NCBI RefSeq assembly: GCF_000422245.1
Contig: NZ_ATHI01000005.1
Location: forward strand, 1-64,000
From: Alkalidesulfovibrio alkalitolerans DSM 16529
Lineage (GTDB): Bacteria > Desulfobacterota > Desulfovibrionia > Desulfovibrionales > Desulfovibrionaceae
Length of the DNA stretch: 64,000 nt
Direction: 5' to 3'
Part shown: positions 1 to 64,000 of the stretch, piece after piece
Layout of the letters: every line of letters begins with the position of its first letter
How positions within the stretch are numbered: position 1 is the stretch's first letter
The notes under the pieces: model-generated
Database searches by the model: none
Told to the model about the DNA's origin: nothing
Seen by the model: the letters and a program-made list of their open reading frames with translations, nothing else
Translations under genes and position numbers: made by a program

Positions 1-54
1 CCACCACCACCACCACCACCAACGGCGCCCAACGACACCCCACACCAGGAGTAG
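1..54 (+). CDS. C-terminal end of an unidentified protein (cut by window edge)
   Basis: Frame 1 is open from the first base to a TAG at 52-54. It reads as seven prolines encoded by a run of CCA codons, then TAPNDTPHQE. A polyproline tail would suit a surface, tail or DNA-mobility protein, but nothing identifies the family. The CCA run could instead be a simple repeat in non-coding DNA. Only the stop codon and open frame support a gene. Confidence 0.3.
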   Translation, partial: PPPPPPPTAPNDTPHQE

Positions 55-57
55 TCA

Positions 58-197
58 GAAACCCCCTCTCACGGGCGGTTTTGCCCTCTAGAATCGTTCC
101 TCCTCACCTTTGTCTACCAGACCTCGCTAGGAGTAAACAGGCGGTCGAATTTTGGCGGAAAAATCCGTTGGGGTTCCCGAAATCGCCCCGCGCTCGT
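58..197 (+). repeat. Degenerate direct repeat, copy 1
   Basis: About 140 bases resemble 642-795. The best-conserved block begins CCCCCTCTCACGG, continues with a CCTCTAG-ATCGTTCC segment, and is followed after about 30 bases by a second block containing CAGGCG, AAAATTC-like and CCCGAAA-CGCC segments. Both copies sit just upstream of a gene or gene-like stretch in the mobile region. Function is unknown: duplicated regulatory or packaging DNA, or decayed coding sequence, would fit. Confidence 0.5.
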
Positions 198-294
198 CAG
201 CCATTGAAGCACTCCGTAAACTCGTTACCATGCCGAAGGTGATCGCTCCACTTGGCCGCCCCAAAAATCCCAAACACCCTCAACAAGGAGAAAG

Positions 295-600
295 ATGAAC
301 AAAGAGAAAAACCCAAGTCCACTTGAGGCCATCCGCAGACATTGCGTTGATGGTTGCATGAATGGATACGCCCGTATGGTCACTAGCTGTACGGCCAAAG
401 ATTGTCCAAGCCATCGGGCGCGACATGGACACACCCCGAAAGACGACCAACCCTTTTCCGCCGTCCAAACTTGCCGAGAGCATTGCCTTCATTGTGTCGG
501 AGGTAGCCCTTCTGCGGCTCGGACCTGCCAACTCAAGACCTGCCAGCTTTACCCGTACCGGATGGGTAAGAACCCCAATCGAGCGAGGTCGGCGCATTAG
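295..600 (+). CDS. Cysteine-rich phage/prophage-type protein with duplicated four-Cys unit
   Basis: This 101-residue protein starts at an ATG preceded by AAGGAG. The second half (residues 60-95) matches the small prophage protein family recognised by Cys-x2-Cys-GGS, a Cys-x4-Cys pair and the ending LYPYRMGKNP. Cysteines lie at 64, 67, 78 and 83. The first half carries a similar set at 17, 21, 32 and 37 with the same Cys-x4-Cys spacing and a weaker RARHGHTP ending, so the unit appears tandemly duplicated. The cysteines probably bind zinc. Family members are found in phages and integrated elements but have no assigned function that I know of. It lies between the two copies of the degenerate repeat. 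Confidence 0.75.
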   Translation: MNKEKNPSPLEAIRRHCVDGCMNGYARMVTSCTAKDCPSHRARHGHTPKDDQPFSAVQTCREHCLHCVGGSPSAARTCQLKTCQLYPYRMGKNPNRARSAH

Positions 601-641
601 GTTGTAGAACGTGGGTATAAGGGGGGGGCCAGATTACGATT

Positions 642-795
642 CAAAACCCCCCTCTCACGGACGATTTTGGCCTCTAGGATCGTTCCTGGGGCAGTACCCC
701 TTACCTCGCCCTCTGTTCAAAGGATGCGTCAAACCAGGCGACAAAATTCCGGGGCAAATTTCTGAAGGGCTACCCGAAAACGCCTCGCGGCCAAA
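642..795 (+). repeat. Degenerate direct repeat, copy 2
   Basis: This is the second copy of the repeat at 58-197, with the CCCCCTCTCACGG block at about 646-660 and the second block around 736-790. The interval 601-842 contains no other gene I can support. A 97-codon open frame spans the repeat, but it lacks a convincing ribosome site and resembles no family. Confidence 0.5.
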
Positions 796-842
796 TTTTC
801 CCCGTGTACCCCCCTCGTTCCATCTTTTCAAAACCAAAGGGG

Positions 843-1514
843 CTACCCCATTCGTTCACAGACTTTGCGCACGTTCTCCGAAGACCAAGCCTTCCCGCTG
901 GTAGTTGTCACCCCTTGTTCGTTCAGGATGGCGGCAATCTCTTTGTAGGTTCGCCTCCCTTGCTTCGGACGTTTCCGGCGAAGTCTCTTGATCGTTCCCA
1001 GGACTTCCGGGGCTACCTCGGCCAAGGACTTGCGGCCCTCGCATTTACCCTCCCTATCCCTGACCGCCTCCCTGGCAGACCTGAGCTTCTTTACCAGCAA
1101 GCTACGCTCAAGCTCGGCGAACACGCCCTGAACCTGGACAAGAGCTTTCTTCATGGGATCGCCCATGATTGCGGCGGTAACGTCCTCTTCGGTCCTGGCC
1201 GATATGAGCTTGATTCCCTTGGACGCCAGGAAGATAGCAAGCTGTTCCTGAACCCGGTATTCCCTCGCTAGCCTATCCAGACCCTCTACCACGATCACGC
1301 GGACGCCGTTTCTCAGGATGGCGGATACCATGCTCTTGAAGGCTGGCCTTTCGGTTTCGTCCGTGGTCCCGGAGATACCCGCTTCCTCGAAGAACTCGAC
1401 AAGCTCCATACCGTGGCGCACGGCGTATTCCTCGATAGTTTCCCGCTGCCGTCTGAATCCGTCGCCCTCGATCTGGCCCCGGCCAGAAACCCGAAGATAC
1501 CCATACGCTTCCAC
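843..1514 (-). CDS. Serine recombinase (resolvase/invertase family)
   Basis: This 223-residue protein starts at GTG 1514 behind AGGGAGAAGG. The N-terminal 130-140 residues form a resolvase catalytic domain: YLRVSGRGQ holds the nucleophile serine near residue 10, VIVVEGLDRLAR is the conserved strand and helix with catalytic arginines, and FAELERSLL leads into the long helix. Residues 170-223 (YKEIAAILNEQGV, then WSSENVRKV) form a helix-turn-helix typical of these enzymes. The size matches small resolvases/invertases, not the large serine integrases, so it more likely resolves multimers or inverts DNA than integrates the element. Inverted copies of CCGAATAGTT upstream (1529-1538 and 1648-1657) are candidate recombination or autoregulatory sites. 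Confidence 0.88.
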   Translation of the reverse strand: MEAYGYLRVSGRGQIEGDGFRRQRETIEEYAVRHGMELVEFFEEAGISGTTDETERPAFKSMVSAILRNGVRVIVVEGLDRLAREYRVQEQLAIFLASKGIKLISARTEEDVTAAIMGDPMKKALVQVQGVFAELERSLLVKKLRSAREAVRDREGKCEGRKSLAEVAPEVLGTIKRLRRKRPKQGRRTYKEIAAILNEQGVTTTSGKAWSSENVRKVCERMG

Positions 1515-1639
1515 GTCCTTCTCCCTTCAAAACTATTCGGCTTTAAGCTAGTGATAGCAAGGGCTGAGGGGTAAAGTCAAGGACAGTATCTAAAGAAATT
1601 GTCCTGTTGAAGGCCGTAAGCTGGAACATCCTGTCAACT

Positions 1640-1660
1640 ACCAACTACCGAATAGTTGGT
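1640..1660. promoter_or_regulatory. Palindromic operator or recombinase subsite
   Basis: ACCAACTA and TAGTTGGT (1640-1647 and 1653-1660) form a perfect 8-base palindrome around CCGAA. The right half extends to CCGAATAGTT, whose inverted copy AACTATTCGG is at 1529-1538, next to the recombinase start. The arrangement suits either a resolvase site or a repressor operator in front of the rightward promoter at 1675. The binding protein is not known. Confidence 0.5.
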
Positions 1661-1674
1661 ATATTAAATTTTCA

Positions 1675-1702
1675 TTGACAGTCCGAAGTTCCGTGCTACA
1701 AG
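1675..1702 (+). promoter_or_regulatory. Probable sigma-70 promoter
   Basis: A perfect TTGACA at 1675-1680 is followed 16 bases later by TACAAG at 1697-1702. It lies just downstream of the palindrome at 1640-1660 and 40 bases before the gene at 1743. Confidence 0.5.
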
Positions 1703-1742
1703 GGGAGAGTGGTAAAACCATTCAACACAAAGGACTACGCTC

Positions 1743-2015
1743 ATGGGACACAAAGTCGGGGGCATTCATGTGATTATGGAGCACGGGCATGACGTTCGGG
1801 AGTTCGGTATTGAGCGGGAACAGAACACCCTACTTATGAAGACAGGCAAGCACAACGAAGGCGGGTTGAGGTTCTTCCCTATCGCTCACCTAACCCCGGA
1901 AGCACAGCAGCGTCTCGAATCCATCCACGGGCAGTTTGTCACTTTGCTACAGGAAGCGGCAGGGTTGATCTATGCTACTCCGCTCCATGAGCACGAGATA
2001 CGCCAGGAGACATAA
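1743..2015 (+). CDS. Hypothetical 90-residue protein
   Basis: I do not recognise this family. It begins at an ATG with AAAGGA seven bases upstream and a good promoter at 1675, so it is probably real. The protein is soluble, with several histidines near the start (GIHVIMEHGHDVREFGIER) and a helical C-terminal half (LTPEAQQRLESIHGQFVTLL). No cysteine motif, signal peptide or membrane segment is visible. A hairpin with a T-run follows at 2021-2076. The context is the mobile region, between the recombinase and the polymerase-like gene. Confidence 0.6.
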   Translation: MGHKVGGIHVIMEHGHDVREFGIEREQNTLLMKTGKHNEGGLRFFPIAHLTPEAQQRLESIHGQFVTLLQEAAGLIYATPLHEHEIRQET

Positions 2016-2020
2016 CCAGC

Positions 2021-2076
2021 GGAAGGTAAGTGTTCACGGGCTGGCTCGGTCGGGCTGGCCCTTCCTTTGTTTTTTC
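2021..2076 (+). terminator. Probable rho-independent terminator
   Basis: GGAAGG (2021-2026) pairs with CCTTCC (2060-2065) around a GC-rich inner stem, followed by TTTGTTTTTT. It closes the gene at 1743-2015. Confidence 0.5.
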
Positions 2077-2094
2077 GGACTAAAATGGTATGAT
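2067..2094 (+). promoter_or_regulatory. Possible promoter for the polymerase-like gene
   Basis: TTGTTT at 2067-2072 and TATGAT at 2089-2094 are 16 bases apart, and TGG before the second box makes an extended -10. The 260 bases from here to the start at 2361 hold no gene I can support, so the transcript would have a long leader. Confidence 0.4.
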
Positions 2095-2360
2095 ATATCG
2101 TTTTTTGCGCGTACCTGTTCGCTTTTCCTCGAAATTCATGCCCCGGCCTGTTAACACATATACCACATTGCAGGCGCGGCAGACTGCCTCCACTACTACC
2201 TCCCATTTCCGCCCCGACTGACGACATGCTAAGCTGCTTGAACTTCCAAGCTTGTCAGATAGGGACCACGATTGCTACACACTCCACGCGAGGCGATAAA
2301 TGAGCAGTAGCAATTCCAAATTCTCCACGGTCTTATAGAAAGGGAAGACCACTCGCCCGC

Positions 2361-3467
2361 ATGGGCTTCACTGCTCAACGATCAAGCGCCATTTTTTCGG
2401 GAATGAAAGCGTCAGGATTGGTAATGGAGTATGAAGCCCGCAAGCACTCCACTCCTTTCAATAGGAAAGCGTGGACCACTCCTACCTTTTGGACTGCAAC
2501 CCCGTCGCTTGTGAAGCTATGGGATTCAATGGGACTCATGCCGGAATGGTACAAGCGCGGCGCGGCGGCGGAAAGGATAATTCATGTCAGAAACCCTAAG
2601 ACAAAGCGTCCTCTCCCCCAGGGTCGCTTAGGTAAAGATGAGCAAGAGCACGGTCGCCGAATCCAAAAGGTGAATCAATTGCTCTGGATTAATCCCGTGA
2701 CTTTTGACATTGCGGCCATCCGGCAAGCCCCGGTAGCCGTCCAAGAGGCATTCGACCACCTGGGTAGAAAGGAACTTGACCGCACCAGAACCACCCTTTT
2801 CCGCTCCTTCTCAGGCGACAAGCAGCATGGCGGAAGGTTCTTCGGTCATCGCCTTCAGGATTTCCCGAAAGCCTTGCGTCGGGGAGAATACGTCAGGTTT
2901 GGGGGTGAACCCATCGCCGAACTTGACTTCAAGAGCTTCAATGTATCGCTCCTGTACGCGCTCAAGGGGCTTGATATACCGCCTCCATCTTTCGACCCGT
3001 ACACCTGGGATGGATGCCCGGTGGAACGACAGACGGTTAAGCGCCTCGTCAATACGGCGCTGAACTGCAACACCCGACATTCCACCATACTAGCCACTCG
3101 GAGCGAGTTACAGAAGACGAAGCGTTACTCATCTCTAAGCGGTCAAAACTACTCCGTATATGACAACGCCGCTGATGATACTCCTTACGCAGTGCTCGAA
3201 GAATGCCTTGACAAGGCCCTTTCCAATCTCCCGAATGAAGTTCAGGAATTCTTCTTCACTGGATTTGGGACACGGGCGATGTGGTACGAGAGCGAAATTG
3301 CATTCAAGGTCATGGACAAAATGGTGAGCGATGGCTTGCCAATCATTCCGATACACGACGGCTTCGTTTGCCAGGAGCGCCACAAGGATCAGCTTTGGGA
3401 ACACATGAAAGCCTCAAGTGCCGAGGTACTAAATGGAGCGGTCATCACTGTCCAGATCGCAGCCTAG
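2361..3467 (+). CDS. Small protein with family-A DNA polymerase-like active-site motifs
   Basis: This 368-residue protein shows three ordered motifs of the polymerase I palm. Motif A is ELDFKSFNVSLLYA around Asp189, where a metal-binding Asp precedes a residue run ending in LLYA. A motif-B-like RQTVKRLVNTALN lies at 223-235. Motif C is IPIHDGFV with His332-Asp333, preceded by the helix YESEIAFKVMDKMVSDG. There is no exonuclease domain, and at this length it is far smaller than Pol I (about 900 residues). Similar short proteins occur on plasmids and mobile elements, usually unnamed. A replication or repair role for the element is inferred. The start is uncertain because AAAGGGAAG lies rather far upstream. 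ATG 2403 is an alternative. Low G+C relative to the chromosome supports transfer. Confidence 0.6.
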   Translation: MGFTAQRSSAIFSGMKASGLVMEYEARKHSTPFNRKAWTTPTFWTATPSLVKLWDSMGLMPEWYKRGAAAERIIHVRNPKTKRPLPQGRLGKDEQEHGRRIQKVNQLLWINPVTFDIAAIRQAPVAVQEAFDHLGRKELDRTRTTLFRSFSGDKQHGGRFFGHRLQDFPKALRRGEYVRFGGEPIAELDFKSFNVSLLYALKGLDIPPPSFDPYTWDGCPVERQTVKRLVNTALNCNTRHSTILATRSELQKTKRYSSLSGQNYSVYDNAADDTPYAVLEECLDKALSNLPNEVQEFFFTGFGTRAMWYESEIAFKVMDKMVSDGLPIIPIHDGFVCQERHKDQLWEHMKASSAEVLNGAVITVQIAA

Positions 3468-3889
3468 CCGGGGCGGGTTACAGCTATACCCATTACCTTC
3501 CATGTGGTATGTGGGGAGGTAGTTCAGGTAGTATTGAACCCTCCGATATTCTCATAGATAGTATCAAAAAATGTCAGCATAGCCCTACTCCCACAAGGGC
3601 TAAGAGCCAGTCGATACAGCGCCGGGATATATCGAAACCGAGTCCCTTCCCATCCTCAAAGGCTCGACGGTTTGACAGCCGCCCTGCAAATTGGCCGGAT
3701 TTCGAAACGATATTGAAGGCTCTCCCTCAATGGGTTATGAGACGAAGAACAGGGCGGATTTGACTGTCACACCCTGGTCACACCGGCTCTCACAGGTCGG
3801 CAGGTTCTTTGATTCAGGCAGTGATAACTACCCAAGATGCTAGGATTATTCCAAGCGAATCTTCCGCCGGACCTTGCTTCAGCCACAGG
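3468..3889. other. Gene-free stretch at the end of the integrated element
   Basis: I see no supportable gene here. AGCCCT and AGGGCT near 3580-3602 can form a short hairpin but have no good T-run. Open frames lack ribosome sites and family resemblance. Confidence 0.5.
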
Positions 3890-3934
3890 ACTACGAATCC
3901 GTTGGTCGCACGTTCGAATCGTGCCGGGCGCGCC
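3890..3934 (+). other. tRNA-Arg(ACG) 3' fragment, probable attachment site (att)
   Basis: The sequence runs from an anticodon loop CTACGAA (anticodon ACG) through the variable region, a perfect T-arm (GCACG-TTCGAAT-CGTGC), the acceptor 3' strand CGGGCGC and a terminal GCCA. The 30-40 bases upstream contain no D-arm or matching acceptor 5' strand (GCGCCCG would be needed), so this is not a whole tRNA. A 3' tRNA remnant starting in the anticodon loop is the usual duplicated core of an integrative element. With this orientation the element lies to the left, and the intact tRNA should lie beyond the left edge of the window. Confidence 0.75.
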
Positions 3935-3940
3935 AAATTT

Positions 3941-3975
3941 AAGAGGGATATCAGTCAAATAGGCTGGTATCCCTC
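3941..3975 (+). terminator. Hairpin following the tRNA fragment
   Basis: AGAGGGATATCAG (3941-3953) pairs with CTGGTATCCCTCT (3963-3975), 13 pairs with one G-U. It begins six bases after the tRNA CCA and is probably the original terminator or processing hairpin of the tRNA gene. That supports chromosomal sequence to the right of the att site. Confidence 0.6.
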
Positions 3976-4597
3976 TCTGCATTGGTGGCGCGGAAAGTCA
4001 CTCCGCCGTGTGCCGCATTTTTGTCACATCCACCGCCATCACTCCTGAATCATTAGCAATTAGCAAAAGAGCGGTCGATGCCTTCGGGAAGAGAAAATCG
4101 GCGGCGAGTATACACTATTTACACACCCCATAAACCTCTTAACTCCTTGCAAAAGCAACTTTAAGTCTTGGAATTGTCAAGCCAGCCTCCCAAGGGCAAA
4201 TACAAAGTTTCCGACGGGGGTGCGTACTGTCGGCTAGCTAAGTTTTCGGACGACGCCCCGGCTTGTTCCATTCAATTTGAGGGACACCACGCCAAACTCT
4301 CATCAATTTCATCCCGCACGGCCTGCCTTGTCAAATCGCTGTCTCGCCGCAACCACCTTCCGCACTTCCTGGCGGCACCTCCACCACCCGCCACCCATTC
4401 CCAGATATCTGGCACCGCGTCTTGCCAAAAATGAGTCAACCGCGCTTGGAATGATTGCACTTTTGTAAAACTTCGCGCGGCCCACTCATTGAAATGCTTG
4501 ACTTTTTCGCTGGTATGCTTTGTGCTCCCGCCCTGACCTCGTCGCCGCCGGAACGCACGCGCGGCGACGTCCATTTTCAAGGAAAGGTATCGACCGC
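3976..4597. other. Gene-free stretch upstream of the TRAP operon
   Basis: About 620 bases hold no gene I can support. The composition is intermediate between the element and the chromosome. Near its right end are a candidate promoter (4489-4519) and a perfect 9-base hairpin, CGTCGCCGC at 4540-4548 with GCGGCGACG at 4561-4569, in the leader of the transporter operon. A sigma-54-like TGGCAC followed by TTGC near 4411-4427 has one base too many between GG and GC. Confidence 0.5.
4489..4519 (+). promoter_or_regulatory. Possible promoter of the TRAP operon
   Basis: TTGAAA at 4489-4494 and TATGCT at 4514-4519 with a TGG extension of the -10. The 19-base spacer is long, so the extended -10 would have to compensate. 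The hairpin at 4540-4569 lies in the untranslated leader. Confidence 0.35.
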
Positions 4598-5140
4598 ATG
4601 ACACATGACAACGGCTCCGGACATTCGCCGCTCGCCAGCGCGGTCGAACGGTTCGGGTACCGCCTCAACTGGCTGCTCGAACGAGTCTGCGCCCTACTCG
4701 TGGCGGCCATGATCGGCATCGTCTGGTTCGGCGTCGTGGAACGCTACTACCTGCACTGGGGCATGACCTGGGCCGAGGAGCTGGCCCGCTACGTGATGAT
4801 CTGGGCCGCGCTCCTGGCCGTGCCGGTGTGCGCCTACCGCCGCGAGCACATCGGCCTGGACATCCTCTTCTCGCGCTTTCCCATCTCCTGGCAGCCAGGG
4901 CTCAGGCTCACCCTCGACCTGCTCGGCCTGGCCTTCTTCGTCTTCATGGCCTACTACGGCATCGAAATGGCCCGCCAGGGCGCGGGCCAGTTCGCCACTA
5001 TCTTCGGCATGACCATGCTCGTGCCGTTTCTTTCCGTGCCGGTCTCCTGCGGGCTCACGGCCATGCAGATCGTCGTCTGCATGGTGCGCGACGGCGCGCG
5101 CATAACGCCTCTCTTCATCGAGAAGGAGGCGCGCCAGTGA
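4598..5140 (+). CDS. TRAP transporter small membrane subunit (DctQ family)
   Basis: This 180-residue protein has four hydrophobic segments, roughly residues 29-49, 66-84, 103-125 and 146-168, the DctQ layout. The short motif WAEELARYVMIW after the second region is typical of the family. It pairs with the large subunit in the inner membrane and, with the periplasmic binding protein, drives Na+-dependent solute uptake. The start ATG 4598 follows AAGGAAAGG. The stop overlaps the GTG start of the next gene, so translation is coupled. The gene order Q-M-P followed by amino-acid-degrading enzymes suggests an amino-acid-derived substrate. Confidence 0.9.
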   Translation: MTHDNGSGHSPLASAVERFGYRLNWLLERVCALLVAAMIGIVWFGVVERYYLHWGMTWAEELARYVMIWAALLAVPVCAYRREHIGLDILFSRFPISWQPGLRLTLDLLGLAFFVFMAYYGIEMARQGAGQFATIFGMTMLVPFLSVPVSCGLTAMQIVVCMVRDGARITPLFIEKEARQ

Positions 5141-6420
5141 CCTTCGTCGTCATCACTTTCTTCGGCCTGATGCTCCTGGGCGTGCCCATCGGCTTCGTGC
5201 TCGGCATGGCCGGGGTCGTGGGCCTGACCCAGATCGGCGGGACGAGCTTTCTGGCCATGGCCCCCAAGCGCTTCTTCGAGGGCTTGGACATGTTCACCTT
5301 CATGGCCATGCCCTTCTTCATCCTCGCGGGCGAGATCATGAACCGCGTGGGCATGACCCAGCGCCTGGCCAACTTCGCTGACGCCCTGGTCGGCTACCTG
5401 CGCGGCGGCCTGGCCCACTCCAACATGATCGCCTCGGTACTCTTCGCGGGCATGACCGGCGCGGCCGTCTCGGACGCCGCCGCCTTCGGCAACACCCTGG
5501 TTCCGGCCATGGTCAAGCAGGGCTACAAGCGCCCCTTCGCCTGCGCGGTCACGGCCGCGGGCTCGATCATCGGCCCCACCATCCCGCCCTCCAACCTGAT
5601 GGTCATTTACGGGTCGCTGGCGGGCGTCTCCATCGCCGGACTCTTTGCGGCCGGAATCCTGCCCGGCCTGCTCATCTGCCTGTTCTGCATGGCCCTGATC
5701 GCGGCCATGGGCCGCAGGCTGGGCCTGCCCAAGAGCCAGTCCGGGCCGAGCCTTTCCCTGATCCTTAGGAACTTCAAGGGCGCGATCATCGCCCTGGTCA
5801 TGCCCGCCATCATCCTGGGCGGCATCCTCGGCGGCATCGTCACGCCCACGGAGGCCGCGTCCATCGCCGTGTTCTACGCCCTGTTCATCGGCGTGGTCGT
5901 GGAGCGCAACCTGCGCATGCACGACATGGTCCAGATGCTCATGCGCACGGCGCGCATCACGGGCGTGGTCTTCCTGATCATCGCCTCGGCCTCGATCCTG
6001 AGCTGGTGGATGACCTTCATGCAGATCCCGCAGCAGATCGCGGATCTCTTCCTCTCGATCTCGCACGAGCCGTGGGTCATCAAATCGCTCATCCTGGCGC
6101 TGCTCATCTGCGTGGGCATGTTCATGGACATCAACGCCGCGCTGATCATCCTCACGCCGGTCCTGGGCACGCTGACCATGGCCATCGGCATGCACCCCGT
6201 GCACGCGGGCCTGATGATCGTGCTGACGCTGAACATATCATTGATGACGCCGCCCGTGGGGGCCTGCCTCTTCGTGCTCTCCTCGGTCACGGGCGAGTCC
6301 ATAGAGCGCATATCCAAGGCCTTGCTGCCGTTCATAGCCGTGCAGGTGCTGATCCTGATCCTGCTCACCTACTGGGACGGACTGGCCATGTTCTTCCCCC
6401 GGCTGTTGCTCGGCATGTGA
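5137..6420 (+). CDS. TRAP transporter large permease subunit (DctM family)
   Basis: This 427-residue, very hydrophobic protein has about twelve membrane segments, the usual DctM length. Characteristic stretches include MPFFILAGEIMNRVGMTQRL, the SNMIASVLFAGMTGAAVSDA loop and IGPTIPPSNLMVIYG. It starts at GTG 5137, which overlaps the previous stop (GTGA) behind GAAGGAGG. This is the transport channel that accepts substrate from the periplasmic binding protein encoded next. No damage is seen. Confidence 0.95.
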   Translation: MTFVVITFFGLMLLGVPIGFVLGMAGVVGLTQIGGTSFLAMAPKRFFEGLDMFTFMAMPFFILAGEIMNRVGMTQRLANFADALVGYLRGGLAHSNMIASVLFAGMTGAAVSDAAAFGNTLVPAMVKQGYKRPFACAVTAAGSIIGPTIPPSNLMVIYGSLAGVSIAGLFAAGILPGLLICLFCMALIAAMGRRLGLPKSQSGPSLSLILRNFKGAIIALVMPAIILGGILGGIVTPTEAASIAVFYALFIGVVVERNLRMHDMVQMLMRTARITGVVFLIIASASILSWWMTFMQIPQQIADLFLSISHEPWVIKSLILALLICVGMFMDINAALIILTPVLGTLTMAIGMHPVHAGLMIVLTLNISLMTPPVGACLFVLSSVTGESIERISKALLPFIAVQVLILILLTYWDGLAMFFPRLLLGM

Positions 6421-6461
6421 CCCGATACCGAACACGACAACCCTTTAAGGAGGCTTTGCTC

Positions 6462-7499
6462 ATGAAGACCCTGCTCAAGACCCTGACCGTGCTGGCGCTG
6501 TGCGCCTGCATCCTGCCCTTCGCGGCCGCCGACGCCTCGGCCGCCAAGGTGCTGAAGCTGCACCACCTGAACCAGGACGATCCCTTCGACAACTCCACCG
6601 GCGCCATGGCCACGGTCTTCAAGAACCTGGTCGAGGCCGGCACCAACGGCGCGGTCAAGGTCCAGACCTTCCCCAACGGCCAGCTCGGCAAGGACAACGA
6701 AGTCCTGCAGCAGGTGCGCGCGGGCATCATCCAGTCCGGCATCCACTCCGTGGGCGGCTTCGCCTCGCTCTACCCGATGATCGGCATCGTCGACGTGCCC
6801 TTCGCCTTCCCCAACATCGCCGTGACCTACTCCGTGTTCGACGGTCCCTTCGGCCAGAAGCTGGCCGCGGACATCGAGGCCAAGACCGGCATGAAGGTGC
6901 TGGGCTTCGGCGACTCGGGCGGCTTCTTCCAGCTCTCCAACTCCAAGCGCCCCATCAAGAGCCCCGAGGACATGAAGGGCCTGAAGATCCGCACCATGGG
7001 CCTTGATACCCACAAGAAGATCATCGAGACCATGGGCGGCCAGCCCACGGCCATCGCCTGGGCCGAGCTCTACACCGCGCTGCAGACCGGCGTGGCCGAC
7101 GGCCAGATGAACCCCATTCCCATCATCGCCTTCGCCAAGTTCAACGAAGTGCAGAAGTACCTGACCCTCACCGACCACCTCTTCGCCCCCTACGTGTGGG
7201 TGGTGAACAAGGACTTCTGGGCCAGCCTGACCGACGAGGAGAAGGTCATCGTGCAGGCCGCCGCCCGCTCGGCCATCGTGGCCGGCCGCGGCCTTGCCCG
7301 GGCCATCGAGGCCTCCGAGCGCGGCCTGCCCACGCTCTCCAAGAACATGCAGGTCAACGCCCTGACCGCCCAGGAGAAAGAGGTCTTCCGCCAGGCCACG
7401 CAGCCCACGCTGATCGCCTTCATCGAGCAGACTTACGGCCCCGAGGGCAAGGAGATGCTCGACGCCTTCCTGAAGGCCATCGAGGACGCCTCCAAGTAG
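6462..7499 (+). CDS. TRAP transporter periplasmic solute-binding protein (DctP family)
   Basis: This 345-residue protein has an N-terminal signal peptide (MKTLLKTLTVLALCACILPF, cleavage likely after ADASA). The mature part follows the DctP pattern, including KIRTMGLDTHKKIIETMGG with the conserved ligand-carboxylate-binding arginine and AELYTALQTGVADGQMNPI. It delivers the solute to the DctQM membrane pair. The ATG 6462 has AAGGAGG upstream. A strong terminator at 7513 follows, so the transporter genes may be expressed more highly than the enzymes downstream. The ligand cannot be read from sequence. A carboxylate-bearing compound is expected. Confidence 0.93.
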   Translation: MKTLLKTLTVLALCACILPFAAADASAAKVLKLHHLNQDDPFDNSTGAMATVFKNLVEAGTNGAVKVQTFPNGQLGKDNEVLQQVRAGIIQSGIHSVGGFASLYPMIGIVDVPFAFPNIAVTYSVFDGPFGQKLAADIEAKTGMKVLGFGDSGGFFQLSNSKRPIKSPEDMKGLKIRTMGLDTHKKIIETMGGQPTAIAWAELYTALQTGVADGQMNPIPIIAFAKFNEVQKYLTLTDHLFAPYVWVVNKDFWASLTDEEKVIVQAAARSAIVAGRGLARAIEASERGLPTLSKNMQVNALTAQEKEVFRQATQPTLIAFIEQTYGPEGKEMLDAFLKAIEDASK

Positions 7500-7512
7500 C
7501 ATGACGCGGCGC

Positions 7513-7553
7513 GCGGGCAGGGTGAACGCGCCCTGCCCGCGTCCGGATTTTTG
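7513..7553 (+). terminator. Terminator after dctP-type gene
   Basis: GCGGGCAGGG (7513-7522) pairs perfectly with CCCTGCCCGC (7531-7540), followed by GTCCGGATTTTT. It separates the transporter genes from the enzyme genes, or attenuates read-through. Confidence 0.75.
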
Positions 7554-7568
7554 GCAAGTTCCTTCCCC

Positions 7569-7693
7569 CAGGCCGTGCAAATGGCGCCGGGTGCAAAACG
7601 CACAAAAAGCCCAAGGCCGACCCGTAGTTCAAGCTACGCGAGGGTTTGAGCTTTTTGCGGAAAACCCGCAGGCGGCGCTTTTGGGACGGCCCG
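7569..7693. repeat. Dispersed palindromic element, copy A
   Basis: The outer ends GGCCGTGCAAA and TTTTGGGACGGCC are inverted. Inside, AAAAAGC-CCAAGGCCGAC, a CGTAG-loop-CTACG hairpin and GGGTTTGAGCTTTTTG follow the same plan as the copies at 34751 and 53152. It fills the gap between the TRAP genes and the PLP enzyme gene. I see no coding content. Confidence 0.7.
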
Positions 7694-7731
7694 GCTTATT
7701 TCACGTTGCGCCCCGCCCTATGCGGGGATAG

Positions 7732-9042
7732 ATGGTCGCCATGCAACCGCTTAATCTCGACACTACGTTCGTCACGTCCCTGCGCTGCGTGCTCTGCGGC
7801 GAGTCTCACGACCCGCGCGACGCGGAATACGTCTGCCCGCGCTGCGGCGACGAGGGCATCCTCGACGTCCAGTACGACTACGAACGCGCCCGCCCATTCT
7901 TCACGCCGGCGGCCCTGGCCGCCTCCACGGAAAGGGGCATGTGGCGCTACCGGCCGCTTCTGCCGCTGCCCGCGTCCGCGCCCGTGCCGCCGCTTGAAAC
8001 CGGCATGACGCCGCTGTACGACGCGCCCCGGCTGGCTGCCGCGCTTGGCCTTGGCACGGTCCTGGTCAAGGACGACTCGCGCCAGCCCACGGCCTCGTTC
8101 AAGGACCGCGCGAGCGCCCTGGCCGTGGCCCTGGCCGGGCTTCGCGGCGCATCCGCCGTGGCCACGGCCAGCACGGGCAACGCCGCGGCCGCGCTCGCGG
8201 GCATGGCCGCCTCCACGGGCACGCCCTGCGTGATCTTCGTGCCCGCCTCCGCGCCCAAGGCCAAGATCGCCCAGCTTCTGGCCTACGGGGCCACGGTCTT
8301 CGCCGTGGAAGGCACCTACGACCAAGCCTTCGACATCTGCATGGCCGCCTGCCGCCGCATGGGCTGGTACAACCGCAACACCGGCTACAACCCCTACATG
8401 GCCGAGGGCAAGAAGACCGCCGCCTTCGAGATCTGCGAGCAGATGGGCTGGCGAGCGCCCGACGCCGTGTTCGTGGGCGTGGGCGACGGCTGCATCATCG
8501 CCGGGCTGCACAAGGGCTTCGCCGACCTTGCCGCGCTCGGCCTGATCGAACGGATGCCGAGGCTTTACGGCGTGCAGGCGGCGGGCAGCGACTTTCTGGC
8601 CCGCTGTTTCGAGACCGGACAGGACCCGCTGCGCGCCGCGCCCATCGAGGCCAAGACCGTGGCCGACTCCATTTCCGCCGGGCTGCCCCGCGACAGGATA
8701 AAGGCCATGGCCGCCGTCGTGCGCACGGGCGGCTCCTTCGTGCGCGTCGAGGACGACGAGATCCTGCGCGCCATCCCCGACCTGGCCGCGCACACCGGCG
8801 TCTTTGCCGAGCCCGCCGCGGCCGCGTCCCTGGCCGGGCTGCGCCGCGCGGCCACGGAGGGCCTCGTCGCGCCGCACGAGACGGTCTGCATCGTGGCCAC
8901 GGGCAGCGGCCTGAAGGACGTGGCCGCGGCCGAGCGCGCCTGCGCGGCCCTCGGCAGACACACTATTTCCATGTCGCCCGGCATTCTCACCGACCAGCGG
9001 CTCCTGGACGAGGCGCTTGCCGCCGCGCGCCCAGCCCGTTAA
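7732..9042 (+). CDS. Zinc-ribbon PLP enzyme, threonine synthase-like
   Basis: This 436-residue protein begins with a zinc ribbon (Cys19-x2-Cys22 and Cys35-x2-Cys38), as in one class of threonine synthases. A fold-type-II PLP domain follows: TASFKDRA carries the Schiff-base lysine (Lys124), TASTGNAAAAL the substrate loop, and VGVGDGCIIAG the phosphate loop. Position among a transporter, a second PLP enzyme, a YgeY-like hydrolase and an aminoacylase argues for a catabolic ammonia-lyase or beta-elimination activity, not threonine biosynthesis, although that cannot be excluded. ATG 7732 and ATG 7741 are both possible. GGGGAT lies just upstream. Confidence 0.8.
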   Translation: MVAMQPLNLDTTFVTSLRCVLCGESHDPRDAEYVCPRCGDEGILDVQYDYERARPFFTPAALAASTERGMWRYRPLLPLPASAPVPPLETGMTPLYDAPRLAAALGLGTVLVKDDSRQPTASFKDRASALAVALAGLRGASAVATASTGNAAAALAGMAASTGTPCVIFVPASAPKAKIAQLLAYGATVFAVEGTYDQAFDICMAACRRMGWYNRNTGYNPYMAEGKKTAAFEICEQMGWRAPDAVFVGVGDGCIIAGLHKGFADLAALGLIERMPRLYGVQAAGSDFLARCFETGQDPLRAAPIEAKTVADSISAGLPRDRIKAMAAVVRTGGSFVRVEDDEILRAIPDLAAHTGVFAEPAAAASLAGLRRAATEGLVAPHETVCIVATGSGLKDVAAAERACAALGRHTISMSPGILTDQRLLDEALAAARPAR

Positions 9043-9076
9043 ATTTCACGAGAAAATCAATGATCGAGAGGACATC

Positions 9077-10567
9077 ATGATCGACCTGACCGTCAACGAA
9101 CAGCGCCTGGAACATTCCGTGGCGCGCGCCCGCGAGCGCGGCATCGTCATCCCCACCCTGGCCCAGATGCGCGACCCCTCGCTCGTGCCCGAGCCCATCC
9201 GCCGCCGCCTGCAGGGCGTGGGCCTGTGGGACCTGAACCCCCTGAACCTGTTCCGCATCACCTGGAAGAACGAGCCCACGGCCTCGGGCGGCGGCTTTAA
9301 CGGCGTAAACCACATCGTGCTGCCGTCCGAACTGACCGGCGTGAAGGCCCGCATCGTGGTCCTGGCGGGCAAGTGGTTCCCCACGGGCGCGCACAAGGTC
9401 GGCGCGGCCTTCGGCTGCCTCGTGCCGCGTCTGGTCACCGGCCAGTTCGACCCCACCACCCAGAAGGCCGCCTGGCCCTCCACGGGCAACTACTGCCGGG
9501 GCGGGGCCTACGACTCCGCGCTCCTGGGCTGCGCCTCCATCGCCATCCTGCCCGAAGGCATGAGCCGCGAGCGCTTCGAGTGGCTGAACTCCGTGGCCGG
9601 AGAAGTCATCAAGACGCCGGGCACCGAGTCCAACGTCAAGGAGATCTTCGACAAGTGCTGGGAGCTGCGGCAAAGCGGCGACGACATCGTGATCTTCAAC
9701 CAGTTCGACGAGTTCGGAAACTACCTGTGGCACTACTCCGTGACCGGCCCGGCCATCGAGGAGGCGATCAGCCCCCTGCTTTCCGGACCGCGCGGCGAGC
9801 GCCACGTCAAGGGCGTGGTCATGGCCACGGGCTCGGGCGGCACCCTGGCCTCGGGCGACTACATCAAGGCCCGCTACCCCTGGGCCAGGATCGCCGCGAG
9901 CGAGGCCCTGGAATGCCCGACCCTGCTCATGAACGGCTTCGGCGACCACCGCATCGAGGGCATCGGCGACAAGCACGTGCCCTGGATTCACAACGTCAAG
10001 AACACGGACATGGTCGTGGCCGTGGCCGACGAGTCGCCCATGAGCCTGATCCGCCTCTTCAACGAGCCCGCGGGCAAGGAATACCTGGCCGGACGCGGCA
10101 TCGACGCCGCGCTCATCGACAAGCTCGACCTGCTGGGCATCTCCGGCGCGGCCAACGTGCTCGCGGCCGTGAAGTTCGCCAAGCACTACGAGCTCGGCGA
10201 GCACGATCTGGTGGTCACCGTGGCCACGGACTCCATGGAGATGTACGGCAGCCGCCTGGAGGAGATGCGCGAGGCGCGCGGCGAATTCGGGCCGGTGGAC
10301 GCCGCCGTGGCCTTCGAACGCCACATGCTCGGCCAGGGCCTGGACAACATGCTCGAACTCTCCCACTGGGACCGCAAGCGCGTCCACAACCTCAAGTACT
10401 ACACCTGGGTCGAGCAGCAGGGCAAAACCTACGAGGAGATCCAGGCCCAGTGGCACGACGAGGACTACTGGGAGTCCATCCCCCGCGCCATGCCCGAGAT
10501 CGACAGGCTCATCTCGGACTTCAACGATCGCGTGGGCCTGCTCGGCACAATCCTCGCGGAAGGCTAG
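9077..10567 (+). CDS. PLP-dependent fold-type-II enzyme, uncharacterised subfamily
   Basis: This 496-residue protein has WFPTGAHKVGAA with the likely PLP lysine (Lys107), PSTGNYCRGGAYDSALLG as the substrate loop and MATGSGGTLASG as the glycine-rich phosphate loop, all in tryptophan synthase beta/cysteine synthase order. It is longer than cysteine synthase (about 310), with extra N- and C-terminal regions (about 100 residues ending in EDYWESIPRAMPEID). I know relatives only as an unnamed PLP-dependent beta-family, often beside amidohydrolases. The start ATG 9077 follows GAGAGGA, 34 bases after the previous gene. A beta- or gamma-elimination on an amino acid is inferred from fold and context, and the substrate is unknown. 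Confidence 0.75.
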   Translation: MIDLTVNEQRLEHSVARARERGIVIPTLAQMRDPSLVPEPIRRRLQGVGLWDLNPLNLFRITWKNEPTASGGGFNGVNHIVLPSELTGVKARIVVLAGKWFPTGAHKVGAAFGCLVPRLVTGQFDPTTQKAAWPSTGNYCRGGAYDSALLGCASIAILPEGMSRERFEWLNSVAGEVIKTPGTESNVKEIFDKCWELRQSGDDIVIFNQFDEFGNYLWHYSVTGPAIEEAISPLLSGPRGERHVKGVVMATGSGGTLASGDYIKARYPWARIAASEALECPTLLMNGFGDHRIEGIGDKHVPWIHNVKNTDMVVAVADESPMSLIRLFNEPAGKEYLAGRGIDAALIDKLDLLGISGAANVLAAVKFAKHYELGEHDLVVTVATDSMEMYGSRLEEMREARGEFGPVDAAVAFERHMLGQGLDNMLELSHWDRKRVHNLKYYTWVEQQGKTYEEIQAQWHDEDYWESIPRAMPEIDRLISDFNDRVGLLGTILAEG

Positions 10568-10570
10568 GGC

Positions 10571-11758
10571 ATGAGCGAACAGCGCCTGCACGAACAGACG
10601 GTGGAGTTGACGCGCGATCTCATCCGCGCGCAAAGCCTCTCGGGCGAGGAGAAGGAGGCCGCGGGCGTTCTGGCCCAGGCCATGGAGCGCTTGGGCTTTC
10701 ACAAGGTGCGCACGGACCGCCTGGGCAACGTCGTCGGTACGATCAAGGGCAACCGCCCCGGTCCCAAGGTGCTCTTCGACGGCCACATGGACACCGTGCC
10801 CGTGCCCGATCCCGCGCCCTGGACGCACGATCCCTTCGGCGGCGAGATCGAGAACGGCCGCCTCTACGGCCGGGGCGCCTCGGACATGAAGGGGGCGCTC
10901 GCGGCCATGACCACGGCCGCGGCCCTCTTCGCCGCCCGCACGGGCGGCGACTTCGGCGGAGAGGTCGTGGTCGCCGGCGTGTGTCACGAGGAGATCTTCG
11001 AGGGCATCGCCGCGCGTGAGATCAGCGCGGCGGAGAAACCCGACGTGGTGGTCATCGGCGAGGCCTCGGAGCTGAACCTGAAGATCGGCCAGCGCGGCCG
11101 GGCCGAGGTCGTGATCGAGACCAGGGGCGTGCCCGCCCACTCGGCGAGCCCCGAGAAGGGCGTCAACGCCGTGCTCAAGATGGCGGCTCTGCTCACGCGC
11201 CTCGAACAGACGCCCCCGGCGAGCCACCCCGTGCTCGGCCAGGGCATCAGCGTGTGCACGGACATCCTCTCCACGCCCTACCCCGGCGCGTCCGTGGTGC
11301 CGAGCCTGTGCCGGGCCACCTTCGACCGCCGCATCCTGGTGGGCGAGGACCAGCGGGCCGTGCTCGCGCCCTTTGAAGCCGCCATCGCCGAGCTTGCGGC
11401 CGTCGATCCCTCGTTCTCGGCCACGGCCGCCTTCGCGCGGGCCAGCGCCTCCTGCTGGACCGGGGCCACTATCGAGGGCGAACGTTTCTTCCCGGCTTGG
11501 CTCTACCCCCAGGATTCGGACTTCGTGCAGAAGGCCCTGGCCGGGCTGCGCGGGGCCGGGCTTTCGCCCGCCATCTCGCACTACGCCTTCTGCACCAACG
11601 GCAGCCACTACGCGGGCGAGGCGGGCATCCCCACCATCGGCTTCGGCCCGTCGCTGGAGACCCTGGCCCACACCATCGACGAATACATCGAGATCGAGCA
11701 GCTTCGCCTGGGCATGCTCGGCTACGCGGGCATCATGAGCGGCCTGCTCGGAGCCTGA
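10571..11758 (+). CDS. M20-family metallohydrolase, YgeY-like
   Basis: This 395-residue protein shows the M20 peptidase/deacylase metal sites: FDGHMDTVP (His and catalytic Asp), GRGASDMKG (bridging Asp) and CHEEIFEG (general-base Glu pair), with a C-terminal His in FCTNGSHYAG. The overall sequence resembles the YgeY group, which in other bacteria accompanies diaminopropionate ammonia-lyase and purine or selenium metabolism genes. It starts four bases after the preceding gene and ends three bases before the next, so it is part of the same operon. It probably removes an acyl or carbamoyl group from an amino acid before the PLP enzymes act. Confidence 0.82.
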   Translation: MSEQRLHEQTVELTRDLIRAQSLSGEEKEAAGVLAQAMERLGFHKVRTDRLGNVVGTIKGNRPGPKVLFDGHMDTVPVPDPAPWTHDPFGGEIENGRLYGRGASDMKGALAAMTTAAALFAARTGGDFGGEVVVAGVCHEEIFEGIAAREISAAEKPDVVVIGEASELNLKIGQRGRAEVVIETRGVPAHSASPEKGVNAVLKMAALLTRLEQTPPASHPVLGQGISVCTDILSTPYPGASVVPSLCRATFDRRILVGEDQRAVLAPFEAAIAELAAVDPSFSATAAFARASASCWTGATIEGERFFPAWLYPQDSDFVQKALAGLRGAGLSPAISHYAFCTNGSHYAGEAGIPTIGFGPSLETLAHTIDEYIEIEQLRLGMLGYAGIMSGLLGA

Positions 11759-11760
11759 GC

Positions 11761-13353
11761 ATGGCGCGCACGCTCTTCGTCAACGCCCTGCTCGTGGACG
11801 GCCGGGGCAGCCCGGCGCGGCCCGGAACGCTGCTCGCGGACGACGGCGTCATCGCCGGACTCGACGTGTCGCGCGAGGACGCGGGAAGCGCGGCTAGGAT
11901 CGTCGATCTGGGCGGGGCGGCGCTTTGCCCCGGCTTCATCGACACCCACAGCCACTCAGACCTGGTGCTGCTCCTCGATCCCCACGTTCCGGCCAAGCTC
12001 AGGCAGGGCGTGACCACCGAAATCCTCGGCCAGGACGGCATCGCCATGGCCCCCCTGCCCAAGGCCTACGTCGGCCCCTGGCGCAAGAACCTCGCCGGGC
12101 TCGACGGCGACTCGGACGAGATCGGCTGGGACTGGGAGACCATGGACGGCTACCTCTCCCTGCTCGCCGAACATGGCATCGGCCCCAACGCGGGCTGCCT
12201 GGTTCCGCACGGCAACGTGCGTATGGAGGCCATGGGCCTTGACGCCCGTACGGCGAGCGAAGCCCAGGTAAAGGCCATGGCCGACATCCTGGAGCGCGAG
12301 TTCGACGCCGGGGCGCTGGGCTTCTCCACGGGCCTCATCTACATCCCCTGCGCCTACGCCGACCGGCGCGAGCTTTCGGCTTTGTGCGCCGTGGCCGCGC
12401 GGCGCAAAAAGCCCCTGGTCATCCACCAGCGCAGCGAGGCCGACGACATCCTGGCCTCCATGGAGGAGGTCCTGTCGCTCGGCCGCGAGACCAGCGTGCA
12501 CGTCCACTTCTCGCACTTCAAGCTGTGCGGCAAGAACAACGCGGCCAAGTTCGACCCCCTGCTGGCCCTGCTCGACGCGGCGCACGCCGAGGGCATCGCC
12601 GTGTCCTTCGACCAGTACCCCTACACGGCAGGCTCGACCATGCTCTCGGTGATCCTGCCGCCCTGGGCGCACGACGGCGGCACGGACAGGCTCTTGGCCC
12701 GTCTGGCCGATCCGGGCGAGCGCGCCCGCATGCGGCGCGACATCGCAAGCGGCCTGCCGGGCTGGGACAACTTCGTGGACTTCGCGGGCACGGACGGCAT
12801 CTTCGTGACCTCGGTGCGCACTGCGGGCAACGCCTGGACCGTGGGCAAGAACCTCGACCAGATCGGCGAGGCGCTCGGCGCCGACCCCCTGGATGCAGCC
12901 ATGGATATTCTGCTCGCAGAGCAAAACGCCGTGGGCATGGTCGATTTCTACGGCATCGAGGAGCATGTCGAGACCTTCATGCAACGGCCGGAGATGAACG
13001 TCTGCACCGACGGCCTGCTGCACGGCACCCCGCACCCCAGGGCCTTCGGCGCGTTCGCCCGCGTTCTTGGGCACTACGTGCGCGAACGCCGCGTCCTCTC
13101 GCTCGAGGAGGCGGTGCGCAAGATGACCGGCAAGGCGGCCGAGGTCTTCGGCCTTTCGGACAGGGGCGTGCTCGAACCGGGCCGCAAGGCCGACCTGGTG
13201 GCCTTCGACCCCGAAGCCGTCGCCGACACCGCGACCTACACAGCGCCCCGCTCCCATCCCAGCGGGATTCGCCTGGTCTGCGTCAACGGCGAGATCGAGG
13301 TCGCACACGGCCGCCAGAACCAGACCCTCTCCGGCCAGGTGCTGCGCGGCTGA
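11761..13353 (+). CDS. N-acyl-D-amino acid deacylase-like amidohydrolase
   Basis: This 530-residue amidohydrolase has the N-terminal beta-sandwich, then DTHSHSD (metal ligands His63 and His65), HQRSEAD and HFSHFKL histidines, and the catalytic Asp region CTDGLLHGTPHP. Size and order match D-aminoacylases. In characterised D-aminoacylases a cysteine of a GNCG-type motif ligates zinc. Here the corresponding segment reads GQDG (Asp92), so metal binding or substrate range may differ. The ATG follows the previous stop by two bases with GGAG upstream. The perfect terminator at 13394 ends the operon. It probably cleaves an N-acyl or cyclic amide from an imported D- or modified amino acid. Confidence 0.8.
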   Translation: MARTLFVNALLVDGRGSPARPGTLLADDGVIAGLDVSREDAGSAARIVDLGGAALCPGFIDTHSHSDLVLLLDPHVPAKLRQGVTTEILGQDGIAMAPLPKAYVGPWRKNLAGLDGDSDEIGWDWETMDGYLSLLAEHGIGPNAGCLVPHGNVRMEAMGLDARTASEAQVKAMADILEREFDAGALGFSTGLIYIPCAYADRRELSALCAVAARRKKPLVIHQRSEADDILASMEEVLSLGRETSVHVHFSHFKLCGKNNAAKFDPLLALLDAAHAEGIAVSFDQYPYTAGSTMLSVILPPWAHDGGTDRLLARLADPGERARMRRDIASGLPGWDNFVDFAGTDGIFVTSVRTAGNAWTVGKNLDQIGEALGADPLDAAMDILLAEQNAVGMVDFYGIEEHVETFMQRPEMNVCTDGLLHGTPHPRAFGAFARVLGHYVRERRVLSLEEAVRKMTGKAAEVFGLSDRGVLEPGRKADLVAFDPEAVADTATYTAPRSHPSGIRLVCVNGEIEVAHGRQNQTLSGQVLRG

Positions 13354-13393
13354 ACGCGCGCCGCGCAGACGCGCGGCCAGGCAACGCGAACGG

Positions 13394-13436
13394 GAAGCGC
13401 CGGGAGGCTTTGCGCCGCGCCCGGCGCTTCTCTTTC
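13394..13436 (+). terminator. Strong terminator of the catabolic operon
   Basis: GAAGCGCCGGG (13394-13404) pairs perfectly with CCCGGCGCTTC (13420-13430), followed by TCTTT. It separates the deacylase gene from the AsmA-like gene. Confidence 0.7.
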
Positions 13437-13461
13437 GCGCGCAATCTGCTAGGGTCTGGAC

Positions 13462-16400
13462 ATGCGCGACGACCCGACGCACGCCGCCCCCGAAAAGGCG
13501 GCCCCCCTCTCCGGCGACGACGCCGGACACGGCCCCCAAAAGCCCGCAAGCCCGCGCAAGCGCCTCGTGCGCCGCATGGCCCTGTGGTCGGCCGCGCTGC
13601 TGCTCCTTCTCGTCGCCGCTCTTGTCCTGGCGCTCGCCCTCGTCACCAGGAACCCCGATCTCGTGGTCCCCATCGCGCAGAACGCGGCCAGGACCGCAGG
13701 CATGGAACTGTCCATCGGCCACCTGGACCTCTCGATTTCACCCTTGCGCCTGGAAGTCCGCGAACTCTATTTCGACAACGACCCGTCGGCCGTGGACGGC
13801 GAAACGCTTCGCGTCCATCTGCGGCTGGAACGACTGGCCGTCACGGCCGCGCCCGGCGAATGGCCGCACGGCCCCTGGTTCGCCGAGGTCGAACTGTGGC
13901 AGCCGCGCGCGGAGATCGCGCTTGCCCGTGAACCGGACGAGACACCAGGGGAACCCTTCACCTGGCAGGAGGTGCTTTCGGCCCTGGGCCGCCTGCGGAT
14001 CATCGACGGAGGCGCGCGGCTCGCCTTTGCCAACGGCGTATTTGCCGTGGCGGACCTCGACCTCGCGCTGGAGCCGGGCGGCCCGGACGGCGAACGGCCG
14101 TTCAGCCTCACAGCTCGCCCGACTTTCACGGACGAGACGCGGGAGACGGCTGTCTCCGGACTTTTGTCCGCCGGGGGAGTAGTCTGGCCGGACCTCGACG
14201 TCGACGCAACCCTTTCCCTGCTGGACGCAGAGCTGCGCACGGCCACGGCCTCGGGCAACTTCGAGACCGCTATTTCGTTGCGCAGGCAAGGCGAAACCCT
14301 GGACATCCCCTCCCTGAGCCTGACCGCAAACGGCCTGCGCGTGGTCCTGCCCGATGGCGCGGCGCGCGACCTGCCCGCCGTGAGCGCCACAGCCGCCGCG
14401 ACCCTCAACCTGGCGGACGGCGCGTTCCACGTCCCCGGCCTGACTCTCGCGGCCGAGGGGCTGGCCAGCCTGAAAGGCCGAGGCGAAGGCGGGCCGGACG
14501 GATTCTCCGCGGCCGAGGGCAGCGGCCGGATCGACGACCTCGCGGCCGCGTTCGCGCTGCTGGGCGGCCTCGTTCCGGCCGACCTGCGCGACATGGAGCC
14601 GCGCGGCGCGCTGGACACGGCCATGACCCTGGACGGCGCGCGTCTGGCCCTTGGCCTTGCCCCGGACAGGCTCTCGCTCGACTGGCCGCGGTTCGGGCTC
14701 AGGTTAGACGTATCGGGCTCCCCGGTCCTTCGCGGCTCCCCGGGCGAGGAATGGGAGCTGGACGGCGACCTGCGGCTTCGCGGCGACGCGGATTTCGGCG
14801 GCGTGGCCCTGCGCGGGCTCGATGCGCTCGCCCGGCTCGGCGGAACCCTCGATGCCCCGGCCGTGCCCGATCTTCGCCTTGCGCTGCCCGCCAAGGGCGT
14901 GATCATGGATGGCGAGGCGCTGCCGCTCGGAGCCGCCGAGATCAAGGCCGCGCTTGCGCGCGAGGCGGACGGGACGCTCTTCGCGCGAGAGGTCGTCCTG
15001 CGCGAGGAACGGCTTGGCCGCTTCACGGGCGAGGCGGCCGTGCGGCCCGAAGAGCCCGGCCAAACCCGCGCGCGCCTTGCAAGCGGGGAGATCCAGCTCG
15101 CCGCGCTGGCCGCGCTCGCGCTCGATCTCGGCCTTGTCGAGGAAGCCCTGCCGCCGCTTTCTGGCCACGCCCGCCTGGACGTCCGCGTGCAGCCCGGCGC
15201 GCATGGGGCAAGGGCGGCCTGCGCCGTGCGCGTGGACAAGGCGGGATTCGCGACCCCGGACGGCCAGTGGCTCGCGGACGGCCTGAGCGGGGCGCTCGAC
15301 TTGGCCCTTCCCCTGGCCGGACCGGACTCGGCCGAGGCCCGCCTGCGCCTTGGAAGGGGCGAGGTCCTGTACGGCACCATCTACCTCGATCTGGCGCAGA
15401 CCCCCTTTTCCCTCTCCATGAACGGCGACCTCCATGGTTTCGACGATGTGCGCGAGGCGCGCGGCGAGATGGCCCTGGGCGGGCTGGCCCGGGTCGGATT
15501 CAGCCACGGCATCGCCCGCAGGGCCGCCCAGGGCGGCCTCGACTGGGGCCTGGGGCTTCGGCTGCTGCAGGCCGACCTGCCGGAACTGCTCAAAACCTTC
15601 GTCACGGACCCCAACTCCGTCTCGAACCCGGATCTCGCCCAACTCCACGTCATGGGCGCGCCCACTCTGAGTCTTTACATCCAAGGCCACGCGGACGACG
15701 GCACCGCGATCACGGGACGCCTGGGACTCGAAGACGGCTTCCTGGACTACGAGCCCGCGAGGCTTGCGGTGCGTGGCCTTACGCTGGACATGCCGCTGAA
15801 CTACGTCTTCGGAGCGCCCGCCCCGGACGCGGCCGACGACGTGGCGCGCGGGCGGCTTTCCATCGACTCGCTCGCCATCCCTTCCGGCGAGACGCGAAGC
15901 GTCTCCGCCGCCATAGACCTCGCTCCCAACATTTTGCGCATCGACGGGACGTTGCGCGCGCCGCTTCTGGGCGGAGCGCTTTCGCTCTCGCGCATCCGCG
16001 TCCGCGAGCCATTGTCCGCGGATTTCCAGGCTTCGCTCGCGGCCGTGCTCGAAGACGGCGACCTGGCGTTCCTTGGCACCGAGCAGGCCCCGCTCGAAGG
16101 ACGCATCGAGGCCGCGTTCGAGAGCGTGACTCTGACCCGCGAGCGGCTGGACGCGGACGGCTCCGTAGCGGGCGCGCTCTACGGCGGCGCGTTCAGCGTG
16201 GACGGAATCTTCGCGGACAACCCCCTGGCCCGCAACCGGGTCGCGGGCTGTTCGGCCGCGCGCCTGCGCGGGCTGGACATGGAGCGGTTGTCCCTGGCGC
16301 TGGGCATTGGCCGCGTCACCGGCCGCCTGGATATCGACGTGGAGGACTTTCTTGTGTCCTTCGGCCAGCCGCAAGGCTTCGACATGCGTATCCGCAGCGT

Positions 16401-16770
16401 GCCCACGGACGGCGTGCCCCAACTCGTGAGCCTCAATGCGGTCAACTCGATCTCCGTGGTGGGCACGGGCGAGGGCATCTCGGGTGTGGGGCTTTTCGCC
16501 TCGTTCTTCCGGGAATTCGGCTACGAGGCCTTGGGCGTCCACCTGATCCTGAAAAACGACGTCTTCAGCGTGCGCGGCTTGATCCGCGAGGCGGGAGTGG
16601 AGTATCTGATCAAGAGGCCGCCGATGTTCGGCATCAACGTCGTCAACAGCAACCCCGACAACCGCATCTCGTTCTCGGACATGGTGGAGCGCGTGCGGCG
16701 AGTCTTGCAGTCGGCCCCGACCGAGCAGGGCGTTCGGAAAGACGATCCCAAAACCAGGGAGGAAGTATGA
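13462..16770 (+). CDS. AsmA-like/YdbH-type inner-membrane-anchored bridge protein
   Basis: This 1102-residue protein has a basic cytoplasmic start, one membrane segment at about residues 40-63 (ALWSAALLLLLVAALVLALA) and a long periplasmic region rich in beta-strands and aspartates. This is the AsmA-like design thought to form a hydrophobic groove that carries phospholipid between membranes. The C-terminal part (DIDVEDFLVSFGQPQGFDMR, then VNSNPDNRISFSDMVERVR) resembles E. coli YdbH. The following gene encodes a YdbL-family protein, as in the E. coli ydbH-ynbE-ydbL set. The stop overlaps the next start (ATGA), so the two are translationally coupled. Family assignment is good. The exact lipid-transport role is inferred. 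Confidence 0.8.
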   Translation: MRDDPTHAAPEKAAPLSGDDAGHGPQKPASPRKRLVRRMALWSAALLLLLVAALVLALALVTRNPDLVVPIAQNAARTAGMELSIGHLDLSISPLRLEVRELYFDNDPSAVDGETLRVHLRLERLAVTAAPGEWPHGPWFAEVELWQPRAEIALAREPDETPGEPFTWQEVLSALGRLRIIDGGARLAFANGVFAVADLDLALEPGGPDGERPFSLTARPTFTDETRETAVSGLLSAGGVVWPDLDVDATLSLLDAELRTATASGNFETAISLRRQGETLDIPSLSLTANGLRVVLPDGAARDLPAVSATAAATLNLADGAFHVPGLTLAAEGLASLKGRGEGGPDGFSAAEGSGRIDDLAAAFALLGGLVPADLRDMEPRGALDTAMTLDGARLALGLAPDRLSLDWPRFGLRLDVSGSPVLRGSPGEEWELDGDLRLRGDADFGGVALRGLDALARLGGTLDAPAVPDLRLALPAKGVIMDGEALPLGAAEIKAALAREADGTLFAREVVLREERLGRFTGEAAVRPEEPGQTRARLASGEIQLAALAALALDLGLVEEALPPLSGHARLDVRVQPGAHGARAACAVRVDKAGFATPDGQWLADGLSGALDLALPLAGPDSAEARLRLGRGEVLYGTIYLDLAQTPFSLSMNGDLHGFDDVREARGEMALGGLARVGFSHGIARRAAQGGLDWGLGLRLLQADLPELLKTFVTDPNSVSNPDLAQLHVMGAPTLSLYIQGHADDGTAITGRLGLEDGFLDYEPARLAVRGLTLDMPLNYVFGAPAPDAADDVARGRLSIDSLAIPSGETRSVSAAIDLAPNILRIDGTLRAPLLGGALSLSRIRVREPLSADFQASLAAVLEDGDLAFLGTEQAPLEGRIEAAFESVTLTRERLDADGSVAGALYGGAFSVDGIFADNPLARNRVAGCSAARLRGLDMERLSLALGIGRVTGRLDIDVEDFLVSFGQPQGFDMRIRSVPTDGVPQLVSLNAVNSISVVGTGEGISGVGLFASFFREFGYEALGVHLILKNDVFSVRGLIREAGVEYLIKRPPMFGINVVNSNPDNRISFSDMVERVRRVLQSAPTEQGVRKDDPKTREEV

Positions 16771-17354
16771 TCCGCAAGATTTCCAGGAGCATGGCGGCGC
16801 TCGTGGCGCTCCTTTTCGTCGGCGCCTGCGTCACGGTGAACATCTATTTCCCGGCCGCCGAGGTCAGCAAAACCGCCGACCAGATCGTGGAGGACGTGTA
16901 CGCCGCGCCCGAAGGCGAGAATGCCGCCCCGCAAGGCGTGCCGCCGAGCAGTTCCCTGGCGCGGATGCTGGCTTCCCTCGTCTCCCCGGCCGTGGCCCAC
17001 GCCCAGCAGGAGACCACCGTCAGCAACGCCGCCATCAGGGGGCTCAAGGACCAGATCGCCCAGAACCACCAGCAGCTCGTCCCCTTCTACAATTCGGGCA
17101 ACGTGGGCATCGCTGCGGACGGCTCGCTCGCGCTTCGCAACAACGACGGTCTCTCGGTGCAGCAGGTGGCCTCGGTGCAACGGATCATCGCGGCCGACAA
17201 CGCCGCGCGCAGGAACCTCTACGCGGAAGTGGCCAAGGCGCTGAACACCACGGAGACGGGCCGGGTCCAGGCCGTCTTCGCCCGCACCTGGCGCGACAAA
17301 GCCCAGTCGGGCTGGTGGATTCAGGAAGACAACGGAGCTTGGCGGCAGAAGTAG
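16767..17354 (+). CDS. DUF1318/YdbL-family lipoprotein
   Basis: This 195-residue protein begins with a lipoprotein signal (ALVALLFVGAC, lipidated Cys near residue 20) and the segment VTVNIYFPAAEV. The C-terminal half (RGLKDQIAQNHQQLVPFYNSG through ADNAARRNLYAEVAKALN to GWWIQEDNGAWRQK) is the YdbL/DUF1318 domain. In E. coli a separate small lipoprotein, YnbE, and a soluble periplasmic YdbL accompany YdbH. Here lipidation and the YdbL domain are in one protein. The start overlaps the previous gene by four bases behind GGGAGGAAG. It probably assists or controls the AsmA-like protein at the outer membrane. Confidence 0.8.
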   Translation: MIRKISRSMAALVALLFVGACVTVNIYFPAAEVSKTADQIVEDVYAAPEGENAAPQGVPPSSSLARMLASLVSPAVAHAQQETTVSNAAIRGLKDQIAQNHQQLVPFYNSGNVGIAADGSLALRNNDGLSVQQVASVQRIIAADNAARRNLYAEVAKALNTTETGRVQAVFARTWRDKAQSGWWIQEDNGAWRQK

Positions 17355-17521
17355 CGGACAATCCGGTCAATTTTCGCCGCGCGCGGCGGCCCGCTTCGGT
17401 TTCCGAGGCCTGAAGGCGGCCGCGCGCGGCCTAGTTGCGCGCTATGCCCGCGCGTCTTCGTTCCCGTCGGCTTGTCTTCGGCTCACGAATCTGGGATACA
17501 CCCCGGCCAGCGAGGAAAATA

Positions 17522-18382
17522 ATGAGCCTGGACACGACCGCACGCCTTCTCATCACCTGCCCGGACAAGCCCGGCATAGTGGCCGCAGTCACGAACTTCC
17601 TGTTCTCCCACGGAGCGAACATCAACGCCCTGGACCAGCACTCCACAGACCCGGAGGGCGGCACGTTCTTCATGCGCCTGGAATTCCAGACGCCGCACCT
17701 CGACGTGACCAGCGAGGCGCTCAAGGACGCCTTCGCGCGGACCGTGGCCGAACGCTTCGGCATGGACTGGCGCATGAACCATGCCGGAAAACCCAAGCGC
17801 ATGGCCGTGCTCGTCTCGCGTCATGAGCATTGCCTGCTGGAGTTGCTGTGGCGTTTTGCGCGCGGTGAGCTGCACTGCGAGGTCACGGATGTGATCAGCA
17901 ACCATCCGGTGCATCGCGAACAGGTGGAGAGCTTCGGCGTTCCCTATCACTACGTTCCCGTGCAAAAGGACGGCAAGGACGAGGCCGAGGCTCGGATCGT
18001 CGAGATCCTCGACGGCCGCGTCGATCTGGTGGTGCTCGCGCGCTACATGCAAATCCTCTCCCCCGCCTTCGTGGACCGCTTCGCCGGGCGCATCATCAAC
18101 ATCCACCACTCCTTCCTGCCCGCCTTCGTGGGGGCCGATCCCTACCGCCAGGCCTACGAGAAGGGCGTGAAGATCATCGGAGCCACGGCGCACTACGTCA
18201 CGGCCGATCTGGATCAAGGCCCCATCATCGAACAGGACGTGACCCGCGTGACCCACCGCCAGAACGTGACGGACCTTCGCGATCTGGGCCGCGACCTGGA
18301 GCGTCAGGTCCTGGCCCGTGCCGTACGTTGGCACCTGGAGGACCGGGTCATCGTGCACGGCAACAAGACCGTGGTCTTTTAG
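17522..18382 (+). CDS. purU: Formyltetrahydrofolate deformylase
   Basis: This 286-residue protein has an N-terminal ACT domain ([20 protein letters not shown]) and a formyltransferase-like catalytic domain with the conserved Asn-His-Asp set: [11 protein letters not shown], the [20 protein letters not shown] segment and the [13 protein letters not shown] stretch. Length and order match PurU. It hydrolyses 10-formyl-THF to THF and formate, balancing the one-carbon pool and supplying formate, which can also serve as electron donor in sulfate reducers. ATG 17522 follows GAGGAAA. It stands alone, with a GC-rich palindromic spacer before it and the copy B hairpin after it. Confidence 0.95.
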
Positions 18383-18424
18383 CAGACCGCCAGAAACACC
18401 CGCTGCGGCGACGCCGCAGAAAAT

Positions 18425-18464
18425 TCAAGGCCGACGTGTGGGGATATCCACTCGTCGGCCTTGA
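18425..18464. repeat. Dispersed palindromic element, copy B (reduced), likely bidirectional terminator
   Basis: TCAAGGCCGACGTGTGG (18425-18441) pairs with CCACTCGTCGGCCTTGA (18448-18464), 17 pairs with one mismatch. The TCAAGGCCGAC core is shared with copies A and E. It lies between convergent genes purU and the hemerythrin gene and probably terminates both. Confidence 0.65.
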
Positions 18465-18483
18465 GCTTCATGGGTGCCAACCC

Positions 18484-18918
18484 TCAGTGGTGCGGCGCGC
18501 CAACATCGCAGTGCATGAGCTTGCAGACGTGCGGCGCGTACAGGCGGTCTTCCTTGTTGATATGATCGAGCCACCACTCCTTGAGGAACGACAAGGCCTT
18601 CATGTCCACGTCGTAGTCCCGTGCGGCTTCGAGGGCGATGGTTTTGGTCCGTTCAGCCAGCTTGCGGTGCAGGACCTTGTGCTCTTCGAGCCCGGGATAT
18701 GCGGCTCGGCGCATCAACTCTTCCTCAAGCTTGAAATGGATGGCCGTGTAGTGCTCAAGGATGCCAAGCACCGGAGCGACCATACGCGGCCCGCTGCCGT
18801 GCTTCACGAAAAAATAGAAGGAATTGATGGTCGAGACGATGGCCCGGTGCTGTTCGTCGATGATGGGGATACCCAGGGTGTTCGACGGGCCCCATATAAT
18901 AAAGAGCGAATTGGGCAT
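18484..18918 (-). CDS. Bacteriohemerythrin
   Basis: This 144-residue single-domain hemerythrin has the di-iron ligands in order: IPIIDEQH (His24), HYTAIHFKLEEELM (His...His-x3-Glu), EEHKVLHRKL (His...His) and LKEWWLDHINKEDR (His-x4-Asp). The ATG 18918 has GGAGG seven bases upstream. Longer open reading upstream has no such site. Such proteins bind O2 reversibly in the cytoplasm and are common in anaerobes that meet oxygen. It is monocistronic, convergent with purU, and divergent from the PadR gene. Confidence 0.93.
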   Translation of the reverse strand: MPNSLFIIWGPSNTLGIPIIDEQHRAIVSTINSFYFFVKHGSGPRMVAPVLGILEHYTAIHFKLEEELMRRAAYPGLEEHKVLHRKLAERTKTIALEAARDYDVDMKALSFLKEWWLDHINKEDRLYAPHVCKLMHCDVGAPHH

Positions 18919-19087
18919 GGCGGCCTCCATTCGCACCGACGCTCGAATCCGAGCAGTTGCCCGCCGGGCGCGCGGTGTTGTTCGATGCACCTTCCTATCT
19001 CCACCCGCCGGAAAACGCAACAGATTGCCGAACACCCTTGCCGAGTACCGTGGATTCACTCTTCCAAGGATTTTCGCGAATCTCTCC

Positions 19088-19123
19088 TTGACATTATCGC
19101 ATTACGATATCAGTATCCGATAA
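19088..19123 (+). promoter_or_regulatory. Promoter/operator of padR-chrA
   Basis: A perfect TTGACA at 19088-19093 is followed by an inverted repeat, TTATCG at 19094-19099 and CGATAA at 19118-19123, with an inner GATA-TCAG-TATC. The palindrome covers the spacer and expected -10, where a repressor would block transcription. Autoregulation by the PadR protein is the obvious hypothesis. Confidence 0.5.
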
Positions 19124-19143
19124 CAACTCCAAACGGAGCTCAC

Positions 19144-19458
19144 ATGGAACGAGAAATCGAACTGGCCTTCATCAAACTGCACATCCTGCACCACGCCGCC
19201 GAGGAGGACGTCTTCGGCCTGGGGCTCATCGAGGAGCTTGCCCGCCACGGATACACGCTCTCCCCCGGAACGCTCTATCCGGTGCTGGCCAAACTCTGCC
19301 GCCAGGGGCTCCTGTCCGTGACCACCCGCGTCGTCAACCACAAGCAACGCAAATACTACCGCACCACGCCCGAGGGAGACGCGCTTCTGGCCAGACTGCA
19401 ACGCAAGGTGGGCGAACTCTCCCGCGAACTTCTCGACGAGGACACCGGTCATGAATGA
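19144..19458 (+). CDS. PadR-family transcriptional regulator
   Basis: This 104-residue protein has the PadR winged helix: FIKLHILHHAAEEDVFGLGL, then SPGTLYPVLAKLCRQGLLS, the recognition helix and turn diagnostic of PadR, and the wing KQRKYYRTTPEG, followed by a short dimer helix. It overlaps the chromate transporter gene by eight bases and lies behind a palindromic promoter. PadR proteins are usually ligand-responsive repressors. Chromate or redox-dependent relief of chrA is inferred from position only. Confidence 0.88.
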   Translation: MEREIELAFIKLHILHHAAEEDVFGLGLIEELARHGYTLSPGTLYPVLAKLCRQGLLSVTTRVVNHKQRKYYRTTPEGDALLARLQRKVGELSRELLDEDTGHE

Positions 19459-20641
19459 AGACAGATCGTCTCTTGGCGTCATTTTCCGCGTTTTCTTGCG
19501 TCTCGGCCTGACCTCCTTCGGCGGACCGGTGGCCCACCTGGGCTACTTCCGGGAGGAGTTCGTCAACCGCCGCAAGTGGATGAGTGACCGCGACTACGCC
19601 GACCTCGTTGCCCTGTGCCAGTTCCTGCCCGGCCCGGCGAGCAGCCAGGTGGGCATGGCCGTGGGTTCGGCGCGCGGGGGAACACTCGGGGCCATGGCCG
19701 CCTGGATAGGCTTCACAATGCCCTCCGCCGTCCTGATGATCGCCTTCGCCTTCGGCGCTATGGCCATGGGCGAGGCAACGGGCAATGCGGGCTGGCTGCA
19801 CGGCTTCAAGCTCGTGGCCGTGGCCGTCGTGGCACAGGCCGTCTGGGGCATGGCCAAGAGCCTGTGCCCGGACAGAATCCGCGCCAGCATGGCTCTTCTG
19901 GCCGCGTTGTTCGTGATCTTCGTGCCGGGTGTGTGGGGCCAGATCGGCGCGATCATGCTCGGCGGAATCGCCGGGCGGCTGATCCTCTCCGGCGAGGCCC
20001 CGACCGGGGAGGCGGTCGCGCTCGGCAGGCGGCAGAAGCTCTGGGCGCAAGGCCACCTTCTGGCCTTCCTCGGGCTGCTCGTCGCCCTGCCCGTTCTCGC
20101 CTCCTCGACGGACAGCCAGGCCATACGTCTCTTCGACAGCTTCTACCGCGCCGGCTCGCTGGTCTTCGGCGGCGGCCACGTGGTGCTGCCGCTGCTGCAG
20201 GCCGAGGTCGTCACGCCCGGGCTGGTCACGAACGAACTGTTCCTGGCCGGATATGGCATGGCCCAGGCCGTACCCGGTCCGCTCTTCACCTTCGCGGCTT
20301 ACCTCGGCGCGGCCATGCAGCCCGCGCCAAACGGAATCCTGGGGGGCATGATCGCCCTGGTCGCGGTCTTTCTGCCGTCCTATCTGCTGGTCATGGGGGT
20401 TTTGCCGTACTGGCGCATGCTCGTGGGGGCGGCAGGCGCGCGCTCGGCCATGATGGGCGTCAACGCGGCCGTGGTGGGGCTTCTCCTCGCCGCGCTCTAC
20501 CACCCGGTCTGGACCAGCGCGGTGCGCACGTCAATGGACTTCGCCCTGGCCCTTGCGGCCTTCGGAGCGTTGACCTACTGGAAAGTTCCGCCCTGGCTCG
20601 TGGTGGCCTCAATGGCCCTGGCAGGAGCGATCCTCATCTGA
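19451..20641 (+). CDS. chrA: Chromate transporter (CHR family, two-domain)
   Basis: This 396-residue membrane protein has two homologous halves. Each holds the family signature: GLTSFGGPVAHLGYF near residue 20 and AGSLVFGGGHVVLPLL near residue 235. QFLPGPASSQ in the first and AVPGPLFTFAAYLG in the second are further hallmarks. About ten to twelve membrane segments are visible. It exports chromate, or a related oxyanion, from the cytoplasm. In sulfate reducers, CHR proteins may also handle sulfate-like anions. It is translationally coupled to the upstream PadR gene. Confidence 0.9.
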   Translation: MNEDRSSLGVIFRVFLRLGLTSFGGPVAHLGYFREEFVNRRKWMSDRDYADLVALCQFLPGPASSQVGMAVGSARGGTLGAMAAWIGFTMPSAVLMIAFAFGAMAMGEATGNAGWLHGFKLVAVAVVAQAVWGMAKSLCPDRIRASMALLAALFVIFVPGVWGQIGAIMLGGIAGRLILSGEAPTGEAVALGRRQKLWAQGHLLAFLGLLVALPVLASSTDSQAIRLFDSFYRAGSLVFGGGHVVLPLLQAEVVTPGLVTNELFLAGYGMAQAVPGPLFTFAAYLGAAMQPAPNGILGGMIALVAVFLPSYLLVMGVLPYWRMLVGAAGARSAMMGVNAAVVGLLLAALYHPVWTSAVRTSMDFALALAAFGALTYWKVPPWLVVASMALAGAILI

Positions 20642-20646
20642 CGGTT

Positions 20647-22107
20647 TCAGGCCAAAACGGGAGCCTGGACGCGGCCAAGGGTCACCAGATCGCCAAAGAC
20701 TTCGACTATACGGCGGTCCCACTGGCTCCCGGCGCCCTTGAGCAAGGTCTCCATGGCCATGCGTGAAGCCAGGCCGTTCCTGTAGGCCCGGTTGGAGACC
20801 ATGGCCTCGTAGCCGTCGGCCACACTGATGATGCGCGAAAGAAGGGGAATGTTGTCGCCCATGAGGCGGTCGGGGTATCCGCTGCCGTCCATGCGCTCGT
20901 GGTGATGGTAGATGAGGGGCAAAACGTCGTCGAGGACGGCCACGCGACTGATGATGTCGCGGCCGATGGCGGGGTGACGTTGCATGATGTCATACTCGTC
21001 CTGTGTCAGCCCCTCTGGCTTGTTCAGGATCGAATCCGGCACGCCGATCTTGCCGATGTCGTGCAAAAGTCCGGCGATGCGCACCAGTTCGCGCTCGTGC
21101 CGCGAAAGGCCGAACGCCTCGCCGAGCGCCACCGCGTACTCGGCCACTCGCTCGGAATGGCCGCAGGTATACGGGTCCTTGGCCTCGACCGCGCGCACCA
21201 ACGAGGTGATGACCCCCATGTTCAGGTCCTCGATCTGGCGATGCTTGGCGGTGCAGTCGAGCACCGCGGCGGCGTGCGAGCAGAAAAACGAAAGAAGCTG
21301 CAGATCGCCCATGGAGTAGGGATTGTCCTCTCCGAGCCGGATCACGACCGAGGCCCCGATGCGCTCGGAACCGTTGACCAGAGGGGCGATCATGAGGCTC
21401 ATGGGCGGCATGGCCGCAGGCATGTCCCTGCCGGCCCTGGCCGCCGCCGCAAGTCCCTTTGGGTCGAAAAGCCTGGGTTTGCCGAGTTCCAGGACCCGCT
21501 CGGCCACGAGTCCCCACCAACTCAGGATCCCGTTCTTCAAGGCGTTCGCCCGGAAAGTCACGGGGCGCCGGCCGTCGTTGGAAGGGAAGAAGAAAGTCAT
21601 GACATCGGGCGCGAACGTGCCGCGAACCTGCGAGAGAAATTCCTTGAGCTGGCCGCTGAAACTGCTGCGCGCACGCAATGCCTGCCCAAGCCCCATGACC
21701 GTGGACAGGCCCAGCCCGTCTCCCGGAGAAGCGCGCAAGCGTCTCTCGCCCAGCGCCTTGTCCACGCGCACGGCCAGATCCTCGATTCCGAACGGCTTGA
21801 GCATGTAGTCCACGGCACCAAGCTGGAGGCACTCGACGGCATTGGAAACGCAGCCGTACCCAGTGAGAAAGATGAATTCGGCGTCGATGCCGCGGCGTTT
21901 GGACTCACGCAAAAGGTCCATGCCACCCATCTCAGGCATGCGCAGATCGCAGACCACGCAATCGATTTTCTCGTGTTCGAGCACCGAAAGGGCTTCGCGG
22001 CCATTGCCCGCGGCGAGGACAAAATGCCCTTTTTCACCCAACGCTTCTCGACAGACATCGAGAAGTCCGGGTTCATCATCAACGAGGAGTATGGTGCTGC
22101 GCTGCAT
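20647..22107 (-). CDS. Response regulator with REC, GAF-like and HD-GYP domains
   Basis: This 486-residue protein has a receiver domain (STILLVDDEPGLLDV, phospho-Asp in CVVCDLRMPEMGG, conserved Lys in YMLKPF), a central GAF-like domain (about 150-310) and a full HD-GYP phosphodiesterase with LLHDIGKIGVP, IYHHHERMDGSGYP and ISVADGYEAM. It should degrade c-di-GMP on phosphorylation. I choose ATG 22107 because the receiver begins right there. A TTG at 22161 with GGGAG upstream would add 18 residues. It is divergent from the HDOD-kinase gene, and shared repeats lie in the gap. Confidence 0.9.
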   Translation of the reverse strand: MQRSTILLVDDEPGLLDVCREALGEKGHFVLAAGNGREALSVLEHEKIDCVVCDLRMPEMGGMDLLRESKRRGIDAEFIFLTGYGCVSNAVECLQLGAVDYMLKPFGIEDLAVRVDKALGERRLRASPGDGLGLSTVMGLGQALRARSSFSGQLKEFLSQVRGTFAPDVMTFFFPSNDGRRPVTFRANALKNGILSWWGLVAERVLELGKPRLFDPKGLAAAARAGRDMPAAMPPMSLMIAPLVNGSERIGASVVIRLGEDNPYSMGDLQLLSFFCSHAAAVLDCTAKHRQIEDLNMGVITSLVRAVEAKDPYTCGHSERVAEYAVALGEAFGLSRHERELVRIAGLLHDIGKIGVPDSILNKPEGLTQDEYDIMQRHPAIGRDIISRVAVLDDVLPLIYHHHERMDGSGYPDRLMGDNIPLLSRIISVADGYEAMVSNRAYRNGLASRMAMETLLKGAGSQWDRRIVEVFGDLVTLGRVQAPVLA

Positions 22108-22133
22108 GGCGGCTCGTGGAACCGTTTGAGGAA

Positions 22134-22222
22134 CCGAAATGGAACAGTGTTTCACCAGCAATGAACGGGCGCTCCCACATGCAGGTGGGGTGAAGAAACA
22201 TCGGTTTTCCGAAATGAAACAG
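22134..22222. promoter_or_regulatory. Paired direct-repeat sites in the divergent control region
   Basis: CCGAAATGGAACAG (22134-22147) and CCGAAATGAAACAG (22209-22222) are near-identical direct repeats 75 bases apart, about seven helical turns. They lie upstream of the HD-GYP gene, and the first lies within its possible extended N-terminus. The remaining gap to 22494 (about 270 bases) holds no gene I can support. The spacing suggests cooperative regulator binding. Confidence 0.45.
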
Positions 22223-22494
22223 CATCAGCCGGTCCTGTCGCATACCCCCACACGACGCGCGAAAACTACGTGAACATGACAGGAATGGCAAGAGCGCGCC
22301 ATGTGACATCTTTCATTTTCGCGTCGACTGATGTATGAGCGGGAGCGCAAAGCACAATGTCTTGCACTTCCACGGCTTCGTCGCCCAGGCCTGTCAAGGG
22401 TGGCCGTACTAAGACCCCGGAACACGAGAATAATCCTACTCCGTGCACCGGGTAACAATGCCGCCTGGGGCCGCTACGAAAAACGGAGACAACA

Positions 22495-25143
22495 GTGGAT
22501 AACCCAGCCGCAACGCCCGCGACAGACGCCTCCGACAGTCTCAGAGAGCTCATCCGGGCCGTTGACGCCCTTCCCTCGCCGCCGCCCGTGGCGGTGACCA
22601 TTCTCTCCTCGGTCCACGAGAGCAGCGACTTCGCCGAGGTCGCCGCGCTCACCGCCTCGGACCCCGCGTTGACCCTGAAAGTCCTGAAGCTGGCCAATTC
22701 TTCCGCATACAACCGGCAAGGCCGCATCGCATCCCTGGACAAGGCCTTGGTCGTCGTCGGCGTGGCCGCGCTCAAGTCCATCCTGCTCGGCACCTTCATC
22801 CGGGGCAAGCTGCTCGCCGACCGCTCGCCAAGCGATCCCATCATCCTGGACTTCTGGAAGCACTCCCTGGGCTGCGCCGTGACGGCCCAACTGCTGGCGG
22901 AACGACTAGCCCCCGAGTTGCGCGAGGACGCCTTCGTGGCGGGCATGATCCATGACCTGGGCAAGGCCGCGCTGCTCGTCGCAAGGTCCGAGGCCTACGA
23001 ACGGGTGCTCGATTACGCGGCGCGCACCGGCGAGGATCTGAGCGAGTGCGAACGGGTGGCCTTCGGCGCTGACCACGGCCTGGCCGGAAAATGGCTGGCC
23101 GAGTCGTGGGGGCTGCCGCCCATGCTGGTCGACGCCGTCTGGCTGCACCACCAAGCCGACGCATTGTCGGATTTCCCGGGTTTCGGCAAACGTGGCAAGC
23201 GCGATGCCCGAGACGACCAAGCCAACGCCCTGCTTGGCCTCGTCATGCTCGCCGACCGCCTGTGCAGGGAAGCCATGGTCGACTACAGCGGCTCCCTGGG
23301 CGACCTCGAAAGTCCGCTCAAATCCGCCTCCCTTGCGGCCAGGCTGCAGATAAAGCCCCAAGTGCTCGACGACGTGCGGCCCCTGATCGCCCAACGGTTC
23401 GCCGAACGCGCCGACCTCTACGACATTTCCATGGACGCCGCGACCTTCTACGCCGAGGCCCTGCAACGGGCCAACGGCAAGCTCGTGTCGCTGTCCGTGT
23501 CCGGCACGCGCGAGCAGGCCACCCTGGCGCGCTCGCGTCAGGTTCTCGAAGCCGCGTCGCGTCTTGCCGCCTCGCTGGCCACGGCCGACACGGCGGAAAA
23601 GATGCTCGACGCCTTGGCGAACGACGTCTTCTCCGGACTCGATTGTCCGCGCGCCGCGGCCTTTCTCGCCGCCGAGGACGAAACCTCGCGCGCCTTGGGT
23701 TGGCTCGACGGCCGCAGGCTCGCGACAGGCGATCCAACGACGTGGCCCGCGCCGCTGCGCGAGATGCTCACCTTCCCGCAGACCTTGAAGAAAGAACAGC
23801 GCCACGGCGACATCCTGGCCCTGCCGCTACAGTTCGCGGGCGAGCGCTTCGGGGATGTGTTCCTCGCCCGCCCCCTGTCGAGTTGCCCGTTTTCCGAACA
23901 AGAGGCCGCCGCCTACCGGCAGATCGCGCACCTCATGGCCGCGAACCTCCACCGTCTGGCCCTGGCGCGCCAACTCGCGCAACGGGCCGAGGAACTTTCA
24001 AGCGCCCTGGGACGCCTCTCCAAGGCGCGCGAGACCGCCATGCAGGCCGAACGGCTCGCGGCCGTGGGCCAACTGGCGGCCGGAGCTGCCCACGAGATCA
24101 ACAACCCCCTCTCCATCGTCTACGCCCGCGCCCAGCTCATGGAGCACAAGGAGCAGGACACGGCAAAAAAGCGCAGCCTGCGCCAGATGATGGAGCAGAT
24201 CGAGCGCATCACGGGAATATTGCAAAATCTCATGGACTTCGCCCGGCCCGCCCCTCCCCGGCTGCGCGAAACCTCGCTCAACGACACGGTGGAAAAGACG
24301 CTTTCGCTGCTCGCGGACGCAATGGGCGCAAGCAAGGTGCGTGTCGAGCGCGACCTCGACCAGACACTGCCGCGCGTCATGGCCGACCCGGCCCAGTTGC
24401 AATCACTGATCGTGAACCTGTGCATCAATGCCCAGCACGCCATGCAGCACAAGGGCGGGGGTACGCTCTCCGTGCGCACCCGAAACGACCCGGACAAGGA
24501 CCGCGCGCTGCTCGTGGTGCGTGACACCGGCATGGGCATCAAAAAGGAAGTTCTAAACCGCATTTTCGAGCCCTTCTTCACCACCAAGGAGGCGGGCAAA
24601 GGCACGGGGCTGGGGCTCTCCATCTGCTACGGCATCGTCCAAGGGCATGGCGGCTCCATCGACATCGAAAGCGAGGAAGGCGCGTTCACCGAGGTCGTGG
24701 TGGGATTCCCCCTGCCCTCCCTGGGAAAAAGCGCCCCGGTCTCCCGCGAGGACCCCGAGACGCGGCATGGCGGCGGGGCCGATGTCCTTGTCGTGGACGA
24801 CGAGGCCCACATCCGCGACATCCTCTCCGAGGCGCTGACCGCCGAAGGCTTCAGCGTGGACACGGCGAAAAACGGTCACGAGGCCTTGCAACGCATCTCC
24901 TCGGGCCGCTACCGGCTGGTGCTGCTCGACGTTGTCATGCCCCGCCTGGACGGGCTCTCGGTGCTGCGAGCCCTGGTCGCCAAGCGGCCCGGCCTGCCCG
25001 TGATCGTGCTCACGGGGCTGGCCGGACAGGCCGAAATGCGTCAGATCGCCGAACTTGGGGCCGTGTGCCTGACCAAACCTTTCCAGATGGATGAAATTTT
25101 GTCCCACGTCCGCCGCCTGCTGGCCGGAGAGCAGGACTCATGA
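22495..25143 (+). CDS. HDOD-GAF-histidine kinase-receiver hybrid
   Basis: This 882-residue soluble protein starts with an HDOD domain (about residues 18-230: LPSPPPVAVTILSSV, ALTLKVLKLANSSAY). A GAF-like region follows (about 340-490), then a short coiled coil and a kinase with H-box AAGAAHEINNPLS (His near 532), N-box NLCINAQHAM, G-boxes VVRDTGMGIK and GKGTGLGLSI. A receiver ends the protein (DVLVVDDEAHIRDIL, phospho-Asp in VLLDVVMPRLDG, LTKPF). GTG 22495 follows ACGGAGAC. No membrane segment is visible, so it senses cytoplasmic signals. It overlaps the following MinD-like gene (ATGA) and faces the HD-GYP response regulator, its likely partner. Confidence 0.9.
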   Translation: MDNPAATPATDASDSLRELIRAVDALPSPPPVAVTILSSVHESSDFAEVAALTASDPALTLKVLKLANSSAYNRQGRIASLDKALVVVGVAALKSILLGTFIRGKLLADRSPSDPIILDFWKHSLGCAVTAQLLAERLAPELREDAFVAGMIHDLGKAALLVARSEAYERVLDYAARTGEDLSECERVAFGADHGLAGKWLAESWGLPPMLVDAVWLHHQADALSDFPGFGKRGKRDARDDQANALLGLVMLADRLCREAMVDYSGSLGDLESPLKSASLAARLQIKPQVLDDVRPLIAQRFAERADLYDISMDAATFYAEALQRANGKLVSLSVSGTREQATLARSRQVLEAASRLAASLATADTAEKMLDALANDVFSGLDCPRAAAFLAAEDETSRALGWLDGRRLATGDPTTWPAPLREMLTFPQTLKKEQRHGDILALPLQFAGERFGDVFLARPLSSCPFSEQEAAAYRQIAHLMAANLHRLALARQLAQRAEELSSALGRLSKARETAMQAERLAAVGQLAAGAAHEINNPLSIVYARAQLMEHKEQDTAKKRSLRQMMEQIERITGILQNLMDFARPAPPRLRETSLNDTVEKTLSLLADAMGASKVRVERDLDQTLPRVMADPAQLQSLIVNLCINAQHAMQHKGGGTLSVRTRNDPDKDRALLVVRDTGMGIKKEVLNRIFEPFFTTKEAGKGTGLGLSICYGIVQGHGGSIDIESEEGAFTEVVVGFPLPSLGKSAPVSREDPETRHGGGADVLVVDDEAHIRDILSEALTAEGFSVDTAKNGHEALQRISSGRYRLVLLDVVMPRLDGLSVLRALVAKRPGLPVIVLTGLAGQAEMRQIAELGAVCLTKPFQMDEILSHVRRLLAGEQDS

Positions 25144-26552
25144 GCCGCGCTCCTGGCGCGCCCGGCGCGCGGGTGCTGGCCGTGGCCTCGGGCAAGGGAG
25201 GCGTGGGCAAGACCAGCGTGGCCGTGCACCTTGCCCTGGCCTTGGCCGCGCGCAGGAAGCGCGTCTGCCTGCTGGACGCGGACCTGGGCCTGGCCAACGT
25301 GGACATCCTGCTCGGCCTTTCCCCGAGCCGCACCCTGGAGGACGTGCTCTTCGACGATCTGCCGCTCGAACAGGCGCTCGTGCGGGCGGCTCCGGGGCTC
25401 GACGTCCTGCCCGGAAGCTCCGGCGTGCAACGCATGGCCGACCTGCCGCGCGTCGCCCGCGAACGCTTGGTGCGCGAGGCGCAAAAGCTCATGGGCTACG
25501 ATCTGCTCATCGTGGATACCTCGCCGGGCATCAGCCGCCAGATTGTCTCCCTGTGTCTGGCGGCCGGGGAGGTCGTGGTCGTGACCACGCCCGAGGCGAC
25601 CTCCGTGACCGACGCCTACGCGCTCATCAAGGTCATGGTCCAAAACGGCTTGGCCCGCCGTCCGCACTTGCTCATCAACAGAGCAAAGAGCCAGGCCCAG
25701 GCGCGACTGATCTTCGAAAAACTCGACTCAACGGCCAGACGCTACCTGAACCGCGACTGCGGCCTCCTGGGCGTGCTCCCCGATGACGCGGGACTTTCCC
25801 GCGCCGCCGCGCTCAGACGCCCGCTGCGCGAGGTCTGTCCGGCCGCCGGGATCACCAGAGCCTTCGATGTCCTGGCGGAAAGCCTAGCGGACGCCAGGGG
25901 GCCGCTTAGCCGCGCCGGGCGCATCGCCCCGGACTTCTTTCGCGACTTTTTGGTGCGCGCCATGGCCGAGGCAGCGCAAGCCGAGCCCCCCTTGAAGACA
26001 TCGCAACAAAAGATGTCCGCCGCCAAAGGGGGAACCCTGCCCGGCCTTTGCGACCGTCTGGCCGCCCTGGACGACCTCGTGAAGGCCCTGCCCAACGCCA
26101 CGGACGGCGCGGGCGCGCGCGCCATCTACGCCCGCCTGGCCGACGAACTGACCCGCCTGCGCCGCGACGCGGCCCTGGCCGAGAACCGGGACCCGGAAAG
26201 CGGCCTTTTGAAGCCCCGCCCCAAGGCGGCCCTGCTCTGCGACGACCCGGCCATGCGAGAGGTGCTCGCGGATATCCTCGACGAGGTCGGGCTTTCGCCC
26301 TTTGACGCTCCGCCCGACGGAAAACTTCCGGATTTCAAGAACCCTCCCGCCCTGGCCGTGGCCTGCTGGGATGGCCCCCCGACCTCGCTTGCGGCTTTTG
26401 CCGACGCCGTGCGTGGCAGCCCGCTCCTGACCCTGCCTGGACTTGGAACCGACCCGACCCCCTGCCCTGGCGCGGTGGTCGTTCGCCGTCCCTTCCGGCT
26501 CGACGAACTGCGCCGGACCATCGTCCGCCTCTCGAATCGCCCCGCTAACTGA
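25140..26552 (+). CDS. MinD/ParA-family ATPase with degenerate receiver-like tail
   Basis: Residues 10-260 form a MinD/FlhG-type ATPase: deviant Walker A SGKGGVGKTS, VCLLDADLGLANVD, and LLIVDTSPGISRQ as the Walker B region. FlhG proteins control flagellar number and placement. The last 115 residues (from about 350, KAALLCDDPAMREVLADIL, ending VVVRRPFRLDELRRTIVRL) look like a receiver fold in which the phospho-acceptor aspartate region has become ALAVACWDGPP, so phosphorylation is doubtful. The start overlaps the kinase stop. The fusion plus overlap suggests the kinase hybrid and this ATPase act together, perhaps positioning a signalling complex. Confidence 0.82.
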   Translation: MSRAPGAPGARVLAVASGKGGVGKTSVAVHLALALAARRKRVCLLDADLGLANVDILLGLSPSRTLEDVLFDDLPLEQALVRAAPGLDVLPGSSGVQRMADLPRVARERLVREAQKLMGYDLLIVDTSPGISRQIVSLCLAAGEVVVVTTPEATSVTDAYALIKVMVQNGLARRPHLLINRAKSQAQARLIFEKLDSTARRYLNRDCGLLGVLPDDAGLSRAAALRRPLREVCPAAGITRAFDVLAESLADARGPLSRAGRIAPDFFRDFLVRAMAEAAQAEPPLKTSQQKMSAAKGGTLPGLCDRLAALDDLVKALPNATDGAGARAIYARLADELTRLRRDAALAENRDPESGLLKPRPKAALLCDDPAMREVLADILDEVGLSPFDAPPDGKLPDFKNPPALAVACWDGPPTSLAAFADAVRGSPLLTLPGLGTDPTPCPGAVVVRRPFRLDELRRTIVRLSNRPAN

Positions 26553-26603
26553 TTGCACGCAGCGCCGTCGCTGGCCCATCCGCCATTTTTCTGCTAAAGA
26601 AGA

Positions 26604-28892
26604 ATGTTGGATGACTCCGCCATGAATATTACCTTTCGCGACTCCCTTTTCTCGGGCCTGGGCCTTGCAAGCCGCTTCCCTTTCTTGCTGCGTCCCCGTT
26701 CGCTGTCAGTCTCGGACAGGCTCGCGGCCTTCCCCACGGGCAAGATGCCGCTTCACGCCCCGGCCGAAGTGCGTTTCGACGACCTGCTCATCCCGTACGT
26801 CCACGCCGAAGACGACCGCGATCTGCCTTTTCTGCTCGGCGTGGTCCACGCCTTCCTGCGCCTGGGGCAGATGGAGTTGTTCAGGGCCACGGCCACGGGC
26901 AGACTCTGCGAGCTTTTCGGCGCGCCCGCCATGCGCCTGGACGCCTCGCTGCGCCGCATGGGACTCGCGCGCGCCGTCCCGGCCATGCTGGCCTCGCTCT
27001 CGCCCGCCACGTCCGCCTGGATAGAGCGCTACGCCCAGGGCGTGAGCTTCATGGCCGCAAAAAGCCGGGGACTCTCGCCCGAGACCGATTTCTACCAAAG
27101 CGCCGCCCGTCCCTGGAGCGCGACCGACGTGCTGGCCGTGGGCCGCCTGATCTCCTCGGACATCAACTGGCTGTTCTGGCTCGTGCGGCTGCGCGCCTAC
27201 CGCGACCCGGGCTGGCCCGGTCTTTGGGAGCGCATGACCAGTCTCGCACGCTGCGCCGCGCCAAGCTTCGTTCCCGACGCAAACGACGCAGCAGACGCGC
27301 TGTGGAGCACCCTGGGCGCGTCCCAGAAGGCCGGGAGCAACTGCGTGGCCGTGGCGGGCAGCCGCACGAAAAACGGCGCGGGGCTTCTGGCCGGAGACGC
27401 CCATGTGCAGCTTTCCCTGCCTCCTTTGTGGTGTGTCGCGGCCCTGAAGTCTCCCGGTTTCGCCGCCGCAGGCATGACCATCCCCGGCGTTCCCGCCGTG
27501 CTCGTGGGCCGCAACCGGCATATCGCCTGGGGCGGCACCAACATGCTGGCCCTGCAAAGCATCTTCTACGACGTCTCGCGCCTGCCCACCTCGGCTTTCC
27601 GCGAGGTCGAAGAAAAGGCTACGGTACGTTTCTGCGGCCAGCGGGCCCTCCGCTACCGCGAGTGCGACTTCGGCCCCGTGATCTCGGACGCGCCGCTTTT
27701 GGCCGCCCTCAACCTGCCGCCCCTGGCCCTCTCCTGGCGCGGCCACCGGCCCAGCGACGAGATCGGCGCCATGCTGGCCGTGAACCGGGCCGAAAATTTC
27801 GGCGAATTCAGGGCCGCCTTCGAGCCCTGGGCCGTCTCGGGCCAGCATTTCCTCTATGCCGACGCGCACGGCGGAATCGGACAGGTGGCGGCCCTGGAGT
27901 TCGACCCGGCCGCCTCGCGCGCGGCCCTCGACTTTCTGGGCGACCCGGCCGACCCGGCCCACGCCTGGGGCGAGAAGCACCGCTCCACGGAGCTTCCAGC
28001 CGTATTCGCGCCCGAGGAGGGACTGCTCGTCTCGGCCAACAATCCCGCCTTCGGCTGCGATCCGGCCCTCACCCTCTTCGAGCAGTCCGACGACCGCTAC
28101 CATCGCCTGCGCGAACGCATCCTGGCCGCAACCCCTTTCGGCCCGGAGCAGGCCTTCTCCATGCAGCAGGACACCCACTGCGCCACTTCCCTGACCCTGG
28201 CGCGACGCATCCGTCTCGCGGCGCTACGCATTGGTCCGCCCGCCGGGACCGAAGCGCTCCTCGACGCCCTGGCCGCCTGGGACGGCCGCTACGAGACCGA
28301 CTCACGCGGAGCCGCCGCCCTGGAACTCACGGCCCACGCCCTGGCCCGGCGCGTCTTTCCACCCCGCCATGGGCATGGCCCGACGGCCGTCCTCATGGCC
28401 TCCCCTGCGGCGCTGCCGCTGCTTGCCGAGGACGTGGGCGAATGTGGCCCCCTGGTGCTCGACAATCTGGCCCCGGCCCTTGCCGAAGCCGCACCGCGCT
28501 TCGCCCGCTACCCGGAGTGGGGGGCGCTGCACCACGTGGTGCTCAAACATCCTTTGGCCTCCCTGCCCATTGCGGGCCGCGCCTTCGCACACGGTCGCGA
28601 GAAGAGCCCTGGAGGCACCCTGACCGTGCACAAGACCGCCATCCCCCTGGTGGGAGGCCCCCACGACGCCACCTACGGAGCCACGGCCCGGCATGTACAC
28701 GATCTGGCCGACGAGGACGAAAGCTTCGTCAGCCTCTTGGGAGGCCAGGATGGTGTGGCTGGGAGCGAATCCTTCCTGTCCTTCGCCAAGCTCTGGCGAC
28801 GCGGCGAATACGTGACCCTACCCCTTCGGCTCGCCACGGCCAAAAAACGTTTCCCCCACGCCATACCGATCCTTCCGGGAGGTGAGCCATGA
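26604..28892 (+). CDS. Penicillin acylase-family amidase (Ntn hydrolase)
   Basis: This 762-residue protein has the S45 penicillin acylase layout: an alpha-chain-like region, then QKAGSNCVAVAGSRTKNG with the predicted nucleophile Ser245 (self-cleavage after Gly244), LLAGDAHVQLSLP, and NRHIAWGGTNM in the beta chain. I see no signal peptide, so unlike most relatives it may be cytoplasmic. The tryptophan that commonly follows SerAsn is a cysteine here. ATG 26604 has AAAGAAGA upstream, and ATG 26622 is an alternative. The gene overlaps the GH3-type amide synthetase by four bases, which suggests that one makes and the other cleaves the same type of N-acyl amide. The substrate is unknown. Confidence 0.82.
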   Translation: MLDDSAMNITFRDSLFSGLGLASRFPFLLRPRSLSVSDRLAAFPTGKMPLHAPAEVRFDDLLIPYVHAEDDRDLPFLLGVVHAFLRLGQMELFRATATGRLCELFGAPAMRLDASLRRMGLARAVPAMLASLSPATSAWIERYAQGVSFMAAKSRGLSPETDFYQSAARPWSATDVLAVGRLISSDINWLFWLVRLRAYRDPGWPGLWERMTSLARCAAPSFVPDANDAADALWSTLGASQKAGSNCVAVAGSRTKNGAGLLAGDAHVQLSLPPLWCVAALKSPGFAAAGMTIPGVPAVLVGRNRHIAWGGTNMLALQSIFYDVSRLPTSAFREVEEKATVRFCGQRALRYRECDFGPVISDAPLLAALNLPPLALSWRGHRPSDEIGAMLAVNRAENFGEFRAAFEPWAVSGQHFLYADAHGGIGQVAALEFDPAASRAALDFLGDPADPAHAWGEKHRSTELPAVFAPEEGLLVSANNPAFGCDPALTLFEQSDDRYHRLRERILAATPFGPEQAFSMQQDTHCATSLTLARRIRLAALRIGPPAGTEALLDALAAWDGRYETDSRGAAALELTAHALARRVFPPRHGHGPTAVLMASPAALPLLAEDVGECGPLVLDNLAPALAEAAPRFARYPEWGALHHVVLKHPLASLPIAGRAFAHGREKSPGGTLTVHKTAIPLVGGPHDATYGATARHVHDLADEDESFVSLLGGQDGVAGSESFLSFAKLWRRGEYVTLPLRLATAKKRFPHAIPILPGGEP

Positions 28893-30424
28893 TCGACGTC
28901 ACTCCCTTCATGCGGATGTACGCGCGGCGCAGACTCGGGATTCTCGCGGCGCAAAATCCGGCGGCCACGCAGGAACGCGAACTGCTCCACCTGCTCAAGC
29001 GGGCCGAAAAAACCCGTTTCGGCCGCGACCACAGCTTTTCACGCCTGCGCTCGGTGCACGACTTCCAAAAGGCCGTGCCGCTCAGACGCTACGAGGATTT
29101 CTGGCAGGACTACATCTCGCCGCGCTTCCCGGTCATCGACGACGAGCTTTGGCCGGGCAAAACCCCGTATTTCGCCCTCTCCTCCGGCACCACCAAGGGC
29201 GTAACCAAGCACTTGCCCGTGACGCCCGACATGGCCCGCTCCAACCGCCAGGGCGGGCTGGACCTGCTCGCGCACCACCTGAACGCGCGGCCAAAAAGCC
29301 GCGTCCTGGGCGGCCTGTCCTTTCTCTTCGGCGGCTCCACCGACGTGGTCGAACTGGCTCCCGGCGTGCACGAAGGCGACCTCTCGGGCATCGCGGTGCG
29401 TGAACTTCCCTGGTGGATCAAGCCCTGGACCTTCCCGCCGCCCGAACTCGCGCTCATCGCGGACTGGGAGGAGAAAATCGAGCGCCTGATCCCCCTGGCG
29501 CTTGGGCGCGACGTGCGCATGATCAGCGGCGTGCCCTCGTGGCTTCTGCTGGCCTTCGACCGTCTAGCCGCGCTGCTCGGCAAAAAGCGCTTCAGGCTTG
29601 TCGACGCTTGGCCACACATGGAGATGGTGGTGCATGGAGGCGTGAGCTTCGAGCCCTATGAGGGCCGCTTCCGCGAGCTTTTCGAGGGCTCGCGGGCCGA
29701 AACACGCGAGGTCTATCCCGCCTCCGAGGGCTTCGTGGCCGTGGCCGACAGGGGACACGGCCAGGGTCTGCGCATGCTGCTCGACCACGGCATCTTCTTC
29801 GAATTCGTGCCCGTGGAGGAGATCGACGCGGATGAGCCCCGCCGTTTCTGGATCGCCGACGCCGAACCGAGCGTGAACTACGCCATCGTCCTCTCCACCT
29901 GCGCGGGCCTGTGGAGCTACGTCCTGGGCGACACGGTGAGGTTGGTGGAGAGGAATCCGCCGCGCCTCGTGGTCACGGGCCGCACATCGTACATGCTCTC
30001 GGCCTTCGGCGAACACCTCATCGGCGAGGAGATCGAGGAGGCCGTGGCCCGCGCCGCCGCCGCAATGGACGCGCGGCTGGACGATTTCTGCGTGGCTGCC
30101 CAGTATCCCTCGCGGGACGGAGAACCAGGCCGCCACCACTACGTGGTCGAGTTCGCCGGGACGGCCCCGGACGAGGAGGGGCTGGCCCGCTTCGCCGCCC
30201 TGGTGGACGAACGGCTGATAAAGGCCAACGCCGACTATGCGGCCCATCGCGCCAAGGACTTGCAATTGGCCGGTCCGCGCGTGAGCGCAGCGCCCGTTGG
30301 TTTCTTCGCGGCCTGGATGAAGTCGCGCGGCCGCCTAGGCGGCCAGAACAAGGTGCCGCGCGTCATGCGCGACCAGACATTGTTCGGCGGACTGCTCGAA
30401 TTCCTGGCGAATTTCCCCCGCTGA
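28889..30424 (+). CDS. GH3-family acyl-acid-amido synthetase
   Basis: This 511-residue protein matches the GH3 family, best known from plant auxin and jasmonate conjugation. The ATP-binding motif FALSSGTTKG lies at residues 95-104, the second motif is YPASEG and the third is SYVLGDTVRLV, and a C-terminal cap ends in GGQNKVPRV. The expected reaction is adenylation of a carboxylic acid and its transfer to an amine such as an amino acid. It starts inside the end of the acylase gene (ATGA overlap), so the two are coupled. Bacterial GH3 members are little characterised. The acid and amine substrates cannot be read from sequence. Confidence 0.88.
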   Translation: MIDVTPFMRMYARRRLGILAAQNPAATQERELLHLLKRAEKTRFGRDHSFSRLRSVHDFQKAVPLRRYEDFWQDYISPRFPVIDDELWPGKTPYFALSSGTTKGVTKHLPVTPDMARSNRQGGLDLLAHHLNARPKSRVLGGLSFLFGGSTDVVELAPGVHEGDLSGIAVRELPWWIKPWTFPPPELALIADWEEKIERLIPLALGRDVRMISGVPSWLLLAFDRLAALLGKKRFRLVDAWPHMEMVVHGGVSFEPYEGRFRELFEGSRAETREVYPASEGFVAVADRGHGQGLRMLLDHGIFFEFVPVEEIDADEPRRFWIADAEPSVNYAIVLSTCAGLWSYVLGDTVRLVERNPPRLVVTGRTSYMLSAFGEHLIGEEIEEAVARAAAAMDARLDDFCVAAQYPSRDGEPGRHHYVVEFAGTAPDEEGLARFAALVDERLIKANADYAAHRAKDLQLAGPRVSAAPVGFFAAWMKSRGRLGGQNKVPRVMRDQTLFGGLLEFLANFPR

Positions 30425-30500
30425 GGCCGCCGCTGGCCTTATGCCCGGTTATGGGGTAGCAGGTGGCGACGCATCGCCGCCCATTACCAAGGAAGCCTTC

Positions 30501-31604
30501 ATGACCAGCACGCCATACGGCCACGTGAGAATCCCTTTCGCGCGCATCCACCTGGAGTTGACCAACGTCTGCGACTTCAACTGCCTGTTCTGCCCCAAAT
30601 CCATGATGACCAGGAAATACGGCTACATGGACGAAAGGCTCGCCAAGAAGCTGGTGGAGGAGATCGCGTCCAAAGGGCTGGCGGAGAAGGTCACCTTCCA
30701 CGTCATGGGCGAACCCACGCTGCACCCGAAGTTCTTCGATATCCTGGAGCACGCCCGCGACATCGGCATGCCCGTGGGCCTGACCACCAACGGCGGGGGT
30801 TTGGGCGGCGAGGCGGGCAGACGGCTGCTCGACTACGAACTCAAGCAGATCGACGTCTCGCTGCAAACCCCGGACGCCGAATCCTTCCGGCTGCGCAAGG
30901 CGGGCCGCCTGAGCTTCGAGGAGTTTCTCGACGGCATCACCCGCTTCTTCGCGGCCTACCGGACGCGCTGGCCCGAGACGATCTTCAAGTTCCGCTTCCT
31001 GAACACGACCTTCCCGCCCAAGGCCATCGAGGAGAAACAAGGCCCCATGCGCGTCATCTCCTCCACGGCCGAGTTGCACGAGGTCTTCGCGGTCTGGATC
31101 GGCCGCATCCACGACCTGATGGGCGTGGACGACGACGCCCGGAAGACGGCGCTCTCCCGCCTGAAGAAGCTCAAGGCCTGGAAATGGAACGTGGTCGAGG
31201 TGCTGCCCAACACCTTCTTTGAGACCTACATGCTGGGCGACTGGGGCAACGCCTTTTCCGGTGACGCGGTGCACGAGGCCTGGGCAGGCTACTGTTTCGG
31301 CATGCGCGACCATTTCGCCGTGCTCTGGAACGGCGACGTGACCCTGTGCTGCGTGGATTTCGACGGCAAGACCAAGATCGGCAACGTGACCAGCACGACC
31401 CTCGAAGACATCCTGCATGGCCCTGCCCTTGGCCGGGTGATGCAGGGTTTTCGGCGCTTCCGGCCGATCATGCCGCACTGCCGCAAGTGCCTGGGCTCGC
31501 GCAGCAGGCTCTCGTGGCTGGCCAAACCCTTTTTGCAGGTCGGCGGGCTTTCGCTGTTCAAACCCTATTTTCACAAAAAAACCCGGCTCTACGACCGGGG
31601 CTGA
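30501..31604 (+). CDS. Radical SAM protein with SPASM-like C-terminus
   Basis: This 367-residue protein has the radical SAM cluster motif Cys24-x3-Cys28-x2-Cys31 in LTNVCDFNCLFCPKS and the SAM-binding segment HVMGEPTLHP. The C-terminal region carries a further cysteine set, DVTLCCVDFDGK and HCRKCLGS, as in SPASM domains that bind an auxiliary Fe-S cluster. ATG 30501 follows AAGGAAG. The gap from the GH3 gene is 76 bases without a clear terminator, so it may belong to the same transcript. The 110-residue insert between the two cysteine regions is unusual. It could modify a peptide or small molecule, and no substrate peptide gene is seen beside it. Confidence 0.82.
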   Translation: MTSTPYGHVRIPFARIHLELTNVCDFNCLFCPKSMMTRKYGYMDERLAKKLVEEIASKGLAEKVTFHVMGEPTLHPKFFDILEHARDIGMPVGLTTNGGGLGGEAGRRLLDYELKQIDVSLQTPDAESFRLRKAGRLSFEEFLDGITRFFAAYRTRWPETIFKFRFLNTTFPPKAIEEKQGPMRVISSTAELHEVFAVWIGRIHDLMGVDDDARKTALSRLKKLKAWKWNVVEVLPNTFFETYMLGDWGNAFSGDAVHEAWAGYCFGMRDHFAVLWNGDVTLCCVDFDGKTKIGNVTSTTLEDILHGPALGRVMQGFRRFRPIMPHCRKCLGSRSRLSWLAKPFLQVGGLSLFKPYFHKKTRLYDRG

Positions 31605-31619
31605 GCCCCGTGCAAATGC

Positions 31620-31649
31620 GAAGGGCTCCGGATCGCTCCGAAGCCCTTC
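31620..31649. terminator. Bidirectional hairpin between convergent genes
   Basis: GAAGGGCTCCGGA (31620-31632) pairs with TCCGAAGCCCTTC (31637-31649), one mismatch, four-base loop. It lies between the radical SAM gene and the opposing small gene. The T-run is weak. Confidence 0.55.
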
Positions 31650-31685
31650 ATTCCCCCCGATGGAGACCGCTACGCGCGTGTCGCA

Positions 31686-31910
31686 TCAGACATCCATCCC
31701 CGTGGTGGTCAGGGCCTGCACGACTTCGCCCCTGGCGTTGTAGACGGGCGAGGCCTCGGTGGCCACCAGCTTGGCAGCAAGACTCGGGTCCTGCAGCACC
31801 TTGCGCTGCAACCGGGCCTTCCTGATATCCTTCATCATTTCTGCGTCGGTGGCCGCTTTCTCGACGCCCCGGGACTCGACCACGGGAGCGATGGTGGTGG
31901 ACTCTATCAT
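31686..31910 (-). CDS. Small conserved-looking hypothetical protein
   Basis: This 74-residue protein starts at ATG 31910 behind AAGGAG with good spacing, which is the main support. It is soluble and charged: a helical middle (AEMMKDIRKARLQRKVLQDP) is followed by a short strand-like end (PVYNARGEVVQALTTTG). No cysteine, signal or known motif is visible and I do not recognise the family. It is monocistronic, with a shared hairpin after it. Confidence 0.6.
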   Translation of the reverse strand: MIESTTIAPVVESRGVEKAATDAEMMKDIRKARLQRKVLQDPSLAAKLVATEASPVYNARGEVVQALTTTGMDV

Positions 31911-32004
31911 GGTTTGCTCCTTGGTTGGCGGTTTCGGGTTGATTTCCTGAGCCGTACCTACTCAATCGGTCCGTCGGCAGGATACTTTAGGGTCCGAAAC
32001 GTTT

Positions 32005-32021
32005 TTGGCACATTTAGTGCT
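32005..32021 (+). promoter_or_regulatory. Candidate sigma-54 promoter
   Basis: TTGGCACATTTAGTGCT has GG at 32007-32008 and GC at 32019-32020, the exact -24/-12 spacing, with one mismatch (GTGC for TTGC). The predicted transcript start (about 32032) is only two bases before the chosen ATG 32034. Either the mRNA is leaderless, the true start is downstream, or the match is chance. Confidence 0.3.
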
Positions 32022-32033
32022 CGAAAAGGCCGC

Positions 32034-33068
32034 ATGAACCCGGTCGGCCATAATTCCGTCACACCTCAAACGACGCTGCCGCAGCATCTTGCGTCGCCGC
32101 CGCTCGCGGCGTGCTGCGCCCGGCTGTTACACCGCCCCGTGCTGCGCGGCCCGCTCCTCGATCCCACCGCATACGAAGACATCTCGTTGCGCGAGGAGAT
32201 CGACCGTCTGGCCGAACCCGGAACGCCCATCGACGACGCGGGCCTCGTGCGCCTGCTCGCCAAGTATTTTCACGCCTACGTGCACGGTTCGCACAACGAG
32301 CGGCTCTCCCTGGCCGACATAGGCCTGCTCTTCGACCAGTTCCACAACCGTCGCCGGGGCGCGGATTCATTGGAGAACAGGCGTGATTTGCGCGCCTTCC
32401 TCCTGCACCACGGCTTCGCCCTGTGCATGCTCGCCGACCTGCCAAAGAGCGCCCACATCCTGCGCCAGATACTGACCGCGCCGCTTTCGCCCCGCGCAGG
32501 CGCGCCCTTCCTGGGGCTGGACATCGGCACGGGCACAGGCGTGCTCATGCTGGCCATGCACATCGCGGCCCGGCGGGCGGACTTTGCCGCGCCCCGCACC
32601 ATCGGCATCGAGCGCGACCAGACCGTGCAGGAGCGCACGGACGCCCTCGTCCGGACCCTTGGCGTGGGACAGGCCATCCTTGGCGACGCCACGCGGCCCG
32701 AAACCTATGCCGACCTGCCCGAAGGGCCGGTGTCCTTCGTCTGCAACGAAACGCTACCAAGTCTTGGCAGGCGGATGTGGCGAGAAGATTTCTCGCCCAT
32801 CAGCGCGGCGCTCTTCGCGACCCTGGGCCAACGGTTGGCTGCGGCGGCCTTCTTCCCGGCCGCGCTGTGGGTGGGCGACGGCCAGGAGATCACCGTGCGG
32901 CTTGGGCCCGAAAACGCCTTTTCGCCCGCCACCCGGCCGCCCGTACGCCTGCTCAAGGCCATGGCCATCGAGATGGACGGCGGGGTGCTCCCCCTGGACC
33001 GGATCGGCCGGGACTTCGCGCCACACGTGCAGCCCCCGTGGCACGAGCGCCTAGCCAGACGCTGGTAG
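32034..33068 (+). CDS. SAM-dependent methyltransferase-like protein
   Basis: This 344-residue protein has a helical N-terminal region of about 150 residues and then a Rossmann methyltransferase core: FLGLDIGTGTGVLMLAM is motif I, RTIGIERDQTVQER the acidic loop, and GQAILGDATRPETY the later motif. No NPPY-type catalytic motif is clear. VSFVCNETLPSLG stands where it would be expected. Substrate unknown. ATG 32034 follows AAAAGG. It is followed by a DUF445 gene after 67 bases. Confidence 0.7.
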   Translation: MNPVGHNSVTPQTTLPQHLASPPLAACCARLLHRPVLRGPLLDPTAYEDISLREEIDRLAEPGTPIDDAGLVRLLAKYFHAYVHGSHNERLSLADIGLLFDQFHNRRRGADSLENRRDLRAFLLHHGFALCMLADLPKSAHILRQILTAPLSPRAGAPFLGLDIGTGTGVLMLAMHIAARRADFAAPRTIGIERDQTVQERTDALVRTLGVGQAILGDATRPETYADLPEGPVSFVCNETLPSLGRRMWREDFSPISAALFATLGQRLAAAAFFPAALWVGDGQEITVRLGPENAFSPATRPPVRLLKAMAIEMDGGVLPLDRIGRDFAPHVQPPWHERLARRW

Positions 33069-33135
33069 CCTTTACACCCGCGTTCCCGTCTGCTATCGAA
33101 CCGGCCCGTCATTCGCCACAGATCAAGGAACCCGA

Positions 33136-33753
33136 ATGGACTTCGCACAGTTCGCGCCTTACCTGCTGACGCCCTTTGTGTGCGCCCTCATCGGCTGGGC
33201 CACCAACTGGATCGCCGTGAAGATGCTCTTCCATCCCCGCGAGCCGTGGAAATTCGGCCCGCTCGCGATCCAGGGCATCTTTCCCAAGCGGCAGAAGGCC
33301 CTGGCCGCGCGCCTGGGAGAGATGGTGCAGCGCGAACTGGTGAATATGGAAGAGATCGCCGAGGCGCTGCGCGGCCACGACATGTCCGAGCGCTTCCGCG
33401 AGGTCATCGACGCCGAGATCGGGCGGCTTCTGACCGAAAAGTTGGTCGAAGCCATTCCCATGGCGGCCATGTTCCTCTCGGAATCCATGATCGAGAAGCT
33501 CAAGAAGCTGCTCGTTCCGGAAATCCTGAAGCTGGTGCCCACCCTGGTGGACAAGGCCGCGGGCGAGCTTTCCGCCTGCTACGACATCGAGGCCGCCGTG
33601 CGCGCCAAGGTGGAAGCCTTCCCCGTGGAAAAGCTGGAGGAAATCCTCTTCTCCATCATGCGCCGCGAATTCCGCTTCGTGGAGATCACGGGCGGCGTGC
33701 TCGGCTTCATGATCGGCTCGGCGCAGTCGCTGCTCTTCTGGCTGCTCCTGTAG
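33136..33753 (+). CDS. DUF445-family membrane protein
   Basis: This 205-residue protein has one hydrophobic segment at each end and an amphipathic helical centre. The opening PFVCALIGWATNWIAVKMLFHP and the following GIFPKRQKALAARLGEMV are the DUF445 signature. The C-terminus ends in a second membrane segment (GGVLGFMIGSAQSLLFWLLL). The family occurs in many bacteria as an inner membrane protein with no firm function. ATG 33136 has AAGGAACCC upstream. It converges on the HU-type gene. Confidence 0.88.
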   Translation: MDFAQFAPYLLTPFVCALIGWATNWIAVKMLFHPREPWKFGPLAIQGIFPKRQKALAARLGEMVQRELVNMEEIAEALRGHDMSERFREVIDAEIGRLLTEKLVEAIPMAAMFLSESMIEKLKKLLVPEILKLVPTLVDKAAGELSACYDIEAAVRAKVEAFPVEKLEEILFSIMRREFRFVEITGGVLGFMIGSAQSLLFWLLL

Positions 33754-33777
33754 ACCCGGCGCGACGCCCCGCATTTG

Positions 33778-34362
33778 TCAAAGTTTCTCGCCCGCCCGAT
33801 TCATGGCCTTCTTCAGTTCGGCGTAGGCCGACTCGAAGCCCTTGCGAAGCTCCGCAAAGGCGTCCCCGCTGCCGCGCTGCAAAAGATCGAGCTTGTAGCG
33901 CGCCTTCTCCACGAGCTCGCTCAATTGGTCGCGGCCGTGGCTGATGGTCTCGCGCGCTTCGCGGCCCAGGCGCTCGGGCTCCTTGGAGTAACGCACCACC
34001 GAATTCTTGAGCGCCTCGAACTCCTTGGCGGCGCGGCGCACTATCTCGCGGCTTTCGAGCCAGCTTGCCGCCTCGCCCTTGTCCATGGCCTCGGCCGCGC
34101 GGCGCAGATCCTCGCCGGGCGAAAAAACCACGGCCTTGCGCGCGGGAATGGCAATGGCCTCGCCCGTGGAGGGATTGCGACCCGTGCGCGCGGCCCGCGC
34201 CCGAACGTGGAAGGCCCCGAACTGCCGCAGCATGACCCGGCCGTCCGTGGTGAGACCTTTGACGAGACCTTCCAGGATGGCCTCGTAGCATTCCTCGGCT
34301 TGGCGGTTGGACGAGAGCCCTGCCCGTTCCTTCATGTACGACGTCAGATAATCCTTGGCCAT
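33778..34362 (-). CDS. HU/IHF-family DNA-binding protein with long helical tail
   Basis: Residues 1-95 of 194 resemble HU/IHF: helical start (MAKDYLTSYM), VMLRQFGAFHVRARAARTGRNPSTGE with the DNA-inserting proline in RNPSTGE, and IPARKAVVFSPG. HU proteins usually end here at about 90 residues. This one continues for another 100 residues of charged amphipathic helix (LVEKARYKLDLLQRG, FESAYAELKKAMNRAG), perhaps a coiled coil. ATG 34362 is preceded by AAGGAG. It may be a nucleoid protein that also links to another partner or self-assembles. Confidence 0.82.
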   Translation of the reverse strand: MAKDYLTSYMKERAGLSSNRQAEECYEAILEGLVKGLTTDGRVMLRQFGAFHVRARAARTGRNPSTGEAIAIPARKAVVFSPGEDLRRAAEAMDKGEAASWLESREIVRRAAKEFEALKNSVVRYSKEPERLGREARETISHGRDQLSELVEKARYKLDLLQRGSGDAFAELRKGFESAYAELKKAMNRAGEKL

Positions 34363-34455
34363 GTAGCGTCTCCTTGACTGCTCGGAAAAAAGGTTTACCA
34401 CTAGGCGTCCGTAACACACTTCGAGCTATTCCGCCATGTCCCGGACGAAAAAGAC

Positions 34456-34749
34456 ATGAAAAAAAATGATGCGGCGGATGGGGAAAAGATGTCCGACGAA
34501 TACGCGAAGTTTGAAGAGACCTTGAGCAGCTGCGAGTCCTGGCCCTGCGACTACTGCTTCAAATTCATCGTGCCCGCGGCGAGCGTGCCCGAGATGATGG
34601 AGCTTTTCGTCGGTTTTTCCGTGACCACGCGGGAGAGCAGCAAGGGAAGCTTCGTCAGCGTCACGGCCACGGCAACGATGCGCACGGCCGCCGAGGTGGT
34701 GGCCGTCTATCGCCAAGCGGCTACCGTCCCTGGCGTCATCTCCCTCTAG
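34456..34749 (+). CDS. DUF493/YbeD-family protein
   Basis: This 97-residue protein has the alpha-beta pattern of the YbeD/DUF493 family: PCDYCFKFIVPAAS, then VTTRESSKGSFVSVTATATM and AAEVVAVYRQAATVPGV. The fold resembles ACT-type regulatory domains. The family often has an unknown housekeeping role. ATG 34456 has only a weak ribosome site. ATG 34489 behind GGGGAAAAG may be the true start and leaves the domain complete. Copy C of the palindromic repeat follows directly. Confidence 0.75.
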   Translation: MKKNDAADGEKMSDEYAKFEETLSSCESWPCDYCFKFIVPAASVPEMMELFVGFSVTTRESSKGSFVSVTATATMRTAAEVVAVYRQAATVPGVISL

Positions 34750-34750
34750 G

Positions 34751-34927
34751 CAGGTCGCCTGGAAAGCACCATCTGCGGCGTTGCCGCGAGAAATCCAGCC
34801 CCTCGCGTATTCTTTGATACGCGTCGGGTCTGGATTTCTCTTGCGCCTTGCATCTGGCGCTTTCCAGGCGACCTGCCGCAGTGCAAAGGACCAGCAACGC
34901 CGCAGATGGGGCTTTTTCAACGGCCTG
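34751..34927. repeat. Dispersed palindromic element, copy C
   Basis: A nested palindrome: outer arms CAGGTCGCCTGGAAAGC (34751-34767) and its perfect inverse at 34859-34875, middle arms GAGAAATCCAG (34788-34798) and CTGGATTTCTC (34830-34840), and a central CGCGTAT/ATACGCG hairpin (34804-34810 and 34817-34823). The tail CAACGCCGCAGATGG followed by CTTTTTCAACGGCCTGA matches the ends of copies A and E. The deoC stop codon (34917-34919) lies inside the tail. It fills the space between DUF493 and deoC, convergent genes. Confidence 0.8.
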
Positions 34928-35597
34928 AGACGATGGAGACTGAGGCCGAGCACCCCAGCACATCCGCCCCGGCCGCGAGCATGGCCCTGGCCTGGGCCAG
35001 GGTCTTGATGCCGCCCGAAGCCTTCACCCCCATCCCAGTGCCCACGGTGGCGCGAAGGAGCGCCACGGCCCGCTCGCTGGCCCCGCCCGGGCCGAACCCC
35101 GTCGAGGTTTTGACGAATGCGGCGCCCGCCGCCTTGCCGATGGCCGCGCCCGCGACGATCAGATCTTCCGGCAGCGCGGCCGTCTCCAGGATGACCTTGA
35201 CCGCGAAGGGCGCGGCCACGGCGACCACGGCCCCGATGTCGCGGTAGACGGTCATGAAATCCCGCTTTGCAAGCGCCGCGCGATTGATGACCATGTCCAG
35301 TTCGACCGCTCCGGCCGAAAGCGCCTCGTTGGCTTGGCGCACCTTCTCGTCCGTGGTCTCCAGGCCACTTGGGAATCCCACCACCGCCGCCACCTTGATC
35401 CCGCTTCCGGCCAGCCGCCGCGAAACCAAGTCCGCGTGGCGCGGGTAGACGCACACGGCGCGAAAGCCGTGCGCCACGGCCTCGTCGCACAGGCGTGACA
35501 GGGCCTCGCCCGAAGCGTCCGGGTCGAGCAGGGTGTGGTCGATGGCGGCCGCGACCGACTTGGGGGAAATGGCGTCCGTGTTCATGTTCCTGGGCAT
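34917..35597 (-). CDS. deoC: Deoxyribose-phosphate aldolase
   Basis: This 226-residue protein is a class I aldolase: DHTLLDPDA near the start, VYPRHADLVSRRL, VGFPSG, the KVILETAALPED strand with the catalytic lysine environment, and FVKTSTGFGPGGA with the Schiff-base lysine. It splits 2-deoxyribose-5-phosphate to glyceraldehyde-3-phosphate and acetaldehyde in nucleoside salvage. I use ATG 35597, which has GAGGGG eight bases upstream. ATG 35585 would shorten it by four residues. The stop falls in the end of palindromic copy C. It is divergent from sppA. Confidence 0.93.
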   Translation of the reverse strand: MPRNMNTDAISPKSVAAAIDHTLLDPDASGEALSRLCDEAVAHGFRAVCVYPRHADLVSRRLAGSGIKVAAVVGFPSGLETTDEKVRQANEALSAGAVELDMVINRAALAKRDFMTVYRDIGAVVAVAAPFAVKVILETAALPEDLIVAGAAIGKAAGAAFVKTSTGFGPGGASERAVALLRATVGTGMGVKASGGIKTLAQARAMLAAGADVLGCSASVSIVSGR

Positions 35598-35614
35598 ACG
35601 CAATGCCCCTCGCC

Positions 35615-35642
35615 TTGCCAAGCAGGGACGATATGGTATGCT
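35615..35642 (+). promoter_or_regulatory. Probable promoter of sppA
   Basis: TTGCCA (35615-35620), 16-base spacer, TATGCT (35637-35642) with an extended TGG before it. The GTG start with AAGGAG follows at 35673. Confidence 0.5.
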
Positions 35643-35672
35643 TCGGCGACATCGAAACCACAAGGAGCCGCC

Positions 35673-36662
35673 GTGTCCCTTCGCCGCACTTCCTTTCGCC
35701 TTCTCGCCGTGTCGCTCGTCATGCTGGGCCTTGCCTCCTGCGCGCCCAAGATCAAGGTCTTCCAGGACTATTCCGAACCGCTGCGCGAGACCGTGCTGCA
35801 AGGCGAGGCGCGCGAAAAGGTGTTGCTCGTACCCGTGCGCGGCGTGATCAGCGACGAGACGCGGCGGGGCCTTCTCTCCGCGCGGCCCGGCACGGTGCAG
35901 GAACTGGCCGCGCACCTGCAAAAGGCCGCGCGCGACCCCGATATCAAGGCCGTGGTCCTGACCATCGACTCACCCGGCGGCGCGGTCACGGCCTCGGACG
36001 TGGCGCACCGGGAAATCGAACGCTTCACCAAGGCCACGGGAGTCCCCGTGGTGGCCTGCCTTATGGGCATGGCCGCGTCTGGCGGCTACTACGTGGCGCT
36101 CTCCGCGGAGCGCATCGTGGCTCATCCGACCACGGTCACGGGCTCGGTGGGCACCATCTTCGTGCAGCCGCGCGTGGACGGACTCATGGACAAGATCGGC
36201 GTCTCGGTCACAGCCTACACCTCGGGCGACAAGAAGGACATGGGATCGCCCTTCCGCCCGGCCACGGACGAGGAGCGCGCGCTGTTTCGCGAGATCATCG
36301 GCGACCTGAACGCCCGCTTTCTGGATCTGGCAACGACCCGGCGCGACCTTTCGGGCGAGCGACTGACCAAAGTGGCGGACGGCCGGGTCGTGACCGCCTC
36401 CACGGCGCTCGCCCTTGGGCTTGTGGACCGCGTGGGCTATCTCGACGACGCCCTGGCCGAGGCCCGTGCCCTGGCCGGACTGCCCGACGACGCGCGCGTG
36501 GTGGCCTATCGCCGCACCGTGTACGCCGACGACACGGTGCACAACCCGGCCACGGCTCTGGGCCCCGAGGCGGGCCTGAAGCTGATCGAACTGGGCGCGG
36601 CCGAGTCCGCCCTGTCGCTCAAACCAGGATTCTACTGGCTCTGGCTGCCGACAGTGGATTGA
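35673..36662 (+). CDS. sppA: Signal peptide peptidase SppA, lipoprotein form
   Basis: This 329-residue protein starts at GTG 35673 behind AAGGAG. A lipoprotein signal ends LGLASC (Cys23). The S49 peptidase domain shows VLTIDSPGGAVTASD, the nucleophile Ser136 in GMAASGGYY, and the catalytic lysine in SGDKKDMGSPFRP (Lys187/188). It degrades cleaved signal peptides at the membrane. Short 36K-type SppA proteins usually have a plain membrane anchor. Here lipidation would place the active site on the periplasmic face. The thioredoxin reductase gene follows after 20 bases, so co-transcription is likely. Confidence 0.88.
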   Translation: MSLRRTSFRLLAVSLVMLGLASCAPKIKVFQDYSEPLRETVLQGEAREKVLLVPVRGVISDETRRGLLSARPGTVQELAAHLQKAARDPDIKAVVLTIDSPGGAVTASDVAHREIERFTKATGVPVVACLMGMAASGGYYVALSAERIVAHPTTVTGSVGTIFVQPRVDGLMDKIGVSVTAYTSGDKKDMGSPFRPATDEERALFREIIGDLNARFLDLATTRRDLSGERLTKVADGRVVTASTALALGLVDRVGYLDDALAEARALAGLPDDARVVAYRRTVYADDTVHNPATALGPEAGLKLIELGAAESALSLKPGFYWLWLPTVD

Positions 36663-36682
36663 ACGAGAGACAAGGACACACC

Positions 36683-38404
36683 ATGAGCCCTGCCAAATCC
36701 GACAAGCAACTCGCCGACGAAAAAAAGACGGACGCCCAAAAGACGACGGCCGCGCCGTCGCACGAATGGTTCATTCCCGAAGAGAGCCGGGGCTACCTGC
36801 GCCAACTCTTCGCTTCCCTCAAGGATCCGGTCGGACTCGTGCTCTACTCGGGGGCCGGGCAAAACGACGAATTCGTCGAATTCACCCGCAAATTCTGTCG
36901 CGACCTCGACCATCTTTCGGACAAGATCTCGCTCGCCGAGCGCGGTCTGGACAGCGACGAAGCCAAGGCGGCGGGAATCGCCGAATCGCCTACCATCGCC
37001 ATCGCGCCCGAGCGCTACGACATCCGCTTCACCGGCGCCCCCGCGGGCGAGGAAGGCCGCTCCTTCATCGAGACCATCGCCCTGTGCTCGCTCGGTCAAA
37101 GCGGCCTGCGCAAGGCCTCGCGTGATCTTCTGGCCGAACTGGACGAGAAGCGCCATGTGCGCGTCTTCGTCAGTCCCACCTGCCCCTACTGCCCCTCCCA
37201 AGTCATGAACGCCGTGCGCGCAGCCGTGGAGCGGCCCGAGATGATCTCGGTGCAGGTCGTCGAGATATCCGAGAATCCCGAGATAGCCCGGCGCTTCAAC
37301 GTGGGCAGCGTGCCGCACACCGTGATCAACGACACCTTGCCCATCCTCGGCCTGGAGCCCGAGGAGCGCTTCATCGTCGAACTCGCGACCCTGCAGCCCG
37401 CCGAGGACCTCCTCTCCCAACTCGGCAGCCGCGCGGTGGCCGAGGGCAAGGGAGCGGCGGCCGAGGAGTCCATCTTCCGCGACCTAGTCATCATCGGCGC
37501 GGGTCCGGCGGGGCTGGCCGCGGGCATCTACGCCGAGCGAGCCGGGCTTCGGACGATCGTCCTGGACAAAAAGAACGTGGGTGGCCAAGTGGCCATCACC
37601 CCGGTGGTCGAGAACTACCCCGGCCTAGTCTCCACCACGGGCGGCAGGCTCGTGGACATGCTGGCCGCGCACGCTCGCGAATACGTGCACATCCACGAAT
37701 TCGAGGAAGTAAAGGAGATCAAGGTCGGCCGTCTGATCGAGGTGCTGACGTCCCGCGCCCTGTACCGCTGCCGGGCGCTGATCCTGGCCACGGGCGCGAC
37801 CTGGAAACAACTCGGCGTGCCGGGCGAGCAGAAATTCTACGGCAATGGCGTGTCGCACTGCGCCTCGTGCGACGCCTCCCTCTACAAAGGTCGGAGCGTG
37901 GCCGTGGTGGGCGGCGGCAACACGGCCCTCACGGACGCGCTGTACCTGAGGAACATCGGCGCGCGCGTGACCATCATCCACCGCCGCGACGCCTTCCGCG
38001 CCCAGGAACATCTACAGAAATCCGTAAAGCGCGAGGGCATCGAGGTCATCTGGAACGCCGAGGTCACGGCCATGCTCGGCGAGGATACTTTTGCGGGCCT
38101 ACGCATCCGCGAGGTGGAGAGCGGGAAGGAGCGCGACCTGAAAATGGACGGCGTGTTCCTGGCCATCGGCGAGAAGGCTGAGACGGGCCTTGCCCGCCAG
38201 ATCGGCCTAGCCCTGGACGAGGAGGGAAACATCGCCGTGGACCGCGCCATGCGCACCAGCATCCCGCGCATCTACGCGGCGGGCGACGTGACCGGCGGGC
38301 TTCGCCAGATCGTCACGGCCATCGGCGCGGGCTCGACTGCTGCCATGACCGCTTTCTCCGATCTCAAGCGCCTCGAAGCCGAAGAGGAAGACGGCGCGGC
38401 CTGA
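36683..38404 (+). CDS. Thioredoxin reductase fused to an N-terminal PDO/glutaredoxin-like domain
   Basis: This 573-residue protein has two parts. Residues 30-240 form a protein-disulfide-oxidoreductase domain with active site Cys167-Pro-Tyr-Cys170. Residues 265-565 are a thioredoxin reductase with FAD motif IIGAGPAGLAAGIY, redox site CASC, NADPH motifs VVGGGNTALTDA and HRRDAFRAQ, and the GDVTGGLRQI flavin segment. The layout is like AhpF, which delivers electrons to a peroxiredoxin, but no ahpC is adjacent here. The fusion lets NADPH electrons pass to an internal dithiol and on to a partner such as a peroxiredoxin or thioredoxin-like protein. ATG 36683 follows AAGGA. Confidence 0.9.
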   Translation: MSPAKSDKQLADEKKTDAQKTTAAPSHEWFIPEESRGYLRQLFASLKDPVGLVLYSGAGQNDEFVEFTRKFCRDLDHLSDKISLAERGLDSDEAKAAGIAESPTIAIAPERYDIRFTGAPAGEEGRSFIETIALCSLGQSGLRKASRDLLAELDEKRHVRVFVSPTCPYCPSQVMNAVRAAVERPEMISVQVVEISENPEIARRFNVGSVPHTVINDTLPILGLEPEERFIVELATLQPAEDLLSQLGSRAVAEGKGAAAEESIFRDLVIIGAGPAGLAAGIYAERAGLRTIVLDKKNVGGQVAITPVVENYPGLVSTTGGRLVDMLAAHAREYVHIHEFEEVKEIKVGRLIEVLTSRALYRCRALILATGATWKQLGVPGEQKFYGNGVSHCASCDASLYKGRSVAVVGGGNTALTDALYLRNIGARVTIIHRRDAFRAQEHLQKSVKREGIEVIWNAEVTAMLGEDTFAGLRIREVESGKERDLKMDGVFLAIGEKAETGLARQIGLALDEEGNIAVDRAMRTSIPRIYAAGDVTGGLRQIVTAIGAGSTAAMTAFSDLKRLEAEEEDGAA

Positions 38405-38419
38405 AACGCGCCCACCGGT

Positions 38420-39583
38420 TCAGGCCGTTCGCGTGCTCCCCGTGCCTCTCGCGCTCGATGATCTGCCCGCGCAAAGACGTTCGTAGAGTGTGGCGTGGTC
38501 CGCAGCCATGCGCGTCAGGGAGAAGCGCCGCGCGCCCTGCCGCCAGGCCTCCTCGCCGACGCGGCGAAGCTGACCGGGCGCGGCCAGAAGCCTTGCCGCC
38601 CGCCTGACGAAGCCGTCCGGATCGCCGGGCTTGGCGAGAAACCCCGTGCGGCCGTCCGCCATCTGCTCGGGCAACCCGCCCACGGCATGGGCCAACGTCG
38701 GCAGCGCTTGTGACATGGCTTCAAGGACAATGAGCGGATGGTTGTCGGCCAGAGTGGGATAAAGCATCAGGTCGCAGGCGCGCATGAGCAGCGTCAGGCG
38801 CTCGGGCGGCAGATAGGGCAGGCGCAACAGGTTTCCCTCGCGCTCCAGCGCCTCGCCCCCGGCCATGACGCACACAAGGTCCGGCATCCCGGCCGAAAGC
38901 GCCTCCCACAATGCCTGCCAGGACTGGCCGCCCTTGTAGTGCGCGGCCTGTGCGCCGTGGGCCGCGAGCAGGACCACCACGGCCCGTTCGGGCAACCCGA
39001 AGGCCGCCCTGGCCGCCGCCCGCGTGGGCAAATCGGTCTGGTTCGCCGCCCAGGGCACGCCGTTGGGCACGACCCGCACGGCATGGCCGGGCAGATGGCG
39101 CGCGGCCTGCTCCTTCATCCAGCGCGAAGGCGCGACGAGCAGCGGGTCGAGAGCCGCCAGGGCCGAAGCGATGGCCCGGCGCAGCGCGGCGGAGTCCGCA
39201 AAGCCGCGCGGGCAGGGATCGGGGCAGCCCTCGGGCAGGGCCGGACAGTCCAGGGGATAGGGGCAGCCGCCCGTGAACAGGCGGCAGTCGTGCAGGGTGA
39301 GGATAGTCGGCGCGCCGAGCCGGGCAAGGAGCCCGAGCAGGCCGGGCCAGTCGCGCGCGGCGTGGACATGGATCACGGCCCCGGCGGCGGCCTGCGCGGC
39401 GAGCCGTTCGGGCCAAGGGGAACGGACGAGGCGTGCGCGGCCCTCTTCGCTCTCGGCGAGTTCGAAGGTCCGTTCGCAGGAAAAGCCGTGTCCGCCAAGC
39501 CCCTGACACAACAGGTCGGCCACGCGGGCCGCGCCGCCGCGCTGTTCGAGCAGACTGTGCTGCGTCACGGGGCGAATGCTCAC
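38420..39583 (-). CDS. Glycosyltransferase (GT4-like)
   Basis: This 387-residue protein has a GT-B fold of the GT4 type: an N-terminal domain (TILTLHDCRLFTGGCPYP), the APSRWMKEQAARHLPGHAVRVVPNGV linker segment, and the C-terminal nucleotide-sugar region with LYPTLADNHPLIVLEAMSQALP, where the conserved E-x7-E motif is present as N-H-P-L-I-V-L-E. A Cys-rich stretch (DCPALPEGCPDPC) is unusual for the family and may hold zinc. GTG 39583 overlaps the preceding gene's stop, so the pair is coupled. It probably builds surface polysaccharide or glycolipid. Confidence 0.85.
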   Translation of the reverse strand: MSIRPVTQHSLLEQRGGAARVADLLCQGLGGHGFSCERTFELAESEEGRARLVRSPWPERLAAQAAAGAVIHVHAARDWPGLLGLLARLGAPTILTLHDCRLFTGGCPYPLDCPALPEGCPDPCPRGFADSAALRRAIASALAALDPLLVAPSRWMKEQAARHLPGHAVRVVPNGVPWAANQTDLPTRAAARAAFGLPERAVVVLLAAHGAQAAHYKGGQSWQALWEALSAGMPDLVCVMAGGEALEREGNLLRLPYLPPERLTLLMRACDLMLYPTLADNHPLIVLEAMSQALPTLAHAVGGLPEQMADGRTGFLAKPGDPDGFVRRAARLLAAPGQLRRVGEEAWRQGARRFSLTRMAADHATLYERLCAGRSSSARGTGSTRTA

Positions 39584-41232
39584 GCCCGCTCCAGATAGCC
39601 GTGCTTGAGCGCCCAGAGCACGATGAAGGAGGCCGCCTCGGCATCGCATCCGGGCAAGGCCCGCGCAAGCCTCTGGGCAAGCTCCTCGCCGTCGAGCGGC
39701 GCGCGGGCCAGCACCAGCAGCGCCCGAAGCCGCCCGGCGTCCACGAGGTGCGAGACGCCCGCATAGAACAACGGATGCTCCTGGCCCCGGTAGACGGCCT
39801 CGCCCGCGCGCGAACGCGTAAGGCGAAGGCCCGAAAGCCCCGATTGCGCGGGATGTGCGGCAAAGACGCGCGCATACGGCAGGTGCAGCGGATGTGGCGT
39901 CAGGCAAAGCTGGTCGGCGGCCTTGACCGGTTCGGCCCACAGACGCTCCCACATCTCCAAATGCGCCGCGACCACGGCCTCCCAGGTGAAGCGGCCCTCC
40001 ACGCGCGTGCGCGCGGCCACACCCAGCCTGCACCGAAGCGCCTCGTCCGTGCACAGCCGGGTGATGCCCTCGGCCAGCAGCGCCACGTCCACGGCCGTTT
40101 GCTGCGCCAGGAGAAGGTGCGCCTGGTTGTCGGGCAAAAGCCGGGCCAAGGCGTCCAGGGCCGTGGTCGCGGCCGGGCCCACGGTCGGCACGAGCAGGCC
40201 GGTCTCCTCGTGGACCACTATGTCGCGGTAGCCGTCGTAGTCCGAGGCCAGTACCGGCAACCCGGCCGCCCCGGCTTCGAGAAGCGTCAACCCGAAGGTC
40301 TCCTGCACATTGTCCGACGGGCTCAGGAAATAGTCGGCCGCAGCGAGAAGCGCGGCCTTGTCCGCCTCGGAAGGGCGCAGCCGGACCGTGAGGCCCAGGC
40401 CGATGTTGGCCGCCAGGGAGCGGACCACGGGCAATATCTCGTCGTCCTCGCTTCCCCATCCGGCCAGGATCAGATGCGCCGAGCCGCGCGCGAGCCGCCC
40501 TGCGAAGGCCAGCTGAAAGGCCCGCAGCAGCGGCAGAAGGTCCATCTTGGAATGATGTTCGAGCCGCCCGAGCACCAGGGCGGCGACCGCGTCCGTGGGA
40601 ATTCCGGCCGCCTCACGCGCCGCCTTCCTGGCGGCGGGACCCGGCGGCGCGATGGCCGAGGCGTCCACGCCGAGCCCTATCGTCTCCAGGCGCGGCCCGG
40701 GAAAGCGGACCGCATCGAGGCCGTAAGCCTCGCGCAGGCTCTCGAAAAAGGCCGCCACGGCCGCACGGCCCGCGCGCGAAGTGCAGACGATGGCCTCACG
40801 GCCGGTCGCGCCGGGCCACAGATGCGGCAGGAAGGCGGCCATGTAGTCGGCCCGCGACAGGGAATGGATGCCGCCTGTCACGGGCATGGGGCGCGGCGCG
40901 TGCAGGCGGCGCAGCCGGGCCAGATGCGGCTGGCTGAGCATGCAGTCCGAGAGGTGGAAACAGTGGTAGGCGGTGTCGGCCAGCCGCGCGGGCAACTCCA
41001 GGCGCGGCATGATCCGCACCCGGCCCGAGGCCATGAGCTCCGGGGCCTCGCGGGTCAGATCAGCGGCGAGCGCCTGAGCCATGCGCTCGCCTGGCGGAAA
41101 GAAGTGGTAGGCATCGAAAGGGTCGGCCCGCAGCAAGGTCCGCATGAACGCCGCGTTGGCGACCTTGCGGCCCATGACGTCTCCGCCCTCGAAAAAGGGG
41201 TCGAGTGTTCCGAAGACCCTGCGCGCGCTCAT
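39580..41232 (-). CDS. Glycosyltransferase (GT4-like), large
   Basis: This 550-residue protein has a GT-B core (residues about 150-440): LVLGRLEHHSKMDLLPLLRAF, AHLILAGWGSED and SPSDNVQETFGLTLLEAGAAGLPVLASD, with the E-x7-E donor site. The last 110 residues (from about LCLTPHPLHLPYARVF) form an extra helical domain not typical of small GT4 enzymes. ATG 41232 lacks a clear ribosome site. It is the first gene of a two-gene glycosyltransferase operon. The 228 bases upstream (41233-41460) are AT-rich and hold no other gene. Confidence 0.85.
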   Translation of the reverse strand: MSARRVFGTLDPFFEGGDVMGRKVANAAFMRTLLRADPFDAYHFFPPGERMAQALAADLTREAPELMASGRVRIMPRLELPARLADTAYHCFHLSDCMLSQPHLARLRRLHAPRPMPVTGGIHSLSRADYMAAFLPHLWPGATGREAIVCTSRAGRAAVAAFFESLREAYGLDAVRFPGPRLETIGLGVDASAIAPPGPAARKAAREAAGIPTDAVAALVLGRLEHHSKMDLLPLLRAFQLAFAGRLARGSAHLILAGWGSEDDEILPVVRSLAANIGLGLTVRLRPSEADKAALLAAADYFLSPSDNVQETFGLTLLEAGAAGLPVLASDYDGYRDIVVHEETGLLVPTVGPAATTALDALARLLPDNQAHLLLAQQTAVDVALLAEGITRLCTDEALRCRLGVAARTRVEGRFTWEAVVAAHLEMWERLWAEPVKAADQLCLTPHPLHLPYARVFAAHPAQSGLSGLRLTRSRAGEAVYRGQEHPLFYAGVSHLVDAGRLRALLVLARAPLDGEELAQRLARALPGCDAEAASFIVLWALKHGYLERA

Positions 41233-41460
41233 GTCCGGGAATTGGACACGAAAAGCGGCGCTTGTCAATTCGCCGCCGCTCCGGTGGGGAAAAAATGCCT
41301 GCCACGAGCCGTTTTCAGCCGCCAAAAGCCTGACCAAGCTTTTGGCCTCTGAAAATTATATCCAATTATTGCAAGACAATATCAATCATCACATGCATGG
41401 CCCTCAACTTGCATCATCAACGGCGCTAGACCTTTTTGCAGCGGAACACAGGAGAAGGAC

Positions 41461-42933
41461 ATGCAGCGGGGAGACAGGCCGGAACTGATGTGGGGGCTCG
41501 GCCTTGCCGAAGAAGAGACGCAAACCGTCGCGGATGTGGCGGGCGAGAAGTTTCATCTGCGCAACTGGGCGGCGGACAAACTTCCGGGCCAGCGAACGGT
41601 CGAAAGCCAGGAGCCAGTCCTGATCTGGATTCCGCAGCACGTCTGGCTGGGCATGAAGCCCACGCAGCGCCAATTCTACGAGCAGTGGGAAGAGCCGCAG
41701 CGGGTGTTGGTGCTCGACGAGGACGCATCGGACGCAGACGTGGAGATGCTCATGGAGCACGGCTTCCTCACGGCAGTGCGCGCACCGCTCAGCCGTTCCA
41801 GGGTGCGCGACGTGCTTTACAGGGCCACGGAGATCCGCACCCTGTATGCCGATATCTTCCGCATGACGCGCGAAATTTTCCTTGAGCGTGAACTCTTGTC
41901 GCGCAAGACCGACCAGCTCTTGTTCCTGAACCAGATACTGACCCGCGCGGCCGAGTCGCTGGACGCGGGCACCATCCTGGCCAACGCCCGCGAGGACATG
42001 AACACCCTCTTCCCGGTCAGCGCCGTGCAGGCCGCGCTGTGGACCTCCACCGAGGGCGACGACCTGGACGCCCATCTCCTGCTCAGTCCTCTCTCTAAGG
42101 GACCGGAGCGCGATCTGTGGATCGAATACTTCCTCGAAAACGCGGCCAAGCTCTCGGCCCTGCCGGTCAAGGACTACCAGGTGGAGCTTTTGCCCGGATA
42201 TCCCGAGGACGGGCATCTGCCGCCTCCGCAGCCTGGCCGGACCATCCTTTTGCCGCTGCGCTCGGGTTTCGAGTATTTCGGCTGCCTGGCCCTGACCTCG
42301 CCCGACAAACCGACCCTGGCCAAGGACCAGATCCAGACCGTGCGCGCGGCCGTGAACCACCTCGCCCTGGCGCTGCGAAACGCCATGGCCTACAGCCTGG
42401 TCAAAACCCGCGCCGACTACGATGGCCTGACCCATATCCACAACCGGTCGAGCTTCGACGACCGGCTGCTCGAAGAACTCAAGCGCCACCAGCGTCACCG
42501 CCATCCGCTCTCGCTGCTGCTTCTGGACCTGGACCACTTCAAGTCCATCAACGACGAAATGGGACATCAGGCTGGCGACACGGTGCTGCGAGGCATCGGC
42601 CGCCTCCTGCCGCAGCTTTTGCGCTCCACGGATTTTGCGGCCCGCTACGGCGGCGAAGAGTTCGTGGTCATCCTGCCCCAGACCACGGAGGACGAAGCCT
42701 GGCTTCTGGCCGACCGCCTGCGCGGCGAGATCGCCCGCCAGACCTTCACCCACCGCAAGCGCACCTTCTCGGTCACGGCCAGCATTGGCGTGGCCTCGCT
42801 CAAGCCCGGCTCATTGTCCAAAGTGCGCGACCTGGTACAGGAAGCGGACGCGGCGCTGTATCACGCCAAGTCCGGCGGCCGGAACATGGTCTGCATGGCC
42901 TCGCAATGCGACGAGCCCGCCGTGCGCCAATAG
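41461..42933 (+). CDS. Diguanylate cyclase with N-terminal sensory region
   Basis: This 490-residue protein has a receiver-like but degenerate start (residues 1-120, VLVLDEDASDADVEMLM), a coiled coil, a GAF-like domain (about 160-320) and a C-terminal GGDEF domain: DYDGLTHIHNRSSFDDRL, DLDHFKSINDEMGHQAGD and the active site RYGGEEF. The RSTD five residues before GGEEF is a product-inhibition I-site. It makes c-di-GMP. ATG 41461 follows AGGAGAAGG. The N-terminal part has no membrane segment. It stands alone next to the glycosyltransferases, so control of surface polysaccharide is possible. Confidence 0.92.
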   Translation: MQRGDRPELMWGLGLAEEETQTVADVAGEKFHLRNWAADKLPGQRTVESQEPVLIWIPQHVWLGMKPTQRQFYEQWEEPQRVLVLDEDASDADVEMLMEHGFLTAVRAPLSRSRVRDVLYRATEIRTLYADIFRMTREIFLERELLSRKTDQLLFLNQILTRAAESLDAGTILANAREDMNTLFPVSAVQAALWTSTEGDDLDAHLLLSPLSKGPERDLWIEYFLENAAKLSALPVKDYQVELLPGYPEDGHLPPPQPGRTILLPLRSGFEYFGCLALTSPDKPTLAKDQIQTVRAAVNHLALALRNAMAYSLVKTRADYDGLTHIHNRSSFDDRLLEELKRHQRHRHPLSLLLLDLDHFKSINDEMGHQAGDTVLRGIGRLLPQLLRSTDFAARYGGEEFVVILPQTTEDEAWLLADRLRGEIARQTFTHRKRTFSVTASIGVASLKPGSLSKVRDLVQEADAALYHAKSGGRNMVCMASQCDEPAVRQ

Positions 42934-42955
42934 GCCATCCCGCGCACAGCGCGGG

Positions 42956-42984
42956 TTGACAGCATCCGCGCCCGGACATAAATC
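42956..42984 (+). promoter_or_regulatory. Probable promoter of the metal-exporter pair
   Basis: A perfect TTGACA (42956-42961), 17 bases and TAAATC (42979-42984). A GC hairpin CCCGCGC-ACA-GCGCGGG precedes it and may terminate the cyclase gene. The predicted start is at about 42991, the first ATG of the next gene, so that gene may start at a later codon (GTG 43033 with AGGTGG upstream). Confidence 0.45.
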
Positions 42985-42990
42985 CGGCCC

Positions 42991-43647
42991 ATGCGACGGA
43001 CCCTCAAGGAAGGCCTCAGGTGGCCCCTCGCCGTGCCCGCGCGCATGATCCTCGCGCTCCTCGCCTGTCTCGTCCTTGCGAGCGCGGCCGTGCCACGTCC
43101 GGCAACGGCCCACCCCCACGTCTTCGTCGATTGCGAGGCGAGCCTGATTTTCAATGATGCCGGCCTCGCCGTCCTGCGCCAGACCTGGCACTTCGACGAA
43201 TTCTTCTCGGCCATGATCCTCGGCGATCTGGGGCTATCCCCGAAAAACAGCCTGGACGAGACGGCGCAGCGCCGCGTCCGCACCCACGCCTTCGACAACC
43301 TGAAGAACTTTGGATACTTTACGTATATTTACCTGGACGGGAAGGAATTACCGACGCCCGATCCCACGCGCTTTTCCGCCCGCGTGGAACACGGGCAGCT
43401 CGTCTACGAGTTCGACATGCCCCTGTCCGCCGCCGCGTCCGGCTCGCCGCGCAGCCTGACCTTCGCGGTCTACGACGAGTCCTTCTATACCTTCATGGAT
43501 TTCCCGCCGCGCGAGATCGGGTTCGACGGCGCGCACGACGCCTTCGCCATCTCCTGGGACGCGCGGGAACAGACGGACAAACGTTACTATTTCGGCCAGA
43601 TAACGCCCGTCGTGGTGGACGTGACCTTTACCCGGAACCGGCCATGA
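42991..43647 (+). CDS. DUF1007-family periplasmic protein (metal-exporter partner)
   Basis: This 218-residue protein has an N-terminal signal peptide (MILALLACLVLASAAV) and the diagnostic start AHPHVFVDCE of DUF1007, followed by WHFDEFFSAM, FDNLKNFGYFTYI and a C-terminal DVTFTRNRP. DUF1007 proteins are commonly found beside NicO/RcnA nickel-cobalt exporters, as here: the next gene overlaps it by four bases. The His-rich N-terminus after cleavage may bind metal. The start is uncertain because the likely promoter is very close, and GTG 43033 is possible. Confidence 0.85.
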   Translation: MRRTLKEGLRWPLAVPARMILALLACLVLASAAVPRPATAHPHVFVDCEASLIFNDAGLAVLRQTWHFDEFFSAMILGDLGLSPKNSLDETAQRRVRTHAFDNLKNFGYFTYIYLDGKELPTPDPTRFSARVEHGQLVYEFDMPLSAAASGSPRSLTFAVYDESFYTFMDFPPREIGFDGAHDAFAISWDAREQTDKRYYFGQITPVVVDVTFTRNRP

Positions 43648-44705
43648 CCCGTCTGCCGCCCGCCGCCCTCGTCCTCGTCCTTGCCGCGTTGGTCGTCCTT
43701 CTCCTTGCCCTGCCGCAATCCGGCGCGGCGTCGCCCTTCACCGGCACGCCGCCCGAGACGCAGGCCGAACAGCCGCCCGCCCATAACGAACGGGCAGACA
43801 CAGCGCGGCCCGGCGGCTCGTCCTTCGGGGCCGGTCCCGCGCCGAAAGCCGCGCAAAGCCCCTTCACCGGGGCCGGGCAGCGCGAAAGCGCCGCCTCGCC
43901 CGCTCCTCCGGCTTCGCCGAGCGGGAACCTCTTCGGCGGACTGACCAGACGACTGGCGCCCATCCAGCAGGAGATGAACCGCACCCTCTCGCGGCTGGCC
44001 CGCGATATCCGCGAGCAGCCGGGCGGCCGGGCCTTCTGGCTGTTTCTCGCCCTGAGCGGGGCCTACGGCGTTTTGCACGCGCTCGGTCCCGGCCACGGCA
44101 AGACACTGGTGGCCTCCTATTTCCTCGGCCGCAAGCGACGCGGCGGCTACCTGCAAGGACTCCTCGTCAGCATGGCCGCATCGGGCGCGCATGTGGCCTC
44201 GGCCGTGATCCTGGTCTTGGCCGCCTCTGCCCTGCTCATGCCTCTTTCTGGCTCGCTGGACCAGACGGGCCGCCTGTTCACGCGGCTTGGCGGCGGTCTG
44301 CTGGCCACAGTCGGGCTTGTCATGGCCGCGCGCGCCGCGTGGGCGCTTCACGCGGGCAAGGCTCAGGCGGCCCATGGCGAAAGTCTTCCCGACGCCGCAC
44401 CGCGCGACCTGCGCGCAGGCATCGGCATCGCCGTGGCCTCGGGCGCGGCGCCCTGCCCGATAGCGGCCATGGTCCTGGCCTTTTCGCTCTCCTCCGGCAT
44501 CCCGCTGGCGGGCTCCTTGGCCATGGTCGCCATGATCGTGGGCATGGGCTTCACGACCTGGCTCTTCGCCGTAGCCGCCATCGCCTGCCGCGACAGCGTG
44601 ACGCGCCTGTGCGAGGGCCCCACCCTGCACCGGGCCACGGGGCTTCTCTCCGTGACCGGCGGGTTGCTTCTCTCTTTCTTCGGCGGCCTCATGCTCCTGG
44701 CCTGA
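43644..44705 (+). CDS. NicO/RcnA-type nickel/cobalt exporter
   Basis: This 353-residue protein has a signal-like start, a proline-rich low-complexity linker with a repeated SPFTG (residues about 30-100), then six membrane segments typical of the family. The signature HALGPGHGKTLVASYFLG is followed by GLLVSMAASGAHVASAV. The linker is longer than in E. coli RcnA and lacks its histidine-rich loop. It should pump Ni or Co out of the cytoplasm with the DUF1007 partner. Sulfate reducers hold many nickel enzymes, so efflux control is plausible. A weak hairpin follows. Confidence 0.88.
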   Translation: MTRLPPAALVLVLAALVVLLLALPQSGAASPFTGTPPETQAEQPPAHNERADTARPGGSSFGAGPAPKAAQSPFTGAGQRESAASPAPPASPSGNLFGGLTRRLAPIQQEMNRTLSRLARDIREQPGGRAFWLFLALSGAYGVLHALGPGHGKTLVASYFLGRKRRGGYLQGLLVSMAASGAHVASAVILVLAASALLMPLSGSLDQTGRLFTRLGGGLLATVGLVMAARAAWALHAGKAQAAHGESLPDAAPRDLRAGIGIAVASGAAPCPIAAMVLAFSLSSGIPLAGSLAMVAMIVGMGFTTWLFAVAAIACRDSVTRLCEGPTLHRATGLLSVTGGLLLSFFGGLMLLA

Positions 44706-44828
44706 TTATTCCGGCTTGGCGCTTTCAGCCAAAGCCCCGGGCCGCACTTTTCCCTTGACCACGCGCGGCCTTGCGCGGCAGTGTGCTCGCGCCCTCGGTC
44801 TGTATCGCCGTGCGGCAAGGAGTGACGT

Positions 44829-45506
44829 ATGTCGAACGAACTGCTTTGGCTCGGCTTCGCCGTGCTCGATCTGTCCATGGTCCTGGTGATCTTCCGCTAT
44901 TTCGGCCGCGTCGGCCTCTTTGCGATGATCGCCTTCAACCTCATCATCTGCAACCTCCAGGTCCTGAAGACCGTCGAAATGTTCGGGCTGACCATGACGC
45001 TCGGCAACATCGTCTACGGCTCGGTCTTCCTGGCCACGGACCTCCTTTCGGAGCACTACGGCAAGGAGGAAGCGCGGCGCGGCGTCCTGATCGGCTTCGT
45101 CTTCCTGGTGCTGGGCACGCTCTACATGCAAATAGCCCTGCTCTTCACCCCTGCCCCGGACGACTGGGCGCAGCCCCACCTGGCCGCGATCTTCGACTTT
45201 TTGCCGCGCGTGGCCCTGGGCAGCCTGCTGGCCTACGGCGTTTCGCAACTGCACGACGTATGGGCCTTCCACTACTGGAAAAAGAAGACCGGCGGTCGCC
45301 ACCTGTGGCTGCGCAACAACGCCTCCACGGTCGTAAGCCAGCTTCTCGACTCCACGATCTTCTGCTTCGTGGCCTTCGCCGGGGTCTTTCCCTGGGAGGT
45401 GTTCTGGCAGATCCTCGTGACGACGTATCTGGTCAAGCTCGTGGTCGCGGCCTTCGACACCCCGTTCATGTATCTCTCGCGCAGGATACGACCGGCCGAC
45501 GCCTGA
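44829..45506 (+). CDS. Queuosine precursor transporter (YhhQ family)
   Basis: This 225-residue protein has six membrane segments and the YhhQ/QPTR hallmarks: NLIICNLQVLKTVEMFGL, the TDLLSEHYGKEEARRGV segment and NNASTVVSQLLDSTIF with the conserved Asn and Asp. It imports a 7-deazaguanine such as preQ0 or preQ1 for tRNA queuosine. I see no preQ1 riboswitch-like motif in the 120-base upstream gap. ATG 44829 follows AAGGAGTGACGT. The terminator at 45526 closes it. Confidence 0.9.
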   Translation: MSNELLWLGFAVLDLSMVLVIFRYFGRVGLFAMIAFNLIICNLQVLKTVEMFGLTMTLGNIVYGSVFLATDLLSEHYGKEEARRGVLIGFVFLVLGTLYMQIALLFTPAPDDWAQPHLAAIFDFLPRVALGSLLAYGVSQLHDVWAFHYWKKKTGGRHLWLRNNASTVVSQLLDSTIFCFVAFAGVFPWEVFWQILVTTYLVKLVVAAFDTPFMYLSRRIRPADA

Positions 45507-45525
45507 AATCCCGCCCACCCCGCGT

Positions 45526-45571
45526 CCCTGACGGCCTCCGGGTCCGTCAGGGGCCCGGGGGATGCTTTTTT
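45526..45571 (+). terminator. Terminator after yhhQ-type gene
   Basis: CCCTGACGG (45526-45534) pairs with CCGTCAGGG (45544-45552), with a GC-rich extension and a T-run TTTTTT at 45566-45571. Confidence 0.7.
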
Positions 45572-45630
45572 CGTGTGATCGTGCTAGGGTCCGCGCTCCA
45601 TTACGCCACAGCAGCCAGGAAGGAGTCGCC

Positions 45631-46539
45631 ATGAGCCAGAACACCCTTGCCGAAAGCGTCGAGCTGTGCATCATAGGCGCGGGACCGGCCGGGTTGTCCG
45701 CGGCCATCTATGCGGGCCGGGCGGGCATCGCCACGAAACTCTTCGGCCGCACGCCCAAGTTCGCGGCCGACTACGAAATCGACAACTACTACGGCTTCCC
45801 CGAAACCATCCTGGGCCGCGACCTGCACGAGCGCGGCCTGGCCCAGGCCGCGCGCTTCGGCGTCCCGGCCATAGAGGAGCAGGTGCTCGGCCTGCACATG
45901 GCCGAAAAAGGCTTCGAAGTGGTCACGGCCAAGAGCAAAGTTCTGGCCTGCGCAGTGATCCTGGCCACGGGCGTGGCCCGTAACAGGCCGAAAATCGCGG
46001 GCCTGAGCGAATTCGAGGGCAAGGGTGTGTCCTATTGCGTGACCTGTGACGGCTTCTTCTTCAAAAACAAGCCGGTGGTCGCCCTGGGCGAGGGCAACTA
46101 CGCCGCGAGCCAAGCCCTCGAACTTCTGAACTACACGCCGCACGTCACACTGTGTCTACACGGCAAGAAATCGGCCATCGACGAAGATTTCGCCGCCCGG
46201 CTCAACAAGGCCGGAGTGGTCGTGGTCGAGCAGGCCGTGGAGCGCCTGGAAGGCGAAAACGGCCTGGACCGCCTCGTCTTCAAGGACGGCTCGACCCTGG
46301 ACGCGCACGGGCTATTCGTGGCCATGGGCGAGGCCTCGGGCGCGGACTTCGCCCAGTCGCTCGGCCTTCAGACCTCGGGCGCCTATATCGAAGTCGATCG
46401 GGAGCAGGCCACGAACATCCCCGGCATCTTCGCCGCAGGCGACTGCACGGGCGGCTTTTTGCAGATCAGCACGGCCGTGGGAGAAGGCGCCCTGGCCGCG
46501 CGAGCGGCCATCGCCTACGTCAAAAAGCATTGCCGCTGA
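45631..46539 (+). CDS. Thioredoxin reductase-like flavoprotein lacking NADPH motifs
   Basis: This 302-residue protein has the FAD site CIIGAGPAGLSAAIYAGRAG, the redox site Cys136-Val-Thr-Cys139 and the C-terminal flavin segment AAGDCTGGFLQISTAVGEG, so it belongs to the TrxR family. The second nucleotide-binding site is altered. GGGxSA/TA is ALGEGNYAA, and the HRRxxxR motif that holds the NADPH phosphate reads LHGKKSAIDED. It is unlikely to use NADPH in the normal way. An alternative donor such as ferredoxin, flavodoxin or NADH is possible, and atypical reductases of this kind are known in anaerobes. ATG 45631 follows AGGAAGGAG. No thioredoxin gene is adjacent. Confidence 0.85.
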   Translation: MSQNTLAESVELCIIGAGPAGLSAAIYAGRAGIATKLFGRTPKFAADYEIDNYYGFPETILGRDLHERGLAQAARFGVPAIEEQVLGLHMAEKGFEVVTAKSKVLACAVILATGVARNRPKIAGLSEFEGKGVSYCVTCDGFFFKNKPVVALGEGNYAASQALELLNYTPHVTLCLHGKKSAIDEDFAARLNKAGVVVVEQAVERLEGENGLDRLVFKDGSTLDAHGLFVAMGEASGADFAQSLGLQTSGAYIEVDREQATNIPGIFAAGDCTGGFLQISTAVGEGALAARAAIAYVKKHCR

Positions 46540-46620
46540 TTTGGACGGCGGGGCGGGGCTTGCGGCAATCCGCCAATCCCCCTTCCCGCCTGCCACGGTC
46601 GGATTCTCCTCCCCATCCCC

Positions 46621-46649
46621 TTGACAAGGGGGTGCGATAGAATTAAAAA
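46621..46649 (+). promoter_or_regulatory. Promoter of the tRNA gene
   Basis: A perfect TTGACA (46621-46626), 17-base spacer and TAAAAA (46644-46649). The tRNA begins 33 bases later. Confidence 0.55.
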
Positions 46650-46681
46650 TACCCTCTTTACATGGCACCGCAAAATGCCAT

Positions 46682-46757
46682 GGGCCAATAGCTCAGTTGG
46701 CAGAGCCACCGGCTCATAACCGGTTCGTCCCAGGTTCGAATCCTGGTTGGCCCACCA
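46682..46757 (+). tRNA. tRNA with CAT anticodon (elongator Met likely)
   Basis: The 76 bases form a complete cloverleaf: acceptor GGGCCAA with TTGGCCC, D-arm AGCTCAGTTGGCAGAGC, anticodon stem-loop ACCGG-CTCATAA-CCGGT (CAT), and T-arm with GGTTCGAATCC, ending with encoded CCA. CAT tRNAs include elongator Met, initiator Met and tRNA-Ile2 whose C is modified to lysidine. The first pair is G-C, so it is not an initiator. The Met/Ile2 distinction is less certain. Confidence 0.93.
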
Positions 46758-46882
46758 CCGAAAGGAAACGTGTTGAACGCCGCGCCGAATCTGACGCACA
46801 AACGAGCCGCAAGGGCTCACAAGATACCGAAGGTGCTTCCCGAGGATGTATTCCCCGGCAAGCACCTTCGCATTTGAGCGGG

Positions 46883-47683
46883 ATGAAGGCGCGGGAGCTC
46901 ATCGATATCATAGAACGGCATGCGCCGCTCGCGGGCCAGGAGGACTGGGACGCAGGCGGGGTCCAGGTGGCCGGAACGCGAGACGACATAACCCGCCTGG
47001 CCGTGACCCTCGACCCCGACCCCCGATCCCTGAACGCCGCCCTGTCCTGGGGCGCGGACTTCTGCCTCAGCCACCACCCCCTGACCCTGACACCCAGGCT
47101 CCCCGCCGTCCGCGACGCCTATCACGAGGTGCTGCGCCTGCTTTTGACCTCCGAAGCCTGGCTCTACGCCGCCCACACAAGCCTCGACGTCGTGACTTCG
47201 GGTCCCGTGAGCTGGCTCGCCGACGACCTAAAGCTTTCGAACGTCGCGCCGCTTATGCCGCGTCCGGCCGATCCCAAGACCGGTATCGGCTTCGTGGGCG
47301 ATCTGCCCGCGCCGCTCGCCGCGCCCGATTTCCTGGCCCGGCTCAAGGCCGCCGTGGGCCGCGACTTCTGCACCCTGTGCGGACCCGATCCCGAAACCGT
47401 CCGCCGCGTGGCGGTCTGCCCCGGCTCCGGCTCGTCGCTGATCGCGACCGCCAGGGAGGCGGGTGCGGACATCTTCGTCACCGGCGACGTGACCTATCAC
47501 AAAGCGGCCGAAGCCTCGGTCCTGACCGTGGACGTCGGCCATTTCCGTCTCGAAGAGGAGATGATGCGCCGCCTCACCGAAAGGCTGGCGCGCGACCTCG
47601 CCCAGGCGGACGTCGCCGTGAAGTTTTTCCCCGGCCGTGATCCCATGCGGGCCTGCCGCCCCCTGGGCACGGCCAAAGGATAG
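46883..47683 (+). CDS. Nif3-family dinuclear metal-binding protein
   Basis: This 266-residue protein shows the Nif3 metal ligands: HHPL (two His of CLSHHPLTLTP), the AAHTSLDVV segment with His and Asp, and VDVGHFRLEEEM near the end with His and Glu. Middle residues hold GIGFVGDLPAPL and GSGSSLIATAREAGADIFVTGDVTYH. Length fits the family. The function is still debated, with proposed links to GTP cyclohydrolase-like folds. ATG 46883 follows GAGCGGG. It lies between the tRNA and the zinc-ribbon gene, in the same direction. Confidence 0.88.
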   Translation: MKARELIDIIERHAPLAGQEDWDAGGVQVAGTRDDITRLAVTLDPDPRSLNAALSWGADFCLSHHPLTLTPRLPAVRDAYHEVLRLLLTSEAWLYAAHTSLDVVTSGPVSWLADDLKLSNVAPLMPRPADPKTGIGFVGDLPAPLAAPDFLARLKAAVGRDFCTLCGPDPETVRRVAVCPGSGSSLIATAREAGADIFVTGDVTYHKAAEASVLTVDVGHFRLEEEMMRRLTERLARDLAQADVAVKFFPGRDPMRACRPLGTAKG

Positions 47684-47751
47684 CAAACGCCTTTTTCTCG
47701 CAGAGCGCCCGCAGGACTTCGCGTCGGCGGGGCACACAAAAGAGGGAGACC

Positions 47752-48570
47752 ATGTACCAAAAGCAGATCGAACAACTCGTCATTCTCCAACACCTGGACC
47801 AGGAGATCCTCGTCCTCGAAAAGGAGTTGGAGCAGGCCCCCAAGGAACTCGCCGAACTGGAGGGCCGCCACCAGGAAGGTCTGGATCAACAAAACCAGGT
47901 GATCGAGAAGATCGACTTCCTCAACGCCCAGAAGAAGCGTCTCGCGGCCGAGATCGAAGAAGACGGCCTGAAGATCAAGAAGAGCAAGAACAAGCTCATG
48001 ATGGCCTCCAACACGCGCGAATACCACGCCATGATGCGCGAGATGGACAACATGGAAAAGCTCAACCGTCTGCGCGAGGAAGAGCACACGACCCTGACCG
48101 AGGAGCTCTCCCGCCAGGAGGAGATCCTCGTGGAACTCAAGGCAGGCGGGGCCGACTTGGCCGCCGAACTCGAGGCCAAACGCGAAAGCCTGGACAAGCG
48201 GCTGGAAAAGGCCCGCCAAACCCTGGCCGAATTGAACAAGAACCGTCTGGCCGCGGGCAAGATCATTCCGCCGCCCATCCAGGCGCGCTACGAATTCATC
48301 CGCTCCCGCCTGCGCACCCCGGTCATCGTGGCCGTCACCGGCGGCATCTGCACCGGCTGCAACATCTCCATCCCGCCCCAGACCTACAACGAACTGCAGC
48401 GCGGCAAGCAGATCCACTCCTGCCCCAACTGTCAGCGCATCATCTACTGGGAGCAGCATCTGCCCGAGGCGGCCGCCGAGCAGGCTGAACGCGCCAAGAA
48501 GCCGGAGAGCAAGGCCGCCAAGACCAAGGAAGAAGCCGCCGAAGCCGTGACCGAGGGAGCCGAAGCTTAG
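47752..48570 (+). CDS. Coiled-coil protein with C4 zinc ribbon (DUF164-type)
   Basis: This 272-residue protein has a long alpha-helical coiled coil (residues about 1-180, rich in Glu and Lys), then a C-terminal zinc ribbon GICTGCNISIPPQTYNELQRG with CPNCQRIIY (Cys-x2-Cys twice). The tail is acidic and lysine-rich. Such proteins are often next to Nif3-like genes, as here. The function is unsettled. A role in RNA or protein quality control is proposed for some. ATG 47752 lies behind GAGGGAGACC. Confidence 0.88.
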   Translation: MYQKQIEQLVILQHLDQEILVLEKELEQAPKELAELEGRHQEGLDQQNQVIEKIDFLNAQKKRLAAEIEEDGLKIKKSKNKLMMASNTREYHAMMREMDNMEKLNRLREEEHTTLTEELSRQEEILVELKAGGADLAAELEAKRESLDKRLEKARQTLAELNKNRLAAGKIIPPPIQARYEFIRSRLRTPVIVAVTGGICTGCNISIPPQTYNELQRGKQIHSCPNCQRIIYWEQHLPEAAAEQAERAKKPESKAAKTKEEAAEAVTEGAEA

Positions 48571-48704
48571 CGGTATCCCAGGTCCGGCTGGACAACCAGG
48601 GTTCACGGACATACGTGTTTTTGATTGGCGGCACGTTGGAAGCGTGCCGCGGCGAAGAAGCCTCGGGAGCGTGAAGCGTTCCGCTTTGCGCCCCTGGCGA
48701 TATC

Positions 48705-49048
<344 letters not shown>

Positions 49049-49055
49049 GGATTTT

Positions 49056-49094
49056 GCGGCGCGAAGGACGAGCCTTCGCGCCGCATCCTTTTCC
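49056..49094 (+). terminator. Terminator of rnpB
   Basis: GCGGCGCGAAGG (49056-49067) pairs perfectly with CCTTCGCGCCGC (49073-49084), followed by ATCCTTTTCC. Confidence 0.75.
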
Positions 49095-49170
49095 ATGCTC
49101 CAGCGGGCGGCGACGGGCCGCAAGCCGCACGGCGCTTGACCAAAGAACCTCTTTCCCTCATGGTGCGCGC

Positions 49171-50379
49171 ATGTCGCTTTGGGCTGTGATCCTCGCCGCT
49201 GGCAGCGGCAGCCGCCTGGCCTCGGCCGGGCTTTCGGTACGCAAGCAGTTCCTGATGCACGACGGCGCGCCGCTGTTCTGGCGCTCGCTACGCACCCTCT
49301 CCCGCCTGCCCGAGCTGGCCGGTCTGGTGGTGGTCTTTCCACCCGAAATATTCGACGAATCGCGCGCGCTCTTGCGCGACCTCCTGGCCCGCGAGCCCGT
49401 GGGGCTGCCCTGCCTGACCGCTCCCGGCGGCGCGCGACGGCAAGATTCCGTGGCCTCGGGCCTTTTTGCCCTGCCGGGCCAGGCCTCGGCCGTGCTCGTG
49501 CACGACAGCGCCCGGCCGTTCCTCACGCCCGATCTGGCCGCGCGCCTCTCCGACGCCCTGGCCCGGGGAAGCAAGGCCGTGATCCCCGGCATCGCGCTCG
49601 CCGACACCATCAAGTGCGTGGACGCGGACGGCCGGGTGACGGCCACGCCCGAGCGCGCGAATCTTCGCGCCGTGCAGACGCCGCAGGCCTTCGACCTCGC
49701 GCTCCTGCGCGCGGCCCACGCCCGCGCCGCGGACGAGGGCTGGGACGTGACCGACGACGCCATGCTCGTGGAGCGGCTCGGCGAGCCCGTGCTGATCATC
49801 GAGGGCGAACCCGGCAACGTCAAGATCACCAATCCCGAGGATCTGCGCCTGCTCGGCCCGAAGGAGGAAGAGGTGCCCGCGCCTGTGACCGGATTCGGCT
49901 ACGACGTCCACAAATTCGGCCCCGGCCGCCCCTTCGTGCTCGGCACCGTGCCCATCCCCGGCGCGCCCGAGGTGGTGGCCCACTCCGACGGCGACGTGCT
50001 TTTGCACGCGCTCATGGACGCCATCCTCGGCTGCCTGGGCGAAGGCGACATCGGCCGCCTCTTTCCGGACACGGACGCGGCCTTTGACAACGCCTCCTCG
50101 GCCATCCTGCTGGACGAGGTCATGGAACTTTCCCGGCGCAAGGGTTTTCGCGTCCTGCACGCCGACGTCACGGTCATCGCCCAGGTTCCCAAGGTGGGGC
50201 CGCACCGCGAACGCATCCGCGAGGCCGTGGCCAGGCTGCTCGGGCTTTCGCCCGAGCGCGTGAACATCAAGGCCACCACCGAGGAAGGGCTCGGCTTCAC
50301 CGGACAAAAGCAGGGCATCAAGTGCGTGGCCGTGGTCACGGCCCTGCCGCCGGGCCAGGGCCCACGGACGAACGGATAG
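49171..50379 (+). CDS. ispDF: Fused IspD-IspF bifunctional isoprenoid enzyme
   Basis: This 402-residue protein joins two enzymes of the MEP pathway. Residues 1-235 are 2-C-methyl-D-erythritol 4-phosphate cytidylyltransferase (VILAAGSGSRL nucleotide loop, VLVHDSARPFL, TPQAFDLALL). Residues 240-400 are 2-C-methyl-D-erythritol 2,4-cyclodiphosphate synthase (GFGYDVHKFGPGRPFVLGTV with metal Asp and His, HSDGDVLLHALMDAILG, and the NIKATTEEGLGFTGQKQG end). The intermediate CDP-ME kinase step (IspE) is not in the fusion, and no ispE is seen in the window. ATG 49171 lacks a strong ribosome site. CysS follows after 95 bases. Confidence 0.95.
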   Translation: MSLWAVILAAGSGSRLASAGLSVRKQFLMHDGAPLFWRSLRTLSRLPELAGLVVVFPPEIFDESRALLRDLLAREPVGLPCLTAPGGARRQDSVASGLFALPGQASAVLVHDSARPFLTPDLAARLSDALARGSKAVIPGIALADTIKCVDADGRVTATPERANLRAVQTPQAFDLALLRAAHARAADEGWDVTDDAMLVERLGEPVLIIEGEPGNVKITNPEDLRLLGPKEEEVPAPVTGFGYDVHKFGPGRPFVLGTVPIPGAPEVVAHSDGDVLLHALMDAILGCLGEGDIGRLFPDTDAAFDNASSAILLDEVMELSRRKGFRVLHADVTVIAQVPKVGPHRERIREAVARLLGLSPERVNIKATTEEGLGFTGQKQGIKCVAVVTALPPGQGPRTNG

Positions 50380-50474
50380 AAGCCACGGCCCGCCGCCCGC
50401 GCATGACACTTGATTAGCCGGGCGCATCGCGCTACCACGGCACCTCCCCACGACGAAACGAATCTGGAGCAGAC

Positions 50475-51935
50475 ATGCAGCTCTTCAATACCCTGACGCG
50501 CAAGAAGGAACCCTTCACCCCGGCCGTGCCCGGCAAGGTCGGCATGTACGTCTGCGGCATCACGGCCTACGACTTCTGCCACATCGGCCACGCCCGCTCG
50601 GCCGTGGTCTTCGACGTGCTGGTGCGCTACCTGCGCCACACCGGGCTCGACGTGACCTTCGTGCGCAACTTCACGGACATCGACGACAAGATCATCAAGC
50701 GCGCCAATGAGGAAGGCAGCACCTCCGAGGAAGTGGCCGAGCGCAACATCCGCTATTTCTACGAGGACATGGACCGGCTGAACATCCTGCGCGCGGACCT
50801 GGAGCCCAAGTGCACCGAGCACGTGCCCGAGATGGTGGAGCTGACCGAGCGCCTCATCGAAAAGGGCCACGCCTACGCCACGCCCTCGGGCGACGTCTAT
50901 TTCCGCGTGCGCTCCTTCCCCGGCTACGGCAAGCTCTCGGGCCGCGACGTGGAGGAGTTGGAGTCGGGCGCGCGCATCGCGCCGGGCGAGGAGAAGGAAG
51001 ACCCGCTCGACTTCGCGCTGTGGAAGGCCTCCAAACCCGGCGAGCCCTGGTGGGAGAGCCCCTGGGGCAAGGGACGGCCCGGCTGGCACATCGAGTGCTC
51101 GGCCATGAGCGAAAAGCACCTGCATCTGCCGCTGGACATCCACGGCGGCGGCCAGGATCTGATCTTTCCCCACCACGAGAACGAGATCGCCCAGACCGAG
51201 GCCGCGCTGGGCAAACCCTTCGCCCGCTTCTGGGTGCACAACGGCTTCGTGCAGATCAACCAGGAGAAGATGTCCAAGTCGCTGGGCAACTTCTTCACCA
51301 TCCGCGAGATCCTGGGGCGCTACCTGCCCGAGGTGCTGCGCTTCTTCCTCTTGACCATGCACTACAGAAGCCCGCTCGACTTCTCGGACGAGGCCATGGA
51401 CGAGGCGGAAAAGGGGCTTCGCCGCATCTACGCCGCCCTGGCCCAGGTGCATGCCGAGCTTTCGGCCCGCGAGACGTGGGCCAAGGGGCCGCTGCCCGCC
51501 GATATAACGGCCGAACTGGCCGAGCACGAGGCCAAATGGCGCGAGGCCATGGAGGACGACCTGAACACGGCCGCGGCCCTGGGTCAGGTCTTCGGGCTCG
51601 TGCGGCTGGCTGGCCGCGTGCTGGAGAACAAGGGCTGGCGCAAGTCCGAGGGCGGCAAGGCGCTGTTCGAGCGCGTTCTGCTGCTGGTGCGGGAATGGGG
51701 CGAGGTCTTCGGCCTCTTCGCGCGCGAGCCCAAGGATTTCCTGGCCGAGCTGCGCGCCTCGCGCGCGGCCCGCAGGGGCATCGAGGCGGCAAAGGTCGAG
51801 GAGTTGCTCCAGGCCCGCGCCGACGCGCGAAAGAACAAGGATTTCGCCCGCTCCGACGCCATCCGCGACGAACTCGCCGCCCTTGGCGTGGAGGTCAAGG
51901 ACACCCCCGCCGGGCAGGACTGGGACGTGGCCTGA
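50475..51935 (+). CDS. cysS: Cysteinyl-tRNA synthetase
   Basis: This 486-residue class I synthetase has the HIGH-type motif HIGHARS, zinc ligands (YVCGITAYDF, WHIECSAM and the HHENEIAQTE site), KMSKSLGN and the C-terminal anticodon-binding helices (residues about 350-460). It charges tRNA-Cys. ATG 50475 follows TCTGGAGCAG. The hairpin of palindrome copy D with a T-run terminates it. The neighbouring ispDF gene is a frequent neighbour of cysS in other bacteria. Confidence 0.97.
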   Translation: MQLFNTLTRKKEPFTPAVPGKVGMYVCGITAYDFCHIGHARSAVVFDVLVRYLRHTGLDVTFVRNFTDIDDKIIKRANEEGSTSEEVAERNIRYFYEDMDRLNILRADLEPKCTEHVPEMVELTERLIEKGHAYATPSGDVYFRVRSFPGYGKLSGRDVEELESGARIAPGEEKEDPLDFALWKASKPGEPWWESPWGKGRPGWHIECSAMSEKHLHLPLDIHGGGQDLIFPHHENEIAQTEAALGKPFARFWVHNGFVQINQEKMSKSLGNFFTIREILGRYLPEVLRFFLLTMHYRSPLDFSDEAMDEAEKGLRRIYAALAQVHAELSARETWAKGPLPADITAELAEHEAKWREAMEDDLNTAAALGQVFGLVRLAGRVLENKGWRKSEGGKALFERVLLLVREWGEVFGLFAREPKDFLAELRASRAARRGIEAAKVEELLQARADARKNKDFARSDAIRDELAALGVEVKDTPAGQDWDVA

Positions 51936-52030
51936 CAGGCCGCCTGGAAAGCACCACCCGCCGCATTGCCTTGCTGAATCCAGACGCCACGAATTCGAGC
52001 GAATCGTGGCGTCTGTTTTTTCGCCTTGCG
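51936..52030. repeat. Dispersed palindromic element, copy D, with cysS terminator
   Basis: It begins with CAGGCCGCCTGGAAAGCACC, nearly identical to the start of copy C. A perfect hairpin CAGACGCCACGA (51981-51992) with TCGTGGCGTCTG (52004-52015) and a T-run at 52016-52021 forms a good terminator for cysS. The far right end of the family is missing or changed. Confidence 0.75.
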
Positions 52031-52062
52031 CCTGTCCGCTTCGAGTGCCGCATCATGCCTGC

Positions 52063-52143
52063 GACGACGATGCGGTGACGGTCCTGATCGTGGGCAAGCG
52101 CAACGATCAGGACGTGTACAAGCAGCTCAAGCGGATGGGATGA
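52063..52143 (+). pseudogene. Possible RelE/ParE toxin C-terminal remnant
   Basis: A 26-codon open tail reads AVTVLIVGKRNDQDVYKQLKR before a TGA. The VLIVGKRND-x-VYK pattern resembles the end of RelE/ParE-type toxins. No start, no N-terminal half and no antitoxin gene are present. It follows palindrome copy D directly. It may be a decayed toxin gene cut by the repeat. Confidence 0.35.
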
Positions 52144-52164
52144 GGCCGCAGGCCGTCCGTGCGC

Positions 52165-53076
52165 TCAGCGCGTCAGCATATCCAGATAATCCAGCTCCAT
52201 CGCCACCATCTCGGCGTCGTCCTTCCTGAGCCACTCGGCCAGCCAGCCGAAGCGGCCCGCAGCCACGGCCGGGCGCAGGAGCGGTGCGAGATCGGACGAA
52301 AGAAGGCCTGTCGCTTCAAGACGACGGAGCATGGCCGCGCCCGCGCCGCGGGAGAACGTCCGAGGATTCTCGATGCCCAGGCAACCAAGGGTGTTGGCCA
52401 CGTCGTAGAGGGCATGCTTGAAGCCCGCGAATTCCCAGTCGATGACCAAGAGGATGCGCCCCTGCCGCCAGAGGGCGTTCATGGGATGCAGGTCGCCATG
52501 GCACAGGACGCGCGGCAGGCTCGGCTCCAGATCCAGGAACGGCCGGATGCGGGCGGCGAGCGCGGCGGCGCGGGCATGAACGTCCGGCGCGTGCCGCTGC
52601 ATGTCGGCCAAAAGCTTCTCGACATAGGGCGCAAGGAAAAAATCGTCGATCCCGGCCGGGATGCCGCCCTGCGCACCGGCCAGTTGAGCGGCGCTGCGAA
52701 GCCCGACAAGAAAATCCGCCAGTTCCTCGCCCGGCCCATCCTCCTCCGTGTAGTCCGGCGCGGCGAGCCCTTCGCCAGCCCCATAAGGCGCAAGCTGCCA
52801 TGCCCCGCCGTCTTCGTCGCGGTGGACGAAGCCGCCCGCGCATGGCCTGTACGCGCAGGCTCGCGTCAACCCGGCCGTTGCGAGCCCGGCCAGCAGCCGC
52901 CCCAGCACCTCGCGCCGCGCCGCCTGCCCGGCGTCGATGCACTCCAGCACCCACAGCCCGCCGTCCGCGTCCTGCACCACCCGCCGTGCAATGCAGCGCT
53001 CCGGGCTGCCGGGGATGGCGAGGTCGGGGCGCTCGCGGGCAAGCGAAAGACTCCAGGGACAAAGCGGGTCGGTCAT
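52165..53076 (-). CDS. Aminoglycoside phosphotransferase-family (APH-like) protein
   Basis: This 303-residue protein has the APH kinase core: VLCHGDLHPMNALW (catalytic HGDxxxxN) and LLVIDWEFAGFKHALYDVANTL (metal-binding IDxE). N-terminal lobe residues are poorly conserved. Many members phosphorylate choline, homoserine or other small molecules and are not resistance genes, and no resistance context is seen here. ATG 53076 has only a weak ribosome site. The hairpin at 53109-53126 and palindrome copy E lie upstream. Confidence 0.75.
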   Translation of the reverse strand: MTDPLCPWSLSLARERPDLAIPGSPERCIARRVVQDADGGLWVLECIDAGQAARREVLGRLLAGLATAGLTRACAYRPCAGGFVHRDEDGGAWQLAPYGAGEGLAAPDYTEEDGPGEELADFLVGLRSAAQLAGAQGGIPAGIDDFFLAPYVEKLLADMQRHAPDVHARAAALAARIRPFLDLEPSLPRVLCHGDLHPMNALWRQGRILLVIDWEFAGFKHALYDVANTLGCLGIENPRTFSRGAGAAMLRRLEATGLLSSDLAPLLRPAVAAGRFGWLAEWLRKDDAEMVAMELDYLDMLTR

Positions 53077-53108
53077 GCAGCAGTCTCGTATTCTTGGGGA
53101 AAACAACG

Positions 53109-53126
53109 GGGGGCCGCACGGCCCCC
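53109..53126. repeat. Left GC hairpin flanking palindrome copy E
   Basis: GGGGGCCGCACGGCCCCC is a perfect eight-base hairpin with a two-base loop. The reverse complement of this 18-mer equals the sequence at 53277-53294. Confidence 0.6.
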
Positions 53127-53151
53127 GAGATCGTTGACAAACCTCTTTTTC

Positions 53152-53275
53152 CAGGCTGTTCAAAAAGGCCCAGATGCAAGGCGCAAGGAAAGCTCAAGGC
53201 CGACGCGTATTTGTAATACGCGAGGATTTGAGCTTTTCGCAGCAACGCAGCAGATGGGATTTTTTCAACAGCCTG
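53152..53275. repeat. Dispersed palindromic element, copy E
   Basis: The outer arms CAGGCTGTTC (from 53152) and TTTTTCAACAGCCTG (53261-53275) are inverted with one mismatch in the inner part. Inside, AAGCTCAAGGCCGACG, a CGCGTAT-loop-ATACGCG hairpin and TTTGAGCTTTT are followed by GCAACGCAGCAGATGGG, the same order as copies A and C. It sits between two copies of a GC hairpin (53109-53126 and 53277-53294). Confidence 0.8.
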
Positions 53276-53276
53276 C

Positions 53277-53294
53277 GGGGGCCGTGCGGCCCCC
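53277..53294. repeat. Right GC hairpin flanking palindrome copy E
   Basis: GGGGGCCGTGCGGCCCCC, the reverse complement of the left copy at 53109-53126. It directly follows copy E and may terminate the minus-strand gene at 53320. Confidence 0.6.
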
Positions 53295-53319
53295 GTGTCG
53301 GTTCAAAACACTCGCTCGC

Positions 53320-53679
53320 TCAGCACTCTTCCTTCGCGATGGTCCGGCGCAGCCACTCCTTGATCTCCTCGGTGGGCTCCAGAATGCCGCGCACGCGGCC
53401 GCGCTCGGCATGAAAGCCCGCAAGCAGGTTGTCGGGAAGCTGCTTCTCGCACAGCGACTCGCTGCCCCACTTGTTCATCTTCATGAGCACGGCCTTGGGA
53501 CGCTCGCCCCAGGTGTCGATGACGAAATAGATCGAGTATTCATCGGACAAAGTGACCGGACGGCGCAGGTCGTCGCGGTAGTTGTTGTTGCCCCACTCCA
53601 GGTAGCGGGTCACCGCATCCTCCTGGATCATGTCCCAGTCCACCTCGTCCAGCCAGGTCTTGCAGTTGCTCTCGGTCAT
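53320..53679 (-). CDS. DVU0772-family-like hypothetical protein
   Basis: This 119-residue acidic, soluble protein starts at ATG 53679 with GGAGGG upstream. Its middle (DAVTRYLEWGNNNYRDDLRRP, then YSIYFVIDTWGERP) resembles a small conserved protein of Desulfovibrio species that I recall as the DVU0772 family. The function is unknown. It is followed by a hairpin repeat and copy E. Recognition is from memory of the pattern and is moderate. Confidence 0.6.
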   Translation of the reverse strand: MTESNCKTWLDEVDWDMIQEDAVTRYLEWGNNNYRDDLRRPVTLSDEYSIYFVIDTWGERPKAVLMKMNKWGSESLCEKQLPDNLLAGFHAERGRVRGILEPTEEIKEWLRRTIAKEEC

Positions 53680-53767
53680 GCGTCCCTCCGGATGATTTTC
53701 GCTGCGTAGGACAAACTCTACGCCGGATCGCCCGCCTTGGGCAAGTCTCGACAGCAACATGGCGATG

Positions 53768-55111
53768 TCAGGACGTTTTTTTTGCCCCGAACAGCGCAAC
53801 CTGGAAATCGGTCAGGCGCTTCACGCCCTTCTTGCCCGAGCCAGGATGAAGGATCGGGCCGTAGCCCAGGCGCGAAGCCTGCTTGAACCTGATTTCGTGC
53901 CCCTGACAGGGCCTGATCTGGCCGTTCAGGTCCACCTCGCCCCAGAAGACCGCGCTCTCGGGTAGCGGAACGTCGTAGAACGACGAGAGCACCGCCGCCA
54001 CGAGGCCGAGATCCAGCCCCGGCTCGGCAAGCTGCAAGCCGCCGCCGATCTTGGCGTAGATGTCCAACTGGCCGAAGTTGAGCCGCAGGTGCTTCTCCAT
54101 GACCGCCAGAAGGAGATGCAGCCGGTTGGGCGGAAAGCCCATGGCCGCGCGGCGCGGGATGGACAGAAAGCTCTGGCTGACCAGCGCCTGCACCTCCACG
54201 GCAAACGGCTTTTGCCCGTCCATGGCCATGACCACGGCCGCGCCCGAGAGCGAGGGGTCGCGCGCGCCCAGAAAGAACGTGGAGGGATCGGGAACGATCT
54301 CAAGCCCCTGCTCGGCCATGGTGAAGACGATCAGTTCGTCCGAGGGGCCGAAGCGGTTCTTGAGCACGCGCAGGATGCGGAAGATGTGGCGGCGGTCGCC
54401 TTCGAGGTAGAGCACGGTATCGACCATGTGCTCCATGAGTTTTGGCCCAGCGATCTGGCCTTCCTTGGTCACGTGGCCCACAAGTGTGAGCGCCGCGCCG
54501 CACTTGCGGGCCTCCTCGACAAGCTGCGCGGACACCGCCCGCACCTGCGAGACGCTGCCCGGCAGACCGTCTGCCAGCGACGAGGCCAGGGTCTGCACCG
54601 AGTCGATGACCACGAGCACGGGCTTTTCCGCGCGCATGGCGGCCATGGCCTCGTCCGCGCTGTTGCTGGCCATGGCCAGGAGCGTAGGCGCGAGCACGTC
54701 CAGGCGCTCGGCGCGGCTCTTCAACTGCGGCAGGGATTCCTCGCCCGTGACGTAGAGCACGCGCTCGCCCTGCGCGGCCAGAAGCCCGCAAAGCTGCAAC
54801 AGAAACGTGGACTTGCCGATGCCTGGCTCGCCGCCCAGAAGCAGCGCCGCGCCCGGCACAAGGCCCTTGCCCAGGAAACGGTCGAGTTCGGAAAGGCCGG
54901 TGGGCCGCGCGGCGTGCGGCGTGGCGTCGAGTTCGGCCAGGGAGACGGCCTTGCCCGCGCCCGACACGGCCGCCGCGCCCGAGGATCTGGAGGCCAGGGC
55001 CTGCACCTCCTCGCTCAGGCAGTTCCATTCCTTGCAGGCGGGACATTGCCCGGCCCAGCGCGGGCTTTGGGCTCCGCAGGCGGAGCAGACGTAGACGGTG
55101 CGCGCCTTCAT
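53768..55111 (-). CDS. radA: DNA repair protein RadA
   Basis: This 447-residue protein has the RadA order: an N-terminal C4 zinc finger (VCSACGAQSPRWAGQCPACK), Walker A GGEPGIGKST, the RadA-specific KNRFG motif (LKNRFGPSDE) and a Lon-like C-terminal domain (residues about 270-440, with AEPGLDLGLVAAVLSS). It helps branch migration in recombinational repair. ATG 55111 is preceded by GAGGGG with short spacing. It converges with nothing; the DUF3426 gene lies upstream on the same strand. Confidence 0.95.
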   Translation of the reverse strand: MKARTVYVCSACGAQSPRWAGQCPACKEWNCLSEEVQALASRSSGAAAVSGAGKAVSLAELDATPHAARPTGLSELDRFLGKGLVPGAALLLGGEPGIGKSTFLLQLCGLLAAQGERVLYVTGEESLPQLKSRAERLDVLAPTLLAMASNSADEAMAAMRAEKPVLVVIDSVQTLASSLADGLPGSVSQVRAVSAQLVEEARKCGAALTLVGHVTKEGQIAGPKLMEHMVDTVLYLEGDRRHIFRILRVLKNRFGPSDELIVFTMAEQGLEIVPDPSTFFLGARDPSLSGAAVVMAMDGQKPFAVEVQALVSQSFLSIPRRAAMGFPPNRLHLLLAVMEKHLRLNFGQLDIYAKIGGGLQLAEPGLDLGLVAAVLSSFYDVPLPESAVFWGEVDLNGQIRPCQGHEIRFKQASRLGYGPILHPGSGKKGVKRLTDFQVALFGAKKTS

Positions 55112-55160
55112 CCACCCCTCATACGCGAGGGTGGCAACAGCCCGGCGTCGCGAGGCATCT

Positions 55161-55997
55161 CTACCGGCTCGCGCCCGCCCGCTGGGCGTCGATGACCTTG
55201 ACGCCGAACTCGACCACGTCCTCGGGCGGCTCGAAAAAGACGAGCATGAACGGCGTGCCCGCGCCCGTCTCCAGATTGGTGTTGTTGTTGAGCACGCCCA
55301 TTTCGTTGTCCAGGGCGGCCTCGATCTCGGTACGCGAGAGCACCTGAAGCTGGAAATAGGAGAGGATGTTCCCGCACAGGGCCTGGCGCGTGACGAGGGG
55401 CTGGCCTTTGGCGTCGAAGAGCGTGGCCTCGATCTTGATGAAGTCACGGGGCCGCTCGAACTGATTCACGGCCTTGCCCTCGATGACGAAGAGTTGCCCG
55501 GCTTTCTCGTTGTTCACGTAATACTGGCGGACGTTTTCGAGGACGATGAATTTGACCGGCGACTCCTGAGCGGCCTGGTCCCCAGGCTCGCCGACCTGGA
55601 AAAGCGGCTCCAGGAGCCCGGAATAGTAAAGTCCCGCCCCACCGCCCACGAGAACGAGCAACGCCATGGCCATGAGCAGAATCCGCTTCTTGGCGGCGGC
55701 TCCGGGACCCTTTCGCGGCTTCTTCTCGGGTTTGCCGATGTCCAGGGAGAAATCAGTCTCGTCGTCATCGGTTTTGAACTCGAATTCGTCGTCCCGGCTC
55801 CCCTTGCCCCGGGAGGACGGCGCGCCGAGATCGTCGTCGTCGATGCCGAGAAGGTCGCCCAGGTCGTCGTCATCCGCACCCGGCGACACGGGAAAGACAT
55901 GGCTGCACTGCGTGCAGCGCACCTTGGTCCCGCCCGCCGGGATCTTGTCTTCGGGGAGGTTGTACTTGGCGCGGCAGTTCGGACATTCGACGATCAT
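55161..55997 (-). CDS. MJ0042-type zinc ribbon and DUF3426 protein
   Basis: This 278-residue protein starts with an MJ0042 zinc ribbon (VECPNCRAKYNLPEDKIP, then VRCTQCSHVF). A poly-Asp linker follows (residues about 40-90), then a basic stretch and one membrane segment (ILLMAMALLVLVGGGAGLYY). The C-terminal DUF3426 domain (about 145-275) would lie in the periplasm: FIVLENVRQYYVNNEKAGQ and FVIEGKAVNQFERPRDF. The cytoplasmic ribbon, membrane and periplasmic layout suggests signal transmission or envelope assembly. The function is unknown. Confidence 0.85.
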   Translation of the reverse strand: MIVECPNCRAKYNLPEDKIPAGGTKVRCTQCSHVFPVSPGADDDDLGDLLGIDDDDLGAPSSRGKGSRDDEFEFKTDDDETDFSLDIGKPEKKPRKGPGAAAKKRILLMAMALLVLVGGGAGLYYSGLLEPLFQVGEPGDQAAQESPVKFIVLENVRQYYVNNEKAGQLFVIEGKAVNQFERPRDFIKIEATLFDAKGQPLVTRQALCGNILSYFQLQVLSRTEIEAALDNEMGVLNNNTNLETGAGTPFMLVFFEPPEDVVEFGVKVIDAQRAGASR

Positions 55998-56027
55998 ACG
56001 TTTCCCTTGGTTCCAGACGATCGCGGC

Positions 56028-56564
56028 CTAGTTCGTGAAAATCACCTCGGCCACATGGGGCAACTCGCGATACCGTTCGGCATAATCCATGCCGTACCCC
56101 ACGACAAAGCCTTCATTCAGGGTAAAACCGGGAAAGTCAACAGTCACCGCCGCCTCCCGGCGCTCGTGCTTGTCGATGAGCGCGGCCAGGGCCACGGAGC
56201 GGGGCTTGCGGCTCGAAAGTACTTTCAAAAGATATTCCATGGACTTGCCGCTATCGACGATATCCTCGACCACAAGCACGTGCTTATCCTCCACGGACAC
56301 GTCCATGTCCTTGCGGAAGACGACGCGCCCCGTGCTGCTCGTTCCGCCCGCGTAGCTGGCAAGCTGAAGGTAGTCGAGTTCCGGGCCGCAGGTCAGACGG
56401 CGCACCAAGTCGGCGAAGAAGAGCGTGGCCCCTTTCAGGACGCAGACCGCCACCAACGGCTCGCCCATGTAGCGCTCGCTGATGGTCCGGCCGAGTTCGG
56501 CCACGCGGCGGGCTATGGCTTCGGCCGGAATCACCGAGCGAAGCATGTGCGGCGGCAGGTTCAT
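56028..56564 (-). CDS. hpt: Hypoxanthine phosphoribosyltransferase
   Basis: This 178-residue protein has the PRPP-binding motif VLVVEDIVDSGKSM, VAVCVLKGATLFFADL and FVVGYGMDYAERYRELP, as in bacterial Hpt. It converts hypoxanthine or guanine with PRPP to IMP or GMP. It overlaps the acetyltransferase gene by four bases (ATGA), so it ends a tightly coupled three-gene set on the minus strand. Confidence 0.95.
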   Translation of the reverse strand: MNLPPHMLRSVIPAEAIARRVAELGRTISERYMGEPLVAVCVLKGATLFFADLVRRLTCGPELDYLQLASYAGGTSSTGRVVFRKDMDVSVEDKHVLVVEDIVDSGKSMEYLLKVLSSRKPRSVALAALIDKHERREAAVTVDFPGFTLNEGFVVGYGMDYAERYRELPHVAEVIFTN

Positions 56565-57031
56565 GCGACGGCCTCCACCTTGATGAGCATGGCCGTCTCA
56601 TCGCATTCCGGAAACTTCGGGCAGTTCAGGCAATCGGTCCAGACCTTCTGCGGCAGGTCGTTCTTCTCCACCTGCGCAAATCCCATGTGGCCGAAGAAGC
56701 CCACCTCGTAGGTCAGGGCGAAGACCCTGGAGAGCCCCAGTTCGCGCGCCTCGTCCAGGCAGGCCGTAACCAGCGTGCGACCAAGTCCCTGGCCACGCCT
56801 GTCCTCGGCCACGGCCAGGGAGCGGATCTCGGCCAGGTCCTCCCAGCAGATGGACAAGGCGCAGCAGCCCATAAGCCCGCCAGCCTCGTCCTCGACCACG
56901 TAAAAGTCGCGGATGCTGCCGTAAATGCGCGAGAGCGAACGGGCCAGAAGCTGGCCGCGCTGCGCGCAGTCGAAGAGCAGCTTATGGATGTACTTGACGT
57001 CGCCCATGCGGGCCTTGCGGATCGCGCTCAT
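56561..57031 (-). CDS. GNAT acetyltransferase, short ArgA-like, with cysteine-rich end
   Basis: This 156-residue GNAT protein shows the acetyl-CoA loop (VAEDRRGQGLGRTLV). The C-terminal tail CLNCPKFPECDETAM, with three cysteines, matches the short N-acetylglutamate synthase form found in Desulfovibrio and Geobacter relatives. If so it makes N-acetylglutamate for arginine synthesis. The cysteines may bind metal. The start ATG 57031 overlaps the upstream stop (ATGA), behind AAGAAGG. It is the middle gene of the tlpA-acetyltransferase-hpt set. Confidence 0.78.
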   Translation of the reverse strand: MSAIRKARMGDVKYIHKLLFDCAQRGQLLARSLSRIYGSIRDFYVVEDEAGGLMGCCALSICWEDLAEIRSLAVAEDRRGQGLGRTLVTACLDEARELGLSRVFALTYEVGFFGHMGFAQVEKNDLPQKVWTDCLNCPKFPECDETAMLIKVEAVA

Positions 57032-57534
57032 TGAGCGGCCTTCTTGGCCATCACCTCGGCCACGGCGCGGCGAAGCGCCTCGGGCTCGAGATATCCGTCG
57101 TGCGCGAAGGCCTGCCGGCCGTTGACGTCGTAGATCACGGTGCGCGGCACGCCCGTGACGCGAAAGCCGGTCATCACGTCGGGGCCGCCGTGGAAGACGT
57201 CGTAGTTGAGCGGCCGCCGCTCCAGAAAGCGCTGCAAGGGCGCCACGTCCTCGTCCAGCGAGATGCCGAGCATGGCTAGGCTGTCTTCGTCGAATTCCTC
57301 GCGCAGCTTCATCAGGTGCGGGATTTCCATGATGCACGGCGGGCACCATGTGGCCCAGAAATTGACGAGCACCGGTTTGCCGTTGTTCTCGGCCACGGCC
57401 TTGAGCACGCCCTGATAGGTGATGGGCGTGTAGGCGGGCGCCTTGTTCCCGGCTGGCTCGGTTTGCGCGGCGTTGAGACCGACGGCCGAAAACGCGACGA
57501 GCAGGCAAAAGACGATGAAGATACGATGAAGCAT
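57028..57534 (-). CDS. TlpA/ResA-family thiol-disulfide protein
   Basis: This 168-residue protein has a signal peptide (MLHRIFIVFCLLVAFSAVGL) and a thioredoxin fold with WCPPC (Cys64, Cys67) in VNFWATWCPPCIMEIPHL. The cis-proline segment VTGVPRTVIYD is present. It probably reduces disulfides in the periplasm, as in cytochrome c maturation. ATG 57534 has GAGG five bases upstream and is preferred over a GTG at 57552. It overlaps the acetyltransferase gene. Confidence 0.92.
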   Translation of the reverse strand: MLHRIFIVFCLLVAFSAVGLNAAQTEPAGNKAPAYTPITYQGVLKAVAENNGKPVLVNFWATWCPPCIMEIPHLMKLREEFDEDSLAMLGISLDEDVAPLQRFLERRPLNYDVFHGGPDVMTGFRVTGVPRTVIYDVNGRQAFAHDGYLEPEALRRAVAEVMAKKAAQ

Positions 57535-57596
57535 GTGGACCTCGACAGACACGAATTATCAAAAACTATACGGCATCTGCGTGCAAATGACAAAGG

Positions 57597-59999
57597 CTAG
57601 GTCGAAAGTCGCTTGGCCAGCCGCACGGCCGAGACCGCGTCCGTGGAGAAGCCGTCCGCCCCGATGCGGTTGCAAAACGCCTCCGTGACCACGGCCCCGC
57701 CGATGATGACCTTGGCGGGCAGCCCCTCCTCGCGCACCAGCTTCACCGTGTCCTCCATGCGCACCATGGTCGTGGTCATGAGCGCGGAAAGGCCGATGAT
57801 GGCCGCGCCGTGGTTTTTGGCCGCGTCCACGATGGCCCGGGCCGGAACGTCCTTGCCCAGGTCGATGACCTGAAAACCGTGGTTCTTGAGCAGCAGGCAG
57901 ACGATGTTCTTGCCGATGTCGTGGATGTCGCCCTCCACGGTGGCCATGACGACCTTGGGACGCGCGGCTTCGGCCTGTCCGGCTTCGAGCAGCGGCTCCA
58001 GGCGCTCCATGGCCTTTTGCATGGTCTCGGCCGAGAGAAGGAGCTGCGGCAGGTAGTATTCCTTGCGCTCGTACTTCTCGCCGACCTCCATGATGCCGGG
58101 GATGAGTTCCTCGTTGACCAGGACGAAGGGATCGCGGCCCTTGGCCAGCTCGTCCTCGATCATGGGCAGGATCGCGTCTCGCGCCCCGGCCACCACGGCC
58201 TGGCGCGGCGTGGTCACTGCCCCGGCCCCGCCTCCGGAAACGGCCGCGCCGCCGCCCCCCTCCGAGGGCGTCCAGCCGGAATAGCCGACAATGAAGCGCG
58301 CGGCCTGCGGATCGCGGGCCAAAAGAACCTCGCCCGAGGCCAGGGTCTCGCGCAGCCTGGCAGAGGAAGGATTGGCGATGAACGAGGACAGCCCCGCACC
58401 CAAGGCCATGGCCAGGAAGGTGGAGTTGACCAGATCGCGCGCGGGCAGGCCGAAGGAGACGTTGGAAAGCCCCATGGTCGTGGCCAGGCCGTTTCGCGCG
58501 CACCAGCGCACGACATCGAGGCAGGCCTTGGCCGCCTCGGGCTTGGAGGACACGGTCAGGACCAGCGCGTCCACCACGATCAGGCGGCGCGGGATGCCGA
58601 AGGATTCGGCCTTGGCGAGCAGCTCCTCGACGACCGCGATGCGCTCGGCCGCGCTGACGGGCAGCTTCTTGCCCGTGAGCGGCAGGAGGATGAAGGGCGC
58701 GCCGAGTTTCCTGCACAGCGGCCCAAGGGCCTCCATGCGGCCGGGCTCGCCGGAGATGGAGTTGACCAGGGGCGAGCCGGGCGCGTCCCACAGGCAGGCG
58801 GCGATGGCCTCCTCCTTGGTGGAGTCGTGACACAGCGGCATGGGGAAACGGGACATCAGCGCGCGCGAAAGCTCGGGCAGAAGCTCTTCCTCGGCCACCA
58901 GCGGCGCGCCCACGTTCACGTCGAGCACGGCCGCGCCGAGTTCAGCCTGTTCGTGGGCCAGCATCTGGGCGTAGGTGAAATCGCCCGCCTGCAGCTCCTT
59001 GGTCAGCCGCTCCTTGCCCGTGGGGTTGATGCGCTCGCCGATGAGCGCGGCCGGATGATCGAGCCCCAGCGGCACGGACCGCGCGCGCGAGGTGAGCACG
59101 GTCAGGGCCGGGCGCTCGGGCGCGTTCGGCACGTAGGTCTTGGCGTCGAGCGCCGTGGCCAGGGCGCGGATGTGGTCGGGCGTGGTGCCGCAGCAGCCGC
59201 CCACGAGCTGCACGCCCGGCTCGTCGGCCAGGATCGCGGCCTGCGCGGCGAAATCGTCCGGCCCCAGGCGGAAGACGGTGCGGCCGTCCACCAGTTCGGG
59301 CAGCCCGGCGTTGGGCTGCACGTGCAGCGGGATATCCAGGCGCTCGCGCATAGCGCGGACCGTGGCCAGCATCTCCACGGGTCCGGCCGAGCAGTTCACG
59401 CCCACGACCTCCACGCCCAGGTTCTGCATGGTGTCCACGAAGGTGGTGGGCGGCGTGCCGGTCAGCGAGGCGTCGCCTTCGAAGGTCATGGAGAGGAGCA
59501 GCGGCAGGTCGCAGACCTCGCGCGCGGCCACGACCACGGCCTTGATCTCGGCGAGGTCGAAATGCGTCTCGGCTTTGACGAGGTCGCAGCCGCCCTCGAA
59601 AAGCCCCTTGATCTGGAGCGCGAAGATATCCACCATCTCGCGGAAGGAGAGCGGCCCGAGCGGCTTGGCGAAAAGGCCGGTGGGGCCGACGCTGCCCGCC
59701 ACGAAGGCATTGTCGCCCGCCACTTCGCGGGCGATCGCGGCCATGCGGCGGTTGAAGCCGCACACATCCACGCCGCTGCCGAGCTTGGGCTCGGAGCCGC
59801 CGAAGGTGTTGGTGGTCAGGACGCGCGCCCCGGCCGCGAGGTAGTCGGCGTGGCAGCCCCTCAGCACGTCGGGCCGATCGAGCGCCCACAGTTCGGGGGA
59901 AACGCCCGCGGGTAGCCCCCGGGCTTGCATGAGGGTGCCGTAGCCGCCATCGACGCAAAGGATGCGGCCGCTTGCAAGGGCCGCCCTGAAATCGGGCAC
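57597..59999 (-). CDS. metH: Cobalamin-dependent methionine synthase without activation domain
   Basis: This 800-residue protein has three of the four MetH modules. First comes a homocysteine-binding barrel with zinc ligands Cys203 in VNCSAGP and Cys269/Cys270 in GGCCGTT. A methyl-THF (pterin) barrel follows (about 310-570, GERINPTGKERLTKELQAGD), then a cap and B12-binding domain with VEGDIHDIGKNIV (cobalt-ligating His) and GLSALMTTTM. The SAM-binding reactivation domain (about 330 residues in E. coli) is missing, so reductive reactivation must come from another protein. It transfers a methyl group to homocysteine. I see no cobalamin riboswitch-like segment upstream. Confidence 0.95.
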   Translation of the reverse strand: MPDFRAALASGRILCVDGGYGTLMQARGLPAGVSPELWALDRPDVLRGCHADYLAAGARVLTTNTFGGSEPKLGSGVDVCGFNRRMAAIAREVAGDNAFVAGSVGPTGLFAKPLGPLSFREMVDIFALQIKGLFEGGCDLVKAETHFDLAEIKAVVVAAREVCDLPLLLSMTFEGDASLTGTPPTTFVDTMQNLGVEVVGVNCSAGPVEMLATVRAMRERLDIPLHVQPNAGLPELVDGRTVFRLGPDDFAAQAAILADEPGVQLVGGCCGTTPDHIRALATALDAKTYVPNAPERPALTVLTSRARSVPLGLDHPAALIGERINPTGKERLTKELQAGDFTYAQMLAHEQAELGAAVLDVNVGAPLVAEEELLPELSRALMSRFPMPLCHDSTKEEAIAACLWDAPGSPLVNSISGEPGRMEALGPLCRKLGAPFILLPLTGKKLPVSAAERIAVVEELLAKAESFGIPRRLIVVDALVLTVSSKPEAAKACLDVVRWCARNGLATTMGLSNVSFGLPARDLVNSTFLAMALGAGLSSFIANPSSARLRETLASGEVLLARDPQAARFIVGYSGWTPSEGGGGAAVSGGGAGAVTTPRQAVVAGARDAILPMIEDELAKGRDPFVLVNEELIPGIMEVGEKYERKEYYLPQLLLSAETMQKAMERLEPLLEAGQAEAARPKVVMATVEGDIHDIGKNIVCLLLKNHGFQVIDLGKDVPARAIVDAAKNHGAAIIGLSALMTTTMVRMEDTVKLVREEGLPAKVIIGGAVVTEAFCNRIGADGFSTDAVSAVRLAKRLST

Positions 60000-60127
60000 T
60001 TCAACAACTCCTGGGATGGCGTTTTCCGCGCCGACGGGCCGCCGGGGACGCCCCTCGCCCCGCCGACGGCGCGCGTCCGACGGCCGTTTCGCCTAGCGCG
60101 CGGGCCTGTCTCTCCTACTTAAAATCG

Positions 60128-60156
60128 TTGAAAGAGACAAATAAAAACTCTATATT
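60128..60156 (+). promoter_or_regulatory. Sigma-70-type promoter of rpoH
   Basis: TTGAAA (60128-60133), exactly 17 bases and TATATT (60151-60156), with AT-rich sequence around. It lies between divergent metH and rpoH, 54 bases before the GTG start. Confidence 0.7.
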
Positions 60157-60209
60157 CACAAATTCCACGACCAGTGCCCCTGGCCATAGCCCGTGCGTGG
60201 AGGAAGATC

Positions 60210-61340
60210 GTGCCGAGCAAGACTAAGAAGACCGTCGGCAAGCCCGGCGGACGTGACGATAGCGACATCGAACGCCTCGACTCCGTGGAGGAGCCGGGCG
60301 ACGAAGACGAAGTCGAGTCCGTGGACCTGACCGAAGACCTCATCGAGGAGGCCGTGGAGTTGGCTGCGAACGGCGACGAGGACGACGGCGGTCTCGCTGC
60401 CGATGCGAACGACGAAACCGACGTCCAAGGCGACGAGCCCGATGAGCCTTCGCCCGCGCGCCTGCCCGCGCCCCGGGGCGCGGGACGAGATGCTCTGCAG
60501 ATATACCTGCGAGAGATATCACGCGTGCCCATGCTCACGCCAGAGGAGGAGACGAGTCTGGCCCGCCGCGTGCGTGACCATGCGGACCAGGACGCGGCCT
60601 TCCGTCTCGTGACCTCGCACCTGCGGCTGGTGGTCAAGATCGCCATGGATTTCCAGCGCCGCTGGATGCAGAACGTGCTCGACCTGATCCAGGAAGGCAA
60701 CGTGGGGCTCATGCGCGCGGTGCAGAAGTTCGATCCCGAAAAGGGCATCAAGTTTTCCTACTACGCCGCCTTCTGGATCAAGGCCTACATCCTCAAATTC
60801 ATCATGGACAACTGGCGGCTGGTCAAGATCGGCACCACCCAGACCCAGCGCAAACTCTTCTACAATCTGGGCAAGGAACGCCAGCGGCTCATGGCGCTCG
60901 GCTTCGATCCCACCACCTCAGCCCTTTCCGAATCACTTGGAGTCTCCCAGGAAGACATCACTCAGATGGACCAGCGCCTGTCGCGCGGCGACATGTCGCT
61001 GAACATCCCGCTGGGCGAGGACTCATCGGCCACGCGGCTCGACTTTCTGCCCGCGCTCGGCCCCGGCCTGGAAGAAGAATTGGCCCGGAACGAAATATCC
61101 GGGCTGCTCGGACGTCACGTCCAAGACATTCTTCCCTCGCTCTCGGACAAGGAACGTGAGATACTGGAAGAGCGTCTGCTCACGGATTCACCCGTGACCC
61201 TGCGCGAGATCGGCGAACGGCACGGCATCACGCGCGAGCGGGTGCGCCAGATCGAGGCCAGGCTTCTGGAAAAACTGCGCGCGCACCTCACTCGCGAGAT
61301 TCACGACTTCTCCGAGGACTGGATCAGCAGGGACGAATAG
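60210..61340 (+). CDS. rpoH: Heat-shock sigma factor RpoH-like, with acidic N-terminal extension
   Basis: This 376-residue sigma-70-family protein starts at GTG 60210 behind GGAGG. About 95 acidic residues precede the core. Region 2 (LRLVVKIAMDFQRRWMQNVLDLIQEGNVGLM, quoted in part as LRLVVKIAMDFQ and DLIQEGNVG), the RpoH box QRKLFYNLGKERQ and region 4 (LREIGERHGITRERVRQIEARLLEKLR in essence) are complete. The RpoH box points to sigma-32. The acidic extension is absent from E. coli RpoH (284 residues) and may control stability or core binding. The promoter at 60128 looks sigma-70-like, so its own regulation differs from the usual heat-shock feedback. Confidence 0.85.
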   Translation: MPSKTKKTVGKPGGRDDSDIERLDSVEEPGDEDEVESVDLTEDLIEEAVELAANGDEDDGGLAADANDETDVQGDEPDEPSPARLPAPRGAGRDALQIYLREISRVPMLTPEEETSLARRVRDHADQDAAFRLVTSHLRLVVKIAMDFQRRWMQNVLDLIQEGNVGLMRAVQKFDPEKGIKFSYYAAFWIKAYILKFIMDNWRLVKIGTTQTQRKLFYNLGKERQRLMALGFDPTTSALSESLGVSQEDITQMDQRLSRGDMSLNIPLGEDSSATRLDFLPALGPGLEEELARNEISGLLGRHVQDILPSLSDKEREILEERLLTDSPVTLREIGERHGITRERVRQIEARLLEKLRAHLTREIHDFSEDWISRDE

Positions 61341-61354
61341 TCCGAGGAACGACC

Positions 61355-62155
61355 ATGGCCATGCACCCCCTCAAACGCTTTCGCGACGACGCCTGCCGCC
61401 TGGCCCAGAGCCTCCCCCGGCCAGGGTTCGCGACGTCCTTTGCGCGCGAAATCGAAGCCGCGCGCATGGCGTTTTTCGAGGAGACGCTCATTGGCCGCCT
61501 GCGCGACGAAGCGCTTTCCTTTCTCTACGACGACTTCGGATTCGGCATCGAACACTCCAAGGCCGTGGCCGTGGACGCGGCTGCCATTGTGCTCGCCGAA
61601 ACCTCGTTCTGGACACGAGAGGACTCGCGCAGGATGGCTCTTCTGGCCATTCTGGCCGGGCTGTTGCACGACGCCACGCGGCTCGACGAGGATGGCGAGG
61701 CCAAGGCGGCCGAACTTTCACGCAGCATCCTGGCCCAATATCCCCTGACCGACGAGGAACGGGATATCATAGCCCGAGCCATCCGCGACCACGAAATCCG
61801 CGATGGATACATCCCACCGTGCGACCCGCGCGCCGCGCTCCTCAGCGCGGCGCTGTACGACGCCGACAAATTCCGCTATGGCCCGGACATATACGTCACG
61901 TCACTGTGGGAGTTCTGCGACTACGAAGATATGCCGACGCCGCACGCACTGAAATGCCTCTCGGCAGCCGAGAATCGGCTGCCCGAACTGTCGGGCACCT
62001 TTCGCTCCAGACCGGGCCGCTCCTTCGGCGAGGAACATCTCGAATGTGGCGCTCGGCTCATGCCGCATCTGACCGACAATCTCCGGAACGTGCTCGCGGA
62101 CATAGAAGCCTCCCCCGTCTTCCCTTCAAAAACGCAACGACCGGCCAAGCCATGA
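61355..62155 (+). CDS. HD-domain protein
   Basis: This 266-residue protein has an HD phosphohydrolase core: His67 in IEHSKAV, His105-Asp106 in GLLHDATRL, His in RDHEIRDG and Asp in YDADKFR. Such proteins hydrolyse nucleotides or phosphodiesters. The rest is helical and unlike relA/spoT or GYP families. ATG 61355 follows AGGAACG. It lies 14 bases after rpoH and overlaps the TPR lipoprotein gene by four bases, so it is in one operon. Substrate unknown. Confidence 0.8.
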   Translation: MAMHPLKRFRDDACRLAQSLPRPGFATSFAREIEAARMAFFEETLIGRLRDEALSFLYDDFGFGIEHSKAVAVDAAAIVLAETSFWTREDSRRMALLAILAGLLHDATRLDEDGEAKAAELSRSILAQYPLTDEERDIIARAIRDHEIRDGYIPPCDPRAALLSAALYDADKFRYGPDIYVTSLWEFCDYEDMPTPHALKCLSAAENRLPELSGTFRSRPGRSFGEEHLECGARLMPHLTDNLRNVLADIEASPVFPSKTQRPAKP

Positions 62156-63885
62156 CACGTCCCATCGCCACGCCCACTGCCCCGCGTCCGGCCACGGCCG
62201 CCTTGCTGCTCTTTTTTCTGGTAATCGTCGCGGGCTGCGCGGCGCGCGAGACCGCCCCACCCCCCGCCCAGGCGCCCATGCAGCCGGTGACTTGGACGCT
62301 GACTCGCGACGCGGCCGCAGCCTACTATTTTCTGCTCTACATGGACGAACTGCGGCAAGGAAACCCCGAGCAAGCCGAACGAGCCCTTTACACCGCGCTC
62401 GAAATCGACCCCTCGCCAAGCCTGCACGCCGAGGCCGCGGACCTGCAATGGCGCATGGGACGCCCCGCCAAGACGCGCGAGCACCTGCAAAAAGCCCTGA
62501 AGGACTCGCCGGGCGACAGACTTCTGGTCATGCGTCTGGCGGATTCCTATCTCGCAGAGCGGCGCATCGACGACGCTCTGACCACGCTGGAACTGTGGCT
62601 GAAGGACAATCCCGGCGACCCGACGGCCATTCTGCGCATGGCCGACATCCAAATCGAAACCAGACGCTTCGCCCAGGCGGCGCAGACGCTCCAGACCCTG
62701 CCACGCGAAGCGCGGGGACCGGAATCGCGCTACCTCGAAGCCAAGGCCCAGGCGGGTCTGGGCAACCACCGCCGATCCATCGAGATACTTTCAGCCCTGT
62801 CGCGTGAATACCCGGACAATATCCTCTATCTTGCCGAGTTGGCCTACCAGTACGAAATCACCAAGGACTACCCGGCGGCAGAGCGAACCTACATCCGTAT
62901 CCTGGAATTTGGCGAGGTGGGCGACGAAATCTGGCTCAGGCTCATCGCCATCAACCTCAAGCTGAACAACGTCGAACGCGCCCTGGATATGGCCAGGGAA
63001 GCTCCTCAGAGCACCGAATTCCTCATGGAGGCAGCGCGCACCTTCATCGCCGAAGGATTCCCGGACGAGGCCGAAAAACTGCTCTCCCCCCTGAGCGACG
63101 CCCCCGGCAGCGACCCACGCGTCCACTTCTACCTTGCCCTGCTCGCCTTCGACGGCCGGGGGGACGCCCAAAAGGCCCTGGAACACTTGGAACGGATTCC
63201 TCCGGATGGCGAGATGGCCTCCCGGGCGACTTCCTTCAAGGCGCACATGCTCTTCCTCCTCAAACGGTTCGACGAAGCCCGCGAACTCGTCGCCACGGGC
63301 AAGCGGGATTTCCCCGAGGTCCGAGATTTCTGGGAGATCGAGTCGTGGCTTCACGAGGAGGCCGGACAATACGACGAGGCAAGGCTCGCCATCGAAGAGG
63401 CGCTGACGCTCTGGCCCGACGACACCCGGCTCATCTACCGGCTCGGCGTATTGCAGCACCTCATGGGCGACGACGATGCGGCCATCGAGACCATGGAGCA
63501 GATCATCGCGATCGAACCCGACAACGCCGAGGCCCTGAACTTTGTCGGCTACCTCCTCGCCGACATGGGCCGCGATCTCGACCGGGCGCTCGTGCTCATC
63601 GAGGAGGCCCTGGAGCAAAAGCCCGACAGCGGTCATATCCTCGATTCCCTGGCCTGGGTGCATTACCGCCGGGGCGATCTCGCCAAGGCTTGGGACGCCA
63701 TCCTGCTGGCCGTGGAAAAAACGCCCGAAGACCCCACCATATGGGAGCACTACGGCGACATCGCGCGGGCCAAGGGCAGGGTTGAATCGGCCCGCAGGGG
63801 CTACCGCAAGGCCCTTGAATTCGGCCACAAGAAACCCGACGAGGTGCGTGCCAAACTTGACGCCCTGAAAAAGGAGGGGCGTTAA
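62152..63885 (+). CDS. TPR-repeat lipoprotein
   Basis: This 577-residue protein begins with a lipoprotein signal ending VIVAGC (lipid anchor Cys29). The mature part has at least ten tetratricopeptide helical pairs, recognisable from runs such as AERALYTALEIDPSPS, AIETMEQIIAIEPDNAEALN and ALVLIEEALEQKPDSG. TPR arrays bind partner proteins. It is probably outer-membrane or periplasmic and may organise an envelope complex. The start overlaps the HD gene (ATGA), and the next lipoprotein gene overlaps its stop. Confidence 0.9.
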   Translation: MTRPIATPTAPRPATAALLLFFLVIVAGCAARETAPPPAQAPMQPVTWTLTRDAAAAYYFLLYMDELRQGNPEQAERALYTALEIDPSPSLHAEAADLQWRMGRPAKTREHLQKALKDSPGDRLLVMRLADSYLAERRIDDALTTLELWLKDNPGDPTAILRMADIQIETRRFAQAAQTLQTLPREARGPESRYLEAKAQAGLGNHRRSIEILSALSREYPDNILYLAELAYQYEITKDYPAAERTYIRILEFGEVGDEIWLRLIAINLKLNNVERALDMAREAPQSTEFLMEAARTFIAEGFPDEAEKLLSPLSDAPGSDPRVHFYLALLAFDGRGDAQKALEHLERIPPDGEMASRATSFKAHMLFLLKRFDEARELVATGKRDFPEVRDFWEIESWLHEEAGQYDEARLAIEEALTLWPDDTRLIYRLGVLQHLMGDDDAAIETMEQIIAIEPDNAEALNFVGYLLADMGRDLDRALVLIEEALEQKPDSGHILDSLAWVHYRRGDLAKAWDAILLAVEKTPEDPTIWEHYGDIARAKGRVESARRGYRKALEFGHKKPDEVRAKLDALKKEGR

Positions 63886-64000
63886 TGCGCCACGCCGCGA
63901 GAGCGGTCGTCCTTTTCGCCGCGTGCCTTGCCCTCACGGCCTGTGCCGCTCGCCAAGTTCCCCATGCACCCGCAAGCGACGTCTGGAAAAACTACCAGAA
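63885..64000 (+). CDS. N-terminal part of a lipoprotein (cut by window edge)
   Basis: The start ATG 63885 overlaps the previous stop, and AAGGAGGGG lies upstream. The visible 38 residues include the signal MRHAARAVVLFAACLALTAC (lipidated Cys near residue 20) and AARQVPHAPASDVWKNYQ. Only the start is seen. LolB or another outer-membrane lipoprotein is possible from context, and the rest of the gene lies outside. Confidence 0.8.
   Translation, partial: MRHAARAVVLFAACLALTACAARQVPHAPASDVWKNYQ

Follow-up and report, generated by a model that had tools for sequence, protein, structure and literature searches.

Two adjacent genes in the window (the whole stretch of 64,000 nucleotides analysed here), encoding a penicillin-acylase-type hydrolase of family S45 and a GH3-type amido synthetase close to the ornithine lipid enzyme OlsH, were found to form a pair that recurs in many distantly related bacteria. 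The identity of the genes, the conservation of their catalytic residues, their conserved adjacency, their co-occurrence and their correlated divergence are established here. There is about an even chance that the two genes constitute a small module, patchy in its distribution, that handles a membrane N-acyl amino acid: the GH3 protein would make this compound and the S45 protein would hydrolyse or remodel it. By analogy with OlsH, the GH3 protein would use ATP to adenylate a free fatty acid, which it would then join to an amino acid; the S45 protein would cut itself, exposing Ser245, and could then hydrolyse the amide of the same lipid class, leading to turnover or remodelling.

The gene pair and its protein families

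The open reading frame positions and the four-base overlap given in a preliminary description of this DNA were confirmed by direct reading of the window (Table 1), and the HDOD kinase, MinD-like and radical SAM neighbours that it named were recovered by domain matches. Its term "fused" was wrong, as the genes overlap and the proteins are separate. A megablast search of positions 22000-36000 of the window against plasmids returned no match.

Table 1. Features of the S45/GH3 region, in window positions
Feature	Position	Strand	Details or basis
HDOD-HisKA-HATPase-receiver hybrid, neighbour	22495..25143		domain matches
MinD/ParA-like ATPase, neighbour, judged outside the module	25140..26552	+	domain matches, synteny, locus search
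S45 (penicillin-acylase-type) Ntn hydrolase	26604..28892	+	762 aa, ATG start; PF01804 5.4e-121
Codon of Ser245, predicted N-terminal nucleophile	27336..27338	+	alignment to beta-chain residue 1
ATGA stop/start overlap of the S45 and GH3 genes	28889..28892	+	read directly
OlsH-like GH3 acyl-acid amido synthetase	28889..30424	+	511 aa, ATG start; PF03321/PF23571/PF23572, NF052613 582.3 bits
Radical SAM/SPASM protein, neighbour, judged outside the module	30441..31604	+	start may be 30501

The S45 protein covers positions 1-671 of the 675 of the Penicil_amidase model (406.2 bits, cut-off 21.3) and has the Ser, His and Asn residues of the family. Ser245, predicted earlier as the nucleophile, was indeed aligned with residue 1 of the beta chain of solved S45 enzymes, and the predicted self-cleavage site lies between Gly244 and Ser245. 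Residues G244, S245, N246, H267 and N479 were invariant in the 54 rows of the S45 alignment (A2); H267 and N479 presumably have catalytic roles. An AlphaFold model (pLDDT 88.4) gave the D-succinylase structure 7ea4 as its top fold match (Z 40.5, rmsd 2.9, 687 aligned residues, 23% identity), and the D-succinylase of Cupriavidus was also the nearest solved structure by sequence (2.2e-31). Other fold matches included PvdQ (Z 22.8), MacQ and isopenicillin N acyltransferase (Z 21.9). Penicillin-acylase-type enzymes are familiar chiefly through biotechnology and quorum quenching. Amide hydrolysis is the known activity of S45 enzymes, and D-succinylase is an N-acyl amino acid hydrolase. In a FastTree phylogeny the window protein was grouped with the S45 protein of genome G026 (support 100), and the point joining these two to the rest had a support of 23.

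The N-terminus of the window S45 protein is short, weakly hydrophobic and without a lipobox, and no lipobox was found in the S45 proteins of Indioceanicola and Caenispirillum. Among 66 S45 rows, a set that takes in three distant ones, a mechanical rule placed a lipobox ahead of the catalytic domain in 36, including 21 of the 35 marked as paired; about five more were seen by eye (e.g. L095, L096, L036, L178 and L106), and L107 is doubtful. Other relatives have a basic N-terminal segment (by eye), and either feature fits work at the membrane. The S45 enzyme of many relatives looks like a lipoprotein and is likely placed outside the cytoplasm, and no export signal was noticed on GH3; the S45 and GH3 proteins may thus sit in different compartments, which counts against the proposed module. 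Lipoprotein status as a general rule was not accepted for the window enzyme.

The GH3 protein matched the Pfam models GH3 (3e-27), GH3_M and GH3_C at 96.1, 49.8 and 73.5 bits (cut-off 23.6 each) and contains all three nucleotide-binding motifs, SSGTTKGVTK, YPASE and GLWSYVLGD, when compared with those given in the main text of PMC12493201. Residues S99, G100, T101, K107, S279, E280, G340, D348, R365 and K488 were invariant in the 63 rows of the GH3 alignment, and the best PDB match by sequence was JAR1 (6.7e-10). The main text of PMC12493201, which in 2025 linked the bacterial GH3-like OlsH to ornithine lipid synthesis, describes the formation of N-acyl ornithine from ornithine, free fatty acid and ATP with neither CoA nor ACP needed, and allows for other N-acyl amino acids as possible products of relatives from outside the planctomycetes. 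Against the OlsH model the window protein (Table 1) remained below the cut-off of 620, as did the GH3 proteins of Indioceanicola (609.9) and Caenispirillum (556.1); a planctomycete protein (L025) reached 835. The FastTree phylogeny placed the window GH3 in a sister clade to OlsH, and beyond the proteobacterial clade the planctomycete GH3 proteins came closest. The window protein was 46-50% identical to these planctomycete proteins (seven aligned rows), and Y344, V353, R359 and S367 of the window protein stand where H, E, L and K are commonest in those rows. The gene is not in an operon with an OlsI gene as in planctomycetes, being directly flanked by the S45 and radical SAM genes.

As the GH3 protein stands beside OlsH, the pair more probably deals with a lipid-like N-acyl amino acid than with a signal or storage conjugate of a generic kind. 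Elsewhere the window genome encodes an OlsF-like synthase with PF13444 and PF19576 (412.4 bits with NF052615, below the cut-off of 620), so the substrate of the pair may not be ornithine. PF13444, which we take to be the domain of OlsB and OlsF, was present in 50 of 51 tested genomes, the protein of the window genome being the one that was scored, as OlsF-like; together with that synthase this suggests that ornithine lipid as such may be made without GH3. Ornithine lipid was not accepted as the sure product, given this distribution and the score below the OlsH cut-off.

Conservation of the pair and of its surroundings

The preliminary description had linked the GH3 and S45 genes and had named confinement of the pair to this strain as a refutation. 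The pair is not so confined: the link is supported by adjacency and co-occurrence in two genome samples, 37 genomes of which have the two genes no more than 5 kb apart, and the pair was also found in Indioceanicola profundi; the two subfamilies are adjacent in both Indioceanicola and Caenispirillum. The samples were drawn around Caenispirillum salinarum at the level of order (297 genomes) and class (337 genomes). They contained 14 and 24 genomes with the pair, giving 37 as the Caenispirillum genome (G490) is in both, and match limits of E<=1e-30 for GH3 and E<=1e-60 for the S45 subfamily were chosen by the author. GH3 was present in 19 genomes of the order sample, S45 in 23 and both in 18, with 1.5 expected (Fisher 2e-23); the corresponding figures for the class sample were 40, 49 and 34, with 5.8 expected (p 9e-29). 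These p-values overstate the association because related genomes are not independent. At the same limits, 7 of 58 GH3 genomes were without an S45 match and 20 of 71 S45 genomes without a GH3 match, so neither gene needs the other absolutely.

S45 genes lay within 5 kb of GH3 at 16 of 25 loci in the order sample and 24 of 44 in the class sample. These raw counts, misses included, are a lower bound, since several non-adjacent GH3 loci are at contig ends (e.g. G776, G793, G815, G866 and G1008). The S45 gene was upstream of GH3 on the same strand at 14/16 and 24/24 adjacent loci, with a gap of less than 150 bases in 13/14 and 21/24 of these cases, and a four-base overlap is seen again in G784. In a named genome collection S45 was found at only 1 of 18 GH3 loci, several of which are on short contigs. 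Among 16 GH3 genomes of the planctomycete group, Bacteroidota and Geobacter type, S45 was weakly matched in three (best 7.9e-24).

The pair was absent from both same-genus genomes (G001 and G002), in which neither gene was matched at E<=1e-20, and thus has the behaviour of a block that is mobile or readily lost. This absence would suit shared regulation or transfer only, with the two enzymes acting on unrelated substrates. We give that account very little weight, as unlinked copies still co-occur (e.g. G564, G576 and the second copies of G595) and adjacent pairs exist in two orientations, the second-copy pairs of G521 and G538 being convergent.

Distance matrices were compared by a Mantel test on 33 of 41 adjacent pairs (39 distinct pairs from the samples plus those of the window and Indioceanicola), pairs without a full-length protein or a fetched locus being left out. 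The correlation was r 0.62, with 0 of 5000 permutations as high, and became 0.49 when the two copies were swapped in two genomes; shared species history, which was left in, can explain part of it. Correlated divergence of this kind, even with ancestry explaining part, is easier to reconcile with one specific substrate common to both proteins than with a general pool of fatty acids. It therefore counts against a supply route in which S45 would free fatty acids from exogenous acyl amides (e.g. acyl-homoserine lactones) for re-use by GH3. Such a route is judged improbable, although it would accord with the use of free fatty acids by OlsH without CoA or ACP (main text of PMC12493201) and with the AHL acylases MacQ and PvdQ among the matched S45 structures.

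The preliminary description had also tied the pair to the signalling genes before it and the radical SAM gene after it, and these neighbours do not travel with it. The 26 GH3 loci L016, L017 and L068-L091 were searched at a limit of 1e-10 with fifteen genes of the window, a set that runs from PurU to thioredoxin reductase; GH3 was matched in 26 and S45 in 17. Nine of the 13 other genes gave no match at this limit, radical SAM among them (0 loci). Weak matches, with 27-35% identity in the rows shown, were obtained for the response regulator/HD and HDOD kinase genes (5 loci each); thioredoxin reductase was matched in 2 loci and the MinD-like gene in 1. In G002 some 138 kb separate the HDOD/MinD genes from the radical SAM gene, which is syntenic in both same-genus genomes without the pair. 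The signalling genes were thus judged not to belong to the module, on the locus search and on this synteny, with the pair absent and its flanks apart.

No shared third gene was recovered around the pair in the ORF clusters. Around 20 S45 genes away from GH3 (12 in genomes without a GH3 match and 8 with GH3 elsewhere), no steady neighbour was seen by eye within two genes on each side. A metal-dependent amidohydrolase gene lies head to head with a second GH3 copy at four loci only.

A PvdQ-like maturation is regarded as quite unlikely. In such a scheme GH3 would acylate a small molecule in the cytoplasm so that it can travel at the membrane, and S45 would deacylate it after export. The lipobox of many S45 relatives and the fold similarity to PvdQ (Z 22.8) agree with such a route, against which stand the lack of any recognised recurring biosynthetic or export gene in these clusters, the window enzyme and several others without a lipobox and a score of 29.8 bits with the PvdQ model NF051460 (cut-off 950).

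The gene beside GH3 at other loci

Several GH3 loci without S45 have an alpha/beta-hydrolase type gene in the neighbouring position. An OlsI-type alpha/beta-hydrolase is upstream at 8 of 9 planctomycete-group loci (cluster 6; L018-L025 and L031), and the sole one scored, at L022, reached 452.6 with the OlsI model NF052614 (cut-off 385). A different upstream gene (cluster 12) is common to six Geobacter-type loci; the one scanned, at L041, matched Abhydrolase_6 weakly (25.3 bits against 26.3). G962 and G1057, both without S45, have a dienelactone-hydrolase-type gene in this position.

These substitutions, together with the isopenicillin N acyltransferase (an Ntn acyltransferase) among the fold matches, speak for S45 being a second-step acyltransferase that replaces OlsI and adds or exchanges an acyl group on a GH3-made lyso-lipid, in a CoA- and ACP-independent aminolipid route. 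OlsI itself is described in the main text of PMC12493201 as a hydrolase fold performing O-acyl transfer. This proposal is nevertheless considered unlikely, because the nearest fold is that of a hydrolase and 20 of the 71 S45 genomes showed no GH3 match. S45 enzymes are moreover known as amide hydrolases, and we know of no acyl donor for a periplasmic enzyme of this kind. It is likewise rather doubtful, though conceivable, that GH3 and S45 together make up a full aminolipid pathway, thioester-independent and running alongside OlsBA, OlsF and OlsHI. The Ntn hydrolase would then act second, transferring or exchanging an acyl group at the membrane, and the two-gene block would be common to distant lineages; "distant" rests here on the divergence and on taking the window for DNA of a sulphate-reducer of the Desulfovibrio kind. 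Synthesis by GH3 with hydrolysis or remodelling by S45 is the reading preferred here.

Comparison with known systems

Among the matches listed in the open-licence PMC literature no paper on the GH3/S45 pairing was found, and the words "acylase" and "amidase" are absent from the main text of PMC12493201. The pair points to a possible route, so far undescribed, by which amino-acid lipids are made and remodelled. Through its conserved partner gene, the substrate of an OlsH-like GH3 protein becomes directly approachable: S45 should recognise the GH3 product, so each enzyme could be used to find the substrate of the other. If the proposal is true, one subfamily of penicillin-acylase-type enzymes would gain a natural role.

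The D-succinylase DSA of Cupriavidus shares the S45 fold with the window enzyme at low identity, and differs from it in that many relatives of the window enzyme carry a lipobox and many adjoin GH3. PvdQ and other AHL or pyoverdine acylases have the same fold and nucleophile position, whereas the window pair has no recognised pyoverdine or quorum-sensing gene next to it. Plant GH3 enzymes (JAR1 and relatives) have the family and nucleotide motifs in common with the window GH3, but are remote from it and act on hormone substrates. OlsH of Singulisphaera acidiphila belongs to the same GH3 family with the same motifs; its partners are OlsI and OlsG, whereas that of the window GH3 is S45. OlsI differs from S45 in fold and Pfam family, and in planctomycete-group loci it holds the position near OlsH that S45 holds by the window GH3.

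Occurrence of the gene pair

The penicillin-acylase-type (S45) gene and the GH3 ligase gene were present at 26604-30424 just as the preliminary description had placed them. Using Pfam, the first gene matched Penicil_amidase across almost the entire profile and the second contained the GH3 N, M and C domains. The GH3 start codon lies inside the S45 stop codon (ATGA), an overlap that suggests translational coupling. Among 99 close relatives (window genome included), GH3 was found in one and the S45 subfamily in seven. GH3 was detected in five of 395 genomes of the phylum, and the four besides the window genome (35-37% identity) gave no S45 match. By themselves, these sequence counts would make the pair look strain-specific.

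The two genes were adjacent in Indioceanicola profundi (tblastn on plasmids) and in the alphaproteobacterium Caenispirillum salinarum (the genome collection yielded 18 loci, of which this one has both genes). Around the latter, limits of E<=1e-60 for S45 and E<=1e-30 for GH3 were used. GH3 occurred in 19, S45 in 23 and both in 18 of the 297 genomes of the order sample (1.5 expected), and in 40, 49 and 34, respectively, of the 337 genomes of the class sample (5.8 expected for both). S45 lay within 5 kb of GH3 at 16 of 25 loci (order) and 24 of 44 loci (class), 37 genomes in all. S45 was followed by GH3 on the same strand at 14 of the 16 and all 24 of these adjacent loci; the remaining two pairs were convergent. 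The link that had been drawn between the two families is, with these genera and samples, kept beyond this strain.

Two full GH3 copies were found in five order-sample genomes; S45 is likewise present twice in four of them and once in the fifth, G576. G587 and G603 have one GH3 and two S45 genes each. Over 33 pairs, S45 and GH3 distances were correlated with r 0.62 (0 of 5000 permutations as high; species history not removed), and shared species history accounts for part of this correlation. In four genomes (loci L076, L077, L078 and L081), the second GH3 copy faces a metal-dependent amidohydrolase gene head to head.

Genes flanking the pair

The pair had been described as lying behind a signalling module. 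Synteny and a search of 26 GH3 loci both indicate that the genes for the HDOD kinase, the MinD-like ATPase and the radical SAM protein do not belong to the unit. In two genomes of the same genus (G001 and G002), the pair is absent and the gene order of the window is kept from the radical SAM gene through the three genes that follow it; the HDOD and MinD-like genes of G002 lie approximately 138 kb from its radical SAM gene. The 26 loci gave no radical SAM match and one weak MinD-like match. The pair is located at a synteny break, so these neighbours appear to be there by chance.

Coordinates of the features discussed (L, fetched stretch; G, genome)
Feature	Location	Observation
HDOD-HisKA-HATPase-receiver kinase	window 22495-25143	
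MinD/ParA-like ATPase	window 25140-26552	
S45	window 26604-28892	+ strand
GH3	window 28889-30424	+ strand
Radical SAM/SPASM	window 30441-31604 (or from 30501)	
Contig start	window 1-4000	G+C 0.52-0.55 vs 0.62-0.72 over remaining window
OlsF-like acyltransferase	L180:62-1978	window genome
Dienelactone-hydrolase-type	L188:6907-7923	directly upstream of GH3
Dienelactone-hydrolase-type	L184:10268-11281	directly upstream of GH3
Fatty acid desaturase	L089:6906-7886	adjoining GH3
Fatty acid desaturase	L183:9937-10917	adjoining GH3
Polyamine genes (G026)	L035:11714-16923	beside S45 without GH3; arginase-family and apparent carboxynorspermidine genes (latter by eye)
Polyamine gene (G899)	L208:4404-5393	beside S45 without GH3; apparent spermidine synthase (by eye)
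Tandem GH3 genes (G981)	L190:8072-11132	
Tandem GH3 genes (G980)	L189	
S45 match	G039:C3:1300223-1302378	two overlapping frames; perhaps frameshifted gene

Identity of the two enzymes

The sole NCBIfam match of the window GH3 was OlsH, the lyso-ornithine lipid synthetase, at 582.3 bits. Against the cut-off of 620, the GH3 proteins of Indioceanicola (609.9) and Caenispirillum (556.1) and the second copy of G538 (572.3) also scored below, a planctomycete GH3 far above (834.6) and a Geobacter-type GH3 far below (331.7). In the GH3 tree, the window protein is sister to those of the Caenispirillum samples (support 95), with the planctomycete proteins outside. Scores and tree together place it, as judged from sequence, in a sister clade of OlsH; it is not OlsH proper by the curated rule.

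The AlphaFold model of the window S45 protein (mean pLDDT 88.4) best matched D-succinylase (Z 40.5, rmsd 2.9, 687 aligned), followed by cephalosporin acylase, MacQ, penicillin G acylase and PvdQ. Over 54 alignment rows, three positions did not vary: the nucleophile, the His at beta-chain position 23 and the Asn that takes the oxyanion-Asn place. A lipobox directly N-terminal of the S45 domain was present in 36 of 66 relatives by a mechanical rule and, by eye, in each of the four inspected relatives of the same family that have no GH3 (L035-L038); none was found in the window protein.

Proposed function and comparison with ornithine lipid synthesis

PMC12493201 (2025) shows OlsH to join ornithine with free fatty acids in an ATP-dependent manner, assigns the O-acyl step to the alpha/beta-hydrolase OlsI, lists proteobacterial OlsH relatives, and states that relatives outside the planctomycetes may use other amino acids. 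We think that the window GH3 would synthesize a lipid-type N-acyl amino acid, which S45 may hydrolyze or remodel at the membrane. That S45 is instead an acyl transferase is improbable, and is kept alive by OlsI, a hydrolase-fold enzyme performing acyl transfer. The window genome also encodes an OlsF-like bifunctional acyltransferase (412 bits, below the cut-off of 620), which argues that GH3 makes something other than plain ornithine lipid or that the genome encodes two parallel routes.

In 16 planctomycete, Bacteroidota and Geobacter-type GH3 genomes, no S45 match reached 1e-60, and three weaker matches were found. An OlsI-type gene was located upstream of GH3 at eight of nine planctomycete-group loci (the one protein scored exceeded its cut-off, 452.6 vs 385), with an OlsG-like methyltransferase gene between the two at eight loci (306.5 for the single protein scored, below 350). 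Six Geobacter-type loci share another gene approximately 1.3-1.6 kb upstream of GH3, centre to centre, with a weak alpha/beta-hydrolase match in the one case scanned. In two further genomes with GH3 and without S45 (G962 and G1057), the gene directly upstream of GH3 is of the dienelactone-hydrolase type, carries an apparent signal sequence and may be a third partner for GH3; in two others (G703 and G1015), a fatty acid desaturase gene adjoins GH3. A class III aminotransferase gene is also present beside one of the desaturase loci. The picture is of a constant ligase with a varying second enzyme, frequently of the hydrolase type. No description of the GH3/S45 pairing was found among the matches listed in a search of open-licence papers; both protein families are already known, and the chemistry has its precedent in OlsH.
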